NCBI RefSeq assembly: GCF_000002425.4
Contig: NC_037273.1
Location: 12,887,129 to 12,951,128 of the forward strand
Direction: 5' to 3'
From: Physcomitrium patens
Lineage: Eukaryota > Streptophyta > Bryopsida > Funariales > Funariaceae
DNA: 64,000 nt
The notes beneath the pieces were generated by a model. The model was not told the DNA's origin. It searched no databases and saw nothing but the letters and a program-made list of their open reading frames with translations. Position numbers and translations under genes: made by a program. Positions 1-64,000 of this stretch are shown here, in pieces; position 1 is the first letter of the stretch; each line of letters begins with the position of its first letter.

Positions 1-451
1 TTAGAAGCTTTATAGATGTTGCTTTACCTTTATAGATGGCCATTATTGACTATTAGATTAGAAACTTGGTCAATAAATTAATCATATATCATATATTTTG
101 GTATCTTGAAGAACAAGCTAACTATGAGGTGTACATATAGAATAATTTGTCTTGTAAGTCAAAACATGTGTCCTATAAAGTCAACATATAATAGAGGTTC
201 TATAGAATATCGCCACATAATCCTTAGTTAGAGAGTATATGTAAAGAGAAGAATAAAGCCTTCTCCACTCTTGTCACTTTCTTTTTTTACTTCTAGTCTA
301 ATTTTAAGAGTCTTAAGTTTTTTTATCCATTGGCAATAAGCCATTCCAGTTTTTTTTTAATATACGTATTTCATTATTTCTATTTTATCATTTTTTCTTT
401 GATACAAATTTCATTGTTTTATGCATCATTTTTCAATTCATGTCCTTGACA
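1..451 (+). repeat. Decayed chromovirus LTR, left part outside window
   Basis: The segment resembles, in sense orientation, the LTR of the inner chromovirus (12970-13521). It shows the ordered blocks TTAGAAGCTT, GAACAAGCTAACTATG, TCTATAGAATATCGCCAC, a degenerate TATA region, CCACTCTTGTCA, and the terminal GTCCTTGACA. The right LTR end is at 451. No primer-site motif follows, so this is a solo or 3' LTR. Its start is cut off by the window edge. Confidence 0.7.
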
Positions 452-559
452 CAACATGCATATTCATAGGTGAAAAGGTAACTATGGAGAGTTATTTTAG
501 TTATGAAAACTAAAAAAGATCATTGCAATGGTAGTAATTGAAATGGATTGTTTTCTTTT

Positions 560-2261
560 ACTTAAAATGATTAATAATTGTATGACAATTGATATAATAA
601 TATTGAGATAGATTGCTTATATCAAGTCATTAAATTTAGAATTTAGGTATATTACAAAAAAAGATAATTTAGTAGCAAATATATTATTTCAAGCAATATA
701 TGATAAAGAAGATGAGATGATTGAAGATATTGATGAAGTCGATACAAAATTTTATTTGGTTGTACAATTACAAAATAAAGATAAGTCATTTTATGAAAAA
801 AATTATAAAAAAGAGTTATTAGATATTAAACATTATTTGAATATAAAAATTAAGCATATTAATTGGTCAATTAAAAAATAAAGAAAAAATGAAGAAAAAA
901 ACATATAGATTTATATAATAAGGAGGATTTTTATAAAAGAGGCCAAAATCAAATATCGAAATGCCACAACAAGTAGTAAGTACTAAGAAAGATCAACAAA
1001 GACTATTCAAGGATTTTCATGATAGTTTATGGATAGGACATAGAAGACTTTGGGCTACTTTTGCTAAATTAAAGAAATAATATTGGTGGAAGAATATGTA
1101 CCAAGATGTAGCTTCATTTGAAAAATCTTGTATAATTTTTTAGATGTACTCAAATATACGACATTGAGATGGTTTACATCCAACATATCCTTTGGCTATT
1201 TATTTTATATGGATTGTAGATTTGGTTATTATACCTATAGAACTATGGCAAAGGAGATATTTAGTTTTGACTCGTGAAGATTTATCAATCCAAATAGAAG
1301 GTAGGACACTAAGTTTAAAGTCTATAGAGAAAATTTGTAAGTTTTTATTTGAAGTTGTTATTTGTTGCTATGGATGTCTAAAAAAAATCACCACGTTTTG
1401 TAGAAAATTAGATGCTTATAAAGCTTGTGAATTCTTTAAGAGATGTAAAATTAAAATATCATTAATTATGGCTTATAATCCATAAAAGGATACAAAGAAT
1501 AAACATGAGCATCTACCAATTATAAAAGATTTGGTTAAGACTTACAATACAAGAATGAAATAATAGCCTCGACTTTTACTTTATGCATTATGGGCTGATT
1601 GAATAATACTTAGTTCAATGATAGGATACATGTTGGTGGAACTTATGACATGTCAAAAATCAATTATGCCAATTGAAAAACATGTGCCAACTTAGAATAT
1701 GCTACCATGGAAAGTTGGGTTGATAATGGAAGAATTGTTGGCTAATAGAATTTGGCAACTTGAACAAAGATCAAAAGATGTGGAACTAGCATTAGAAAGG
1801 TTACAAAAGGCAAGGTTAGGAAAAATTACTCAATTTCATAATCATCATTGATTGAGGTCTAGAATAATTGAAGAAGATGTTTTAGTACTTATTTATGACA
1901 ACAATTTAGATAACCAATATAGTACTTTACGAGAGTTTTCAAAATATTAGTTTGGATCATAGGTGATAGTAAAAATTCATGATAATATCATATATTCATT
2001 GCGGGAATTAGATGGTATGAGGTTAAAGATATCTGTTATTGGAAAGCGAGTAAAGATTTTCAAAAGATGACATAGAGAAATCAATATGGAGGATCATACT
2101 CAAGATATCAATATTTTTGAAGAAGATAATTGTTTTAAAATGGATGGTGAAGATAATGATGAAGGATTCGATGCAAAAAATGAAGAGATGGTGTGATGCT
2201 AATTATGACATATAATTTATTTGGCACATGTCAGAGGATGTATAGGTTAAGAGTTTGTGGA
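560..2261 (+). pseudogene. Decayed Ty3/gypsy RNaseH end plus integrase
   Basis: Conceptual translation with stops and frameshifts gives an RNaseH-end motif like FRYITKKDNLVANIL near 635-690. A zinc-binding region with WATFAKLKK and WWKNMYQDVASF follows at about 1045-1130, with one CxxC cysteine lost. Then comes an integrase core, whose longest open piece is 1192-1485. The region near 1861-2070 resembles an integrase C-terminal GPY-like segment (VKIHDN, LRELDG). It ends directly before LTR-A copy 1, so it is probably the 3' end of the LTR-A family's own element. It is non-functional. The family differs clearly from the chromoviruses elsewhere in the window. Confidence 0.7.
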
Positions 2262-3561
2262 TGTTATGATGTAATACAACTATATAGTAAAAATATAATC
2301 AAAATTGAATTTTTAAGATGACTTTAATAAAAGCCTCTTAGTTTATTTTCTTATCTTAATAGTTAGTAAGTTGAAGTTTGGTTAGTAATTTTACCTTTTA
2401 GGCTATAGAGACTCTTTTATTGCCTTAGAAAGACCATAAATTGATAAAATCAGATTAGAAGAAATAAATAATTAGTATGGTTGATATTAGCATGAAGTTG
2501 AGGATAGGTTTTGGCTAAAAAATCCCTAGGATAGGTTAGATTGATACCCGAGGGTCGACCATTTATAAGATAGGGTCAAAATCAGACCTTTGGCAACTAA
2601 AACGACTATCTAGGAAAAGTTAGGATCTCATTCAAAGATTAGAGATTAGGATTCAAGAGCTAGCTTAGAGTTTTTTTAAAAAATATAAGGCTTGTTTTTG
2701 TAGAATGTTTTTGGACTTTGTAATTGTTGTTCAAAGTTAGGATTTGTACAAGCAACTTGGAATTTATGCAATACAATTAAGGCTAGTACTCTTAGCTAAT
2801 TTGTGAAATTGATGTTATATCTATAGTTCAAATTTCAATAAAGCTTGGTTAATTAGGTCTGCAAAGTGCATGTAAAATTTTATAATAATCCAACAGTGCA
2901 ATTGAGAGATATCTCGGTTTTGGTACAAGAAGGTACCAGAAGTTGGCAGTTTGGCATTAGATAGGATTTCTATAATATCTAAAGATATATTTGTTAGATC
3001 TGAGTGAAATTTGGCATGGTCTTAGAAAGCTTGAAGATCAAGCTACAAACCAATTTTGAGTTGAAGTTAATAGTCGAAGAAGGAAAAATCACTACTAAAA
3101 CATTAGCATCAACTTTTAAGTTAATAGCCAAGTAACATTAGTGTGGTTTTTGGGCGTTTTTTCACAATCTATAAGTTGGATAGGAATGCATTCTTTTTAA
3201 GCAAATAGAAGACTTATAGTGGCATTTGTATGCAAAACTTTGCTTTAAGTAGATAGTTAGATTAGGAGCTACAACTTGCTAAAGCAAATTGATTAAAGAT
3301 TAAGGTTTGCAAAGAAAATTCAAAATTACCTATTTATGAAAGTAATAAAGCAAATAGAGTTTATATATGATTGAAATTACTAAAAGAAGTATTTTTGAGT
3401 AATTTGTATAGGATTTAAGTACTTTTGAATTAAAATTTGAATTAAATTCTTCTTTTAAGACTGAAACATATTAGGATTCTTGAATATTTGTAGAATACAA
3501 TTCTACCTTTCATAGCCAGATGCTGAGTACATTTCCAAACAAGATGAAACATAATACAACA
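2262..3561 (+). repeat. LTR-A copy 1 (about 1.3 kb LTR of a Ty3/gypsy family)
   Basis: This begins TGTTATGATGTAATACAAC and ends TAATACAACA. The same sequence recurs at 25906-26687 plus 33050-33330 (same strand), at 39101-39880 (opposite strand), and more distantly at 16774-18282. It lies immediately 3' of an integrase remnant on the same strand, as a 3' LTR would. The repeat shows no coding potential. Boundaries are defined by where the copies stop aligning, give or take a few bases. Confidence 0.7.
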
Positions 3562-3576
3562 ACACTTCAATTCATT

Positions 3577-3773
3577 GTTAAAAACATATATATTCACTCT
3601 AACAATTATCTATATGATTAAATAAAATTATGTAAAAATAAATTAATTTCATATTATCTTTTAAAGAAGCTTCTTAAAAACTTTATTGATACAATTTTGA
3701 TTTTAAATATATTTGTAGTTGATTAACGGATTAAAAACTTAATCAACAAGTTAATCACATGTTACACATATTG
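3577..3773 (+). repeat. Old chromovirus LTR, 5' half (split by outer element)
   Basis: A decayed sense-orientation chromovirus LTR starts about here (TGTTAAAAACATATAT), contains AAGAAGCTTCTTAAAAAC and TTGTAGTTGATTAACGG, and breaks off at the TATTG target site of the outer element. It resumes at 16115. The left half matches the 5' part of the LTR at 33331-33873. Confidence 0.65.
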
Positions 3774-3810
3774 TGTTAGGGACATATTTGTTAGAACTTT
3801 TTAGAGAGAG

Positions 3811-4089
3811 GTTTCTAGAACCTTCTAGAAAACAAGTCTCTGGAACCTTCTAGAAGAGAAGCCTCTGGAACCTTTTAGAGAGAAGTTTCTAGAAGCTTCT
3901 AAAAAAGAAGTCTTTGGAACCTTCTAGAAGAGAAGTTTCTAGAAGCTTCTAGAAAGGAATCCCCTAGAACTTTCTAGAAGCTTCCTAGTTAATAAAAGTA
4001 GCTCGAGAAGTTTCTAGAACCTTCTAGAAAGGAAGCCTCTGGAACCTTCTAGAAGCTTCCTAGTTAATAGAAGTAGCTCGAGAAGCTTC
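3811..4089 (+). promoter_or_regulatory. Heat-shock-element array in outer LTR U3
   Basis: About 35 GAA/TTC pentamer units lie in 5-bp register here, matching the plant heat-shock-factor site nGAAnnTTCnnGAAn. In-phase clusters by eye are: 3813-3830 (4 units), 3843-3855 (3), 3882-3899 (4), 3917-3954 (8), 3967-3984 (4), 4007-4034 (6), 4042-4059 (4) and 4082-4089 (2). The array ends about 12 bp before the TATA box, as in heat-shock promoters. The 3' LTR keeps almost all units. Heat-shock-factor binding is inferred from the motif. Confidence 0.85.
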
Positions 4090-4100
4090 CTAAGTAGGAG

Positions 4101-4108
4101 TATATATA
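4101..4108 (+). promoter_or_regulatory. TATA box of outer 5' LTR
   Basis: TATATATA, followed by GGGATCGAGG, lies directly downstream of the heat-shock-element array. The 3' LTR equivalent reads TATATA at 15949-15954. The predicted transcription start is 30-33 nt downstream. Confidence 0.8.
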
Positions 4109-4132
4109 GGGATCGAGGCTGAAGAGTTCTTC

Positions 4133-4143
4133 AATCTCGACAA
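4133..4143 (+). promoter_or_regulatory. Predicted RNA 5' end / self-primer segment, outer element
   Basis: AATCTCGACAA starts 32 nt after the first T of the TATA box. The 3' LTR copy reads AGTCTCGACAA, the exact reverse complement of the primer-site sequence TTGTCGAGACT at 4271-4281. The 5' LTR copy has one mismatch. This is inferred to be the first 11 nt of the RNA, serving as primer as in the fission-yeast Tf1 element. Confidence 0.6.
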
Positions 4144-4270
4144 CACATCTCTTGGAGTTCTAGCTCACCTTTCTGGTGTTGCTCTTGTACTCATCTGTTT
4201 AATCTAGTTTTGCCACTTCTTCTTGAACTTCTTGTTAGATTTCAAGTTTGTATTTTGAGTCCGTGACAGT

Positions 4271-4281
4271 TTGTCGAGACT
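4271..4281 (+). other. Candidate self-priming primer-binding site, outer element
   Basis: TTGTCGAGACT starts 2 nt after the LTR end. It is complementary to the predicted 5' end of the element's own RNA (see 4133-4143). A tRNA-iMet-like motif, ATATCAGAGC, lies further in at 4295-4304. It is 26 nt from the LTR and lacks the TGG that would pair with the tRNA CCA end. Confidence 0.6.
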
Positions 4282-4318
4282 ACACTAACTTGAGATATCA
4301 GAGCTAGTTCTTTCTTAA

Positions 4319-4505
4319 TAGAGTGTGGATTACCCCTCTACTTGAAGGCATACTAGCATTTTTTAGAGGTTGCGGATTACCCTCCTCTAAACTGATACTT
4401 CTTCTGTTACAATATTGGAGTCTTATTCTTCTTGGAGAGAGTGAATTACCCCTCTTCTTGAAATTCTTAAGGCGTTTTATAGGTTGTAGATTACCCTCCT
4501 ATAAA
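4319..4505 (+). other. Leader hairpin array with ATTACCC loops, outer element
   Basis: Four stem-loops lie between the primer site and gag: 4319-4340 (stem TAGAG/CTCTA), 4362-4391 (TTTAGAGG/CCTCTAAA), 4438-4455 (AGAG/CTCT) and 4476-4505 (TTTATAGG/CCTATAAA). Every loop contains ATTACCC. Stems 2 and 4 differ by a compensating base-pair swap. Hairpins of the same design occur in the inner element (12851-12920), D (33964-33991) and E (55118-55145). A role in packaging, dimerisation or translation is possible. Confidence 0.6.
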
Positions 4506-4548
4506 CCAATATTGCCTCTTGTAGAGTCATTTTTGTCCTTCTTTTAGA

Positions 4549-5574
4549 ATGGCCGGAGGTCAAGACATTAGTATGACAGAAAGTTCGGAGTCTAAGTTAG
4601 ATGCTATTATGAATGCCCTCGCTACGTTATCACAAAGAACTGCAGAGATTGAAGGAGTGGTGGCAAGGCTTCATAATGATGGAGTATCTGGGATAGCACA
4701 ATCTAAACTACACCAGCCTCAAATTTTGGCACTTGGAGAAACAACTTTACCTCGGGTTCGACAAGAACCACTAGTTCTACAACATAAGGAGCCTCGAGTT
4801 AGCCTTCCAGATAAGTTTGATGGAACACGTTCCAAGTTTCGAGGATTCGTCAATCAAATCAGGTTGATAACAGTTTTACAGCCCGAATGATATCCAACGG
4901 AGGAGTCACGTGTTGGGCTTGTTGGAACCTTACTTACGGGTCAAGCTCTATCATGGTTTGCTCCTTTGTTTGAGAAACGATCATCCATATTAAACAACTT
5001 CGAAACCTTTTTGGAAGCATTTGCGGAAGTATTTGGTGAACACGATAAGGTTCGATGGGCTACAATAAAGATCCGGTCGCTACGACAGGGGATGCGTTCT
5101 ACATCAGTCTATGCTTCGGATTTCAGGCAATTAGTATGCGACATCAATTGGGATGAAGAAGCGTTGATGAGTCAATTCTATTGGGGTTTAAGAAATGATG
5201 TGAAGGATTTGCTGTTAACTCTTCCTGATCCACGAACGCTCAATGAAGCCATTAGCCAAGCTGTGAAGTGCGATAATCACCTATTCCAACGTCGCCAAGA
5301 CCAACGCTCAAGACAACATACAATTCGCCATGCTCCAATTATGTCGGCAAGCAATGTGAATTCGCATTCAGAAATGGAAGACATGCAAATTGATGCGGTA
5401 CGTATCAAATCTCTTAATATAGAAGAAAAAAAGCGATGTATGGAGGAAAATTTATGCTTATATTGTGGTGGAGAAGGCCACAAAGTCGGAAACTGCCCCG
5501 AAAAGCAAAATCGAGGCATAGTCAAGACTAGGGGAGTATTTGTTCAGGAAAACGAGGATGCCCAGCCACAATAG
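4549..5574 (+). pseudogene. gag: gag of outer chromovirus, one in-frame stop
   Basis: One frame of 341 codons starts at ATG 4549 (MAGGQD) and is broken only by TGA at 4888-4890, which probably arose from CGA. The order matches plant chromovirus Gag: a short helical N-terminus, a retrotransposon-gag capsid region (about residues 85-240: LPDKFDGTRSKFRGFVNQI, then YGEHD-like FGEHDK), then one CCHC zinc knuckle near the C-terminus (CLYCGGEGHKVGNC). The stop at 5572-5574 overlaps the pol frame, which runs in -1 relative to gag. It would encode the structural protein of virus-like particles. The stop makes it defective unless read through. Confidence 0.85.
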
Positions 5575-7166
5575 GAACCGTGCGTCTGGACAATGAAATA
5601 TTCCAAATCCTATTATTCTTGGTCTTTCTTGGTTGGAAAAACATAATCCATTGATAGATTGGAGGTTGCAGAAGATGACTTTTCCCACAAAACCACCCAA
5701 GAAAAAACCTAGTAAAAAACCTCGAAAAAAGAAATCCTTATTCATTGGAGCAAGAGCGTTTATAAGATCATCTAAGGAAGGCACTCCATTTGTCATTTAT
5801 GCGGCTCCAACTACCGAGAAGAAGATCTCAACATTAAGTATACCGGAGCGATATAAAGATTTTGAAGACGTGTTTCAAAAGAAGAACATCGACATACTAC
5901 CGGAACACCAACCATATGATTGTGCCATAGACTTGCAAGAAGGAGCACAACCACCTTTTGGCCCAATCTACAATCTATCGCAAATGGAGTTGGCAGAGTT
6001 ATGAAAGTACATCGACGAGAATCTAGCCAAGAACTTCATTCGTCATTCAAAATCATCAGCTGGAGCACCCATCTTATTGTGAAGAAGAAAGATAGATCAT
6101 TACGGATGTGTGTGGACTATCGAGGCCTCAACAAGGTAACAAAGAAAAATCGTTACCCATTACCCTTGATTTCTAGTCTCTTAGAATAACTTGGACGTGC
6201 GAAGATCTTTACAAAAATTGATCTAAGGGGAGCTTATAATCTCGTACGAATCAAGGAAGGAGATGAGTGGAAGACAGCATTCCGTACAAGGTATGGTCAT
6301 TTCGAATATAATGTCATGCCTTTTGGTCTTACGTATGCTCCAGCGGTTTTCCAACATATGATGAATGACATCTTTCGAGAACACCTCGATGATTTTGTTG
6401 TCATCTACTTAGACGATATTCTAATATTCTCTAAAAACGAGGAAGAGCATGAGGAGCATGTTCGTTTGGTCTTGGAGAAACTACGCAAGCGAGGACTATA
6501 TGCCAAATTAGAAAAGTATTTATTTCACCAAACGGAGATGGAATTTTTGGAGTTCATTTCGACTACAGAAGGTTTGAAGATGGACCCCAAGAAAGTAGAA
6601 GCAATCATGTCTTGGGAGGTTCCGAAGACGGTTAGAGACGTACAATGTTTTCTTGGTTTTGCTAACTTCTATCGAATCTTCATCAAGAATTATTCTCAAG
6701 TTGCTGCTCCTTTCACTCGATTAACATGCAAAGATAAGTTGGAATGGGGACCTTTGGCGGAGAAGGTGTTTCAAGATTTGAAGACAGTATTTACTACAGC
6801 TCCAATTTTGGTACATCCAGACTTTACAAAGGCCTTCTATTTAGAAACTGATGCTTTAGATTTTGCTTTGGGAGCTGTGCTTTCACAAATGACTGAAGAT
6901 AAGAAGCTCCATCCAGTTGCATTCTATTCTCGGAAGTTCTCTGCTGCTAAAATCAATTATGAGATCCAGGATAAGGAACTTCTTGTTATAGTGGATTCTT
7001 TCGAAGAATGGCGTCACTTTCTTGAAGGAGCTGCACATCCAGTAACCGTATATACGGATCACAAGAATTTGGAGTATTTTATGATGGCTCGAGTTTTAAA
7101 TCGGCGTCAAGCTCGGTGGAATATGTCGCTATCTAGATTCCATTTTGTTATCACATACCGACCTGG
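5571..7166 (+). pseudogene. pol: pol part 1 of outer chromovirus (RT-RNaseH), protease deleted
   Basis: This frame is -1 relative to gag. After GTVRLD it jumps directly to ILGLSWLEK. About 100 codons with the aspartic-protease DSGA motif, present in the inner element, are missing. RT follows: [10 protein letters not shown] about 6106, MPFGLT at 6316, YLDD active site at 6406-6417. RNaseH has TDALDFALGAVLSQ about 6850 and YTDHKNLEYF about 7050. Breaks: TGA about 6002, a 1-base loss about 6078 before the KKKD motif, and TAA about 6187. The frame is cut at 7166 by the inner element within ITYRPG and resumes at 13522. Confidence 0.85.
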
Positions 7167-7707
7167 TGTCAAGCACAAAGACTCGATGAGGAAAAATATA
7201 CACCAAAAGGCTATCTCGATATAATAAGTCAAAATATAAACAAGTAGGTATATTAAAAGGAAACTGGAATGGCTATTGCCGCAAGACAAGAAACTAAAGA
7301 CTCTTGAACCTGGACTAGAAGCAAGAAAGGAGTTGACAAGAGTGAAGAAGCCTTCACTCTTGTCTCTATATATACTATCTAACTAGGGGCTACGTGGCGA
7401 CGTTCTATAGGACCTTCAATATGTGTTGACTTTGTAGGACACATGCCTTGACTTACAAGGCAAGTTTTTCTACGTGTGGGCCACATAGTTAGCTTGATCT
7501 TCAAGCTAACAACATGTGTGGCACATGGCCAACTTGTTGACCACGTTTCTAATCCAAAAAGTCAATTAAAGACACCTATGAAGTCAAAGCAGCATCTAGG
7601 AAGCTTCTATATTAAATATTATACAATTAACTTACTTTTATCTACTTTTACTTACTTCTACCTATTTCTATATGTAATTATAAGCTTACATGATTATGGC
7701 CGTGATA
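7167..7707 (-). repeat. 3' LTR of inner chromovirus
   Basis: On the + strand it runs from TGTCAAGCAC to GGCCGTGATA. The terminal CA has become TA (C to T at 7706), so in sense orientation it begins TATCACGG instead of TGTCACGG. It lacks the 11-bp GAAGTTTCTAG-type duplication of the partner LTR. Confidence 0.93.
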
Positions 7708-7720
7708 TTACCCCCCCTTC
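7708..7720 (-). other. Polypurine tract of inner chromovirus
   Basis: In sense this reads GAAGGGGGGGTAA immediately before the 3' LTR. It is the expected plus-strand primer. The same tract, AGAAGGGGGGAGTAA, precedes the D element's 3' LTR at 38798-38812. Confidence 0.85.
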
Positions 7721-7748
7721 TAGAGACGAGTTCCACGAGGAGCGGTCA

Positions 7749-8171
7749 TCATATGTTGAGGAAATCTATGATGCGACGAATTATATTCGCCACATACTCT
7801 GATCTCTATTCTCTTCGAAGATGATTGATAGGGCCTCTCAACCATCGGTAGTGTCCCATACCAGGGCGGAAAGACCACCCAGTTATTTGATCATTATCGA
7901 GGCCTTCATAACTTCCTTCGAATAGAATATTCGAAACACCATCAGGAGTTGTTCCTACCTCTAGCAAAATCACCAAACATCGGGAGTCCCTTCCCAAATC
8001 GTGATACCAAACGCGTTGTATCTCACCATCTGTTCGAGGAAGAACATGTCGTTCTTGAAGATCTTCATCTCGATTGCGTCGTCTTGAAGGTTGTGACAAT
8101 CGTAATGTCTCGTCCGGCAGGTCAGCAAACGAAGGTTCTTGAGTTGAATCCGCTGGTTGTTGGCTCTCCAT
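7749..8171 (-). pseudogene. Unrecognised accessory ORF 3' of pol, inner element
   Basis: ATG at 8171 (MESQQPAD) opens 121 codons to a TAG at 7806-7808. Homologues have a glutamine there, so the TAG probably came from CAG. The frame continues 18 codons to TGA at 7749-7751, for an original of about 140 residues. I see an acidic/polar N-terminus, an Arg-rich patch (PSRRRNRDED), a hydrophobic LVILLEV segment and a C-terminal GHYRWLRGPINHLRRE motif. The same ORF, at the same place between chromodomain and 3' LTR, is found in the outer element (15219-15572), D (38459-38770), and as debris at 19796-20050 and 49430-49820. I recognise no family, and function is unknown. Confidence 0.65.
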
Positions 8172-8258
8172 CTAATTAGCGTTACAAGAAGTTACAAACA
8201 AGGATAGGAAATTGAATGTTATCTTGCCTCAATCTTGTCTCTTTTATAAGAGAGATTT

Positions 8259-11200
8259 TTATCTTGGTTTTGATGGATGTCGTTGATGAAAAACTTTGAC
8301 TTTAGCTGATGCATTTGCTAGATTCCTGGATGGCTCCCATGTGCGTTCACTAATATCATATCCGCGCCAATGAACAAGCTATTCCAGCTTATTTCGGCGC
8401 CGCCTTGAGTCTAATATCTCTTCTACCTCAAATTCTTCATTATTATCTACTTCTATAGGAGGCGGTGGCATTTGTCTTCTTCCTTGTATATCCACTGTCT
8501 TATATGGTTCAAGAAGAGATACGTGGAATACAGGATGGATCTTCATTGACTCCGGTAGATGTAACCGATATGCAACTGGGTTGATCTGTTCAGAAACAGA
8601 AAAGGGGCCAAGCCTACGATAGTCCAACTTGTCACAAGGTCGAGTAGTCTTGATATTGCGACGAAGTAGCCATACCTTATCACCCACGTTGATTTGTGGT
8701 TGCTCCTTACGATATAGATCTGCGTTTATCTTTTGTCGTTCTTGAGCTTTCTTCAATTGTGGCTTCATTATTGCATGTAACTCTGACAACCGATTTGCCA
8801 TATCTTCTGCTGCAGGATTATCAACTTTTGAAAAATCAAAAGTATCAAGTCGTGGATGATAGCCATAATTGGCAAAGAAAGGTGTTTGTTGCGTGGAAGA
8901 ATGTACCGTATTATTATAAGCAAACTCTGCCAATGGCAGAAGGGTTGTCCAATCATCTTGTTGATAGTTGATAGTACACCTTAAATATTGCTCCAAGACT
9001 TGGTTTACGCGCTCTGTTTGTCCATCAGTTTGAGGATGGAAAGCCGAAGATAGCTTTATGTCCACTTTTAAAATCTTGAAAAGGGTCCTCCAAAATCTTG
9101 ACACAAATTGAGTTCCCCTATCCGATATGATATCTTTAGGTAATCCATGATAGCGATAGATATTATCAATGAAAAGCTTAGCTGTTTCTTCACCTGTGAT
9201 AGATTTTGTACATGGCACAAAATGTGCCATCTTGGTGAAACGATCTACTATCACAAATATAGAATCATAAGATCTTGAGCTTGGAAGATCTGTGATGAAA
9301 TCCATAGAAACAGAAGACCATGGTTGTTCTGGTATAGGTAATGGCTGAAGAAGTCCGTAAGGTCGATGACGAGGAATTTTTGATCTTGAACAAATATCAC
9401 ATGATTGTACAAAGTCTTTGACTGACTTCCACATTTGTGGCCACCAAAAATCTCTTGATATGAGTTCCAAAGTCTTATTATATCCAAAGTGCCCTGCTGC
9501 TGGAAAGTCATGACGTGCTTGAAGAACACGTAAACGTGCTTCTCCTTCTGGAACATATAGGCGTCCTTCAAAATATAATAGATTATTCTTGAACTCAAAC
9601 TTAGAAGGATCATGAGACTTGGAAGAATTATTCTCGATATCATAAACAAGAGGGTTTGAGGACATACTGGACTGGATTTGCTTGAGAAAAGTTGAATCAA
9701 CAGTCAATGTTGATTTCATTGCTCGGAGATGAAATTGCTCTGGTTTCAAGAGGACCGTTCTTTGTTGCTCAAAAGCTGCATCTCCTTCTTTTGGTGCAAA
9801 ATAAGAACGTCTAGATAGGGCATCGGATAAACCTTGTTGTTTTCCTGGCCGATAAGTGATAATGAACTCGAATCTTGACAAAGACATACTCCAACGAGCT
9901 TGACGACGATTCAACACGCGTGCTGACATGAAATACTCGAGGTTCTTGTGATCTGTATACACAGTGACTGGACTAGAAGCGCCTTCTAGATAATGACGCC
10001 ATTCTTGAAAGGAATCCACGATCGCAAGAAGTTCTTTATCGTGGATCTCATAATTGATCTCGGCTGCCGAGAATTTTCTTGAATGAAAAGCTATCGGATG
10101 GAGTTTGTCATCTGTTCCCATTTGTGATAAAACTGCACCCAAGGCAAAATCTGATGCATCTGTTTCCATAAAAAATGCCTTGGAAAAGTCAACACGATAT
10201 AAGACTGGTGCAGAGACAAACGATGTCTTCAAGGCTTCAAATGCTGCTTCCGCTTCTTGATTCCATTGAAATTTATCTTTACTAGTCAAGCGTGTAAGTG
10301 GAGCTGCAACTCGTGAGAAATCTTTGATGAAGATCCGATAGTAATTGGCAAATCCCAAGAAACATTGGACATCTCTTACCGTCCTTGGAATCTTCCAATC
10401 CACGATTGTTTGGACTTTCTTAGAATCCATCATGAGACCATCATTTAAAATGATGTATCCTAAAAAGTCAACTTGAGTAGTGTGAAATACACACTTTTCC
10501 ATCTTGGCGTACAATCCTGCATCTCTAAGTTTTTGTAATACTTGACGAACATGTATTTCATGTTCTTCGACGTTCTTGGAATAGATCAGGATATCGTCTA
10601 GATAGCAGACGACAAAATTGTCTAAGAATTCACGAAATACATCATTCATGAGATGTTGAAAAGCAGCTGGTGCATTCGTGAGTCCAAAGGGCATGACATT
10701 ATATTCGAAATGTCCATACCTGGTTCGAAACGCAGTCTTCCATTCATCTCCTTCTTTGATCCGTACTAGATTATATGCTCCTCTTAGATCTATTTTTGTA
10801 TAGATCTTAGCTTGATTCAACTGGTCAAGGAGTCCTGATATCAAAGGTAATGGATACGTGTTCTTGATTGTGATCTTGTTGAGTCCTCGATAATCAACAC
10901 ACATTCGTAAAGATCCATCTTTTTTCTTTACGAATAGAATTGGAGCTCCTGCTGGAGATTTTGAATGGCGTATGAAATTCTTTGCAAAATTCTCGTCAAT
11001 ATATGTCTTGAGTTCAGCCATCTCATCTTGCGATAAACTGTAAATTGGTCCAAATGGTGGCTGAGTTCCTTCCTTGAGGTCGATTGAACAATCATATGGA
11101 CGATGCTCAGGAAGAATATCTGCATTCTTTTTCTCAAAAACGTCTTGATACTCCTGATATTGACTTGGAATGCCACTTGAAGTCTTTACGTTTTCAGAAA

Positions 11201-11747
11201 TAGGTGCAGCATAAATAGCAAAAGTTGATCCTTCTTTTGCTGCGTGTATAAATGCTTTTGCACCTATCAGTACGGGTTTTACTGTACTAGACTTATAATT
11301 TTTTACTTGGTTCGTAGAACTATTAATAACGCTTTTGGAAAAGTCAAGTTTATGCGAATTCCAATCTATTCGAGGGTTATATTTTTCTAGCCAGGATAAA
11401 CCTAAAATAACTGGATTGGACGGGGATTTAATTATGTTAAAAGCTATGTAGCTATCATGACCGTCTATTGTTACTTTTATAGGATGAGTTTCATGAGTGA
11501 CATCTCCAGAAGACAAGGGACGACCATCTATGACTTCTACATGTACTGGTTTAGGTTTCTGTACAAAGGGTATTTTACAACTTTTAACAAATTGTTCATC
11601 TAAAAAACATGCTGAGGCTCCCGAATCTAATAAAGAAGAGGCTTTGTAATTCTTAGGTCCTAAATATAAGTCTATTATAAAACAAGGAGAGGGTTCTGAG
11701 GAGAGGATAAGACCTTCATTAGGAATTGTACAAGGTTCCAGCTGCAC
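8259..11747 (-). CDS. pol: pol polyprotein of inner chromovirus (PR-RT-RH-IN; chromodomain split by a stop)
   Basis: An open stretch of 1122 codons runs from about 11747 to a TAG at 8379-8381. There is no upstream ATG. The frame is -1 relative to gag and overlaps it, so expression by frameshift or readthrough is likely. Domains in order: aspartic protease (LLDSGA, residues 40-44), reverse transcriptase ([20 protein letters not shown] at 382-385, nt 10593-10604), RNaseH (ETDASDFALGAVLSQ, YTDHKNL), integrase zinc finger (H-x-H, CDICSRSK), integrase core (SMDFITDL, ISDRGTQF, QTDGQTERVN), then the HPVFHVSLLEPY region and chromodomain start. TAT to TAG stops it at KLE. The rest of the chromodomain (LVHWRGYDISERTWEP) remains in frame to 8259. 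It is the only nearly intact pol in the window. Confidence 0.9.
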
Positions 11748-11752
11748 GGTCC

Positions 11753-12757
11753 CTATTGTAGCTGGACGAATCCGTTTTCCGACATGTTGTCTTCTTTGAC
11801 CGTCGTACCCCTCATTTTATAGTTGTGTCGTTTCTTTGGACAATGTTGAGCAGTGTGCTTAGGTTCTCCGCAATATAAACATAATCCTTCTTGACGACGA
11901 CGAATCTTTTCTTGCTCAGTTAGAGGTTTAAAACGTACCACGTCAATTTGCATGTCTTCTACTTCCGAATGTACGTTTGGCAAAGATGTTGATGTTGCCA
12001 TTGAGTAATAACGTTGAGGTTCCCGTGAATGATTCTCAGATCGAAATTCAAAAAGTCGATTATCACATTTTACCGCAAAATCGATTGCTTGACTCAAAGT
12101 TTGAGGATCAGATAAGTTGAGCATCAATTTCTTTACTTCGTATTGCAATCCATAAAAAAATTGACTGATGAGTGCAGCATCATCCCACTTGATGTCAATT
12201 GCAAGTTGTCAAAATTGTGAAGCATATACTGTTACTGAGCGATTTCCTTGTCGCAGAATTCGGATCTTATTTGTTGCAACACGAGTTGCATCGTGTTCAC
12301 CATACATAGATCGAAACTCCGCCAAAAAAGCTTCCAAATTGTCCAATATTAGATTTCGTTGTTCAAAAAAAGACGAAAACCACGATAATGCAGAACCAGA
12401 AAGTAGAGTGCCAATAAACCTGACTTGTCATCCTGGAGTTGGATAGCTTTGCGGTTGAAGTTCAATTGCCAATTGTACTTGATTGATGAACCCTCGAAAC
12501 TTTGATCTCGTACCATCAAGTTTCTCAGGTAAGGCAATTCTTGGTTCTCTAGTGCTTATAGGGTGTTGTACAATTGGAGAAGGAACGTGATTTGTTGTAG
12601 ATGTTGAAGCAGCTCTGATCATCTCTATATCTCCACTTTCTGCTATTCTTGTTCTTTCCTGTATTGGTGAATTGAGTTGATGCATCGCAAGCATTAACTC
12701 CCTCATTTGCTCTTGCATTTGTGCCATTGCACTCTTCATTTCAACAAGCTCTGCCAT
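11753..12757 (-). pseudogene. gag: gag of inner chromovirus, two in-frame stops
   Basis: The frame holds 335 codons from ATG 12757 (MAELVEMKSAMAQ) to TAG 11753-11755. It has TGA at 12428-12430 and 12209-12211, where relatives have serine or arginine-type codons. The N-terminus is predicted coiled coil (MAQMQEQMRELMLAMHQL). The capsid region carries LPEKLDGTRSKFRGFINQV and YGEHDATRVA. One CCHC knuckle (CLYCGEPKHTAQHC) lies near the C-terminus. The pol frame lies -1 at the end. GGAAAAC in the gag frame shortly before the stop is shared with the outer element, but it is not a textbook slippery site. Confidence 0.85.
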
Positions 12758-12850
12758 AATGACACTAAGAAGAAAAATTTGTTTGATATTGCTCAAGACA
12801 AAAGAAAAGAAAGACTTGATAACAAAGAAGATACTAAGAACAATATCAGT

Positions 12851-12920
12851 TTAGAAGTGGGTAATCCGCAAACTTCTAATACGCTTATGTCTTGTCAAGA
12901 GAAAGGGGTAATCCACTCTT
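12851..12920 (-). other. Leader hairpins of inner element
   Basis: On the + strand, TTAGAAG (12851-12857) pairs with CTTCTAA (12873-12879) around GGGTAATCC. AAGAG (12897-12901) pairs with CTCTT (12916-12920) around GGGGTAATCC. In sense the loops read GGATTACCC, as in the outer element, while the stem sequences differ. Confidence 0.55.
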
Positions 12921-12956
12921 ACTCAAGAAAAAACAAAGCTCTGATATTGTAAGTGT

Positions 12957-12967
12957 ACTCTTGTCAA
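12957..12967 (-). other. Candidate self-priming primer-binding site, inner element
   Basis: In sense this is TTGACAAGAGT, beginning 2 nt after the 5' LTR. It is an exact reverse complement of ACTCTTGTCAA, which starts 31 nt after the first T of the sense-strand TATA box in the LTR (see 13136-13146). The twelfth base no longer pairs. A tRNA-iMet-like ATATCAGAGC follows at 12938-12947 without the TGG needed for the tRNA CCA end. Confidence 0.65.
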
Positions 12968-12969
12968 TC

Positions 12970-13521
12970 TGTCAAGGACAAAGACTTGATGAGGAAAAAT
13001 ATACACCAAAAGGCTATCTCGATATAATAAGTCAAAATATAAACAAGTAGGTATATTAAAAGAAAACTGGAATGGCTATTGCCGCAAGACAAGAAACTAA
13101 AGACTCTTGAACCTGGACTAGAAGCAAGAAAGGAGTTGACAAGAGTGAAGAAGCCTTCACTCTTGTCTCTATATATACTATGTAACTAGGGGCTACGTGG
13201 CGACGTTCTATAGGACCTCCAATATGTGTTGACTTTGTATGACACATGCCTTGACTTACAAGGCAAGTTTTTCTACGTGTGGGCCACATAGTTAGCTTGA
13301 TCTTCAAGCTAACAACATGTGTGGCACATGGCCAACTTGTTGACCACGTTTCTAATCCAAAAAGTCAATTAAAGACACCTATGAAGTCAAAGCAGCATCT
13401 AGGAAGTTTCTAGGAAGCTTCTATATTAAATATTATACAATTAACTTACTTTTATCTACTTTTACTTACTTCTAACTATTTCTATATGTAATTATTAGCT
13501 TACATGATTATGGCCGTGACA
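12970..13521 (-). repeat. 5' LTR of inner chromovirus
   Basis: It is 552 bp, TG...CA, and is the promoter-bearing copy. In sense the order is: GAAGCTTCCTAGAAACTTCC heat-shock-like half-sites, TATA box at 13169-13177, palindrome 13138-13167, predicted RNA 5' end at 13146, then U5 to GTCCTTGACA. Compared with the 3' LTR it has an 11-bp duplication near 13403-13414. Confidence 0.93.
13136..13146 (-). promoter_or_regulatory. Predicted RNA 5' end / self-primer segment, inner element
   Basis: In sense this is ACTCTTGTCAA, 31 nt after the first T of TATATATAG (13177). It pairs exactly with the primer-site candidate at 12957-12967. The same TATA spacing occurs at 33693-33703 (D), 51111-51121 (gag-only element) and in the solo LTR at 53074-53611. 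Confidence 0.6.
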
Positions 13522-15099
13522 CCTGGAAGGCAGCAATGACTATCCGATGCTTTATCAAGGAGATCGTATCTTGCACCAAAGGCTGGAGAAGCAACGTTTG
13601 ATCAACAATGTACAACGTTATTGAAGCCAGAGAGATTTCAACTTTGTACTACTATTGTATCATTTGATGCTGACTTCCTAAACCAGGTACGTGCTATAAC
13701 CATTAAAGATTCAATAGCCATTGATATCAAGCAACGTACCAATGACGACAAGTTCAAGGTGGAGGGAGATCTTTTATACTTTGAAGAGCGATTGTACATT
13801 CCAAAAGGACTGGCACGACTCCGAGTTCTTCAATCTCGCCATGATTTTCCAGCTGTGGGACATTTTGGATTCAATAAGACCTTGGACCTTATTTCCCGAG
13901 ATTTTTGGTGGCCCCAAATGTGGAAGGATGTGAAAGATTTTGTCCTCTCTTGTGACATCTGTTCAAGATCTAAGAATCCTCGGCATCGCCCTTATGGACT
14001 TCTACAGCCATTGCCAATTCCACGTCGACCATGGTCTTCAATTTCTATGGACTTCATCATGTACTTGCCATCGTCAAACTCATTTGACAGCATCTTTGTC
14101 GTGGTAGATCGGCTTACGAAGATGGCACACTTTGTTCTTTGTAAGAAGACATCATCCAGTGAAGTCACAGCAAGACTCTTTCTCGATAATGTGTATCGAT
14201 ATCATGGACTACCAGATGATATCATATCAGATCGAGGTACCCAGTTCGTGTCAAAGTTTTGGAGATCTCTCTTTGGGATATTGAAGGTGGATATCAAGCT
14301 TTCTTCAGCTTTTCATCCTCAAACTGATGGCCAAACGGAACGGGTGAACTAAGTCTTGGAGCAGTACTTACGATGCAGCATCAACTATCAGCAAGACGAT
14401 TGGACTGCATATCTATCACTAGCCGAGTTTGCATATAACAACACCCTCCATGCGTCGACTCAACAAACACCATTCTTTTCCAACTATGGGTATCATCCGA
14501 AGCTTGATTTATTGAGTCCGTCAACAAATTTCAATCTAGCAGCTGAAGGATTTGTGAAGCAACTATCAGAGCTTCAAACTATGTTGAAGCTTCAATTATA
14601 ATCCGCTCAAGAATCCTATAAGACGTCTGCAGATAGATTTCGGAATCCAGCACCTACTTTCAAAGTTGGAGACAAAGTCTGGCTTCTTCGACGAAATATC
14701 AAGACCAAGCGACCATGTGATAACTTGGACTATCAAAGATTGGGACCATTTATCATCCAGAAGCAAATTAATCCAGTGGCATACCGGCTGGAGTTATCGG
14801 CTTCTATGAAGGTACATCCAGTCTTTCATGTTTCTCTATTGGAACCTTATCGGGAGTCATCTTTTCTTGGAAGAGTGCAATGTCCGCCACCTAGTATTGA
14901 AATCGAGAACCACGAAGAATACGAGGTTGAAAAGGTATTGGATTCACGGCGAAGGTGGAAAAAGTTAGAATATCTTGTTCATTGGTGCGGCTATGACATT
15001 AATGAGCGAACATGGGAGCCAACTGAAAATCTTGCGAATGCGCCACAAAAGGTACAGGAGTTTCATCAACGACATCCCGATAAACCTAAATCAATTTGA
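13522..15099 (+). pseudogene. pol: pol part 2 of outer chromovirus (integrase and chromodomain)
   Basis: This continues the frame interrupted at 7166: RPG, then a stop (TGA 13537-13539), then LSDALSRRS. Integrase: HDFPAVGHFGFNKTL with CDICSRSK zinc-binding residues (about 13840-13975), a core with MDFIMYL, ISDRGTQF and TDGQTERVN, a TAA at 14350-14352 where the inner element has Gln, and a TAA near 14599. A complete chromodomain closes the protein at about 14925-15060: YEVEKVLDSRR, KKLEYLVHWCGYDINERTWEP. In chromoviruses this domain tethers integrase to modified histones. Stop is at 15097-15099. Confidence 0.87.
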
Positions 15100-15218
15100 T
15101 GATAGCTTCTTTCTGAAGCTTGTTCTCCCAACAATATAAGAAAAGGAGAGAGCACCAGCAAAATTCATAGTTGATGTATTTATTTTCTCCAAGATAGATC
15201 GTAGTTTGGTCTTTTGAT

Positions 15219-15572
15219 ATGGATAGCCAAGAGATAGATACTATGCCAGTCAGAGTATCGCAACCGAGTAGCTCACGAAGGTGACCCCAAGATGAAGAAC
15301 TACATGTACCACGACGACGACGGAGGATACCGAGTAACCGATCACTGGTGATCGTATTTGAGATCGAGCCTGCTTACGATGGTCAACCAGAAGGCGTGTT
15401 TGCAGGACAATTTCACAATGAGGACACGGAAGTTCATGCTTGGTCAGAAGTCGAAGGCGTGGGCCACTACCGTTGGCTTCAAGGGTCGATGAACCACTTG
15501 CCTCGTGAACAACAGTTGGAGTTCATAGCAGAAGTTATGCGACAGATCTTCATTTTCTTGCGTTGGTACTGA
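15219..15572 (+). pseudogene. Accessory ORF 3' of pol, outer element
   Basis: ATG 15219 (MDSQEID) opens 117 codons, broken only by TGA at 15282-15284 (likely CGA). It shares with the inner-element ORF the N-terminal MxSQ, SQPS followed by an Arg-rich stretch, LVIVFEIE versus LVILLEV, GHYRWLQGSMNHLPRE, and the end EFIAEVMRQI versus EYVANIIRRI. It starts 120 bp after pol and ends 34 bp before the polypurine tract. Function is unknown, and no signal peptide or zinc motif is seen. Confidence 0.65.
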
Positions 15573-15619
15573 TCAACAACATTGCTTCTCAGAGACCTCG
15601 AAGCTAAAGGAGGGAATGA

Positions 15620-16114
15620 TGTTAGGGACATATTTCTTAGAACTTTCTAGAGAGAGGTTTCTAGAACCTTCTAGAAAACATGTCTCTGGAACCTTCTAGA
15701 AGAGAAGCCTCTAAAACCTTTTAGAGAGAAGTTTCTAGAAGCTTCTAGAAAGGAAGTCTCTGGAACCTTCTAGAAGAGAAGTTTCTAGAAGCTTCTAGAA
15801 AGGAATCCCCTGGAACTTTCTAGAAGCTTCCTAGTTAATAAAAGTAGCTCGAGAAGTTTCTAGAACCTTCTAGAAAGGAAGACTCTAGAACCTTCTAGAA
15901 GCTTCCTAGTTAATAGAAGTAGCTCGAGAAGCTTCCTAAGTAGGAGTGTATATAGGGATCAAGGCTGAAGAGTTCTTCAGTCTCGACAACACATCTCTTG
16001 GAGTTCTAGCTCACCTTTCTAGTGTTGTTCTTGTACTCATCTGTTTAATCTAGTTCTGCCACTTCTTCTTGAACTTCTTGTTAGATTTCAAGTCTGTATT
16101 TTGTGTCTGTGACA
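15620..16114 (+). repeat. 3' LTR of outer chromovirus
   Basis: It is 495 bp, TGTTAGGG...CTGTGACA, with the polypurine tract AAAGGAGGGAATGA (15606-15619) immediately before it. It is about 96% identical to the 5' LTR and keeps the heat-shock-element array, TATA (15949-15954) and AGTCTCGACAA self-primer segment. Confidence 0.95.
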
Positions 16115-16459
16115 TATTGATAGCATATAGAATAAGCTAATTATGTGAGGCACATATAAAAAATTTGTCTTACAAGTTAAAATATGTATCTTGCAAAGTC
16201 AACATATATTCGAGGTTCTATAGAATATTGTCATGTAGCTCCTAGTTATATAGTATAAATGGAGACTAGAGGAAAGCCTTTTTTATTCTTGTTGACACCT
16301 TTCTAATCCTTAGTCTTATTTCAAGAGTTTTTGGTCTTCTTATCTTTGACAATTATCATTCTAGTTCAATACATTACTATCAATAAGTGATTTCTTTGTC
16401 TTTTTTAGTGACATAAGAGTGTACTGAGATTCTAGTTTTTGATATTTATATCCTTGATA
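16115..16459 (+). repeat. Old chromovirus LTR, 3' half
   Basis: This is the continuation of the LTR interrupted at 3773: AGCATATAGAATAAGC, TCTATAGAATATTGTCATG, a decayed TATA region, ending TATCCTTGATA (CA to TA). It starts with the TATTG target duplication. Confidence 0.65.
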
Positions 16460-16529
16460 CTTGCTTAATATATAAAGATTTTATTAATTAAAAAAAGAAA
16501 CATGATTATTTAAAAAAATTAAGCCTATA

Positions 16530-18592
16530 CATCTATCATAGAAAAGAATTCAATGAAGATAAATAAATAATTGAGACTTTATTCAAAGATAGACGACAAA
16601 ATAAAAATAAAGAAATATGAATAATAAAAAAAGATAGAATGGCTATGCCAAAAGACAAGAAAACTAAAAAATCCTGAAATTAAATTAGAAGCAAAAAAAG
16701 AGTTAACAATAGTGCAAATGACTTCTCTTTTGTTTTTATATAAATTATCTATCTAATAGCAATATAGCAATGTTGTTGTGATATAATACGGCTAATAAAT
16801 GAAAGAAAAAAAAACATTATATTATAGAAGATCTTATTTTTAAATATTATAGAAAATTATCTTTAAAATATAAATAATAATTAAAAAAATAGTAAAAAAA
16901 AAGTCATAATGTTGTCTTTTTATAAAATAGGCTTTTACTTACTTTATAAGGCAAAATGACGCAAAACAAAGTTGATTAGAAAATTAAATAATATAAGCAT
17001 GTATAGAAGGGAATTAAGAGTAGATTTTAGTAAAATTTACCTTAGAAAGCCAAAAATAGGTATTCAAAGAAGACTAGTTGTCAACCTAAGTCAAAATTAG
17101 AACTTGAGGCACAAAATTGCACACCTACGATGATTTTGGTTTTCTTTGATACATCAAAGAATAGAATTGGAGAGTAGAATCAAGAAAAAATTTTATGGCA
17201 TTTTTTTATGTCAATTGAATCAATATTGAATTTTTAAAAGATTTTCAAAGTTATTTATATTTTTGTTGGTTTAGATTTTTAAAAATAAAAATATATTTAT
17301 AAATTTAAAGGTTTCTTAAGTTTTGTAGTATATATATAGATGAATTTTGGAAAGTGTGTTGGTGTGTTAGTTGTTAATATTTGTGCAATTTCTAAAGTAA
17401 ATCAAATGGTTATATCAAAGTATGTGAAGGTTTTTATAGGTTGAGGTCTCAAAAATTGGAGTTTGAAGGTTAATAAGTATTTCTAAGATCTTTAGTAATT
17501 TGTCAATTGGATTGAAGTGATTTTTTTTTATATGGATATTAAACTTTATTTTTAATATTTAAGTGAAATTTAAAAGCAATTCAATGATTCAAGAAGGAAA
17601 TATTAGTGCTAAAAGTTTAGCATTTAGATTGGAATAAGAGGCCACCTAATACCTGATTGGATTATCTTGCATTTTTTTCAATTGGTAAATGTGATTGATT
17701 TTATCTTTCTTGTGTTTGTTTCTTATTAAAGCATTAAGAAGAGTGCAAATTTTGAGTTGATATCAATGATTTGATCATTAATTGTTGAAGTTCCATTTTT
17801 CTATAGGATTTATTAAGATTTTTTTTAAGATCTAGGATTTGATTAGGATTTGGTTTAGAATTTATTTAAGATTTAGAAATTCATTAGGATTTTATTAGGA
17901 TTTCATTAGAATTTGGTTTAGAATTTATCTAAAGTTTAGAAATTCATTAGGATTTTATTAGGATTTGATCTAGGATTTGATTAAGGTTTAATTAGGATTC
18001 TAATTAAGATTTGATCTAAGGTTTGATTAAACTTTAATCAAGATTTTAATTAAAATTATATTAAGATTTTTATTTCTAATATTTTTTAAAGATTCTTTGA
18101 ATTTCCTTTATAACTTTTTTTAAATTTATTTCAATAGGTTCAAGTTTCATTGAGTAATTAGAAATTACTCAAATTTTATTTAAGGTTCTATTAGACTTGG
18201 TAGAATTGTTGTTGCATTATTATTTATCTTCCACAATTAGGTGCTCAATGCATTCTCAAGCAAGGATACATATAATATGACAACATTCTATAGGACTTCT
18301 TGTACATATTCAATTTGTAAGACACATGTCTTAACTTGCAAGATGAGTTTTCTATATGTGCAATACATGTCTTAATTTACAAGATAAGTTTTCCATATGT
18401 GCGACACATGGCTAACTTTTTGGCCAAGTTTCTATCTACCAATCACTTCTAAACATGTATTAAGGTGAAACTACATTTATACAACTTCTAAAAAGCTATT
18501 CTATAAGATATAATAAAATTAATCTACTTTAACATAATTATTCATATTATCTAGGTAAATATTAGAATAAATATGTATATTTAAGATAATAT
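16530..18592 (-). repeat. Decayed 3' LTR of reverse-strand chromovirus G, split by LTR-A copy 2
   Basis: Segments 16530-16773 and 18283-18592 align to the left and right parts of the inner LTR in the same orientation (GAATGGCTATGCCAAAAGACAAG; later CATTCTATAGGACTTC, GCGACACATGGCTAAC). They are followed at about 18593-18625 by CTTCTTTTTAGGAATGAATTC, matching the polypurine tract and downstream leader of the inner element. Confidence 0.6.
16774..18282 (+). repeat. LTR-A copy 2 (solo LTR-like, 1.5 kb)
   Basis: It begins TGTTGTGATATAATACGG and ends AATATGACA, like LTR-A copy 1, with weaker similarity between. The interior has runs of ATTAGGATTTGATTAGGATTT-type units (about 17810-18050). It interrupts the LTR of G. 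Flanks (AATGT, ACATT) are not a clean duplication. Confidence 0.5.
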
Positions 18593-18629
18593 CCTTCTTT
18601 TTAGGAATGAATTCTATAAGAAGCAATGT

Positions 18630-19795
18630 TGTATTGTAAAAAACTATATTAATTAAAAAAATAAAAAGAATATATTATTATATATATTTATAATAAAAAA
18701 TAAAGAAAAGAAAGAAATTAGTTAAAGTTGTAAAAAAGAAAAATGATATCATAGTCATAACCATAAATATTTATCACCATGACCTTCACTCTGGATGAAG
18801 CTTTGCTTAAAAGAGATGTTCTATTGTTTGGCATAGAATATACTATCTTGTCTTATTTAGACTCCTCTTATCTTGCTTAGTTTTTGTTTAATTTTTTAGA
18901 ATTAGATCTTCTTATAATTTGTAGTTAAAATAGATATATAAAGTCATGGAATTTTTTTTTAGTAATTTTACTTATTATTAGTTGTAAGAAATATCTAATT
19001 TGGATTAGAGAGGCTTGTTTGTACTCATTTTATTAAAAATTGTAAAATAGTGAAGTAGAAATAAAGAGCCTCAAATTTTCTTAAATCAATCCATTAATTT
19101 TTTGAATTATAAGATGAAATTTTTTGTATAAGTGCATCTTGTTATAAACTCTTTAAAAATCTAAGGTTTTCTATAATCTAAATTTAAATTAATTTTTAGA
19201 GATTTTTTTAGTAAATGAGGATCTATAGTCACAATAATTTGAAAATCTCAACTTCAATGAGACAATTCTTATGGCTGAAAACTCTACTTGCTACAAAATT
19301 TATTAAAATTAAGGCATCTTGAAGCTAACTTTCCATCAAGCTAAAGATCATTGAAATTCAATAATAAAGACGTTAGAGCCGCCATTTGAGTGAAAAGAGA
19401 CTATTTGTAGCTGCAAACAAGTTTTCATCTACTTTATAGAGATGTTTTTATTCAATTTTATTTGCAATAATTCATCTAGTCTTCTATAAAAGTATGTTTC
19501 AATCTTATGCTCAATATTATGATCAATTTTGTACTTGGTTAATTAATTGCAATAAAGACTTAAAGTTTCTTAAAGCTAAACATACTAATTATAATAGTGA
19601 TGATCATATATTGATGAAGTTTAAGATGCTATGAATTATATTTGCTACTCATTCTAATTACTATTCACTTCAAAAGTTGCTAATAGATCTTATTAGCTAT
19701 TGATAATATTCTATTCCAATGCAAAAAAAAAAAACCACATTATTATTTAATAATTATTTGAGCATTTATAGTTGCATTCAAATAAAAATTTATTA
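18630..19795. other. Unexplained AT-rich insertion inside element G
   Basis: This stretch separates the G polypurine region from the G accessory-ORF remnant and has no counterpart in the inner element. A segment about 18950-19080 (TTGGATTAGAGAGGC, TTGTACTCATTTTATT, AATAAAGAGCC) looks like the R-U5 of an LTR, but I cannot define ends. No ORF is supported. Confidence 0.3.
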
Positions 19796-22700
19796 CATCA
19801 TTAGGAAAAATTTCTACCTCCAATAAATCACCAAACATTGGAGGTCTCTTCTAAGGTCATGATACCAAATGCACTATATTTTTTCATTTGTTCAAAGAAG
19901 AAGATGTTGTTTTTGAAAGTCTTTATTTCAATTATGTCACCTTAAAGGTTGTAAAAATCATATTGCTTTATTTGATAAGTCATCAAATGATAGTTTAAAA
20001 GTTCAATTTGTTGATTGTAGATTTATCATCTTATTAGCATCAAAAAATAAATAAAATTCACAATGAAAGATAGAAGTTAGAATACAATCTCTAATAAATA
20101 TCCTTTATTTTATAGCAAGAAATTGCTTAACTTTTTATCTTTATTTTTATAGATATCATTGATAAAAAGTTTTAATCTTCTCTATTATATTTGTAAGATT
20201 CTTTGTTGGCTTCTATATACATTCATTAATATCATATTTGTACTAATGAATAAAATATTCTAACTTATTTTGGCATTTTCTTGAGTCTAAGACTTCTTCC
20301 ATTTCAAACTCTTGAATATTATTTACTTCTAAAAGAAGCAATGGTATTTGTCTTTTTTTCAAGATATTCATTGTCTTATATACCTCAAGAAAAAATATAT
20401 GAAATTAAAGATGGATTTTTATAGACTTTGGTAGATGTACTCAATATGCAATCAGATTGATTAATTTACATATAAGAAATAGTCCAAGTCTATAATAATT
20501 CAATTTTTCATAAGGGCAAATAATCTTGATATTATGACAAAGTAATCATATCTTATTTCCAATGTGAAATTGAGGTTGTTCTTTGCATCTCCATTGAACT
20601 TTTGTTATTCTTAAATTTCTTTTAGATGTGCCTTCAATATTGTATCTAGCTTAGATAAAAAATTTGTTAAATCTTTTGTTGTAGGATTATCAACTTTTAA
20701 AAATTCAAAAGCATCAAGTTGTAGATTATAATCATAATTAGTAAAGAAAGATGTTAATTGAATAGAAAAATATATTATATTATTACAAGAAAAATCTGCC
20801 AATGGCAAAATAGTTGTTCAATCATCTTATTTCAAAAAACTAATATATCTCAAATACTACTTCAAAATTTGATTTACACACTTTATTTGTTCTTTAATTT
20901 GAAGATAATAATATAAGATAGTTTTATGTCTACTTTTAGAATTTTTAAAAGTATTTTTTAAAACCTTGACACAAATTGAATCACCTTATTTGATATAATT
21001 TTCTTAGACAATCTATAATAACAATAGATTCTATTAAAAAAAATACTCAATTATATTTTTACTTATAATAGATTTTATATATGGTATAAAATAATCGACT
21101 TTAATAAAAAAAAAATACTATCATATATATAAAATCATAAGAATTTGAGATTCAAAAATCCACCTTAAAATCCTTAAAAATAGAAGACCATAGATATTTT
21201 GAAATAAGTATTGGCTGTAAAATTTTGTAAAGTCAATGACAAAGAGTTTTTGATCTTGAATAAATATCACTTAATTATAAAAAAATCTTTGATTTTTTTT
21301 CTATATTTGAGGTTTCAAAAAACCTTTGAATATTAATTCTAAAGTTTTATTATATCCAAAATATCCTACTACTTGGAAAATATGATTAGTTAGGAAAATA
21401 AGTAATTGTGCTTTATCTTTTGGAACATATAAATAATCCTTGAAATAGAATAGATTGTTTTTAAATTTGAACTTAGAAGTATCATGAAATTTTGGTGAAT
21501 TTTTTTTAATATTAAAAATAAAAAAATCAAATAATATACTTGATCTAACTTACTTTAAAAAAATTAAATCAATAGTTAATATTAATTTCATTGCTCAAAA
21601 ATAAAAATAATCTAGCTTTAAGAAAATTATTTGATATTAATTAAAAGCTACATCTCTTTTTTTTTTATGCAAGACAAGATTGTCTAAAAAACAAATTGAC
21701 AAATATTGTTGTTTTCTTGATTGATAAGTAATCTTGAATTCAAATCTTGATAAAGACATGTTCCTATAAGCTTGGTAATAATTCAAAATACTTGCTAAAA
21801 TAAAAATACTAGAGGTTCTTGTGATCTATATATATATAATGATTATATTAGAAGAATCTTCTAATTAATAATACTATTCTTAAAATAAATCCTCAATTAT
21901 AAGAAGTTTTCTATTGTGGATCTTGTAATTGATCTTAGCTACTAAAACTTTTCTTGAATAAAAAGCTAGTAAGTGAAGTTTATTATCTATTCCTATATCT
22001 ATCATAATGGCACTCAAAACAAAGTCTAATGTATTTTTTTCCTTAAAAAATGGCTTAGAAAAGATAATGTAATATAAAATTAGTGTAAAAGCAAAGATTA
22101 TCTTTAAAGCTTTAAATATTACTTTTGCTTATTTATTCTATTGAAGTTTTTCTTTATAAGTCAAATATTTAAGTAAAGCTACAACTTGAAAGAAGTTCTT
22201 GATGAAGATCCATTAATAATTGGCAAATTTCAAATAATATTAAATATTTTTTTATTATTTTAAAATCTTCTAATCTGTAATAATTTAAATTTTTTTTAGA
22301 ATCCATCACAAGTCAATCATTTGAAATGACGTATCTTAAGAAGTCAACTTAAGTAATGTAAAATAAATATTTTTTTATCTTAGCATAGAACCTTGCATCT
22401 TGTAGTTTTTGTATTAAAAAACAACATGAACTTTATATTTTTTATATTCTTAGAATATATTACAATGTTATCTAAATAATAGAAAAACAAAATAGTCTAA
22501 AAATCCTTAAAAAATATCATTCATTAAATGTTGAAAAGTTGTTGATGCATTTGTAAGTCCCAAAGATATGACATTGTATTAAAAATATCCATACTTAGTT
22601 TAGAATGTGGTATTTTATTCATATTCTTCTTTGATATATACTAGATTGTATGTGTTTTAATGATCCATTTATGTATAGTTCTTAGCTTGATTCAATTGAT

Positions 22701-23465
22701 CAAAAAAATTAGATATCAAAAGCACAAAATACCTATTCTTGATGGTGATCTTATTGAGTCCTCAATAGTTAATATACATCTGCAATGATCCATCTTTTTT
22801 CTTCACAAATAAGATTAGAGCACTTGTTAGAGATTTGGAATGGTATATAAAATTCTTGGCCAAATTCTTTGAATATATTTATTGAATTTAGCACATATAT
22901 TTTGTAATAAAATCTAGGTTGGTCGAAATGGTGGTTGAGCTTACTTTTAAAGATCAATTGAATAATTATAGAAAAAATGTTTTAAAAAAATATCTATATT
23001 TTTTTTCAAAAATATCTTGAAAATCTTAATACTATCTTCGAATACTATTTAAAATCTTTCTATCATTAGAAATATGTATAGCACAAATAAAACAAGATAA
23101 CTATTATTTTACAACATACAAGGAAGTTCTTACACCTATAAATATGGATTTGGTTTCACTAGACTTAAGACTTTCTATTTGATTAGTAACAGTCTTAATT
23201 ATACTCTCAAAAAAATCAAGACTACAAGAAATCCAATCTATTTGAAGATTATATTTTTTTAACCTCAATAAACTTAAAATTATTAAATTAAAGTAAGATC
23301 TAATAATATTAAAAATTGCAAGGCCATTATGAACATTAATTATTACTCTTATAGTAAAGATTTCATAAGTAATATCTCTAGAAGATAATAAACAACCATT
23401 TATAACTTCTACATGAATAAATTTAGTTTTTTTTACAAAAAATATGCTCAATCAGAGATTAAAAA
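19796..23465 (-). pseudogene. Decayed chromovirus G: accessory ORF and pol
   Basis: Reverse-strand remnants in the order of the inner element. Accessory-ORF debris is at 19796-20050. Chromodomain/integrase end is at 20270-20600, integrase at about 20600-21480 (open piece 20611-20808 with MPLADFSCNN), RNaseH at about 21700-22150, RT at about 22200-22960, and the post-protease segment at 23104-23451 (HVEVINGCLLSS, ILSLLRLKKYN). Stops and AT drift are dense throughout. The protease catalytic motif is absent. Confidence 0.7.
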
Positions 23466-23497
23466 TATATCACATTCATTTGCATATCCTCTACTTC

Positions 23498-23533
<36 letters not shown>

Positions 23534-24165
23534 GAAGATGGTCATTCTATTGAATGGAAATAATATTAAGACCAACTTATACAACTTTCCAATCAAAATT
23601 CAAAAAGTCAATTGTCACACTTTACAACAAAGTCAATTATTTGACTCAATATTTAAAGATTAAGTAAATTAAGTATTAATTTTTTATCTCATTATAATCC
23701 ATAAAAAAATTGGCTAATAAGTGTAACATTATCTCACTTTATATTAATTAAAATTTTTCAAAATTATGAAACATATAATATTACAAATCAATTACTTTGT
23801 TGCAAAATATGGATTTTATTTGTTATTATATAAATTGTATCATGTTTTTTATATATATATCAAAAATTTACTAAAAATATTTCTAAATTATCTAATATTA
23901 AATCATATTATTTTAAAAAAATCTTTATAATATAGAATTTTTAAGAAATATACTAATAACTTTCACTTCTAATCTTAGAATTGGATAGCTTTGGAATTGA
24001 AGTTCAATTGCCAATTATACTTTATTGATGAATCCTCAAAATTATAATCTAATACCATCAAAAATTATAGGCTTCCTTCTTCCATCTATATATACCATCT
24101 ACTTAAGAGCTATGAGATGACATTCTATAAAACCTTCAATACATGTCCAATTTGCAAGACATATG
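23466..24165 (-). pseudogene. Decayed gag and 5' LTR stub of G
   Basis: Gag debris (TTTGCATATCCTCTACTTCC at 23480 onward; GGATAGCTTTGGAATTGAAG about 23983) is followed at about 24070 by an LTR fragment (CATCTATATATACCATCTAC, GACATTCTATAAAACC). It stops at 24165, where an inverted copy of 23435-23465 begins. It includes (AT)n at about 23504-23530. Confidence 0.55.
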
Positions 24166-25860
24166 TTTTTAATCTCTGATTGAGCATATTTTTTGTGAAA
24201 AATTTATAAATAGTTATTTATTATATTTTTAAAATATTTTCCATAAAACTATTCTTTTATATGTAATAATTAATAATTAATTAATTCAATAATATTTGAT
24301 AATTTTAAATCGCTTTCAAACCTATTAATTTTATGTATATCATGGCTAAAGGCGTAGAATCATGAATAGATTTGATTTCTTGTTACTTTAGTATTTTTAT
24401 AGCATAATTTAAGATATTTTTTATCTAAATATAATATCATAAGTATAAATTTTTATTAAAAGATGTAAGAATCTTCATGCATGCTGAAAAAAATGGTCAC
24501 TTTTTGCCATTTATGCCACACTAATTTTTTATAATAGAAGGTTTTTAAGTGGCATGTCAACCAATATTAATATTATTAAAGCATTTTTTAGAATAAAAGT
24601 ATAAATATTTTCTTTAAATATTATCCTTATGATTACTCAACTGATCTTCAAAAAGGAGCTCAACTACCATTTTGACCAATCTATAGCTTATATTAAATTA
24701 AATTTGTTGTATTCTAAGAATATATTAACAAAAATTTGATTAAACACTTCATATGTCATTTAAAAACTCTAATTGCACTAGTTATTTTGATTATAAAAAT
24801 AAAAAATAGAAATAAAATAAAAAATCACCATAGATGTATATAGATTATCTAAAATTCAACAAAATCACTATCAAGAATAGGTATTCTTCATGTTTAATAT
24901 TAAGACTCCTAAATTCATTGAATTAAAAAAAGTCCTATATAAAAATATGTCAACAAAGAGCATTCAATGTGGTACATATTAAAACAAAAAAATGAATAGA
25001 AAATTATATTTTAAACCAAATATAGGTATTTTAAATATAATACTATGCCTTTTGGATTCACAAATGCATGTGATTTTATTTGACATCTTATGAATGATAT
25101 TTTTTAAGAAATTTTAGAAGATTTTATTATCTATTATATTAAAAAAACTATTTATTTACTTTAAGAACACAAAAGAGCATAAACTTCATATTTGTCATGT
25201 ATTATAAAAACTTATAAATATAAGAATATATGCCAAAGTAGAAAAGTAAATATTTTATATCACTCAAGTTGATTTTTTATAATATAATATTTTAAATAAT
25301 ATCCTTATGGTTGATTTTATAAAATTTTTTAGCTATCATGCATTAAAAGAATTTAAATACTCTAAAAGATGTATATTTTTTTTTTTTTAGATTTATCAAT
25401 TATTATTTAAGTTTATTAAGAATACTATTCAAAATTTGCCTTAGATGAGGTATTATTATAAATAAAAGTAAATAAAAAACTTCATTTAATAACTATTTTT
25501 TAAAAAAAAATCAATATTCAAGATTAACTTTAAGATTTTGAACAAGAAAATTTTGCAATTATAGATCCATTTCAAAAATAAATTTATTATCTAAAAGTGC
25601 TTTAAGTCTATTATTTGTTTATACAAATTATAAGAATCGCAAATATTTTATGCCAACATATGTTTTGAATTATTACAAAGCTTATTAGAGCATATATTTA
25701 TTAAGAAATAATTTTAAGATCATCTCTTGATCAAGAAAATAATAAGGGTTATCAAATGCCTTTTCAAAATATTCTTATTTTTTATCAAAAGAAAAAAATA
25801 TAGCTTTTAATTATCTGAAAACTAATCATTTTATGTAATAGCAAATTCATCTTTAAATAA
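24166..25860 (+). pseudogene. Decayed + strand pol copy (PR tail, RT, RNaseH), head-to-head with G
   Basis: Sense-strand debris of the same family. A PR-tail region at about 24166-24400 is recognisable as the mirror of 23100-23465. PYDYSTDLQKGAQLPF-like coding is about 24630-24690. RT with ATGCCTTTTGGATTCACAAATG is about 25046. RNaseH end lies about 25640-25830. It is AT-drifted with many stops. Together with G it makes a long inverted arrangement. Confidence 0.6.
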
Positions 25861-25905
25861 GAAATGAATATTAATTATTAATTTAATATTTTTTAAACAC
25901 ATTAT

Positions 25906-26687
25906 TGTATTATAACACAACTATATGATAAAAATATAATCAAAAATAAATTTTTAACTAATATATAATTATCTTGGTTCAATAATAATTCAAGTTATTT
26001 ATACATGGCTTTTATAAAAGCCTCTTGGTTTATTTTTTTGTCTTAATAGTTAGTAAATTAAAGGTTGGTTAATAATTTTACCTTTTAGGCTATAGAAACC
26101 CTTTTATTATAATAGAAAGACCATAAATTAGTAAAATCAAGTTAAAAGAAGTAAATAATTAGTATGGTTGATACTACAATTAAGTTAAGGATAGGATTGG
26201 GCTAAAAAATCCCTAGAATAGGTTAGATTAATATCTACGGGATTGACCGTTTGTGAGACAAGGTCAAAATCAGACCTCCAATTACTAAAATGACCGCCAA
26301 GGACAAAATAGGGAGACATTTGAAGATTGGAAAATAGAGTTGGAGAGCTAGCTTTGAACTTCTTTTAAAATTGTAAGGCTTATTTTTACAAGATTTGATT
26401 TGACTTTGCAATTATTGTTCAAAGTCAGGATTTGTATTAGTGATTTGGAATTTATGCAATACAATTAGAGCTAGCACTCTTAGCTAGTTTCTAAATTTGA
26501 TGTCACATCTATAGTTCAAAATTCTACAGTGTTTGGTTAACTAAGTATGCTAAGTGTATGTAAAATTTTGTAATAATCTAACATTGCAATTGAGAGATAT
26601 TTAGATTTCTATACAAGAAGGTATCGAAAGTTGGCACTTTAGAATTAGATAGGATTTTGATAATATCTAAAGATATATCACTCGGAT
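25906..26687 (+). repeat. LTR-A copy 3, left part
   Basis: It aligns with 2262-2990 (AAAGCCTCTTGGTTTATTTT, CTTTTAGGCTATAGAAACC, GGTTGATACT, AAAAATCCCTAGAATAGG). It is interrupted at the CGGAT target site by the Tat-like element and resumes at 33050. Confidence 0.75.
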
Positions 26688-27703
26688 TGTAGAATAAGTA
26701 GTTATTTTCAGAATGTAGATACTTAGTGTATAGTGTAAACAGAGATAGATAACTGCTGAAAAGGTGGTTCAGCAAGTAGAATGGATGAATAGTCAGGAAA
26801 AGTAGTTATCATCTGTAGTATAGGAGTTGGTATCTCGAGGTAGTATAAGGAGGATGGGAGAGGGGAAGAAAATGCCAGACTGAGATAGTGCTGAGCCGAG
26901 GACGAGACTGCGATAGTGTTGAGCCGAGGACAAGATTGCGATAGTGTGAGCCGAGGGCCAGATTGCGAGAGTCGTGAGCCGAGGGCCAGACTATGAAAGT
27001 CGTAAGCCAAGGGCCAGACTGTGAGAGTCGTGAGCCGAGGGCCAGACTGCGATAGTGTGAGTCGAGGGCCAAACTGTGAGAGTCGTAAGCCGAGGGCGAG
27101 ACTGTGAGAGTCGTAAGTCGAGGGCCAGACTATGAGAGTTGTGAGCCGAGGTAAGTTTGGTGCTACCTCTTTTCTTTTGTTTGTTATTTTCTTTGAATAA
27201 GAGGATTGAAAGTTTTTGAATATTGTGAAGTGAATTATGGAATAGAAATGTGATTGGTATTATTTGAGAAGAAGAAAGATTGAATGCTGAAATCTGATTG
27301 TAGTTCAGCAGAGAGAATGAGTCTGTGTTTGTGTGAAACATTGTAATATGAATGGCAGTTTTGTGTGAAGAATTCCAGTGATTGGAACGAGGGTAATTGT
27401 GTGCTGAAAGCTGTGAGGGCGCAGTATTACAGTTGGAGATTATGAAGGTGAATATATTGGTAGAAATAGCAGTTATTGGTATGACTGAATTGCTATAAGG
27501 AAGAGACCGATAAGGTGAAGGAGGAGATTATAGTTTCCTTGTGTGTTCAGATATTCGAAATAGAGACGATACATTCAAGAGGTAATTGATTATGTGACCT
27601 TAACATGAACGCTTAAGCAACTAGTCATTCCTTGTATTTGAATCCCCCTATACGGATTTATGCTGAGAGGTTTCTTCCAGAATAAGTAAAACGAGCAATC
27701 ACA
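26688..27703 (+). repeat. 5' LTR of Tat-like element
   Basis: It is 1016 bp, starting TGTAGAATAAGTAG and ending GCAATCACA. It contains a ten-unit tandem array (26874-27151), the main source of its 141-bp length excess over the 3' LTR. Confidence 0.9.
26874..27151 (+). repeat. 27/28-bp tandem array, 10 units, in 5' LTR
   Basis: Units of the type GCCAGACTGTGAGAGTCGTG plus AGCCGAGG: eight of 28 bp and two of 27 bp, totalling 278 bp. The unit alternates between CGATAGTGTGAG and GAGAGTCGTGAG variants. The matching 3' LTR array (32361-32498) has five units. Confidence 0.9.
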
Positions 27704-27706
27704 TTT

Positions 27707-27724
27707 TGGTGCCACTGCCGGGGA
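27707..27724 (+). other. tRNA-type primer-binding site of Tat-like element
   Basis: TGGTGCCACTGCCGGGGA begins 3 nt after the LTR. It differs at a few positions from the TGGCGCCGTTGCCGGGGA site, complementary to the tRNA-Asp 3' end, known from Athila/Tat elements. The contrast with the chromoviruses, which lack such a site, is notable. Confidence 0.8.
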
Positions 27725-27963
27725 GTGATAATAACTTTGAGTGTTAAGAATTAATTACCAAATATGTAAAAAAATTGACAATGGAAGATGATTTCAGTAG
27801 TATTTGAAGAAAGAGTATAGTTATTAAGAATGAGAATTTAACAGCAAAGAGAATAAAGCAATCAAAGAAAAGAACAGAGAAATCACAAGCAAGAAATTTG
27901 TTATATAATGAGTGAGGTCACAAATTAAAAAAGAAGCATCAATAAAGTTGGATTAAGCCGTGG

Positions 27964-30900
27964 TTGCATGCTTGTCGACATATTCGATCGCACCCAGAAG
28001 ACGATCGACCTCTAATATTTCAGAAGTACATACCGTTAAAGAAATCACCAAGAGCATCTTTAATGACGTCCGGAGGACCAGCAGTTTCGATTGCAGTTCA
28101 AATGGGTGCAGTGGGCGATCGAACGACTAGCATCGCACCATTATCTACTTTTCAAAATTTGCCAGGTGTAGATCCAGATCAACATTTGTCTCAATTCTTC
28201 ATGGCATGTATAGCCAATAATAGAAGAACAGAAGACATTTGGCTGAGATGGCTGCCAGCAACATTGAAAGACACAACGTTTGAGTGGTATAACTGCCAAC
28301 CTGTGGAACAATTTATCAATTGGGAGGCATTAAAAAATACATTTTTAGCCCATTTTTGATCAATTGGTTTTAAAGAACGTCTTAGAGAAAAATTAATGAA
28401 CAGCAGAATGGTACGAGGGCAAGTGGTACAGTCATATTATGGTCATGTAGCGGATATACTTTGAAAATGGCCAAATAACCAAATACCGAAATCATTTGTG
28501 TTGTCTATATTGGTTAATGGGCTACACCCACCAAAATTGAAAATGTTTGTAAAGGAGGCTCAATCAGCCACTATTGCATCATCTCTTGAACGTGCAAAAG
28601 TTTGGGAAGAATGTCACTATGACCAAAACTTAACAGTTGGAGCCACGATGATTCCATCTCAAGGAGGTTATCAAATGACAAATTGAAATGACGCATCGAG
28701 AAGTTATCTGGGAAGAAATGATTATGGTACAATTCCACAGGGAATAGTGGATGCCGTTCCATTGCAAGCTGTACCACCATCATCATCACACCCGTATGCG
28801 CCTTATTTCACATATCACAAATCAATACCTACAAAAGAATTGCCAAATGCATTGGTATCAAGGAATCCCAATGAGTCATTGCTGTTAACATTGACAAAAA
28901 AAATGGACGAATTGGCTATGAATCTGGCCAAGGATAAAGAAAAAAGGCATAAACCAACCAATATGTGTCCCAATGTCTGGTGCAGCAATTGTAAGGGGCA
29001 AGGTCATTTAGTAACAGAATATCCTTCACCACCCCAAATGACTATACAATATACCTTTTGCGGAGGCAAGCATATTACCACCAACTGTTGGAATTTACGG
29101 AAGCAACAACAACTCAGTAACCAGATAATGACTCAACCAACTTTGTGGGATGTCAATCAAGTACAGATAAATAATAGATTTGGCTAGAATAAAAATCGAG
29201 CGAATAAGTAAAACGGGAATTATTCTAATTTCGTCAACTCTGAATTTCACTAACAAGGTGTATCCAATAGTCACGGATTGGCAATGAATCAACCAAGATA
29301 CCATCAATATCCACCCATAACGAAGCCAATGCTAGACTCTACAGTAACAATGGGTCAACCAAGATCCTTTACTCATCCGACATGGAACAGACCTAGTCGT
29401 TATATATCAGTAGAGACATCCATTACCCCTGAAGGAGTTGGCAGGAGTCCACTTTGTTGTTATCGTTGCAGAAAAATTGATCATTATGCCAATGAATGTC
29501 CTAATCCAAGGGCCAATGATGACTATGCTCTAATATGTGGAAATTGTAAGCAGTCTAGGTATACTTATCAACAGTGCAATGCACCCTTTAATTATAATAA
29601 CCGGGACCAACAAATACAAACAAGCCAGCCGGCGGAGGACAAAGGCCCTGTTCAACGAGACTCACCAATACATCGTGTCGAGGAGGTGAACATAGTGCTT
29701 ACCAAAGGCCAACAAAAAGACAAGAATCCAATTCATGATATGGATGAACCAATTACAGAAGAGTAAGTAGCACCGTCCACATGACTAAACGAACTAATAT
29801 CAGTATTAGGACGTATCTCAATATTGAGACCTCAACAAACTAAGGAATCTAATTTGGTCCCACGTGCCAATTTGTCGAGACCATCAAGATTGATTCTAAC
29901 TGACCAAGTACCAATACCTGTACAGTCCAATAAAAGATCTTACGCATTAAAGGAACCTTTAGTGGTAGACAAGTTGGCAAAGTTATCAACGACAATCCAA
30001 ATCGCCAGGAAGGAATTGCTGTCGAATGGAGTAAAATCGAAACCAATGAAATGTAAAAGAGCGTTGGAAATTAGTCTCAATATGGAATCCTACAACATTC
30101 TCAAGGATTTGGATGTTATTCAACCTTTAATTATAATGAAGCAACTTTTGGCTATAGCACTGGAGTGTCGATCTACATTGAATTCAATGTTAATATGACG
30201 AAGATCTTGCACTAAAGAAATTCATGAAGTTAGCTTAAACCCAGATCCAGGAGCACCAACAATCAATGTATCAATCGATGGCATTTTAATTCCAGGGGTA
30301 GAAGTCGATGGTGGCTCTAGTGTGAATTTAATGAATGCAGATATAATGGAGGATTTGGATCTAAAGCAATTGCTACCTACAACATTGGTATTACGAATGG
30401 CAGATCATAGCCGGGTTAAACCAATGGGTATCTTATGGAGTGTTCAAACTATGATTGCCGGTATTCCATATGAAATCGACTATATCGTCTTTCGATTACA
30501 ATGTTTGATTTTATCATATCTAATTTTATTAAGACAACTTTGGCTTTATCAAGTAAAAGCCAAGAATGATTGGGGTTGAGGTACTTTGACAATTGACAAG
30601 GGCAAAGACAAAATGGTATTACAAATGTACTCAGTACACTATCACGGGGAGTCTCAATTGCCAGCATCTGAATTAACGTCGGACGATGAGCTTAGCTTCG
30701 ATGACGACGCAGTAGCACTAATTACGGAGGCGCCCGTGGAGGCAGCATTATACCCTGGAGTGATATACCAATGTGGAGGTCCAGGGGAATATTTGATATA
30801 GCCGACGGACTCGGAAAACTCGGATTATGTTAGTACTGATTGGATGACCAAGTATAATGTGCACCATGTTAGTGCCCTCGACACAGGATTCAGTACTTCA

Positions 30901-31554
30901 TACATGTCAAACTTACCGACTGACTTTAAACCAGCGCGGAGATTGAAACAGAATATCGCCATTGCACCTTTATGTCAAACTATCAACTTGGCGACCACAG
31001 TAGAACCTTGGACAATTAAGGTCTACAAAGGTATTAAGGAACAAGAGTTGACCTATTGGACTGAATTTTTCTTGCATCATAAATCTGCTTTTGCTTGGAC
31101 TTATAATGATTTAAAAGGTATTCCCGCTGAAGTTTGTGAGCATCATATCATTTTAGAGGAGAACGCTAAACCGGTACAACAGAGGCAATACCGGCTTAAT
31201 CCAAAATATTTCCTTTTAGTGAAAGAGGAATTGGATAAACTTCTTGATGTGGATTTTATTTATCCTATTCCGCATAGTGCATGGGTGTCGTCAATCGTGA
31301 GGGTACGGAAAAAGAATGGGAAAATCCAAATTTGTCAAGATTTCTGGAAACTTAATGTGGCCACCAAGAAAGATAACTTCTCATTACCTTTCACGGACAG
31401 TATGGATAACAAATTGGTATTATCACCTAGTAGTAAAAGAATAGGAGTAGGGCACCAATTAAAGTCATTTTGTGGTGTTGTTTTGGGTTGGCTGGAGTGC
31501 CATTTTCTTGTATTTCTTGTATTTTTGAGAGTAGTAGTTCTAGTTAAGAGTTAA
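27964..31554 (+). pseudogene. gag-pro-(partial RT) of Tat-like element
   Basis: The open pieces at 27964, 28498, 28747, 29278, 29824, 30322, 30586 and 30844 all share one frame and are separated only by in-frame stops. Gag capsid region: 27964-28690 (RWLPATLKDTTFEWYNCQ). Three to four knuckle-like motifs: WCSNCKGQGHLVTEY (last Cys lost), TFCGGKHITTNC, CYRCRKIDHYANEC (complete CCHC), ICGNCKQ. Protease: VEVDGGSSVNLM about 30300. RT start: IPHSAWVSSIVRVRKKNGKIQICQDFWKLN about 31270-31350, ending soon after LPFTDSM. RT lacks its YxDD motif. No intact ORF remains. Confidence 0.8.
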
Positions 31555-32065
31555 TAGTGAGAAGTCAGTTACAAGAAAAAGAACGCATGGTGGAGAACCA
31601 CAAGTAAGAACTATTTTGGGCTCGCTTTCATTCAATTTTGGAACTGGAAAAAATAAAAGGTCAGTTGGTAATGGAACGAGAAAAGATCGAGTTATTGGTG
31701 CAAGAAAAATTAGTATTGAGTGACCAATATAGATGTGAAACAAAGCAGTTAAGGGCTGAAATTGAGGCCTTGAACGCCGAGGTGACAAGATTGGCAGAGG
31801 ATTTAGTCAATATTAGTCAAGCACAAGTATCGACGTTGCCAGTTCCAGAAGTTTCAGAAGAGAGGAGTCGCTTTCAGCGCTAGCTGGAATTGAGAGATGC
31901 CCAGATCCTGAAATTGGAAGCTGAAGTCCGTGAACTGGGTGAATATAATGAAGACCTTTCATCTCAATTGAGGTAAGAGCCGATGGAAGGATTGGAAGAG
32001 GATGAAGATTTGCAGTTGGAACCAGAATCGGTAGAACCAATAACAGATACTGTGGCAATTGATTA
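31552..32065 (+). pseudogene. Coiled-coil ORF downstream of truncated RT
   Basis: A separate frame (+2 relative to gag-pol) reads about 170 codons with stops after NHK (TAA), after RFQR (TAG) and after SQLR (TAA); CAA or CAG precursors would explain all three. The longest open piece, 31638-31883, has heptad-like spacing and high Glu/Lys/Leu content (LEKIKGQLVMEREKIELL, LRAEIEALNAEVTRLAEDL). It ends with an acidic tail (LEEDEDLQLEPESVEP) and TAA at 32063-32065. Predicted product: a soluble coiled-coil protein. I do not recognise it. It may be an element-specific third ORF or captured host sequence. Confidence 0.55.
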
Positions 32066-32174
32066 ATTAGATAGGCGAGAGGGATCGCAATTTTTTTAGA
32101 GTTTTGTTAGATAATTTTTAGATAGGTATCAATTGAGTGTTTGCGAGGATGCTGCACAGTTAGGAGTGGGGCTA

Positions 32175-33049
32175 TGTAGAATAAGTAGTTATTTTCTCAA
32201 TGTAGATACTTAGTGTATAGTGTAAATAGGGATAGATAACTGCTGAAAAAGTGGTTCAGTAGGTAGAATGGATGAATAGTCAGGAAAAGTAGTTATCATC
32301 TGTAGTATAAGAGTTGGTATCTCGAGGTAGTATAAAGAGGATGGGAGAGGGGAAGAAATTGCCAGACTGCGATAGTGCTGAGCCAAGGGCGAGACTATGA
32401 TAGTGTGAGCCGAGGGCCTGACTGTGAGAGTTGTAAGCTGAGGGCCAGACTGCGATAGTGTGAGCCGAGGGCCAGACTGTGAGAGTTATGAGTCGAGGTA
32501 AGCTTGGTGCTACCTCTTTTCTTTTGTTTGTTATTTCTTTGAATAAGAGGATTGAAAGTTTTTGAATATTGTGAAGTGAATTATGGAATAGAAATGTGAT
32601 TGGTATTATTTGGGAAGAAGAAAGATTGAATGCTGAAATCTGATTGTAGTTCAGCAGAGAGAATGAGTCTGTGTTTGTATGAAACACTGTAATGTGAATG
32701 GCAGTTGTGTGTAAAGAATTCCAGTTATTAGAACGAGAGTAATTGTATGCTAAAAGCTGTGAGGGCGTAGTATTACAATTGGAGATTATGAGGGTGAATA
32801 TATTGGTGGAAATAGCAGTTATTGATATAACTCAATTGCTGTAAGGAAGAGACCGATAAGGTGAAGGAAGAGATTGTAGTTTCTTTGTATGTTCAGATAT
32901 TGGAAATAAAGACGATACATTCAGGAGATAATTGATTATATGAATCTAACGTGAACGCTTAAGCAGCTAGTCATTTCCCTTGTTTGAATCTCCCTATACG
33001 GATTTATGTTGGAAATTTTCTTCCGGAATAAGTAAAACGAGTAATCACA
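32175..33049 (+). repeat. 3' LTR of Tat-like element
   Basis: It is 875 bp, preceded by polypurine tract TTAGGAGTGGGGCTA (32160-32174), and has a five-unit tandem array at 32361-32498. Outside the array the two LTRs are very similar, with scattered substitutions. Confidence 0.9.
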
Positions 33050-33330
33050 CGGATCTAAGTAAAATTTGGCATGGTCTTAGAAAGCTTGAAGATCAAGATA
33101 TACATCAATTTTGAATGAAGTTAATAGTTGAATAAGGAGAAATCACTATTGGAACATTTACCTCAACTTTCAAGTTAGTAGCCAAGTAACATTAATGTGA
33201 TTTTTGGACATTTTCTCACAATCTATAAGTTGAATTGGAATGAATTCTTTTCAAGCATAATAAAGACTTGTAATGGCATTTGTATGAAAAAAAAAATCTT
33301 CAAGTGAATGGTTAGATTAAGAGATACAGT
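33050..33330 (+). repeat. LTR-A copy 3, right part (truncated by element D)
   Basis: It resumes after the Tat-like insertion with CGGATCTAAGTAAAATTTGG, aligning with 2998 onward of copy 1. It is cut at 33330 where the D 5' LTR starts. The remaining LTR-A end is not found on the other side of D. Confidence 0.7.
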
Positions 33331-33875
33331 TGTTACAGACATACATATTTATCCTGATAATTATTTAGATAATAAGAATATATAGGAGTAAGTTAAAGTA
33401 GATAAATATGATAATATCTTATGAAAAACTTCCTAGAAGCTTCATAGATACTACTTTGCCATTATACATATCTATAGGTGATTGATAGGTTGAAAACTTG
33501 GCCAACAAGGAGGCCATGTGTTGACATATTAACCACTTGTACAAGTTGAACATATGGCGCATACATAAGAAACTTGCCTTAGAAATTAGATATAATTTTT
33601 ATAAGTTAGATGCATATTAGAGGTCCTATAGCATATCGCCATGTATTCCTTGATTAAGTAATATATATAGAGGTAAGTGTGAGGCCTTCTTCACTCTTAT
33701 CAACTCTTTTTTTGGTTTTTAGTCTAGTTTCAAGAGTCTTATGTTTTTCTAATCTTTGGCAATAGCCATTCCATTTCTTCTTTGAATATACATACTTTCT
33801 TCTATTTTGCCACTTTCTTTTTGACACAGATTCTATGACTTTATGCATCTTCTTCTAGTTTGTATCCTTGACAGA

Positions 33876-33886
33876 TTGACAAGAGT
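33876..33886 (+). other. Candidate self-priming primer-binding site, element D
   Basis: TTGACAAGAGT starts 2 nt after the LTR. The LTR's predicted RNA start, ACTCTTATCAA (33693-33703), lies 31 nt after the first T of TATATATAG (33662) and pairs with a single mismatch. ATATCAGAGC follows at 33896-33905. A leader hairpin, TTAGAAG/CTTCTAA with an ATTACCC loop, is at 33964-33991. Confidence 0.6.
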
Positions 33887-34077
33887 GTACATACTATATC
33901 AGAGCTTTAACTTTTCTTGATTAAGAGTGGATTACCCCTTTTTCTTGATAAGACATAAGCACATTAGAAGTTGCGGATTACCCTCTTCTAAACTGATATT
34001 GTTTCTAAATTATTTTTTGTTGATTCTTAAATATTATATTTTGTGAGAATAAACACCTTTCTTTTTATTGTGCTAGC

Positions 34078-35030
34078 ATGGCAAAGCTTGCTAAATTGAA
34101 AAGTACAATGGCTCAAATACAAGAGCAAATGAGAGAATTAATGCTTGCAATGCATCAATTCACTCTACCACCATAAGGAGCAACAAGATTATTATGCAAT
34201 AAAGATATAGAGATGATTGAAGTTGCTTCAACATCTATACCAATCTATACTACTACTTCTACAATAAAACATTATTCAAGTTTTAAAGAACCAAAAATTG
34301 GATTGCTTGAGAAGTTTGATGGCATAAGATCTAAGTTTCAAGGATTCATCAATGAGATACAACGGATGATTGAACTACAATATCAAAGTTATCCAACTCA
34401 AGGATCACAAATTAGGTTTATTAGAACACTACTTTCAAGTTCGACTTTATCATGATTTTCATCATTTCTTGAACGATGTGATCCAATATTAGATAATTTG
34501 GAAGCATTCTTAGTAGAGTTTTATTCTATATATGGTGAACATGATGTAAATTGTGTTGCAATCAACAAGATTTATATCTTACGACAAGGCAATTGATCAA
34601 TAACATTATATGCTTCACAATTCTGACAATTAGCGATAGATATCAAGTGAAATGATGTAGCACTTATTAGCCAATTTTTCTATGGATTATAATATGAAGA
34701 AAAGAAATTCATGTTTAATTTACTTGATTCTCAAACATTCAGTCAACTAATTGACTTTGCTGTGAAATGAAAGAATCGTCTTTTTGAATTTGGATCTGAG
34801 AATCATATAAGGCAACTTCAATATTATTATAATTCAATGACAACACCAACAACTTCTCAATCTAAATATTTGGAAGTTGAAGACATGTAAATTGATACAA
34901 TATATTTTAGACCTCTTATCAAATAAGAAAAGACTCATCATTGTCAAGAAGGACTATGTTTATATTATAGAGAAGCTAAGCACATTATTCAATATTATCC
35001 AAAGAAATGACACAACAACAAAATGTATAA
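34078..35030 (+). pseudogene. gag: gag of element D
   Basis: ATG 34078 begins MAKLAKLKSTMAQ, matching the inner gag's coiled-coil start. The frame continues with many stops through LLEKFDGIRSKFQGFINEI and YGEHD. The zinc knuckle reads CLYYREAKH with two cysteine positions changed to tyrosine (TGT to TAT), so nucleic-acid binding would be lost. Non-functional. Confidence 0.75.
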
Positions 35031-35069
35031 TATTATTATCAAAAATGTATACAATTAGTACAAAAAACT

Positions 35070-38000
35070 AAACTTATACACATAGAACTCATAGATGGTC
35101 ATCCGTTATCTTCTGGAGATATTATTCATGAAACAATTCTTATAGATGTAGTAATAAATGGTCATAATAGTCACATAATTTTTAATATAATTTTATCTCC
35201 CTTTAATCTAGTCATTTTAGGTTTATCGTGGTTGAAAAAGTATAATCTTGTAATAGATTGGATTTATTATAAACTTGAATTTTTTTCAAACATCATTAAG
35301 AACTTTTCTAATTCAGTAGAAAGCCATGAATCTAGTATAATGAAACCTATACTTAAAGATACAAAAGCTTTTTTTCATATTGCAAAAGAAGGATTATCTT
35401 TTATTATTTATACCACACCCATTTTAAATAATAGAAAGATTTCAAGTGAAATTCCAAGTGAATATCAAGTTTTTCAAGATATATTTGAAAAGAAGAATGC
35501 AGATACTCTCTCAGAGCATCATCCATATAATTTTTCAATCGATCTTAAAGAAAGAATTCATGCACCATTTGGTCCAATCTATAGTTTATCTCAAAATAAA
35601 TTGGTTGAATTCAAAAAGTACATTGATGAGAACTTGGCTAAGAATTTCATAAGCTATTCAAAATTTCTTATAAGAGGTCCTATCTTATTTGTGAAGAAAA
35701 AAGATGGATCATTGCAAATGTACGTGGATTATCGAGGACTCAATAAGATTACCATCAAGAATAGATATCCTTTAGCTTTGATATCTGGACTTTTTGATCA
35801 ATTAAATCAAGCTAAGATCTATACAAAATAGATCTACAAGGAGCATACAATATGATCTGCATTAATGAAGGAGATGAATAGAAGATTACATTTCAAATAA
35901 GGTATGGATACTTTGAATATAACGTCATGCCTTTTAGACTCACGAATGTACCAGTTTCTTTTCAACATCTTATGAATGATGTTTTTCATGAGTTTTTAGA
36001 TGATTTTATTGTCTGTTACTTAGATGACATTTTAATCTATTTTAAGGATATAGAAGAACATGAAGTTCATATTTGTTGTATATTACAAAAACTTAGAGAT
36101 GCGGGATTATATGCCAAGATAGAAAAGTATATATTCTACACTATCGAAGTTGATTTCTTAAGATATATCATTTCAAAAAATGGTCTAATAATGGATCCTA
36201 AGAAGGTTTAGATAATCCTTGACTGGAAGTCTCTAAAAATATTAAGAGATATACATTGTTTTTTGAGATTTACCAATTACTATCAGATCTTCATTAAGAA
36301 CTTTTTTCAAGTTGCAGCGCCACTTACACGCTTAACTTGTAAAGTCAAGCTCGAGTAGAGTAAAGAAGCACAAGCATCATTTGAAGTTTTGAAGAAAGTT
36401 TTTACTTTTGCACCAATTCTACATCGCATCGACTTCTCCAAAGCATTTTTTATGGAAATATATGCATCTGACTTTGCGTTAGATGCAGTATTATCACAAA
36501 TAGGAGCAGATTGCAAATTTCATCCAGTAGCTTTTTATTCAAGAAAATTTTCAGTAGCCGAGATTAATTATGAGAACCACAAAAAGGAACTTTTTGCAAT
36601 CGTGAATTCTTTTCAAGAATATTGTCATTATTTAGAAGGCACTTCAAGTCCAGTCATCATGTATACAAATCATAAGAATCTTGAGTATTTTATGTCAACA
36701 TGTGTTATGAATCATCGCCAAGTTTGTTGGAATAAGTCTTTGTCAAGTTTTGAATTTAATATTATTTATCAGCCAAAAAAATAATAAGATTTGTTTGATG
36801 CCTTTTCTAGATATTTTTATTTTACAACAAAAGAAGAAAAAGCAGTTCTGACGAACAAAAGATAATTTTATTGAAACCAAAATAATTCCATATTTGAGCA
36901 ATAAAATCAACATTAAATGTTGATTTGACTTTTTTCAAGCAGATTCAAACAAATATGTCTTCAAACCTTCTTATTCATGATATTAAAAAAAATTCTTCTA
37001 AGTCTAAAGATACTTCCAAATTTGAATTTAAGGAGAACCTACTCTATTTAGAAGAAGGCTTATATGTTCTATAAAGAGAAGTACCATTACATGCTCCTGA
37101 AACTCGTTACAATTTTCTTGTAGTATGACATTTTAGATATTATAAGATTTTAGAACTTATATCTAGAGATTTTTGGTGGCCTCAAATGTGGAAGGTTGTT
37201 AAAGAATTTGTGTAGATACTTGATGTTTGTTCAAGATCAAAAACTCCTCTTCATTGACCTTATGGACTCCTCCAACCATTACCTATACCAGAACAACCAT
37301 GGTCTTTTGTCTCTATGGATTTTATCATGGATCTTTCAATTTCAAGTTCATATGATTCCATATTTGTGATTTTAGATTATTTCACCAAAATGGCACATTT
37401 TATACCATGTACAAAATCTATCATAGATGAAAAAATAGCTAAACTCTTCTTTGACAACATTTATCGCTATCATCGATTAATAAAGGATATTATATCACAT
37501 AAAGGAATACAATTTTTATCGAGATTCTAGAGAATTCTTTTCAAGATATTAAAAGTGGATATAAAACTATCTTCAGCTTTCTACCCTCAAACTAATGGAC
37601 AAACAGAATAGATAAATCAAGTTTTAGAATAATATTTGAGGTGTACCATCAACTATCAACAAGATGATTGGACAACTCTTTTGCCATTGGCAGAGTTTGC
37701 TTCAAATAATTCGATACATTCTTCTACTCTAATAATATCTTTTTTTGCCAATTATAATTATCACCCACAATTTGTAATTTTTGACTTTTCAAAAGTTGAT
37801 AATCCTACGACAAAAGATGTGGCAAATTGATTGTCAGAGCTACATGCAACAATGAAGGCACAATTAGAAGAAGCTTAAGAATAACAAAAAGCCAATGTAT
37901 ATGTCTATTGCAAAGAACAACCTCAATTCCACATGGGAGATAAGGTATGATTACTTTGTCATAATATTAAAACTATTCATTCTTGCGATAAATTAAATTA

Positions 38001-38360
38001 TCATAGACTTGGACCATTACTCATTTGTGAATAGATCAATCTAGCTGCTTATCAATTACACCTATCAAAGTCTATGAAAATCAATCATGTTTTCAATTTT
38101 TCTTTACTTGAGCCATAGAAGACAATGAATATACAAGAAAGGAGACAAATGCGAGCACTTCTATAGAAGTGGATAATAATGAAGAATTTAATGTAGAAGA
38201 AGTCTTAGATTCAAGGCGGTGCCAAAATAGGTTAAAATATCTAGTATATTGGTATAGATATGACATTAATGAATGCACATAGGAGCTATCTAGGAATCTA
38301 GTAAATACATCAGCTAAAGTTAAAGCTTTTTATCAATGACATCCATCAAAACTAAGATGA
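35070..38360 (+). pseudogene. pol: pol of element D
   Basis: Order: post-protease segment ([16 protein letters not shown], about 35080) without the DSGA motif, [12 protein letters not shown] ([10 protein letters not shown] about 35720; YLDDILIYF about 36018), RNaseH (open piece 36389-36784), integrase (open pieces 37315-37530 and 37636-37830; TMAHF, HPQT-like YPQTNGQT), and chromodomain debris to TGA 38358-38360. Stops and small indels occur throughout. Confidence 0.8.
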
Positions 38361-38458
38361 AGACTCAAAAAATTCTTTACTATAAAGCAAAGCAAGCTCA
38401 ATGGAAATTTCATTCTATCTTGTATTATTATTTCTTTGAATTTTGTAGTGCTCAAGAA

Positions 38459-38770
38459 ATGAAGAACCAACAACTAACAGATTCAATTCAAAAGCTATCA
38501 TTTGCTCAGCTATCAGACAAGATATTACGACTATTACAACCTTCAAGATAATAAAATCGAGATGAAGACCCTGTTGATGGTATTATTAATGTTTTATTTG
38601 AACAAAGTTATGAAGGCCTCAATAATGATGAAATATCAAGGTAGTCTTTTTGCCCTAGTATGGAACATTATCAATGGTTGAAGGAACCTATCAACTACCT
38701 TTGAAGGAAACAAAGATCAAAATACATAGCAAATACAGTTTGACGCATCTTAGACTTCATCTACATGTAA
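38459..38770 (+). pseudogene. Accessory ORF of element D, with internal deletion
   Basis: ATG 38459 (MKNQQLTDS) gives a product aligning with the inner accessory ORF: FAQLSDKILRLLQPSR, NRDED, then about 40 residues missing, then NVLFEQSYEGLNNDEIS, MEHYQWLKEPINYL, RSKYIANTV, ILDFIYM and TAA 38768-38770. Several in-frame stops are present. Retained Gln at the inner ORF's TAG position shows the ancestral codon was sense. Confidence 0.6.
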
Positions 38771-38812
38771 TCATCACTTCTCGTGGAACTCGTCTGTAGA
38801 AGGGGGGAGTAA

Positions 38813-39100
38813 TGCCATGGATATATATATTTATCTTGATAATTATGTAAATAATAAGAATAGGTAGAAATAAGTCAAAGTAAATAAATATGATAATATC
38901 TTATAGAAAGCTTCCTAGAAGCTTTATAGATGCTACTTTGTCTTTAAACATGTGGATATGTGATTGGTAGGTTGAAAACTTGGCCAACAAAGAGGCTACG
39001 TGTCAACATGTTGACGACTTGTAGTACAAGTTGGATATATGGCACACACCTAAGAAACTTGCCTTACAAATTAGACATGTATCCTGCAAGTTGGACAAGT
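38813..39100 (+). repeat. 3' LTR of D, truncated
   Basis: It begins TGCCATGGATATATATATTT after the polypurine tract and aligns with 33331-33610 (CTTCCTAGAAGC, GGTTGAAAACTTGGCCAAC). It ends at 39100 where LTR-A copy 4 starts. The TATA and R regions are missing. Confidence 0.8.
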
Positions 39101-39880
39101 TGTCGTATTAAATGTTGTCTTATTTAGGAATGCATTGGGTACCTAGCTGTAGAAGATAAAGTTGAGTTTCACAAGTATTCAAGAAACCCTAATAGGTTTC
39201 ACCTATATGAAAAGATTATAATTCAAATTTTAATTCAAAAGTGCTAAAAAACACTCTTCTTAGTAGCCTCAATCACACATAAACCTCAATTACCTTATTG
39301 CTTTCATATTTGAGCAATTTAGATTTTTTTTGTAAGCATTAATCCTAATCAATGAATTTTAACAAGCTGTAACTACTAATTTGACTGTCCACTTGATGTA
39401 AAATTTTGCATACAATTGTCAATGTAAGTTTTTTATGTGCTTCAAAATTTTCAGCCCAATCCAACTTAAAAATTGTGAGAAAACCTCCAAAAATTGCACT
39501 AATGTCATTCGGTTGCCAACTTGAAAGGTGAAGCAAAAATTCCAGCAGTGATTTCTCCTTCTCCAACCATTAGCTTTGACTCAAAATTGGTGTATAGCTT
39601 GACCTTCAAGTCTTTCAATACTATGCCAAATTTCACCTTTATCTGATAAGTAGATCTCTAGATATCATAGAAATTCTATCCAATCTCAAACTGCCAACTT
39701 CAGAAACCCTCTTGTGCTAAAAACTAGATATCTCTAAACCACACTATTAGATTATTACAAAATTTTGTATACGCTTAGCACACCCAATAATCCAAATAAT
39801 ATCAAATTTTGAACTATAGATGCTACATCAATTGTACAAACAAGCCAAAATTACTAATTCTAAATATATTATATAAAACC
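39101..39880 (-). repeat. LTR-A copy 4, reverse orientation, truncated
   Basis: It starts TGTCGTATTA (the reverse of the LTR-A end) and contains the reverse complement of the segments seen at 2780-3561 and 26480-26680 (CAAAATTTTGTATACGCTTAGC, TATAGATGCTACATCAA). Similarity fades after about 39870, so its far end is lost. Confidence 0.65.
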
Positions 39881-39929
39881 AAATTATTTTATTGAATTTG
39901 TAATAAGTTGGATTTCTATAGACATAAAG

Positions 39930-40186
39930 CATTTCTTATTTATGAAAATATCAATCTTGTTGCTTATCAATTATATCTATTATAGTCTATAAATATCCAT
40001 TTTATATTTTATATGTGTTTTTTTGAGCCATAAAAGATAGTGGATATACCATAAAAAAGACAAATATCACTTCTTCATATAGAAATTAAAAGTTTAAAAT
40101 TAAAGAAGTCTTAGGCTCAAGATAGTACCAAAATTGATTAAAATATCTTATACATTGGCACAAATATGATATAAATGAATATATAG

Positions 40187-40223
<37 letters not shown>

Positions 40224-40860
40224 CATATGAGTATCAACTAAAAATATTATAAATAGAATAAATTTAAAAAAATCTTTTTATTAATTAAATTCTTTAAAAT
40301 TAAGATAAAAATTAAATATTTTTTTGTTATAAATAAATCAAGGTCTAGTAAAATTAATATATTATCTTTTACTTTTGTTCATAGCTTTTATACATTTGTG
40401 ACAATAAAGAGATAAAGAATTAATAGCAAACAGATTCAATTTAAAAGTTATTATTTTTTGAGTTACTAAATAAAATATTTAGATTGATACAACCTTAAAG
40501 ATGACATAATAAAAATGAAGATCCTCAAGAACAACATTTATTTTTTTAAATAGATAGAAAGATATAATATATTTGATATCACGATCCTAAAAGAGACTTT
40601 AGATGTTAGGTAATATTATCAAAGGTAGAAACCACCTTTGATAGTATTTCAAATATTTTATTTGAAAGAAATTATAAAGGTTTTAATAATTATGAAATAT
40701 TAAGGTGTTCTTCATATCTTGAAATGGCACACTATCAACAATTGAGATAACGTATCAATTATCTTAAAAGAGAACAAAGATTTTAATATGTAGGACATAT
40801 AATTTGTTACATCTTAGACTTTTTCAATATTTGATCATTGCCTTTTGTGGAAGTTGTCTC
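39930..40860 (+). pseudogene. Decayed chromovirus F: pol 3' end and accessory ORF debris
   Basis: Debris matching the inner element's HLPESMKIHPVFH to chromodomain segment is at about 39945-40170, followed after (AT)n at 40188-40228 by accessory-ORF debris (about 40410-40840; GGCACACTATCAACAATTGAG echoes the GHYRWL region). No open frame remains. Confidence 0.5.
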
Positions 40861-40884
40861 TAAAAGTGCAAAGGTGCAATATCA

Positions 40885-41340
40885 CAAACATAAAAATTTA
40901 CCTAAATAAGAAGTGTTAGATAGAAGATAATGTAAATAGATTAAATTATATCTTGTAAAAAAATCTCTTAGAAGATTTACAAATATAGATTTGACTTTGT
41001 ATGTTTTTATAATTGATTGATAGGTTGAAAACTTGGTCAACAAGTTGTTTATGTGTTGCAAATGTTGGCAACTTGTAGTATAAGTTGGCCATGTAGTACA
41101 CATGTAAGAAACTTGTCTTTGAAGTTGGACACATATTAAAGGTACTATAAAACGTTGCCACGTAGCTCTTAATTTGATAATATATATAAAGACAAGAGTG
41201 AAGCATTTTTTTTCTCTTGAGAATGTTTCACTTGTTTGTTGTCTTTAGCAACTTCCATTTTAATTTTAATACAATATTATCTTCAAATAAACATCTTTTT
41301 TTTTTAGTAATATAAGAGTAGAATATAGAATTTATTGTTT
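40885..41340 (+). repeat. Decayed LTR of chromovirus F
   Basis: Sense-orientation LTR blocks: TTGATTGATAGGTTGAAAACTTGG, GCCACGTAGCTCTTAA, TATATATAAAGACAAGAGTG, then U5-like TTTAGCAACTTCCATTTTAA. The ends are blurred. Confidence 0.6.
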
Positions 41341-41811
41341 GTAATTCATATTGGTGAAAGTATGGTATCTTTTATTTCTTTTATTTCTTCTATTTATTTA
41401 TTTCTATTTTTTTATTTAAGAATATTTTTTTTATAATATCACATATTTTACTTAATAAAGACAATTACACTCTCTTAAAACCATTCTTTGATTGGTACAT
41501 AAATAAGAAAAATTATTTCTAATGCTTTTAGTTTTTTTAATTTTTTTTCTTTAGAAAGAATATAAACACTCTTAAAATATTTATTTTTATATTTGAGATT
41601 AAAGAAATCTGATTTTTTATTTTTTTACAGTATTTTTTTATAAAACAAATATGATTTTATATACAATAAAAATTTAATATATAATTTTATTAATTAAAAA
41701 AATTAAATTAAATTTCACTTATTAATAGAAAGAAATAACTATGATTTCAACTTTATCTATCTATATATATATATATATATAAGATTATTTTAGTTTATTT
41801 TATTTTTATCT

Positions 41812-41850
<39 letters not shown>

Positions 41851-42934
41851 CCTCAAGAGATTTTTTGAATTTGAACGATCAAAAAATATTCAAAATTAAT
41901 ATGTTAATTAAGTATTTAATTCGAATAAATTATTAAATATTAATTATCCATAAAAAAATCTACTTGCTTTTAGCATTTGTTTTATTCTAACAATTATGTT
42001 AATACTTCTTAGCAACACACTATGTTTTTTGTAGTCATGGTATGATATAAAATTAAGTAATCCAATAGAATAAGACCTTTAGAATAAAAATTTGACTTCC
42101 TAACACCATAAAAAAGCAGTTAGATGAAACCTGAGAAAATACCACAGTAATTATTTTTATGTTGACACAAAAAGAATATTTTTATATTTTTTTTAATTTT
42201 TTTTAATTTTAAAAATCTAAAATTAAGGTACTTAATTTAAACAAGAATATAAATTTAAATTAGAATAATTGATACATCAATAATGTTAATATGTTAATGA
42301 ATACACTCTAAAATTAACAAAATAAAAAATCAAATTATATCCCACATGAGATTTATGATGGTTGGCATAATAAATAAATAAATAAAATATTAAACGCCAT
42401 TAAAATAAAATTATTAAAATAAAACCATTTTAATTTTTTATTCTAACTAACAGTCAAAAAAATTATTAAATTTTATTTGATAATATAAATAGATTTTATC
42501 ATTAAAACCAATGAAAAGTTGGAAAAAAGCATTGAAAACCAATAAAACCATCTAAAGTAGCTCAAATAAAATTTTACATACACAAATATAAATTCAAAGT
42601 TTATAATCATTTAAAACAACTTTAAAATATTTTACATTTGTGTTTTTAAATTTCAAAATTGAGAATTCTGAGAAAAAAACTTAATCCAAAATGATTACCT
42701 ATTGTATTGGATAGTAAGAAAATAACATGGAATTTTTCAAAATCAATCACAAATAATTGCTACAGGTGGTTTGATATTAGAGAATATATTTTTTTATTGC
42801 ATACAAAAAATTTCGTTTTATAAGAAAAATATAAAATATTAATTGGTGAAATTATCATCTTCCAAAATCATATTATATATATAATAGTACATGCTTATAT
42901 AGTGAGAAAGTCAAACTTAGTTTTATCTTTGGAA

Positions 42935-42965
<31 letters not shown>

Positions 42966-43579
42966 TATTCTATTTAAACATGAAATATATATTCAAGGAG
43001 ATAAACCAATGGGATAAACTAGAAAAGACAAAAACCATTTCTAATTGGTTGCATATTTCATTGTTTTCATTCAAAATAAAGAAAAAATAAAGCAATAACT
43101 CAACTTTTGATTAATTAAAGATCAAAATTTGCATGTCGTTGCAAAAAATGGTACTATAAGATTATTAGGCATAAAGCTCAAAATCTCCCAATTAAGATTG
43201 TGAAAAATAGCATTTTTTTTGCAGCTATGGTAAATTCCAAGTAGTCTTTAATTTCTTGCCTTTATTTTCTTGCAAGGCATCACTGAGTTACTAGTATATA
43301 TAAATAAATGAATTGAAGCTTAATAACTTGTTTTGATACCATATATGAGTATTATTGTTGGATAATTTATTAAAGCTTTAGAGGATCTATTCAAAAAGCA
43401 CAAAGGTTCTCTAGGATTTGAAGACAACCCTTGTAGGTTTATTAACAAATTTGTAAGAAGATAACTTTGAAAGCCTAGCAGCAAAAGCTTAGTTGATTTG
43501 TATAATATCTAAAGATGGCACAAACAAATGTGTAGGTGGAAAATTTAGAAGTTTAACATGTGGTGGACAATATTTGTTA

Positions 43580-43618
<39 letters not shown>

Positions 43619-44257
43619 CATACATGTGTATTTGTGTATAGATAATTTTCAGGTTATCCATCTTTTATATTAAATTTAGAATAGTTGCAATATTATTACC
43701 AAATAAAAAATATTATTGTATAATATTGTATTAATTTTAATATATGTACTAGTGTTGGAGCCCTTTCTTTGCATTGGATAAAAAAACAAATGTAATGTTT
43801 TCAAATATAAACAAATGTCTTATTGTTATAGGAAATATCAGCTTTTAAATATTTTACTATAAACAATATTTTTAGTATATTTAAAGAATTTAATGTTGTT
43901 CAAAATGAATTTTTGTGGTGGGTTTGTTTAAATTATTTAAATTCAATGCATTATCGTTTGTGATCAGTGTATTGCTATTTTAAAACATGAAGATTTCCTT
44001 TTTGTTTATTTTGTGAACAAACAAAACAGTGCAGTGTAATCATAAACTTCTCTAAGAAAATTTAAACATATGTATACTCTGCCATTGAAAACAAATCCAA
44101 TCACTGAAATTGTTCCATTTTATTCTGTATTTTAATATTTTGTGTTTTTAAAAGTAATGTCATATTTGATCACCCATCAGCTTCCTTTTCACAAAACATA
44201 GAATACAGTATATGTTACACAAATTTCATTGCACATCTTTTCAATTGTTTGATTGCA

Positions 44258-44298
<41 letters not shown>

Positions 44299-44905
44299 GT
44301 ATATTATGTAATTAGTATTTGATTAATTTTCATCCTCAAACTGATTTTTTTTATTTTTTTGATAAATTATTTTTATTTTTTAAATTTAAAACCTTAAAAA
44401 CAGTATATATTGTTAAAAATATAGTGAAGATGAAACTATTTATTTTCCAAAGAGTAGTTTCATTCTAATTTACTAAAGTATTGAATTTCTAATACTATTG
44501 TTTCATCATTTTTGAAAAAGAGGTTAAGAACTATAATACATATCAGTGTGTATCTAAGTGATAAAATCTATTTTTGGAATGGTGTGATTGTTAATATTGA
44601 TGTGAAACTAGAAACTCCCAGCGAATTTCTTGGGTACTTTCTAGGTCTTCGAAAAAAACACAATTGAATAAGACTAGCTCCTTGAAATTGCTCATTTCTG
44701 AGTGCGACTCAAGGTAATGGCATCAATTGGGTATCTACAGATAGACAGTAGCTTGAATATATGAGATGGTAAAAAATTTAAGTTCATAAGTCCATTGATT
44801 TTGAATTTACTTCTTGAAAATTTGAATAATTTGTTAAACTCTTGGAAACATCAATTCACAATACATTTAGTCCACTTTAATTTCATCATCATCATCATCA
44901 TCATC

Positions 44906-44938
<33 letters not shown>

Positions 44939-46010
44939 TATATACAGAAATGGGTAAAGTCAATAAATATCTCCAAAAAAAACAAGAAATAATTCAGTTT
45001 GTGAGATTTTTGCTGTTGTGTAAGAAATGATTGATGTTTCAGAGTTATTTTCTGAAACATTTCACAAATTATTTTTACTAATATCAATTTACAATCAATC
45101 AAAAGAAGATATTGAGAATAATTTTTTTTTCGAATTATGAAATATTAAAATTAAACTACAAATAAATCTTATATCAATAAGATTTCATTTGAACCAGTTT
45201 TGCACGTTTTATAAACTAGAAGACGTCAATTGCCTTCATCTACAAACTCTGTAGTAGTTACAAAATGAATGAACATGTTTCATATATTTTATACAGAGTG
45301 TTGTGACAGCAGCTTACATTCAATTTAAGTGTAAATCATTTAAAAGTAAATTTTTGTGCATTAACTACTGTAAAATAGCAATTTTTAGCTAATGAAAACG
45401 TTCTATGTAATATCACGTGAGTGCATATTTACGGCTTTTATTATTATTTTGTATTGTCTCTTAAATATTTTGAGCATTGTACACAATACACAATGTACAT
45501 GAGTAAAACTATAATTTGATTTCAAATCCAAATCATGCATACATTTGGATCCAAATACTTCATACGAGCTACAAAAATATTCTAAGTATGACAACATGTT
45601 ACATTGAACACTAAATTCATAAATTTACACAGGAATCCTTCTTTTTGTATCTTAATTATTGTAGCACTTTTCATGGAATTTCAATGATAGGTGAATGATT
45701 CCACAAATTATGGACACGGTAAACTTTCAGCATACCAAAGGGTATTAGAAATAATACCATACAAGATTTTTGTTTTCTTAATCACTTCCGAATAAAATAT
45801 CAGTAATTGAGCGCATACGCAGATCATACAAAAAGCAAACGTTGAATTAAAATTGTTTACTCTGTGTCGACAAATCTAAATTGTCATTCTCAGACCAAAC
45901 TCTTAAATTTATATATTAGTATTTATTCTGAAATGAGATTACTGTCGTTTAAGTATGCATATTAGTGTGTATAATCCACATACACACACACGCACGCACA
46001 CTTATTATTT
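41341..46010. other. AT-rich intergenic DNA, nothing coding seen
   Basis: No gene, RNA gene or recognisable element. It contains (AT)n at about 41764-41780, 41817-41848, 43580-43614 and 44908-44932, an (ATTT)n stretch about 42938-42962, a 33-nt A run at 44264-44296, and an ATC trinucleotide run just before 44908. The short open frames are AT-rich and compositionally biased, so I do not call them. Confidence 0.6.
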
Positions 46011-46099
46011 TAATTGTATCATATTAATTTAACAGACAACAGCAACAGTGATAATTGTTACTGCTGCATAAAAACGAGGTCTTCCAATATTGATCCAAA

Positions 46100-46707
46100 A
46101 CATCACAAAACAGAGTTTCGTCGACAAGCATCAAATAGAAGCAAAATTTCATTCTTTATTGTAAGAAAACGTCACGCAAATGTATCAACAGTCGTGGGTT
46201 TTCTAATTTTGGTTATAAAAATGCAGCACTTCAGATGCAGAGGAAGGAGAATTCTATCTTTCCTTAGTTTCACACTTGCTTGGACTGCTCACCGCCACCA
46301 ACACTGCACCGACACACTCACTCACTCGCTCACTCACTCATTCACGCTCTTCTTCCTTTCTTTCTTGCAAGCCGAGAGTTTGTTTATTAGTTAGTTAGTT
46401 AGCAGTGTGGGGGGTAGCAATTCTGTGTGGATAGATACATGGATAGATAGATATTCGTTCGTTCGTTGATGTTTGTTTGTTTGTTTTATTTGCTGGCATT
46501 GGGTTCTTGTTGATGTTGTTGAGTTGGGGAAATCACGGAGCTGGGTCTCTCCGTCTGTCTGTCGGTGCTCTCGACCCTCTCTCTCGCTTAAAGATCCCAG
46601 TTTTAGGGTTCTGTGTTGTCCTTTGTCGGTTGGGGTTCATAGTGGCCACTTGATGCACACCACGCTTACAATTTCTTCTTCTTCTTCCTTGATGCCTATT
46701 ATTGTGT

Positions 46708-46740
<33 letters not shown>
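46100..46740 (+). promoter_or_regulatory. GC-richer, promoter/5'UTR-like segment without a recognised gene
   Basis: Composition rises sharply against AT-rich flanks. It has CTCACTCACT runs (about 46315-46345), TTAGTTAGTTAG, GATAGATA, TTCGTTCGTTCG and TTTGTTTG microrepeats, and pyrimidine-rich TCTCTCTCGC, all typical of plant 5'UTRs. The open frame at 46473-46748 runs into (AT)n and has no recognisable domain. It may be the 5' end of a lost gene or of a non-coding transcript. Confidence 0.35.
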
Positions 46741-46742
<2 letters not shown>

Positions 46743-46749
46743 TTTTGAG

Positions 46750-47818
46750 TTTTCACATTCTAGTCAATTGACACAATCTTTTTGAGAATTTGTTGTAAAG
46801 AGAGTAGCTTTGAGACTTGAATTCACCATGGCTTAACAAAAAAGTTTACAAAATTTGGTAAAGTTGAATTTGTGAGTTGTGTTCTTATTTGCAGGGTATT
46901 TTTTTATCTTAAATTTCGGTGACATTTAAATAATATTTTAAGAGTGAAAAATTGTAGCAATTAGCTTATACATTTGAATATTGCTAATCAACTGATTCTG
47001 AGACTATTAATCCCAGTTTATAGAGCTTTTAAATAGCTTTTGTAACGATTTCTTACTTCTACTCAATTGCAATTCGTGGTCAAATACACATTTTTGAGTA
47101 TTTCTGAATTGACTGTATTTTAAAAGTATATTTTACAAATTTACAGAACTTCAACCAAAGATTCTAGATTTTTCATTTCTTATTAATTTTTATTATAAAG
47201 AATCTAAAAAAACTATCAGCATGTGTCTGTTGTACATGCTGAACATTAATTTGGTATGGCATAATATTAATTTGGTTTAGCATAATATTGGGTAGAGATA
47301 ATTTTCAATATTAAATAGAAAAAACTTGATTCAAATTCATTGCATTGTATATAATACATGAATCAATTTATAGATATCCTTTCAAGTATGTGGTGATTAT
47401 TTTTTGATGTGTCAGTTGCATTTAACACTATGTATAAAAATATAATATAATATATAGTATTTTTTTTAATAAGAGACATGTTGTTCCATCCTACCTTTTT
47501 TCTTCTCTTTATATCAAGTCTCTTCACGAACCAAAAACATTATTTTACCATCAAAACTACTATTTAAAATTTTATTATCACTTAATACTGTTAATTAATA
47601 AATATAAAATTTCATCAAAAAATAAACATGGTCAACTAAAACAAATCTGCCTTAAAACAATATTGATCAGAAACATTACACCTAAAATTTCATCAAAAAA
47701 TAAACATGGTCAACTAAAACAAATCTGCCTTAAAACAATATTGATCAGAAACATTACACCTAATTATCACTTTAATGATATATTACTTTCACCCTACAAG
47801 TATATCAATTACTATCTG

Positions 47819-47854
<36 letters not shown>

Positions 47855-48634
47855 CATAGTTCTAACTAGAATAATTATTCAATTTTCTTGTTAGTTATTA
47901 GTAAATTCAACATGCTTCATGTGTAATTTTTAATTCTTTTAATAAATAAATACATTCCTTGATATTCATTTCTTGATAAAAGTGCTTATTTTTTTAACAA
48001 AATCTTTTTTGATTTTTAAAGTGGAAATGTGTTCTAAATATTACAATATAAATGTGTTCTAAAGACATCTCTCGTGGAACTAGTCTAGAAAAAAGGTGGA
48101 CTGGTTCTACAAGGAGATTTTCAAAAAAAATGGATTCCTACAAACAGAAATAAAAATAAAAAACAAGTAAATTATAAACTACTTGACATTTATATTTATA
48201 TTAAAAAATATAAGAATTCAAAAGTGATATATAATAAAATGTAAAAGAACTACATCTTAAAAATTTGTTAGAATCAGTTTCAAAGAATTATTAACAAATA
48301 ATAAAGAATCTAAGTCCAAAAAAAAATAATATTAAAAAAATAATAAACAAATCAAAATATTTTTTCAATATATGCAAATATTTTCAAACTTACATTGTTT
48401 AAGCTATTATAACAAATTTATACAAGTAAAAATTCCAAAATTATAATTTTTTCTAATATTTTTATAACATGATTTGTAAAAAAGATTTATTTATAAAAAC
48501 AATCTAAATTTAATTTAAGAATTTTTATAGAATTCAAAAAATTTAAGAGAATTAAAATATACAATATCAAAGTACTAAATTAATAAAGAAAATTTCTATA
48601 AATATACATACATATATATATATATATTTATATT

Positions 48635-48695
<61 letters not shown>

Positions 48696-48799
48696 TATTA
48701 ATTATTTTATACATAATAAAGATAGCATTTGGAAGAAAATAATTATTTTTGCTATATTAAATTTGTATTGAGTATAAAAATAATAAATCTTATAATATA
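46750..48799. other. AT-rich intergenic DNA
   Basis: No coding or RNA feature is seen apart from the 78-bp tandem duplication annotated separately. (AT)n runs occur at about 47820-47846 and 48608-48682. Confidence 0.55.
47605..47760. repeat. Perfect 78-bp tandem duplication
   Basis: 47605-47682 is repeated without a mismatch at 47683-47760 (starts TAAAATTTCATC, ends AACATTACACC). Identity implies a recent duplication or copy-number polymorphism. Confidence 0.93.
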
Positions 48800-50766
48800 T
48801 TAAAGAAAAGAACATAATGAATATAAATAAATAAGTGAGTTATTTCTCAAAGAGAGATGAAAAAAAAGAAGTAAATATAAGTATTTAAGAAAAAAATAAA
48901 ATGGATATTATCAAAAGACAAAAAAAACTAGAAACTCTTTAAACTATACTAAAAACAAAAAAAAGAATTGATAAGAATGAAGAAGGCTTCATTCTTACAT
49001 CTATATATACTATCTTACTAGAAGGTATATGGTGAAGTTCTAAAAGTCTTCTAATACATGTCCAATTCATAGGACATATGTCTAATTTATAAGACAATTT
49101 TTCTATATGTGGGCTACTTATCCAACTTATATTACAAGTAGCCAACATTTACAATATAGGGCCAACTTCTTAGTAAAGTTTTTAACCTACCAAACATCTA
49201 TAAAGATGTCTAAGAATAAATTTGTCTTTAAAAAGCTTTTCACAAAATATTATCAAGTTTATCTAGTTTTATTTATTTTTATCTATTTATATTATATAAA
49301 AAATTATTGGAATAAATATGTATATCTATTTTATTACACCTCCTTTTAGAGACAAGCTCCACAAGGAGTAATAATTACATTTTAAAGAAGTCCTAGATGT
49401 GACAAATTGTATTTGCTACATATTTTGATCTTTGTTTTTTTAAAGGTAGTTGATAAGTCCTCTCAACCATTGGTAGTATTTTATATTAGAGCAAGAAGAC
49501 CACCATAATATTTAATCATCAATGAGGCATTTATAAATTTTTTTATGTAAAATATTTAAATCACAAGTATGAATGTTTTTTATCTCTAATAATATTATCA
49601 AACATAAAAAATCTCTTTTAAAGTTTTGATACCAAATTTATTGTATCTTGCCATTTGTTTGACAAAAAATATGTTTTTTTAAAGGATCTTCATTTTTATT
49701 ACATCATCTTTAAGGATATAAAAATTATAATATCTTAACATAATTTAATATATAATAATTCTTGAATTGAATCTACAAGTTATTGATTTTTCTTATTTTT
49801 AGAAATATATACACAAAGAAATCATAATCAAGTATAGAAGATGGAATGCAATCTTTTCTCAACCAAATTACCTTTATAGCAAGGAATTGCTTGCTTCTTC
49901 ATCTTAATTTTGATTGGTGTCATCAATGAAAAGCTTTGACCTTCTTTGCTATGTTTGTAAGATTCATAGATAGCTTTCATACATATTGACTTATATCATA
50001 TTTTTACTAATGTAAAAGATATTTCTATCTAAATTTACAATGCCTTAAGTTTGAACTTCTTTCACCTCAATTTTTTAACTATTATTTATTTTTATAGGAA
50101 AAAAAACAATTTATCTTTTTTTCAATATATCTATTATCTTATATGGTTCAAAAAGAAATATATGGAATACATGATAGATCTTTATAATGTCCAAAAAGTA
50201 TACTTTATAAGCAACTAGATTAATTTATTAAAAAATTAAAATTCATCTAAATATACATAAATTTAACTTATTACAAAAATAACTAGTTTTTATATTACAA
50301 TAAAATAACTATACCTTATTGCCAATGTAGAATTGAGGTTGTTCCTTGCTATAGGCATCTGTGTTGATATCTTGTCATTTTTTAGCTTCTTTTAATTTTA
50401 TCTTTATAGTTACATGTATCTCAAATAAACAATTTATTAATTAATTTCTATAAGATTAATAACTTTTTAAAAAGTCAAAAATATAAAATTATAGATGATA
50501 ATCATAATTAGTATATAAAATATTTATTGAATAAAATAATATATCATATTATTGTAACCAAATTCTATTAATAATAAAAATATCTAAATATATTAATAAT
50601 ATACATCTAATATTCCTTCAAAACTTAATTCATTTAATTTTTTTGTCTATCTATTTGAGGATAAAAAGCCAAAGATATTTTTATGTCTATTTTCAAAATC
50701 TCAAAAATAATTCTCTGATATCTTAATATAAATTTTATTTTTTTATTAGATATAATTGTCTTAGAT

Positions 50767-52728
50767 ATATATTTTTAGTCTAATATTTATCTATATAATT
50801 AAGTAGAAGTAGATAAAAGTAGATTTATTTCATAATACTTTCTAAAAATATCTTCTTAGAAGATTCATATACATTACTTTGACTTTATATATATTTGTAG
50901 TTGATTGATAGGTTAGAAATTTGGTCAATAAATTAACCACATATTGGTAGCTTCCAAAACAAGCCAACAATGTGGGGCACATATAAAAAACTTACCTTGT
51001 AAGTTAAATTATATGTCTTGTAAAGTCAACATGTTTTAGAGGTCTTGTAGAATATTACTATATATCTACTAGTTAAGACTATATATAGATGTAAGAGTGA
51101 AGCCTTCTTCACTCTTGTCAATGCCTTTCTTGTTCTTAGTCTTGTTTCAAGACTTTTTAGTATTCTTGTCTTTAGCAATAGCCATTTTAATTTAACATTA
51201 TATCATCTTTCAATGATTTTTTAATCTTTTAAAGTAACATAAGAATGCATTGAAATTTTATTTTTTTGAAATTCATGTTCTTAACAGTTTGAAAAGAATG
51301 CTAATTTATTATTCTTGTTTTTTTTTTTGAAGTGAGTGAATTATTCCACTTCTATTATTGTATTTTGAAAGTTGCAAAATATCCACCTTTGAACAAATTA
51401 TTTAGCTTTTTAATATTAATATTTTTCTTAAAAAAAGTTGATTATTTTTCTTTGTAAAAAAATTTATTTGATATTAGAAGTTGAGAATTATCTTCTTTTA
51501 CTTTGACTTGTAGATTTGTTAAGTTTTTTGAAATAGAAGAAATAATTATAAATGCTATATTTAGCAAAAGTTAGAATAGATTTGTAACTATTGTTGATCT
51601 CCATAAACTTATCAACACTCTTAGAATAGAAATTTCATCCATCGGGAGTATTAACTATAGATATATTAATCCAATACTAATAAAAAAAAATAGAATTTAT
51701 GCCAAGAAATTATGTAGATGAAAGAAACAAATAACTTGACTTCAAACTAAATCCAAGAAATTTTTCTTCTATAAGTATTATAAGGACAAGGATTAGTATG
51801 TTCAAGAAGTTTGATAGAACAAGATCAAAAATTCAAAGATTTCTGCAACAAGTCAAGATCTATCTAAGATTACATCTCTTCTAATATCTTCATGGATTTA
51901 CTCAAGTTGGATTCATAGATACATTTCTATCTAGAAGTGTTCTCTCTTGGTTTAAATCTTTGATGGAAAAGGATTTACAATTCTTTTATGATTTGAATTC
52001 ATTCCGTATTTATGGCCGCATTTAGAAAAAATAATCAAAAAAGAGTAGTAGAGCCAAAGATCTTATTTTTACGATAAGAATTACAATCAGCCATTATATA
52101 TACTACTAAATTCCAAAACCTTGCTTGCAATGTGGATTGGAATGACAAAGCTTTTATCAATCAATTGTTATATGAATTGAAGGATAATATCAAAGATTTT
52201 TTATTTACAATGCTAAAAGCAAAATCTTTAAAATAATTTATTACTCAAGCCATTATCTAGAACAATCAATTATTTAAAAGATGTCAAAAATAAAGACTTG
52301 GCTAGAAAAGAAAAAATCAAATAATAATTGCACCTCTCAAGTTTTCAAAAACTTATTTATCAAGGCCAAAAGTAATGCAAATTAAACACATATTGGTAGC
52401 TTGTAAAAGAATTCAACTATGTGGGATACATATAAAAAACTTATCTTGTAAGTTAAGATACATGTTTTGCAAAGTCAACATGTTTTACAGTTCCTATAGA
52501 ACATTGTCACATAGCTTCTAGTTAAGAGTATGTATAGAGGCAAGAGTAAAGCCTTCTTCATTCTTATCAATGCCTTTCTAGTTCTTAGTTTTATTTTCAA
52601 GATTTTCTAGTATTCCTATCTTTGGTAATAGTCATTCTAGTTTAATATTATATCATCTTTGAATGATTATGTAGTCTTTTTGAGTGACACAAGAGTGTCT
52701 TAATCTTTAAGTTTTTCAAGATTCATGT
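50767..52728 (+). mobile_element. Short chromovirus (LTR-gag-partial LTR) nested in E
   Basis: The 5' LTR is about 50767-51286: TATA at 51080, ACTCTTGTCAA at 51111, exactly 31 nt later. Next comes a primer-site candidate TTGAAAAGAAT (51289-51299, two mismatches to the RNA start, 2 nt from the LTR). Gag debris lies at about 51540-52370 (AAGTTTGATAGAACAAG; ATTTATGGCCGC). A 5'-truncated 3' LTR runs about 52375-52728. All of pol is missing. The E sequence resumes after 52728. Confidence 0.7.
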
Positions 52729-53073
52729 CTTTGACAATAATATCTATTGGCAATCCATGATAGTAATAAATATTATCAAAAAAAAATTAATAATTTCTTC
52801 ACTTATATTAAATCTTATATATAATATAAATTATGCAATATTAGTAAAAAAAATCTAATATCACAAAGATAAAATTATAAAAACTTGAAACTAGAAGATC
52901 TCTAAAAAAAAATAGAATATGATTTTTTGATATAAGTAATAATTGAAAAAGCTCAAACAATCATTGTTGAAAGGTTTTTGATCTTGAATAAAGATTTTAT
53001 AATTATATAAAGTATTTAATTGACTTCTATATTTGAGTCCATAAGAAATCTCTTGATATTAATTCCAATGTAT

Positions 53074-53611
53074 TGTCAAGGACAAGAACTCGATGAAAGC
53101 TAAAGAATAAGTGAGACTTTTCTCAAAGAAATAGGACAAAATAGAAATATGTATATTAAAAAAGAAATTAGAATGGCTATTGCCAAAATACAAGAAAACT
53201 AGAGACCCTTGAAACTAGACTAGAAGCAAGAAAGGAGTTGACAAGAGTGAAGAGGGCTTCACTCTTGCCTCTATATATACTATCTAACTAGAAGCCACAT
53301 GGCGATGTTCTATAAGACCTCCAATATATGTTGACTTTCTAGGCCACATGCCTTTGCTTACAAGGCAAGTTTTCTATGGATGGACCACGTAGTTAGCTTG
53401 TTCTTTAAGCTTCCAACATGTGTGGCACATGGCTAACTTGTTGACCAAGTTTCTAGCCTAAAAGTCAACTATAGACTCCTATAAAGTCAAAGCAGCGTCT
53501 ATGAAGCTTCTAAGAAGCTTCTCTAGAAGATATTACACAATTAACCTACTTTTATCTACTTTTACATACTTTTATCTATTCATATAGGTAATTATATGTA
53601 TGTCCGTGACA
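53074..53611 (-). repeat. Solo LTR of the inner-element family
   Basis: A 538-bp LTR (TGTCAAGGAC...GTCCGTGACA) with a perfect TGTAT duplication (53069-53073, 53612-53616), inserted in decayed E integrase. It retains TATA, the 31-nt spacing and CACTCTTGTCAA in sense. It is a product of LTR-LTR recombination and is much less decayed than its surroundings. Confidence 0.93.
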
Positions 53612-55722
53612 TGTATTAGTATATAAAAAATGTCTTAGAATTAGAAAGTTATGATAAGCTTGAAGAGCATGTAATCACATTGCATCTTCTAGAATATATA
53701 AACATATTTTTAAAATAGATCGAAGATAGTTGATGGGTCCTCTTAGAGATATCATGAAATTTAGATATTTTATTCTTAATGTTATTAATAGGAGGATCTA
53801 AAGACATACTTGATAGCACTTGATAAAAAAATGTTGAATAAATATTTGATATTTATTTTTTTTTTCAAAAATAAAATTATTGTAGCTTCAAAAGAATTGT
53901 TTGTTGTTGATTAAAATTTTCATCTCTTTCTTTTTGTATAATATAAGAATATTTTAAAAAATCAACTAAGAAACATTTTTATCTTTGTAGCCAATATATG
54001 ATCTTAAATTTAAATCTTAACAAAAATATGTTATAGCAAGCTAAGTAGCAATTCAAAACTTATGTTGACATAAAATACTTGAGGTTTTTGTAATATGTAT
54101 AAATAATCAATGAACTTGAGGTGCTTGTTAGAAATAGTACTATTTTTTTAAATGAATCCACAATTATAAAAATTTCATTATCATGGATCTCATAATTAAT
54201 CTCTATATTTATTTATTTATTTATTTAAATAAAATAATATACTATAGTTGATTATCTCTTTCTATTTGTAATAATTTTGCACCAACGTGACAATCACATG
54301 TTTATTTCAATAAAAAAATTCCTTGCAAAAGTTAATCCAATATAAGTTTGGTGCAAAAATAAAATTTAACTTCGAAGCTTTAAGTGTTGCTTCAACTTCT
54401 TTATTCCACTCAAATTCATTTTTATCCAACAAATTTTTATACATAATTTTTATACATATCTTTTTTCTTCAATAAGATAGAAGCTCCTAATGAAGATTGT
54501 GAATTACATCTGAAATCCTTGTTCAAGATCTCATTAATTTTTTTCTTGAGTATATTCAATTTGTTTTGGAATAAATTGTAAATTGGTCAAAATGGTAGTT
54601 GAGCTCTCTCTCCAAGATTAATTGTGCAATTTTAAGGACAATGTTTCAAAACGTTTTCAACATTTTTCTTTTCAAAGTATTTTAATAATTTGGATATTAA
54701 ATTGAAATGTCACTCAATATTTTTTTAACATTAAAAATAGATGTGATATATATGACATAAAATAATCTTTTTTTACAACATGCATGAAAGTTCTTATACC
54801 TACAAGTAAAGATTTGGTTGTATTAGTCTTTTTGTTTTTACTTAGTTAACAAAACTCTTAGTTGTACTTTGGAAAAAGTCAAGACTACAAAAGATCCAAT
54901 CTATCCAAGGATTATGTGTTTTTAGCCACAGTAAACCTAAAATGATTAGATTATGTTAATAATATATTTTAGATTTATTATGGCTAAAAATAAATATCTA
55001 TTATTAAAAAATTAAAATATTTATAATTAAAATAAAATTAAAAGTATATATCTAATATTGCTTAAGATAAGTAAAAGAATAGACTTGAGAAACAAAAATG
55101 CTAAGAACAATATGAATTTAGAAGTGGATAATCCACAACTTCTAATATGCTTATGTCTTATCAATAGAAAGAGATAATCCACTCTTAATCAAGAAAAGAT
55201 AAAATTCTAATATTATAAGCTTATTCTTCAAAATTTATCAAAAAAATAAACTTTAAGAATATTAATAAATAAGTAAAATATTTAAAATATATATATATAT
55301 ATATATATTAGAATGGCTATCGCCAAAGACTATAAATTCTTGAAACAAAATTATTAGAAAAGAAAGAGTTGACAAAAGTGAGTAATGTCTTATTCTTGCA
55401 TCTATATATACTATCCAATTAAGAATTATACAATGGTATTGTATAAGACCTCTCACATGTGTTTAATTTGCAAGACAAGTTTCACATATGTGTGCCATAT
55501 GTCCAACTTGTACCACAAGTGGTTAATATATGTAATATATGGCTAAGTTTTTAGACAAGTTTTTAACCTTTTAATTATCTATAAATGCATATAAAGCATC
55601 TATATAGTTTCTAAGAAGCTTTTCTACCATATATTATTAAATTTATCTAATTTTATCTACTTTTACCTAATTCTATTATATATAATATTAATAGAGTAAA
55701 TATATATATGTTTGTCATACAA

Positions 55723-57594
55723 TGCCAAATTTAAGTACCTTACATGAATTCATGGCACAAAAAACTATAGGCCATGATTTGAAAAAATAAATTAAATTAA
55801 AATTAAAAAATAATAAATAATAAAAATCAATATATTTTATATTTACTTCATATTTAATATTTAGTTACTTAAATTTATATAAGTTTAAGATAGCTATTTA
55901 CAATTAGATGGAACTTGGTTGTAATAATAAATATTATTAAAAATATATACTTAAAAATATATACTTAAAAATATATTTGCAAGTTATGTATATAATATGT
56001 TAGGTTCAAATATATTATTTTAACAAATAAAATTTTGAAGGTCAATATTCTAAAATAAAATTTAGTATCTTTTGAATTAAAGAACGGAAATTTTTAATTG
56101 AATAAATTTTTGTAGTTAGATATTTTTTATAAATACTAAAATTTTTATCACTTCATATATTAAATTTGAAATATATATTTATTTTTCAAATTTTTATATA
56201 TAGAAAATTTTCTATATATATTTATATTTTAGGAAATTTACTATATATAAAAAGCATAATACTTTAATATGAATATAATTTATTAATAAAAAAATATTCA
56301 TAATAAAATTTGGCAATTATAAAATAGGTATTTGCAACACTTTTACATAATATTTATAAATTAAATTTAGCATTAATACATATTTTGTGAAACTTGAAAT
56401 ATATACATATAATTATAGAATATTAAACATCATGTGGTATCTCTGGTATCATTTATTATTCAATCTTAAAATCTTTATAGTTTAAAAAAAATTATATATC
56501 ATATTTATAGGTTTGTTAATGAAAATATTTTTAATTTTTAAATAAAATATATATAAAGTAAAATTTAAAGAAGAGATATATATATATATATATATATATT
56601 AGATGCTTGAAGGATAAAATATTCATTTGAAACTCCAAAATATATGCACCATTTTATGCTTTATGTAATGCTATGAACAAAGATTAAAGTGACTAAGATG
56701 ATAGATAATAATTTTTCAAACTTTAATAGCTGTATAGATATACTGTTAAAATAACTAAATAATTAAACAAATGAAAAAAATAAAATACAAAACCGTATAA
56801 CTAATCCACAAAGATAATGACATCTTTTATTCAGACCAATATAAAACTTTCAATACAAAATATTATAGCATTGTAAGTACATACATATTAAAACTAACAA
56901 ATATTATTCATTATTAGCATAACATAAGTTTATTTTGATCAAATACATACAAATTTCTTTAGAATTTAAAAATTCTTGTAATATTTTTGTTGAATAATAT
57001 TCTAAGATTTTAACACTATTTATATGGTATGATAAGATTAAAGATAATACTGAGACATTAATAAATGCCTCATGTTTGCACCAATTCTAGTGCATGCAAA
57101 AGAATAATCATTTTGATTTATTCATTTTTCTTTAAAACTTTAAACTATTGCAATAATAGAAATTGTGTCTTGTTGTAATTTCAATAAATAATTTATTTCT
57201 AAATTAATTAGTTATAAAATCTATGATAAAAATTTAAAAGTGGTTGATATATTTGATGAATGGCACCATTTATGTCATGAGATTATATCTGCAAAAATAA
57301 CTCTTATAAATTATAATAACCTCAAGTATTACTTTTTATCTTAATTTAGAAAAATAACATTCACAGCAATAGATTAATCTAGTTTTACTTTGCAATTATA
57401 GAATTTTATAATAACTTTGATAAAGAACCGAAATCCAATTTTTGTAGATCATTGTCGGTTTCTAAGAAAAGAAATATAATATAGGAACAGTAAAAAGTTG
57501 TTTTTATTTCAACCAATTTATTCAATATAGAATACAAAATTAGTATGATTTATTTATTTAAAAAAACTAGAAAAATTTATATGTAAGTTATTAA

Positions 57595-57635
<41 letters not shown>

Positions 57636-60090
57636 AATCACAAAAATAATGTTTTTAGATTAGATGATGAATTATTTTACTCCAGAAGATTGTTGTTGGT
57701 ACCTGCAGGACTTTAATTCTCCAAATTATTCAAATACATCAAATTGAGGTGTTTCTTTGATTTCTAATTTTAAGAATAAATCAATACTAGATCTTTAAAA
57801 CTTATTGGTAGTTTTGAATATACAGCTTTGTAGAAATATTTGTTTGGTTTCAAATTACATGCCTACAATCAAGATTCTACAATTCAGACATAAATCATGT
57901 AAGATGCTCTAATAAATTGCCTCTTTAATATAACTGAGGTAATTTTTTTCAATAACTTATAAGCTCTAAGTTTTCAGCTCTTTTAATTTATAAAGATGAA
58001 TGCTCAATTTTAGTAATTGTCATCAAGTTTACTATAATGGTGGACTTTGTCGTATGCATCACAATAACAAAATTGTGAGAATAAGAAATCAAGATTTATT
58101 TATTTTCGTATGTGTTACTCTAGTATATTTTTAAAAAATATAAACATAGATTGTATATTTGGATTGTATCCAATTATTTTACATTTTGTACATTGGTATC
58201 AGTTCTATTTCAAAATACTATCAACAAGTAGAAGGTTAAACTAAATTTAAAAGTAAGTCTGTAACTGGTATCTTTGTTGTAGTGAATTTCAAAACAAAAC
58301 TAATCACACAAATTACTAATTACTAAAAAATGACATCTTGTAAATTGCGGCACACAGTTATAAAAGAAATACAGAAAATATTTCAAAAACAAAAGTGTAG
58401 AGGCCATCTTATAATACAAATTATTATAAACTAAAGTAGTAGATAGCCAAACAACATATAAATTATCTAAATGATTTGTTGCCATCTTCAATGTGCCTCT
58501 ACTTTATCTACAAAAATGAAAAGTCTAATATTTGATAAAAAGTTCATCCAAATCTTAATTCAAACCACACTTAGATTTTAAATTAGAATATCAGAAATAA
58601 TTGTTTGAAATAAAATGTAAAATGAAAAGAATATTCATAGATTAAGCTTATCTACCAAATAATGAGTAACTTTGCAGTTATCTACTAAATAACTTTATTC
58701 AGTTTCTACTTCAAACTCTCATTTTTATTTGCAATTTTTTTATAATTATAATAGTGATACCTATAACTTTTCTTTCAAAAACGTACTGTATAATGTATTT
58801 TGAAGAAGATCACTTAAAACCAATTTCTTAATACAACTCATGAATAAAATTATTTGTAAAAAATGTCATCTTTGATTTATATTTATATAACAGAAATTAA
58901 ATGTTTTATGATAAAAACTATGAAGAAAGTGATCTTAAAAATTAAGTATAAAATCATAAGAATCATTGTGCCAATCAACTATGGAATTTATAAATAATAC
59001 TCTTATAAGTATAAAAAAAATAAATAAAGAATCATTGTGCCAAATCATAAGCATCATTGTGCCAAATAATTGCTTAACTCAAAGCAAGATAAAGACGATT
59101 CTATGTAAAGACTTTAGGAGCAATATATAGTGATCAAATCTTAAGCATGGTGGCCATATTCATGTGAAAGATTTACCAAAATAGCGCCATATTTTACATA
59201 TACAGAGACCAAATTTATAAAAGGATTTCCTCCTTTATGCTATTTATGTTCCTAATAAGAAATATGGATTGTAATACACAAATTTTGGTTATACCAAAAA
59301 GTGAGAAGAAGATGGGAAAAGTCACTTTTACTGAAACATAACTTGTTTTTAGGACATTGTAGTTGGAAATCTTAGAAAGCATTCTCAAGAGAACAAGCTA
59401 TTTTTGCATTACAATTAGCCCATAGGTACAAAAATTTCAATTTCATTTAGACATTACTATGTAGCCTACACATGTGATGTATCAAAAATAATGTAATGCA
59501 AATGTTTTTGACAACAAAGTTTGAAACAATGTACATATACAATTTTTTTTAATGTGCACAAGAACACCAAATTTCATTATGTAAATCACAAAAATAAGAA
59601 AACAAATTACCAAACGTTAGTGTCAATTTTGACAACAAATGAGATGGGAAAAAGATGGCTAGAAAAATAGTAGGAAATGAAGGTACGAATATAATAAGAT
59701 GGGTCTTTAGGATCACATTCAATAGCATTATAAAATGAAATCCTTTAGCCCCTTAGTCCACATACAGAAGCAGTCTTTTGCATATGAAAAGGTCTTCTGC
59801 TTGTCCTATAGGGTGTAAAAAATATTGATAATGCAAGCTCCAACTAACTTTAATGAGCAAAGGCAATTGGCTCCCTTTGTATGCATCAATACACACAAAC
59901 ACTGGAACTTCAAAATAGAAATGGAAAAAAGAAAAGAATAAAAAAAAAATGAAAGTCACAACTCCTGCTCTGTGCATGATGCGCTTTGGGAGCACTAGAA
60001 AAGCATGGACGTCTCACCCTCTCGGAAACGAATTTCAAAAAATAACAATCATAACAATAATAAAAAAAAGTGAGTTTGTTTTGTTGTTTT
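55723..60090. other. AT-rich intergenic DNA
   Basis: No gene, RNA gene or recognisable element found. (AT)n runs are at about 56578-56600 and 57600-57631. A short direct repeat (AGAATCATTGTGCCAA-like) lies about 58960-59060. Base composition rises from about 59750 towards the downstream gene. Confidence 0.55.
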
Positions 60091-61151
60091 GTGACGAAGT
60101 CTTCGACTGGGGATCACCGAGAAGGCGCCCCCAAACAACGCGGAAAAAACCATCTCTTTCACACTAAATTAAAACTCTAGAAAAAATAAAGCATACTAGT
60201 GTGTGTAGGTGCCCTACAGTACCACCTCGGAAAGTCCGCCCTAAAACTCTCACTTTTTCAACGCGCAGATAGAGCCACATTATTATTTGTTACTATTGCG
60301 CGTCACCCCCCCCCCAACCACCCAAATTAGAACTTTAAAGTCAAACATCCAAGCGGACGCACATACTGTTCATCCAGAAGCACAAGCCTTTTCATCTTGA
60401 AGCGGATGAGGTGATACTTTCATCCAGAAGCTTCCAGAAGGCAGTGGTGTGACGATGAGGAGGAGGAGGTCAGCGTCGCTCGCAACAACCGAGGGTGGGG
60501 GCAGCGCGAGAGTCGTGGTGTGAGGCGGGCACGGGATTGGAACTCACGAAAACCGAAGCCACCCACAACAAAATCACGCCGTGATTTGGGAAAATAACAC
60601 GGGTGGAAACGGGTGATGATGGGTGGTGGCGACGGAAATCGGGCGGGCGGTTTCGGGTGCGGGAATTCCCAGTTTAGCGTGCGGCGTCTGCAGGGGACGG
60701 CGATGGTGCGGCCACGCAACCCCCCCACCACCCCCCCCCCCCCCCGGGTTTGATTCCAGATCTCCCGCCGCGCCTCGAAGGCTGTCTTGTATGCCAGGAT
60801 TTGGTGAGGATTTTCCAGGGGATTTTCTTTGATCCTATCTGATTTCGAAAACGTGGCGGTGGTGAAACCCTCTTTTCACTGTTCGTATCGGTCCATGTTA
60901 TGGATGCTTCTCGCCATTGTGGGTGTTAGGACCTGGCGTTGGAAGCCAACCTTGGAGCGGGGGTTGTTGTGGCGACTTTGGGTCACGGTGGATGGTGAAG
61001 TGGGTGATTGGTTGAAAATCAAGTTTTTCTGGGGAGGGGGGTTTCGTGGTGCGTTTTGTATACATGGGTAGGATCGGTTTGTAGAAGGATTACGCGAAAG
61101 GGTTTCGGCTTGGAAGGACGCGCGTGTTGGTGAAGAAGGAGGGTAGCAGGT
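60091..61151 (+). promoter_or_regulatory. GC-rich promoter/5'UTR region of the PARP16-like gene
   Basis: A sharp rise in GC and CpG compared with the flanks, with C runs at 60307-60315 and about 60730-60745. It contains a short repeat, TTCATCCAGAAGC, near 60370 and 60420, the second copy extending into a perfect three-unit heat-shock element. No clear TATA box. Open frames on both strands here are GC-driven and not supported as proteins. The transcription start cannot be fixed by eye. Confidence 0.55.
60426..60440 (+). promoter_or_regulatory. Heat-shock element in upstream region of PARP16-like gene
   Basis: AGAAGCTTCCAGAAG fits nGAAnnTTCnnGAAn exactly (GAA 60427, TTC 60432, GAA 60437). It lies about 710 bp upstream of the start codon. 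One such site is close to chance expectation in 64 kb, so function is only suggested. Confidence 0.35.
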
Positions 61152-63155
61152 ATGGCGAGTCTTGCGTTAGGAGGAGACGAGGAGAAGGAAGTACGTTTGG
61201 GGCTGGAACGGTCGATATACGAGGTGTGCAAGCGATCTCCCGAAGGTTCCGACTTCCTCGTGTCAGCCTTCGTTCAAGCGTTGCACAGCTACCGCCGCTC
61301 TTCTGGTACGCCCTGTGCTCTTTGGTAGAGAGTGGGTTGGTAACATGGATCGGTTGCGACCTCTTGAGAGCTGTCTCGTTGCTTGGCTTTTTCGAGTAGG
61401 CTTGCATGTCTTAGCAGTGGGCTAATTTGCGTTTTGTATTTATTTTACAACATTTGTGGACGTCTGTGCCAGGAGTTACAGAGAGTGTAGAATATCTGAA
61501 CGTCGTGCAATGGGTGGGCACAGTGGACGTGAATGTGCACGTCTTATAGTTTTGGCAGATTCTATTTTATCATAAGTTTCACCCCTACTTGCTTGCTGCT
61601 TTGGTTCGTGATTGGTGTTGGATGCTCTTGTTTTCGGTCTCTGAACATGCACCTTTGTTTTGATGCTTGTCCAACAGTCTTGACTCCTTTTCCTTCGGCA
61701 CTTTTTACGACCGAAGATGACTTCAAGGATAAAGACTTCGCCGCAGCTGCTGCTGCTGTGCAGTCTTTTCCGCCACTGCAAGATATTCTTTCTTGTTGGA
61801 CTTGTCATGTAAACGGCCTTTCTTGCGGTCAATCAGCGAAGGATGATGCGGCCGGCTCAGTGCAATGCCTGTACAGTGTCGGCAAGATGTCCCTCAGTGC
61901 TCTAAAATTGCTCGATTGGATTTTGCGATATCGACATGGCATTGCAGTGGTGCAAGACCCAGAGAACGACCTTTCAAGCCTCTTCCCGCCAGCATCGTCT
62001 CCTTGGGCCCGTTACAGACGGGGGGTGGCTTCCGAAGCATGTGCTGTTCCAGATTATGTTATGAAGGTGAGTTAATCTCGTCTCTTTCCACCCATCACTA
62101 CTTCGCTCAAGATTTTCTAGATGTTTCGTAATGGCTTCGTTAAGTGCAATGTCGAAGGTGGTTTCTGCTGGGGTTTTGAGATGTGTGTCCCATGTATTGA
62201 TGTCGCTGCCATGTCGCAGATTCAGGAGAGTAATGAGGATTCGTGGAGGACACGAGCGTCAACCTTTGAATCTGTCAAAGCGGAGTTCGGCAGCTTTCAT
62301 GCTTTCCATGGGACTTCTGCCGAAAATTTGCACAGTATACTTCGGTGTGGTAAGCCTCTCGCATCCTTCTGCATTAGTGTAGGCTCAACACGTTGTTGTG
62401 ACATAACTATTTCTTTATGCCCCTCTTCCCGAAAATTATGGCATCATTAATCGTGGTTCTTATTGCAGTACACTTAGTATTTGAATAATCTCCGTGCTTT
62501 GTGTTCTTACGGCCTTTTTTCTGCTGTTTGTGACCTGACAGGACTATTGAACATGAGTAATTCGCAACTTCAACGAAATGGATGTATATTCGGGGAGGGC
62601 GTTTACCTTTCTACAGATCCTGGAGTTGCCCACAGCTTCTGCAAAGCAGGGACAGGCTGGACTCACTCTTTTTGTGGTTCGAGAGTCAGATATGTACTGG
62701 TTTGTGAAGTTGCAGGGAAATACACATTTCGGTCAGATTCAACTGCGCTCAAGACCGGCTCTTTTGCTGTCCAAGATTATCCTTCTACGTGTAGGGAGGA
62801 GAGCTCGACTTCGAACTCTGTACCAAACACTTATGTCGTCGTAAAGAACAGCGACCTCGTGAAAATTCGTTATATTTTTGTTTACACTGAACCTTCAAGA
62901 GTGCAAATTACCTTGCGATCGTCTTCGTTTGGCCCATTAGGCATCTTGCCAGAGGTGTTAGGAACACACGGTGTTGCATCGGAAAGGTATGTGTCCAAGC
63001 TAGGATTTGTGGATATGTTGAAGAAAGTCGACTGGTGCAGGACATTCATTGTATTGTACATTGTTGTGCTGATCGGAGTGGGGCTCCTGAAGCATAACAC
63101 CGGCAGATACGGCCGAGGCTCATTTGTTCAGCGATTCTTCCCTGTCTACCAATGA
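61152..63155 (+). CDS. PARP16: PARP16-like tail-anchored mono-ADP-ribosyltransferase, 4 exons
   Basis: Exons by splice sites and phase: 61152-61305, 61678-62066, 62220-62349, 62542-63155; introns are GT-AG. The product is 428 residues. An N-terminal helical region (from MASLALGGDEEK; YRRSSVLTPFPSALF across intron 1) resembles that of animal PARP16. The ART domain follows: FHGTSAENLHSILRCG (His211), GEGVYLSTD (Tyr246), KIRYIFVY (Tyr335), an H-Y-Y rather than H-Y-E triad, as in mono-ADP-ribosyltransferases. One hydrophobic segment (about 392-407, TFIVLYIVVLIGVGLL) near the C-terminus fits a tail anchor. Animal PARP16 sits in the ER membrane and modifies stress sensors. The same role here is inference. 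It is about 100 residues longer than the human protein, mainly in exon 2. An alternative intron-2 acceptor at 62119-62120 would add 33 residues and looks less likely. Confidence 0.85.
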
Positions 63156-64000
63156 CACACTGCCTGCCTGCCTGCCTCCCTGCCTGCTAGATACGAGAAA
63201 GTCGAAGCGTTTTTCCCAGATGCACCTCCCTGAGTGATCTGGAAGGAATTAGATGGATTCATTTACCGTCGTCTGAAACTATGAACCGATATACATATTT
63301 TTGCGCCCAGTTTTTAAGTCTGGAGCCCACTTGAGTAAATGACTTGAGAGTGGCATTTCCATGGCAGGTGCCTGGGTGTTTTGTCATCAGAACAAGGTGA
63401 TGTTCTTGTATGTGGGACAGACAACGTTGTATATAAAGCTTACTTGTCATTTTCCTCAGCTTCATGAGGTCTTGCCTTGAGGAATCATCGTGAGACGTCT
63501 ACATTTTGCTTGTATACACTTGAACATTTCCCAACATCTGGAATGAGCATCTAAACATTTAATGCACATGACAGATTGATGTAGTCTATTAGCTACTTCT
63601 ATCATGCTTACGGGTAAGTTCAATTGGACTTGTGGGTGCAATGCAAGATAACTAAGTTTCAACGAAGTCTCATCTGTTCCTACCATTGTTATCTTGCATT
63701 CCGAGTTTGTCTAACTTTACAATCAATTCTGACTTTCTGTTAACGATAGGATGCGACGTGAGTGGGATCTTACCAGGATCTCAACACTGTCCTCATCCGG
63801 GCATGTCGGTCTCAAAGGGATTCCAAGCTTATCCCCTGCTACTTAAAGCGACCTTACATTGTTGGTAGCATTAACTCAACTCTTGTCTGGTCTGACACTT
63901 TTCAGCTTAGGTTGAGCATTTATGGTACATGATTTCCAAGGAGAATAATCAACTCTTAAATAGTTTAGAATGTTTACAAACTTGCACTGGTTTTAATTTT
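63156..64000 (+). other. 3' flank / probable 3'UTR of PARP16-like gene
   Basis: It starts after TGA 63153-63155. A TGCC-type microsatellite lies at about 63161-63187. No further coding region is recognised to the window end, and no unambiguous polyadenylation signal can be assigned by eye. Confidence 0.45.

Follow-up and report, generated by a model that had tools for sequence, protein, structure and literature searches.

Probable self-priming of Tf1/sushi-type retrotransposons in the moss Physcomitrium patens, and a hairpin over the primer sequence

Two families of LTR retrotransposon in the moss Physcomitrium patens carry, two nucleotides past the 5' LTR, a PBS that complements 11 nucleotides of the element's own LTR. 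Judged from sequence, the best explanation for both families is very probably Tf1-type self-priming, in which the 5' end of the element's RNA would prime its own reverse transcription. Between the TATA box and the primer we also found a second complement, this time to primer nucleotides 1-9, which is absent from the preliminary description of this DNA. Within the LTR it turns the primer into one arm of a hairpin at the U3/R border, and we tentatively propose that this hairpin reserves priming for correctly started RNA. Both families are present in a single stretch of 64,000 nucleotides (contig NC_037273.1, positions 12,887,129 to 12,951,128 of the forward strand), which in its entirety we call the window.

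The outer element occupies 3774-16114 on the forward strand. Its 495-nt LTRs, at 3774..4268 and 15620..16114, are 96% identical and are bordered by the TSD TATTG/TATTG (3769-3773 and 16115-16119). A TATA box can be read directly in the 5' LTR at 4101..4108. The predicted RNA 5' end, which is also the self-primer, follows at 4133..4143, an offset of 32 nt from the TATA start, and after the 2-nt spacer that separates the LTR from the PBS (4269..4270) comes the PBS itself at 4271..4281. This 5' copy of the primer has one mismatch to the PBS; the copy in the 3' LTR (15979..15989), which sits inside a hairpin at 15958-15987, is its exact complement, 11/11. Nested within the outer element, on the opposite (minus) strand, lies the inner element. 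Its 5' LTR is at 12970..13521 (TSD CCTGG at 13522-13526) and its 3' LTR at 7167..~7707, the right end being approximate (TSD CCTGG at 7162-7166); the two are 96.5% identical over 550 aligned nt. Here the PBS at 12957..12967, past a 2-nt spacer at 12968-12969, pairs 11/11 with the predicted RNA 5' end and self-primer at 13136..13146, 31 nt after the TATA, and the 3' LTR holds another copy of the primer at 7333-7343. Two further copies on the forward strand keep the arrangement less exactly. The D copy (33662..33886; TATA 33662, primer 33693-33703, PBS 33876-33886) departs from it by one mismatch, the gag-only copy (51080..51299; TATA 51080, primer 51111-51121, PBS 51289-51299) by two. These pairings, offsets and mismatches had all been claimed in the preliminary description, and they reproduced. 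In both window families the match is exactly 11 nt long; in a further copy at ~55 kb it has decayed, by eye, to ~6/11.

How readily would such an arrangement arise by chance? We scanned 204 kb, made up of the window and 14 ten-kb pieces of the same genome, for a TATA, a primer at an offset of 28-35 and its complement after CA plus 2 nt, allowing up to two mismatches. Two places matched with no mismatch, and both are inner-family LTR/PBS junctions. Seven matched with one mismatch: three junctions of the outer and inner families and four others. The preliminary description had held that loss of pairing in most intact copies would speak against self-priming. The opposite is seen in the outer family. 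Searching the P. patens genome (470,438,890 bases in 101 contigs) with 306 bases of R-U5-PBS gave 3804 first-look candidates, of which 40 places scored at 97-100%, and all 20 copies fetched from these 40 best-scoring places keep the site (16 at 11/11, four at 10/11). As half of the 40 best-scoring, these 20 copies are young and carry little information on old ones. Among them, L074 has a mutated LTR end, and by eye its PBS is still 11/11.

For the inner family we noticed nine junctions in the window and the 14 pieces, a count that copies with a diverged interior may escape, as the L055 element and the 51-kb copy escaped the probe. Seven of the nine pair at 9-11 of 11 positions, and the other two have decayed to ~6-7 by eye. 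The window junctions score 11, 10, 9 and, for the copy at 55 kb, ~6 by eye; those outside it score 11 (L055), 9 (L058), 10 (L060) and 11 (L065), with ~7 by eye at L066, where the PBS is intact. L055 was met on the minus strand as an inner-type junction ~230 nt after a TATA at 6562, with the PBS 11/11 by eye and the LTR end mutated; with its different interior, this element is a further subfamily. An inner-family LTR is present in eight of the ten ten-kb pieces taken from elsewhere in the genome (L059-L068), so the family is abundant. Old inner-type LTR copies (window, L055-L068) are very AT-rich, and by eye most of the differences seem to be C-to-T or G-to-A changes. A gene-like region of the window at 60000-63200 has a GC content of 47% beside stretches of 20-25%, and its frames at 62121-62450 and 62478-63155 resemble, to our eye, a PARP catalytic domain.

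The inner element's pol frame (8379..11816, minus strand) encodes protease, RT, RNase H, integrase and SH3_Tf2-1. In Ty1/copia elements the integrase precedes RT; in this frame the domain matches put RT (295-455) before integrase (829-927), which does not fit the TAR lineage of copia, itself predicted to self-prime. The frame gave no match to the chromodomain PF00385, a profile that is listed for relatives such as P0002 (98% in RT). In a tree of RT-RNase H, the moss elements fall with fungal (Berkeleyomyces) and frog elements on a 35-row side with an SH-aLRT of 100, and Tanacetum and Closterium lie outside it. A fork with a support of 82 unites the self-priming rows with unnamed relatives and frogs, and L006 sits on its own branch with two unnamed proteins. 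The tree is a quick search with long branches flagged, built on 42 of 48 trimmed rows (four Tanacetum, one Closterium and one fish row, partial or of low identity, were left out by choice). From sequence these appear to be Tf1/sushi-type chromoviruses of the plant Tcn1 clade; the tree, in which Tf1, sushi and Tcn1 are not represented by any named reference, is consistent with the plant Tcn1 clade as described by Neumann et al. 2019.

That placement also puts the elements among published predictions. Self-priming was said in the preliminary description not to be known for plant elements, and this has to be withdrawn. Neumann et al. 2019 (PMC6317226) predict it for most chromoviruses of the plant Tcn1 clade, which come from mosses and club-mosses, and likewise for the TAR lineage of Ty1/copia, and the account in PMC10085805 places Tf1/sushi elements in non-seed plants. 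What we describe adds a case with better documentation to this predicted kind, and is not new for plants. Tf1 of Schizosaccharomyces pombe is described as having an 11-nt RNA 5' end that complements an LTR-adjacent PBS (PMC7175516, PMC10085805), as is predicted for the moss elements, and the plant Tcn1 clade, as characterized in PMC6317226, is likewise made up of non-seed-plant elements grouped with Tf1/sushi and mostly predicted to self-prime. Fungal Tcn1 has been proposed to self-prime too (PMC7175516). Selaginella SM-Tcn1 differs, in that its description reports evidence neither for tRNA priming nor for self-priming (Novikova et al. 2010, PMC2864245).

The obvious alternative is that a tRNA, or half of one, primes these elements, and that the 11-nt self-complementarity is a coincidence or a means of circularising the RNA. 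Most plant chromoviruses are described as using tRNA-Met, and some copia lineages half-tRNA primers (Neumann 2019, PMC6317226). At the junctions we read, no TGG, the mark of a tRNA 3' end, occurs within 0-5 nt of the LTR end, which sets the elements apart from the tRNA-primed plant chromoviruses (Tekay, Reina, CRM, Galadriel) with their TGG-starting PBS. Nor would tRNA use lead one to expect a PBS that varies between families and complements its own LTR each time. We consider tRNA priming highly improbable, though an internal tRNA fragment might yet serve as primer. The TGG check is able to give a positive, since an element at ~26.7-33 kb has TTTTGGTGCC directly after its LTR end. This different LTR element (window 26688-33049), whose LTR pieces are ~90% identical and which has TTTTGG past the LTR end, looks tRNA-primed. 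ARAGORN found no tRNA in the window, and Rfam gave nothing there at gathering level.

Relatives with other primer sequences allow a comparison. Contaminating contigs with a related pol occur in prokaryote records. The two prokaryote bins that hold L001 (G002) and L005 (G001) contain 109 and 9 chromovirus pol profile matches, presumably eukaryotic contamination, and the contigs of the Trichormus bin probably come from the fern Azolla, given the known partnership. Seven relatives from metagenome-assembled genomes (L003, L004, L005, L006, L007, L012, L022) pair over 11-12 nt, with the primer at TATA+31 to 34 and a spacer of 2 nt. They derive from two bins, Trichormus and Synechococcales, the latter with one contig, which comes nearest to the outer element (RT 93% over 326 columns). 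L003, L004, L012 and L022 share a common primer type, of which L007 has a one-letter variant; L006 has another, and L005 has the outer type. In an eighth relative, L001, the 5' LTR pairs with its own PBS at only 7/11, and L002 and other contigs that contain no junction were unusable for comparison.

Among the five primer types, each PBS pairs 11/11 with its own primer and 4-10/11 when swapped. Counted position by position, leaving out L001 and the D copy, 55/55 cells are paired, as against a shuffle mean of 38.1, and both sides have changed at eight of the 11 pair positions. With five primer types the covariation rests on few independent events, and 15/1000 shuffles are as good. The covariation first claimed from the two window families therefore stands in that pairing is kept with different sequences, with a statistical weight set by that small number. 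Further afield, most distant-locus contigs contain no LTR pair, and LTR-PBS pairing is seen by eye only in L019 (11 nt, within 1-111) and L020 (9 nt, within 3-193), weakly in both and with no U3/R hairpin by eye. No DNA relative was confirmed in IMG/VR, where 12 matches to a degenerate pattern were taken for chance, and further searches gave no match.

The U3 of the outer element holds a feature of a different sort. From 3813 to 4059 of the window it is an array of heat-shock-element-like trimers, in which GAAnnTTCnnGAA or TTCnnGAAnnTTC matches 16 times with overlaps (shuffle mean 0.006 and maximum 1 in 1000 shuffles). Such trimers are also readable in L004 and L005; the same motif count finds none in the inner 5' LTR. 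Of the P. patens families, RLG2 is described as heat-induced and RLG1 as repressed (PMC7466625).

The hairpin lies downstream of this region, at the U3/R border. Within the LTR, a stem of 12-13 bp closed by a 4-nt loop has the primer as its 3' arm. This arm starts 3-4 nt ahead of the predicted RNA start and runs to primer nucleotide 9, leaving the final AA free. In the outer 5' LTR the hairpin spans 4112..4141 on the forward strand (arms 4112-4124 and 4129-4141, loop 4125-4128) and is imperfect in the window copy, at -12.4 kcal/mol; in the inner 5' LTR it spans 13138..13167 on the minus strand, with a 13-bp stem, a 4-nt loop, -21.3 kcal/mol and a z of -5.9. It is present in four of the five primer types, in the moss families and in five of seven rows from the fern-associated bin. 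Across the inner element, L004, L005, L007 and L022 its energy ranges from -17.7 to -22.7 kcal/mol with z from -4.8 to -8.9, and in five of seven folded regions none of 200 shuffles was as good. The outer 3' LTR of the window, with a change in the arm, reaches a z of -2.3, and L006 a z of -0.4.

Pairing in the hairpin is also kept through sequence change. Over nine rows, which include neither L001 nor D and leave out L006, 107 of 108 cells are paired (shuffle mean 72.2; 0/1000 as good), and both sides have changed at 11 of 12 positions; with L006 included the figure is 108/120. Reduced to one row for each of four primer types it is 47/48, which 49/1000 shuffles equal. Within the inner family itself, 29 LTR rows, outer-type rows left out, give 377 cells: 310 Watson-Crick, 27 G-T, 17 A-C and 23 other, a paired total reached by 11/2000 shuffles. 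The excess of G-T over A-C cells weakly favours a hairpin that acts as RNA.

An inverted repeat between the TATA and the predicted start is in the core promoter, and might be a start-site element, a cruciform or a factor site unrelated to priming. We hold a promoter or DNA-palindrome function to be somewhat unlikely. Unlike a factor site, the repeat differs in sequence between primer types while keeping its pairing; the loop letters vary, the stem stops at primer nucleotide 9, and the RNA strand carries G-U pairs in the outer element, L005, L003, L012 and L065. The repeat might instead be a by-product of reverse transcription, made when the 3' end of minus strong-stop DNA snaps back and is self-copied into U3, and its centre, immediately 5' of the predicted RNA start, is where a snap-back would leave it. 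But a by-product should decay and vary, whereas the 4-nt loop and the fixed distance to the TATA are kept in moss and fern-bin families alike, and this origin strikes us as distinctly unlikely. Finally, the hairpin could work at the RNA 3' end, in 3' processing or first-strand transfer, and not in hiding the primer. Strand transfer does arrive at the U3/R border in the 3' LTR, but the stem spans just the paired part of the primer plus 3-4 nt, and such a role seems to us unlikely.

The reading we prefer, at a confidence that stops short of even, is that the hairpin is a lock on the primer sequence, and it follows from where the U3 arm would be found. The arm is missing from the RNA 5' end and lies beside the primer copy at the 3' end. 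Transcription would start ~31-32 nt after the TATA, so that the RNA begins with the 11-nt complement of the PBS. The RNA would fold back and pair this 5' 11-mer with the PBS beyond the 2-nt spacer; by analogy with Tf1, the duplex would be cut after nucleotide 11, and the freed 11-mer would prime minus-strand DNA. At the RNA 5' end the U3 arm, being untranscribed, would leave the primer free. In the 3' LTR, or in a transcript reading through from upstream, the arm would be present and could lock the primer sequence, and the hairpin would then mark the true RNA 5' end as the sole usable primer. Predicted folding fits this scheme. In leaders that begin at the predicted start and end 15 nt beyond the PBS, the mean primer-PBS pairing probability is 0.92-0.96 in eight of nine rows; once 34 nt of U3 are added to the LTR, the hairpin takes up primer nucleotides 1-9 at 0.82-1.00 in those eight. 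The 5' LTR sequence with these 34 nt stood in for the 3' LTR, and the outer row that was folded is L069, not the window copy. In the predicted structure of the L006 leader, primer nucleotides 2-12 pair with the PBS and there is no hairpin. Indeed, L006 lacks the U3/R hairpin (1/12 cells) though it self-pairs with 12 nt, the L001 5' LTR keeps 5 bp of it, and L019 and L020 have none by eye, so self-priming in general can do without a lock.

Tf1 is described as requiring two more duplexes beside the PBS, which make up a "pretzel" (PMC10085805). In the fern-bin rows a helix joins the final 8-10 bases of U5, its terminal A not counted, to a segment 5-6 nt beyond the primer: 47/48 cells are paired, four of eight positions have changed on both sides, and 4/1000 shuffles do as well; L006 has changed several of these pairs at once. 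Shuffled singly, five of six fern-bin rows give p values of 0.000-0.027, and L022 gives 0.51. In the moss elements that register has 17/32 cells paired, equal to shuffles, and a pretzel-like U5 duplex is not supported there; L065, alone among the moss rows, has an 8-bp helix in another register (p 0.04). For a third duplex, p is <0.05 in L006 and L007 alone (0.077 in the outer element), and L006 has both Tf1-like flanking helices, of 10 bp and 9 bp. The three-duplex structure of Tf1 is thus not clear in the moss rows, and on this count the interpretation in the preliminary description is supported only in part. Self-priming is nonetheless the best reading of the sequence: pairing is kept at most junctions and, with other sequences, in relatives, the start position set by the TATA fits, and a TGG-type tRNA site is absent from the junctions read.

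The U3/R hairpin may be a second point of difference from Tf1. The descriptions of Tf1 and of the plant Tcn1 clade with which we compared the moss elements do not mention one, and as far as it was covered, the open-licence literature on these elements holds no account of it. The nearest parallel known to us is the Conserved Hairpin Site of the GalEa copia elements of fungi, also a conserved hairpin in an element described as having no tRNA PBS (PMC5445492). That hairpin lies after the 5' LTR and not at U3/R, and its authors report that a complementary repeat in U5 was not found (PMC5445492).

For the wider family, the position of the pairing, its retention among copies and its covariation lend comparative support to the published prediction that chromoviruses of non-seed plants self-prime. 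The hairpin may add something to that picture. A self-priming element faces a primer-twice problem, with one copy of the primer sequence at each end of the RNA and only one of them usable. If the hairpin works as we suggest, it answers that problem by a kind of RNA end authentication, in which the same 11 nucleotides have two exclusive partners: the PBS at the 5' end, and the U3 arm in the 3' LTR or in read-through RNA. It is possible, though we would not put it higher than that, that such a device has been kept, with different sequences, in the moss elements and, by inference, in those of ferns, and that only correctly started RNA would prime.
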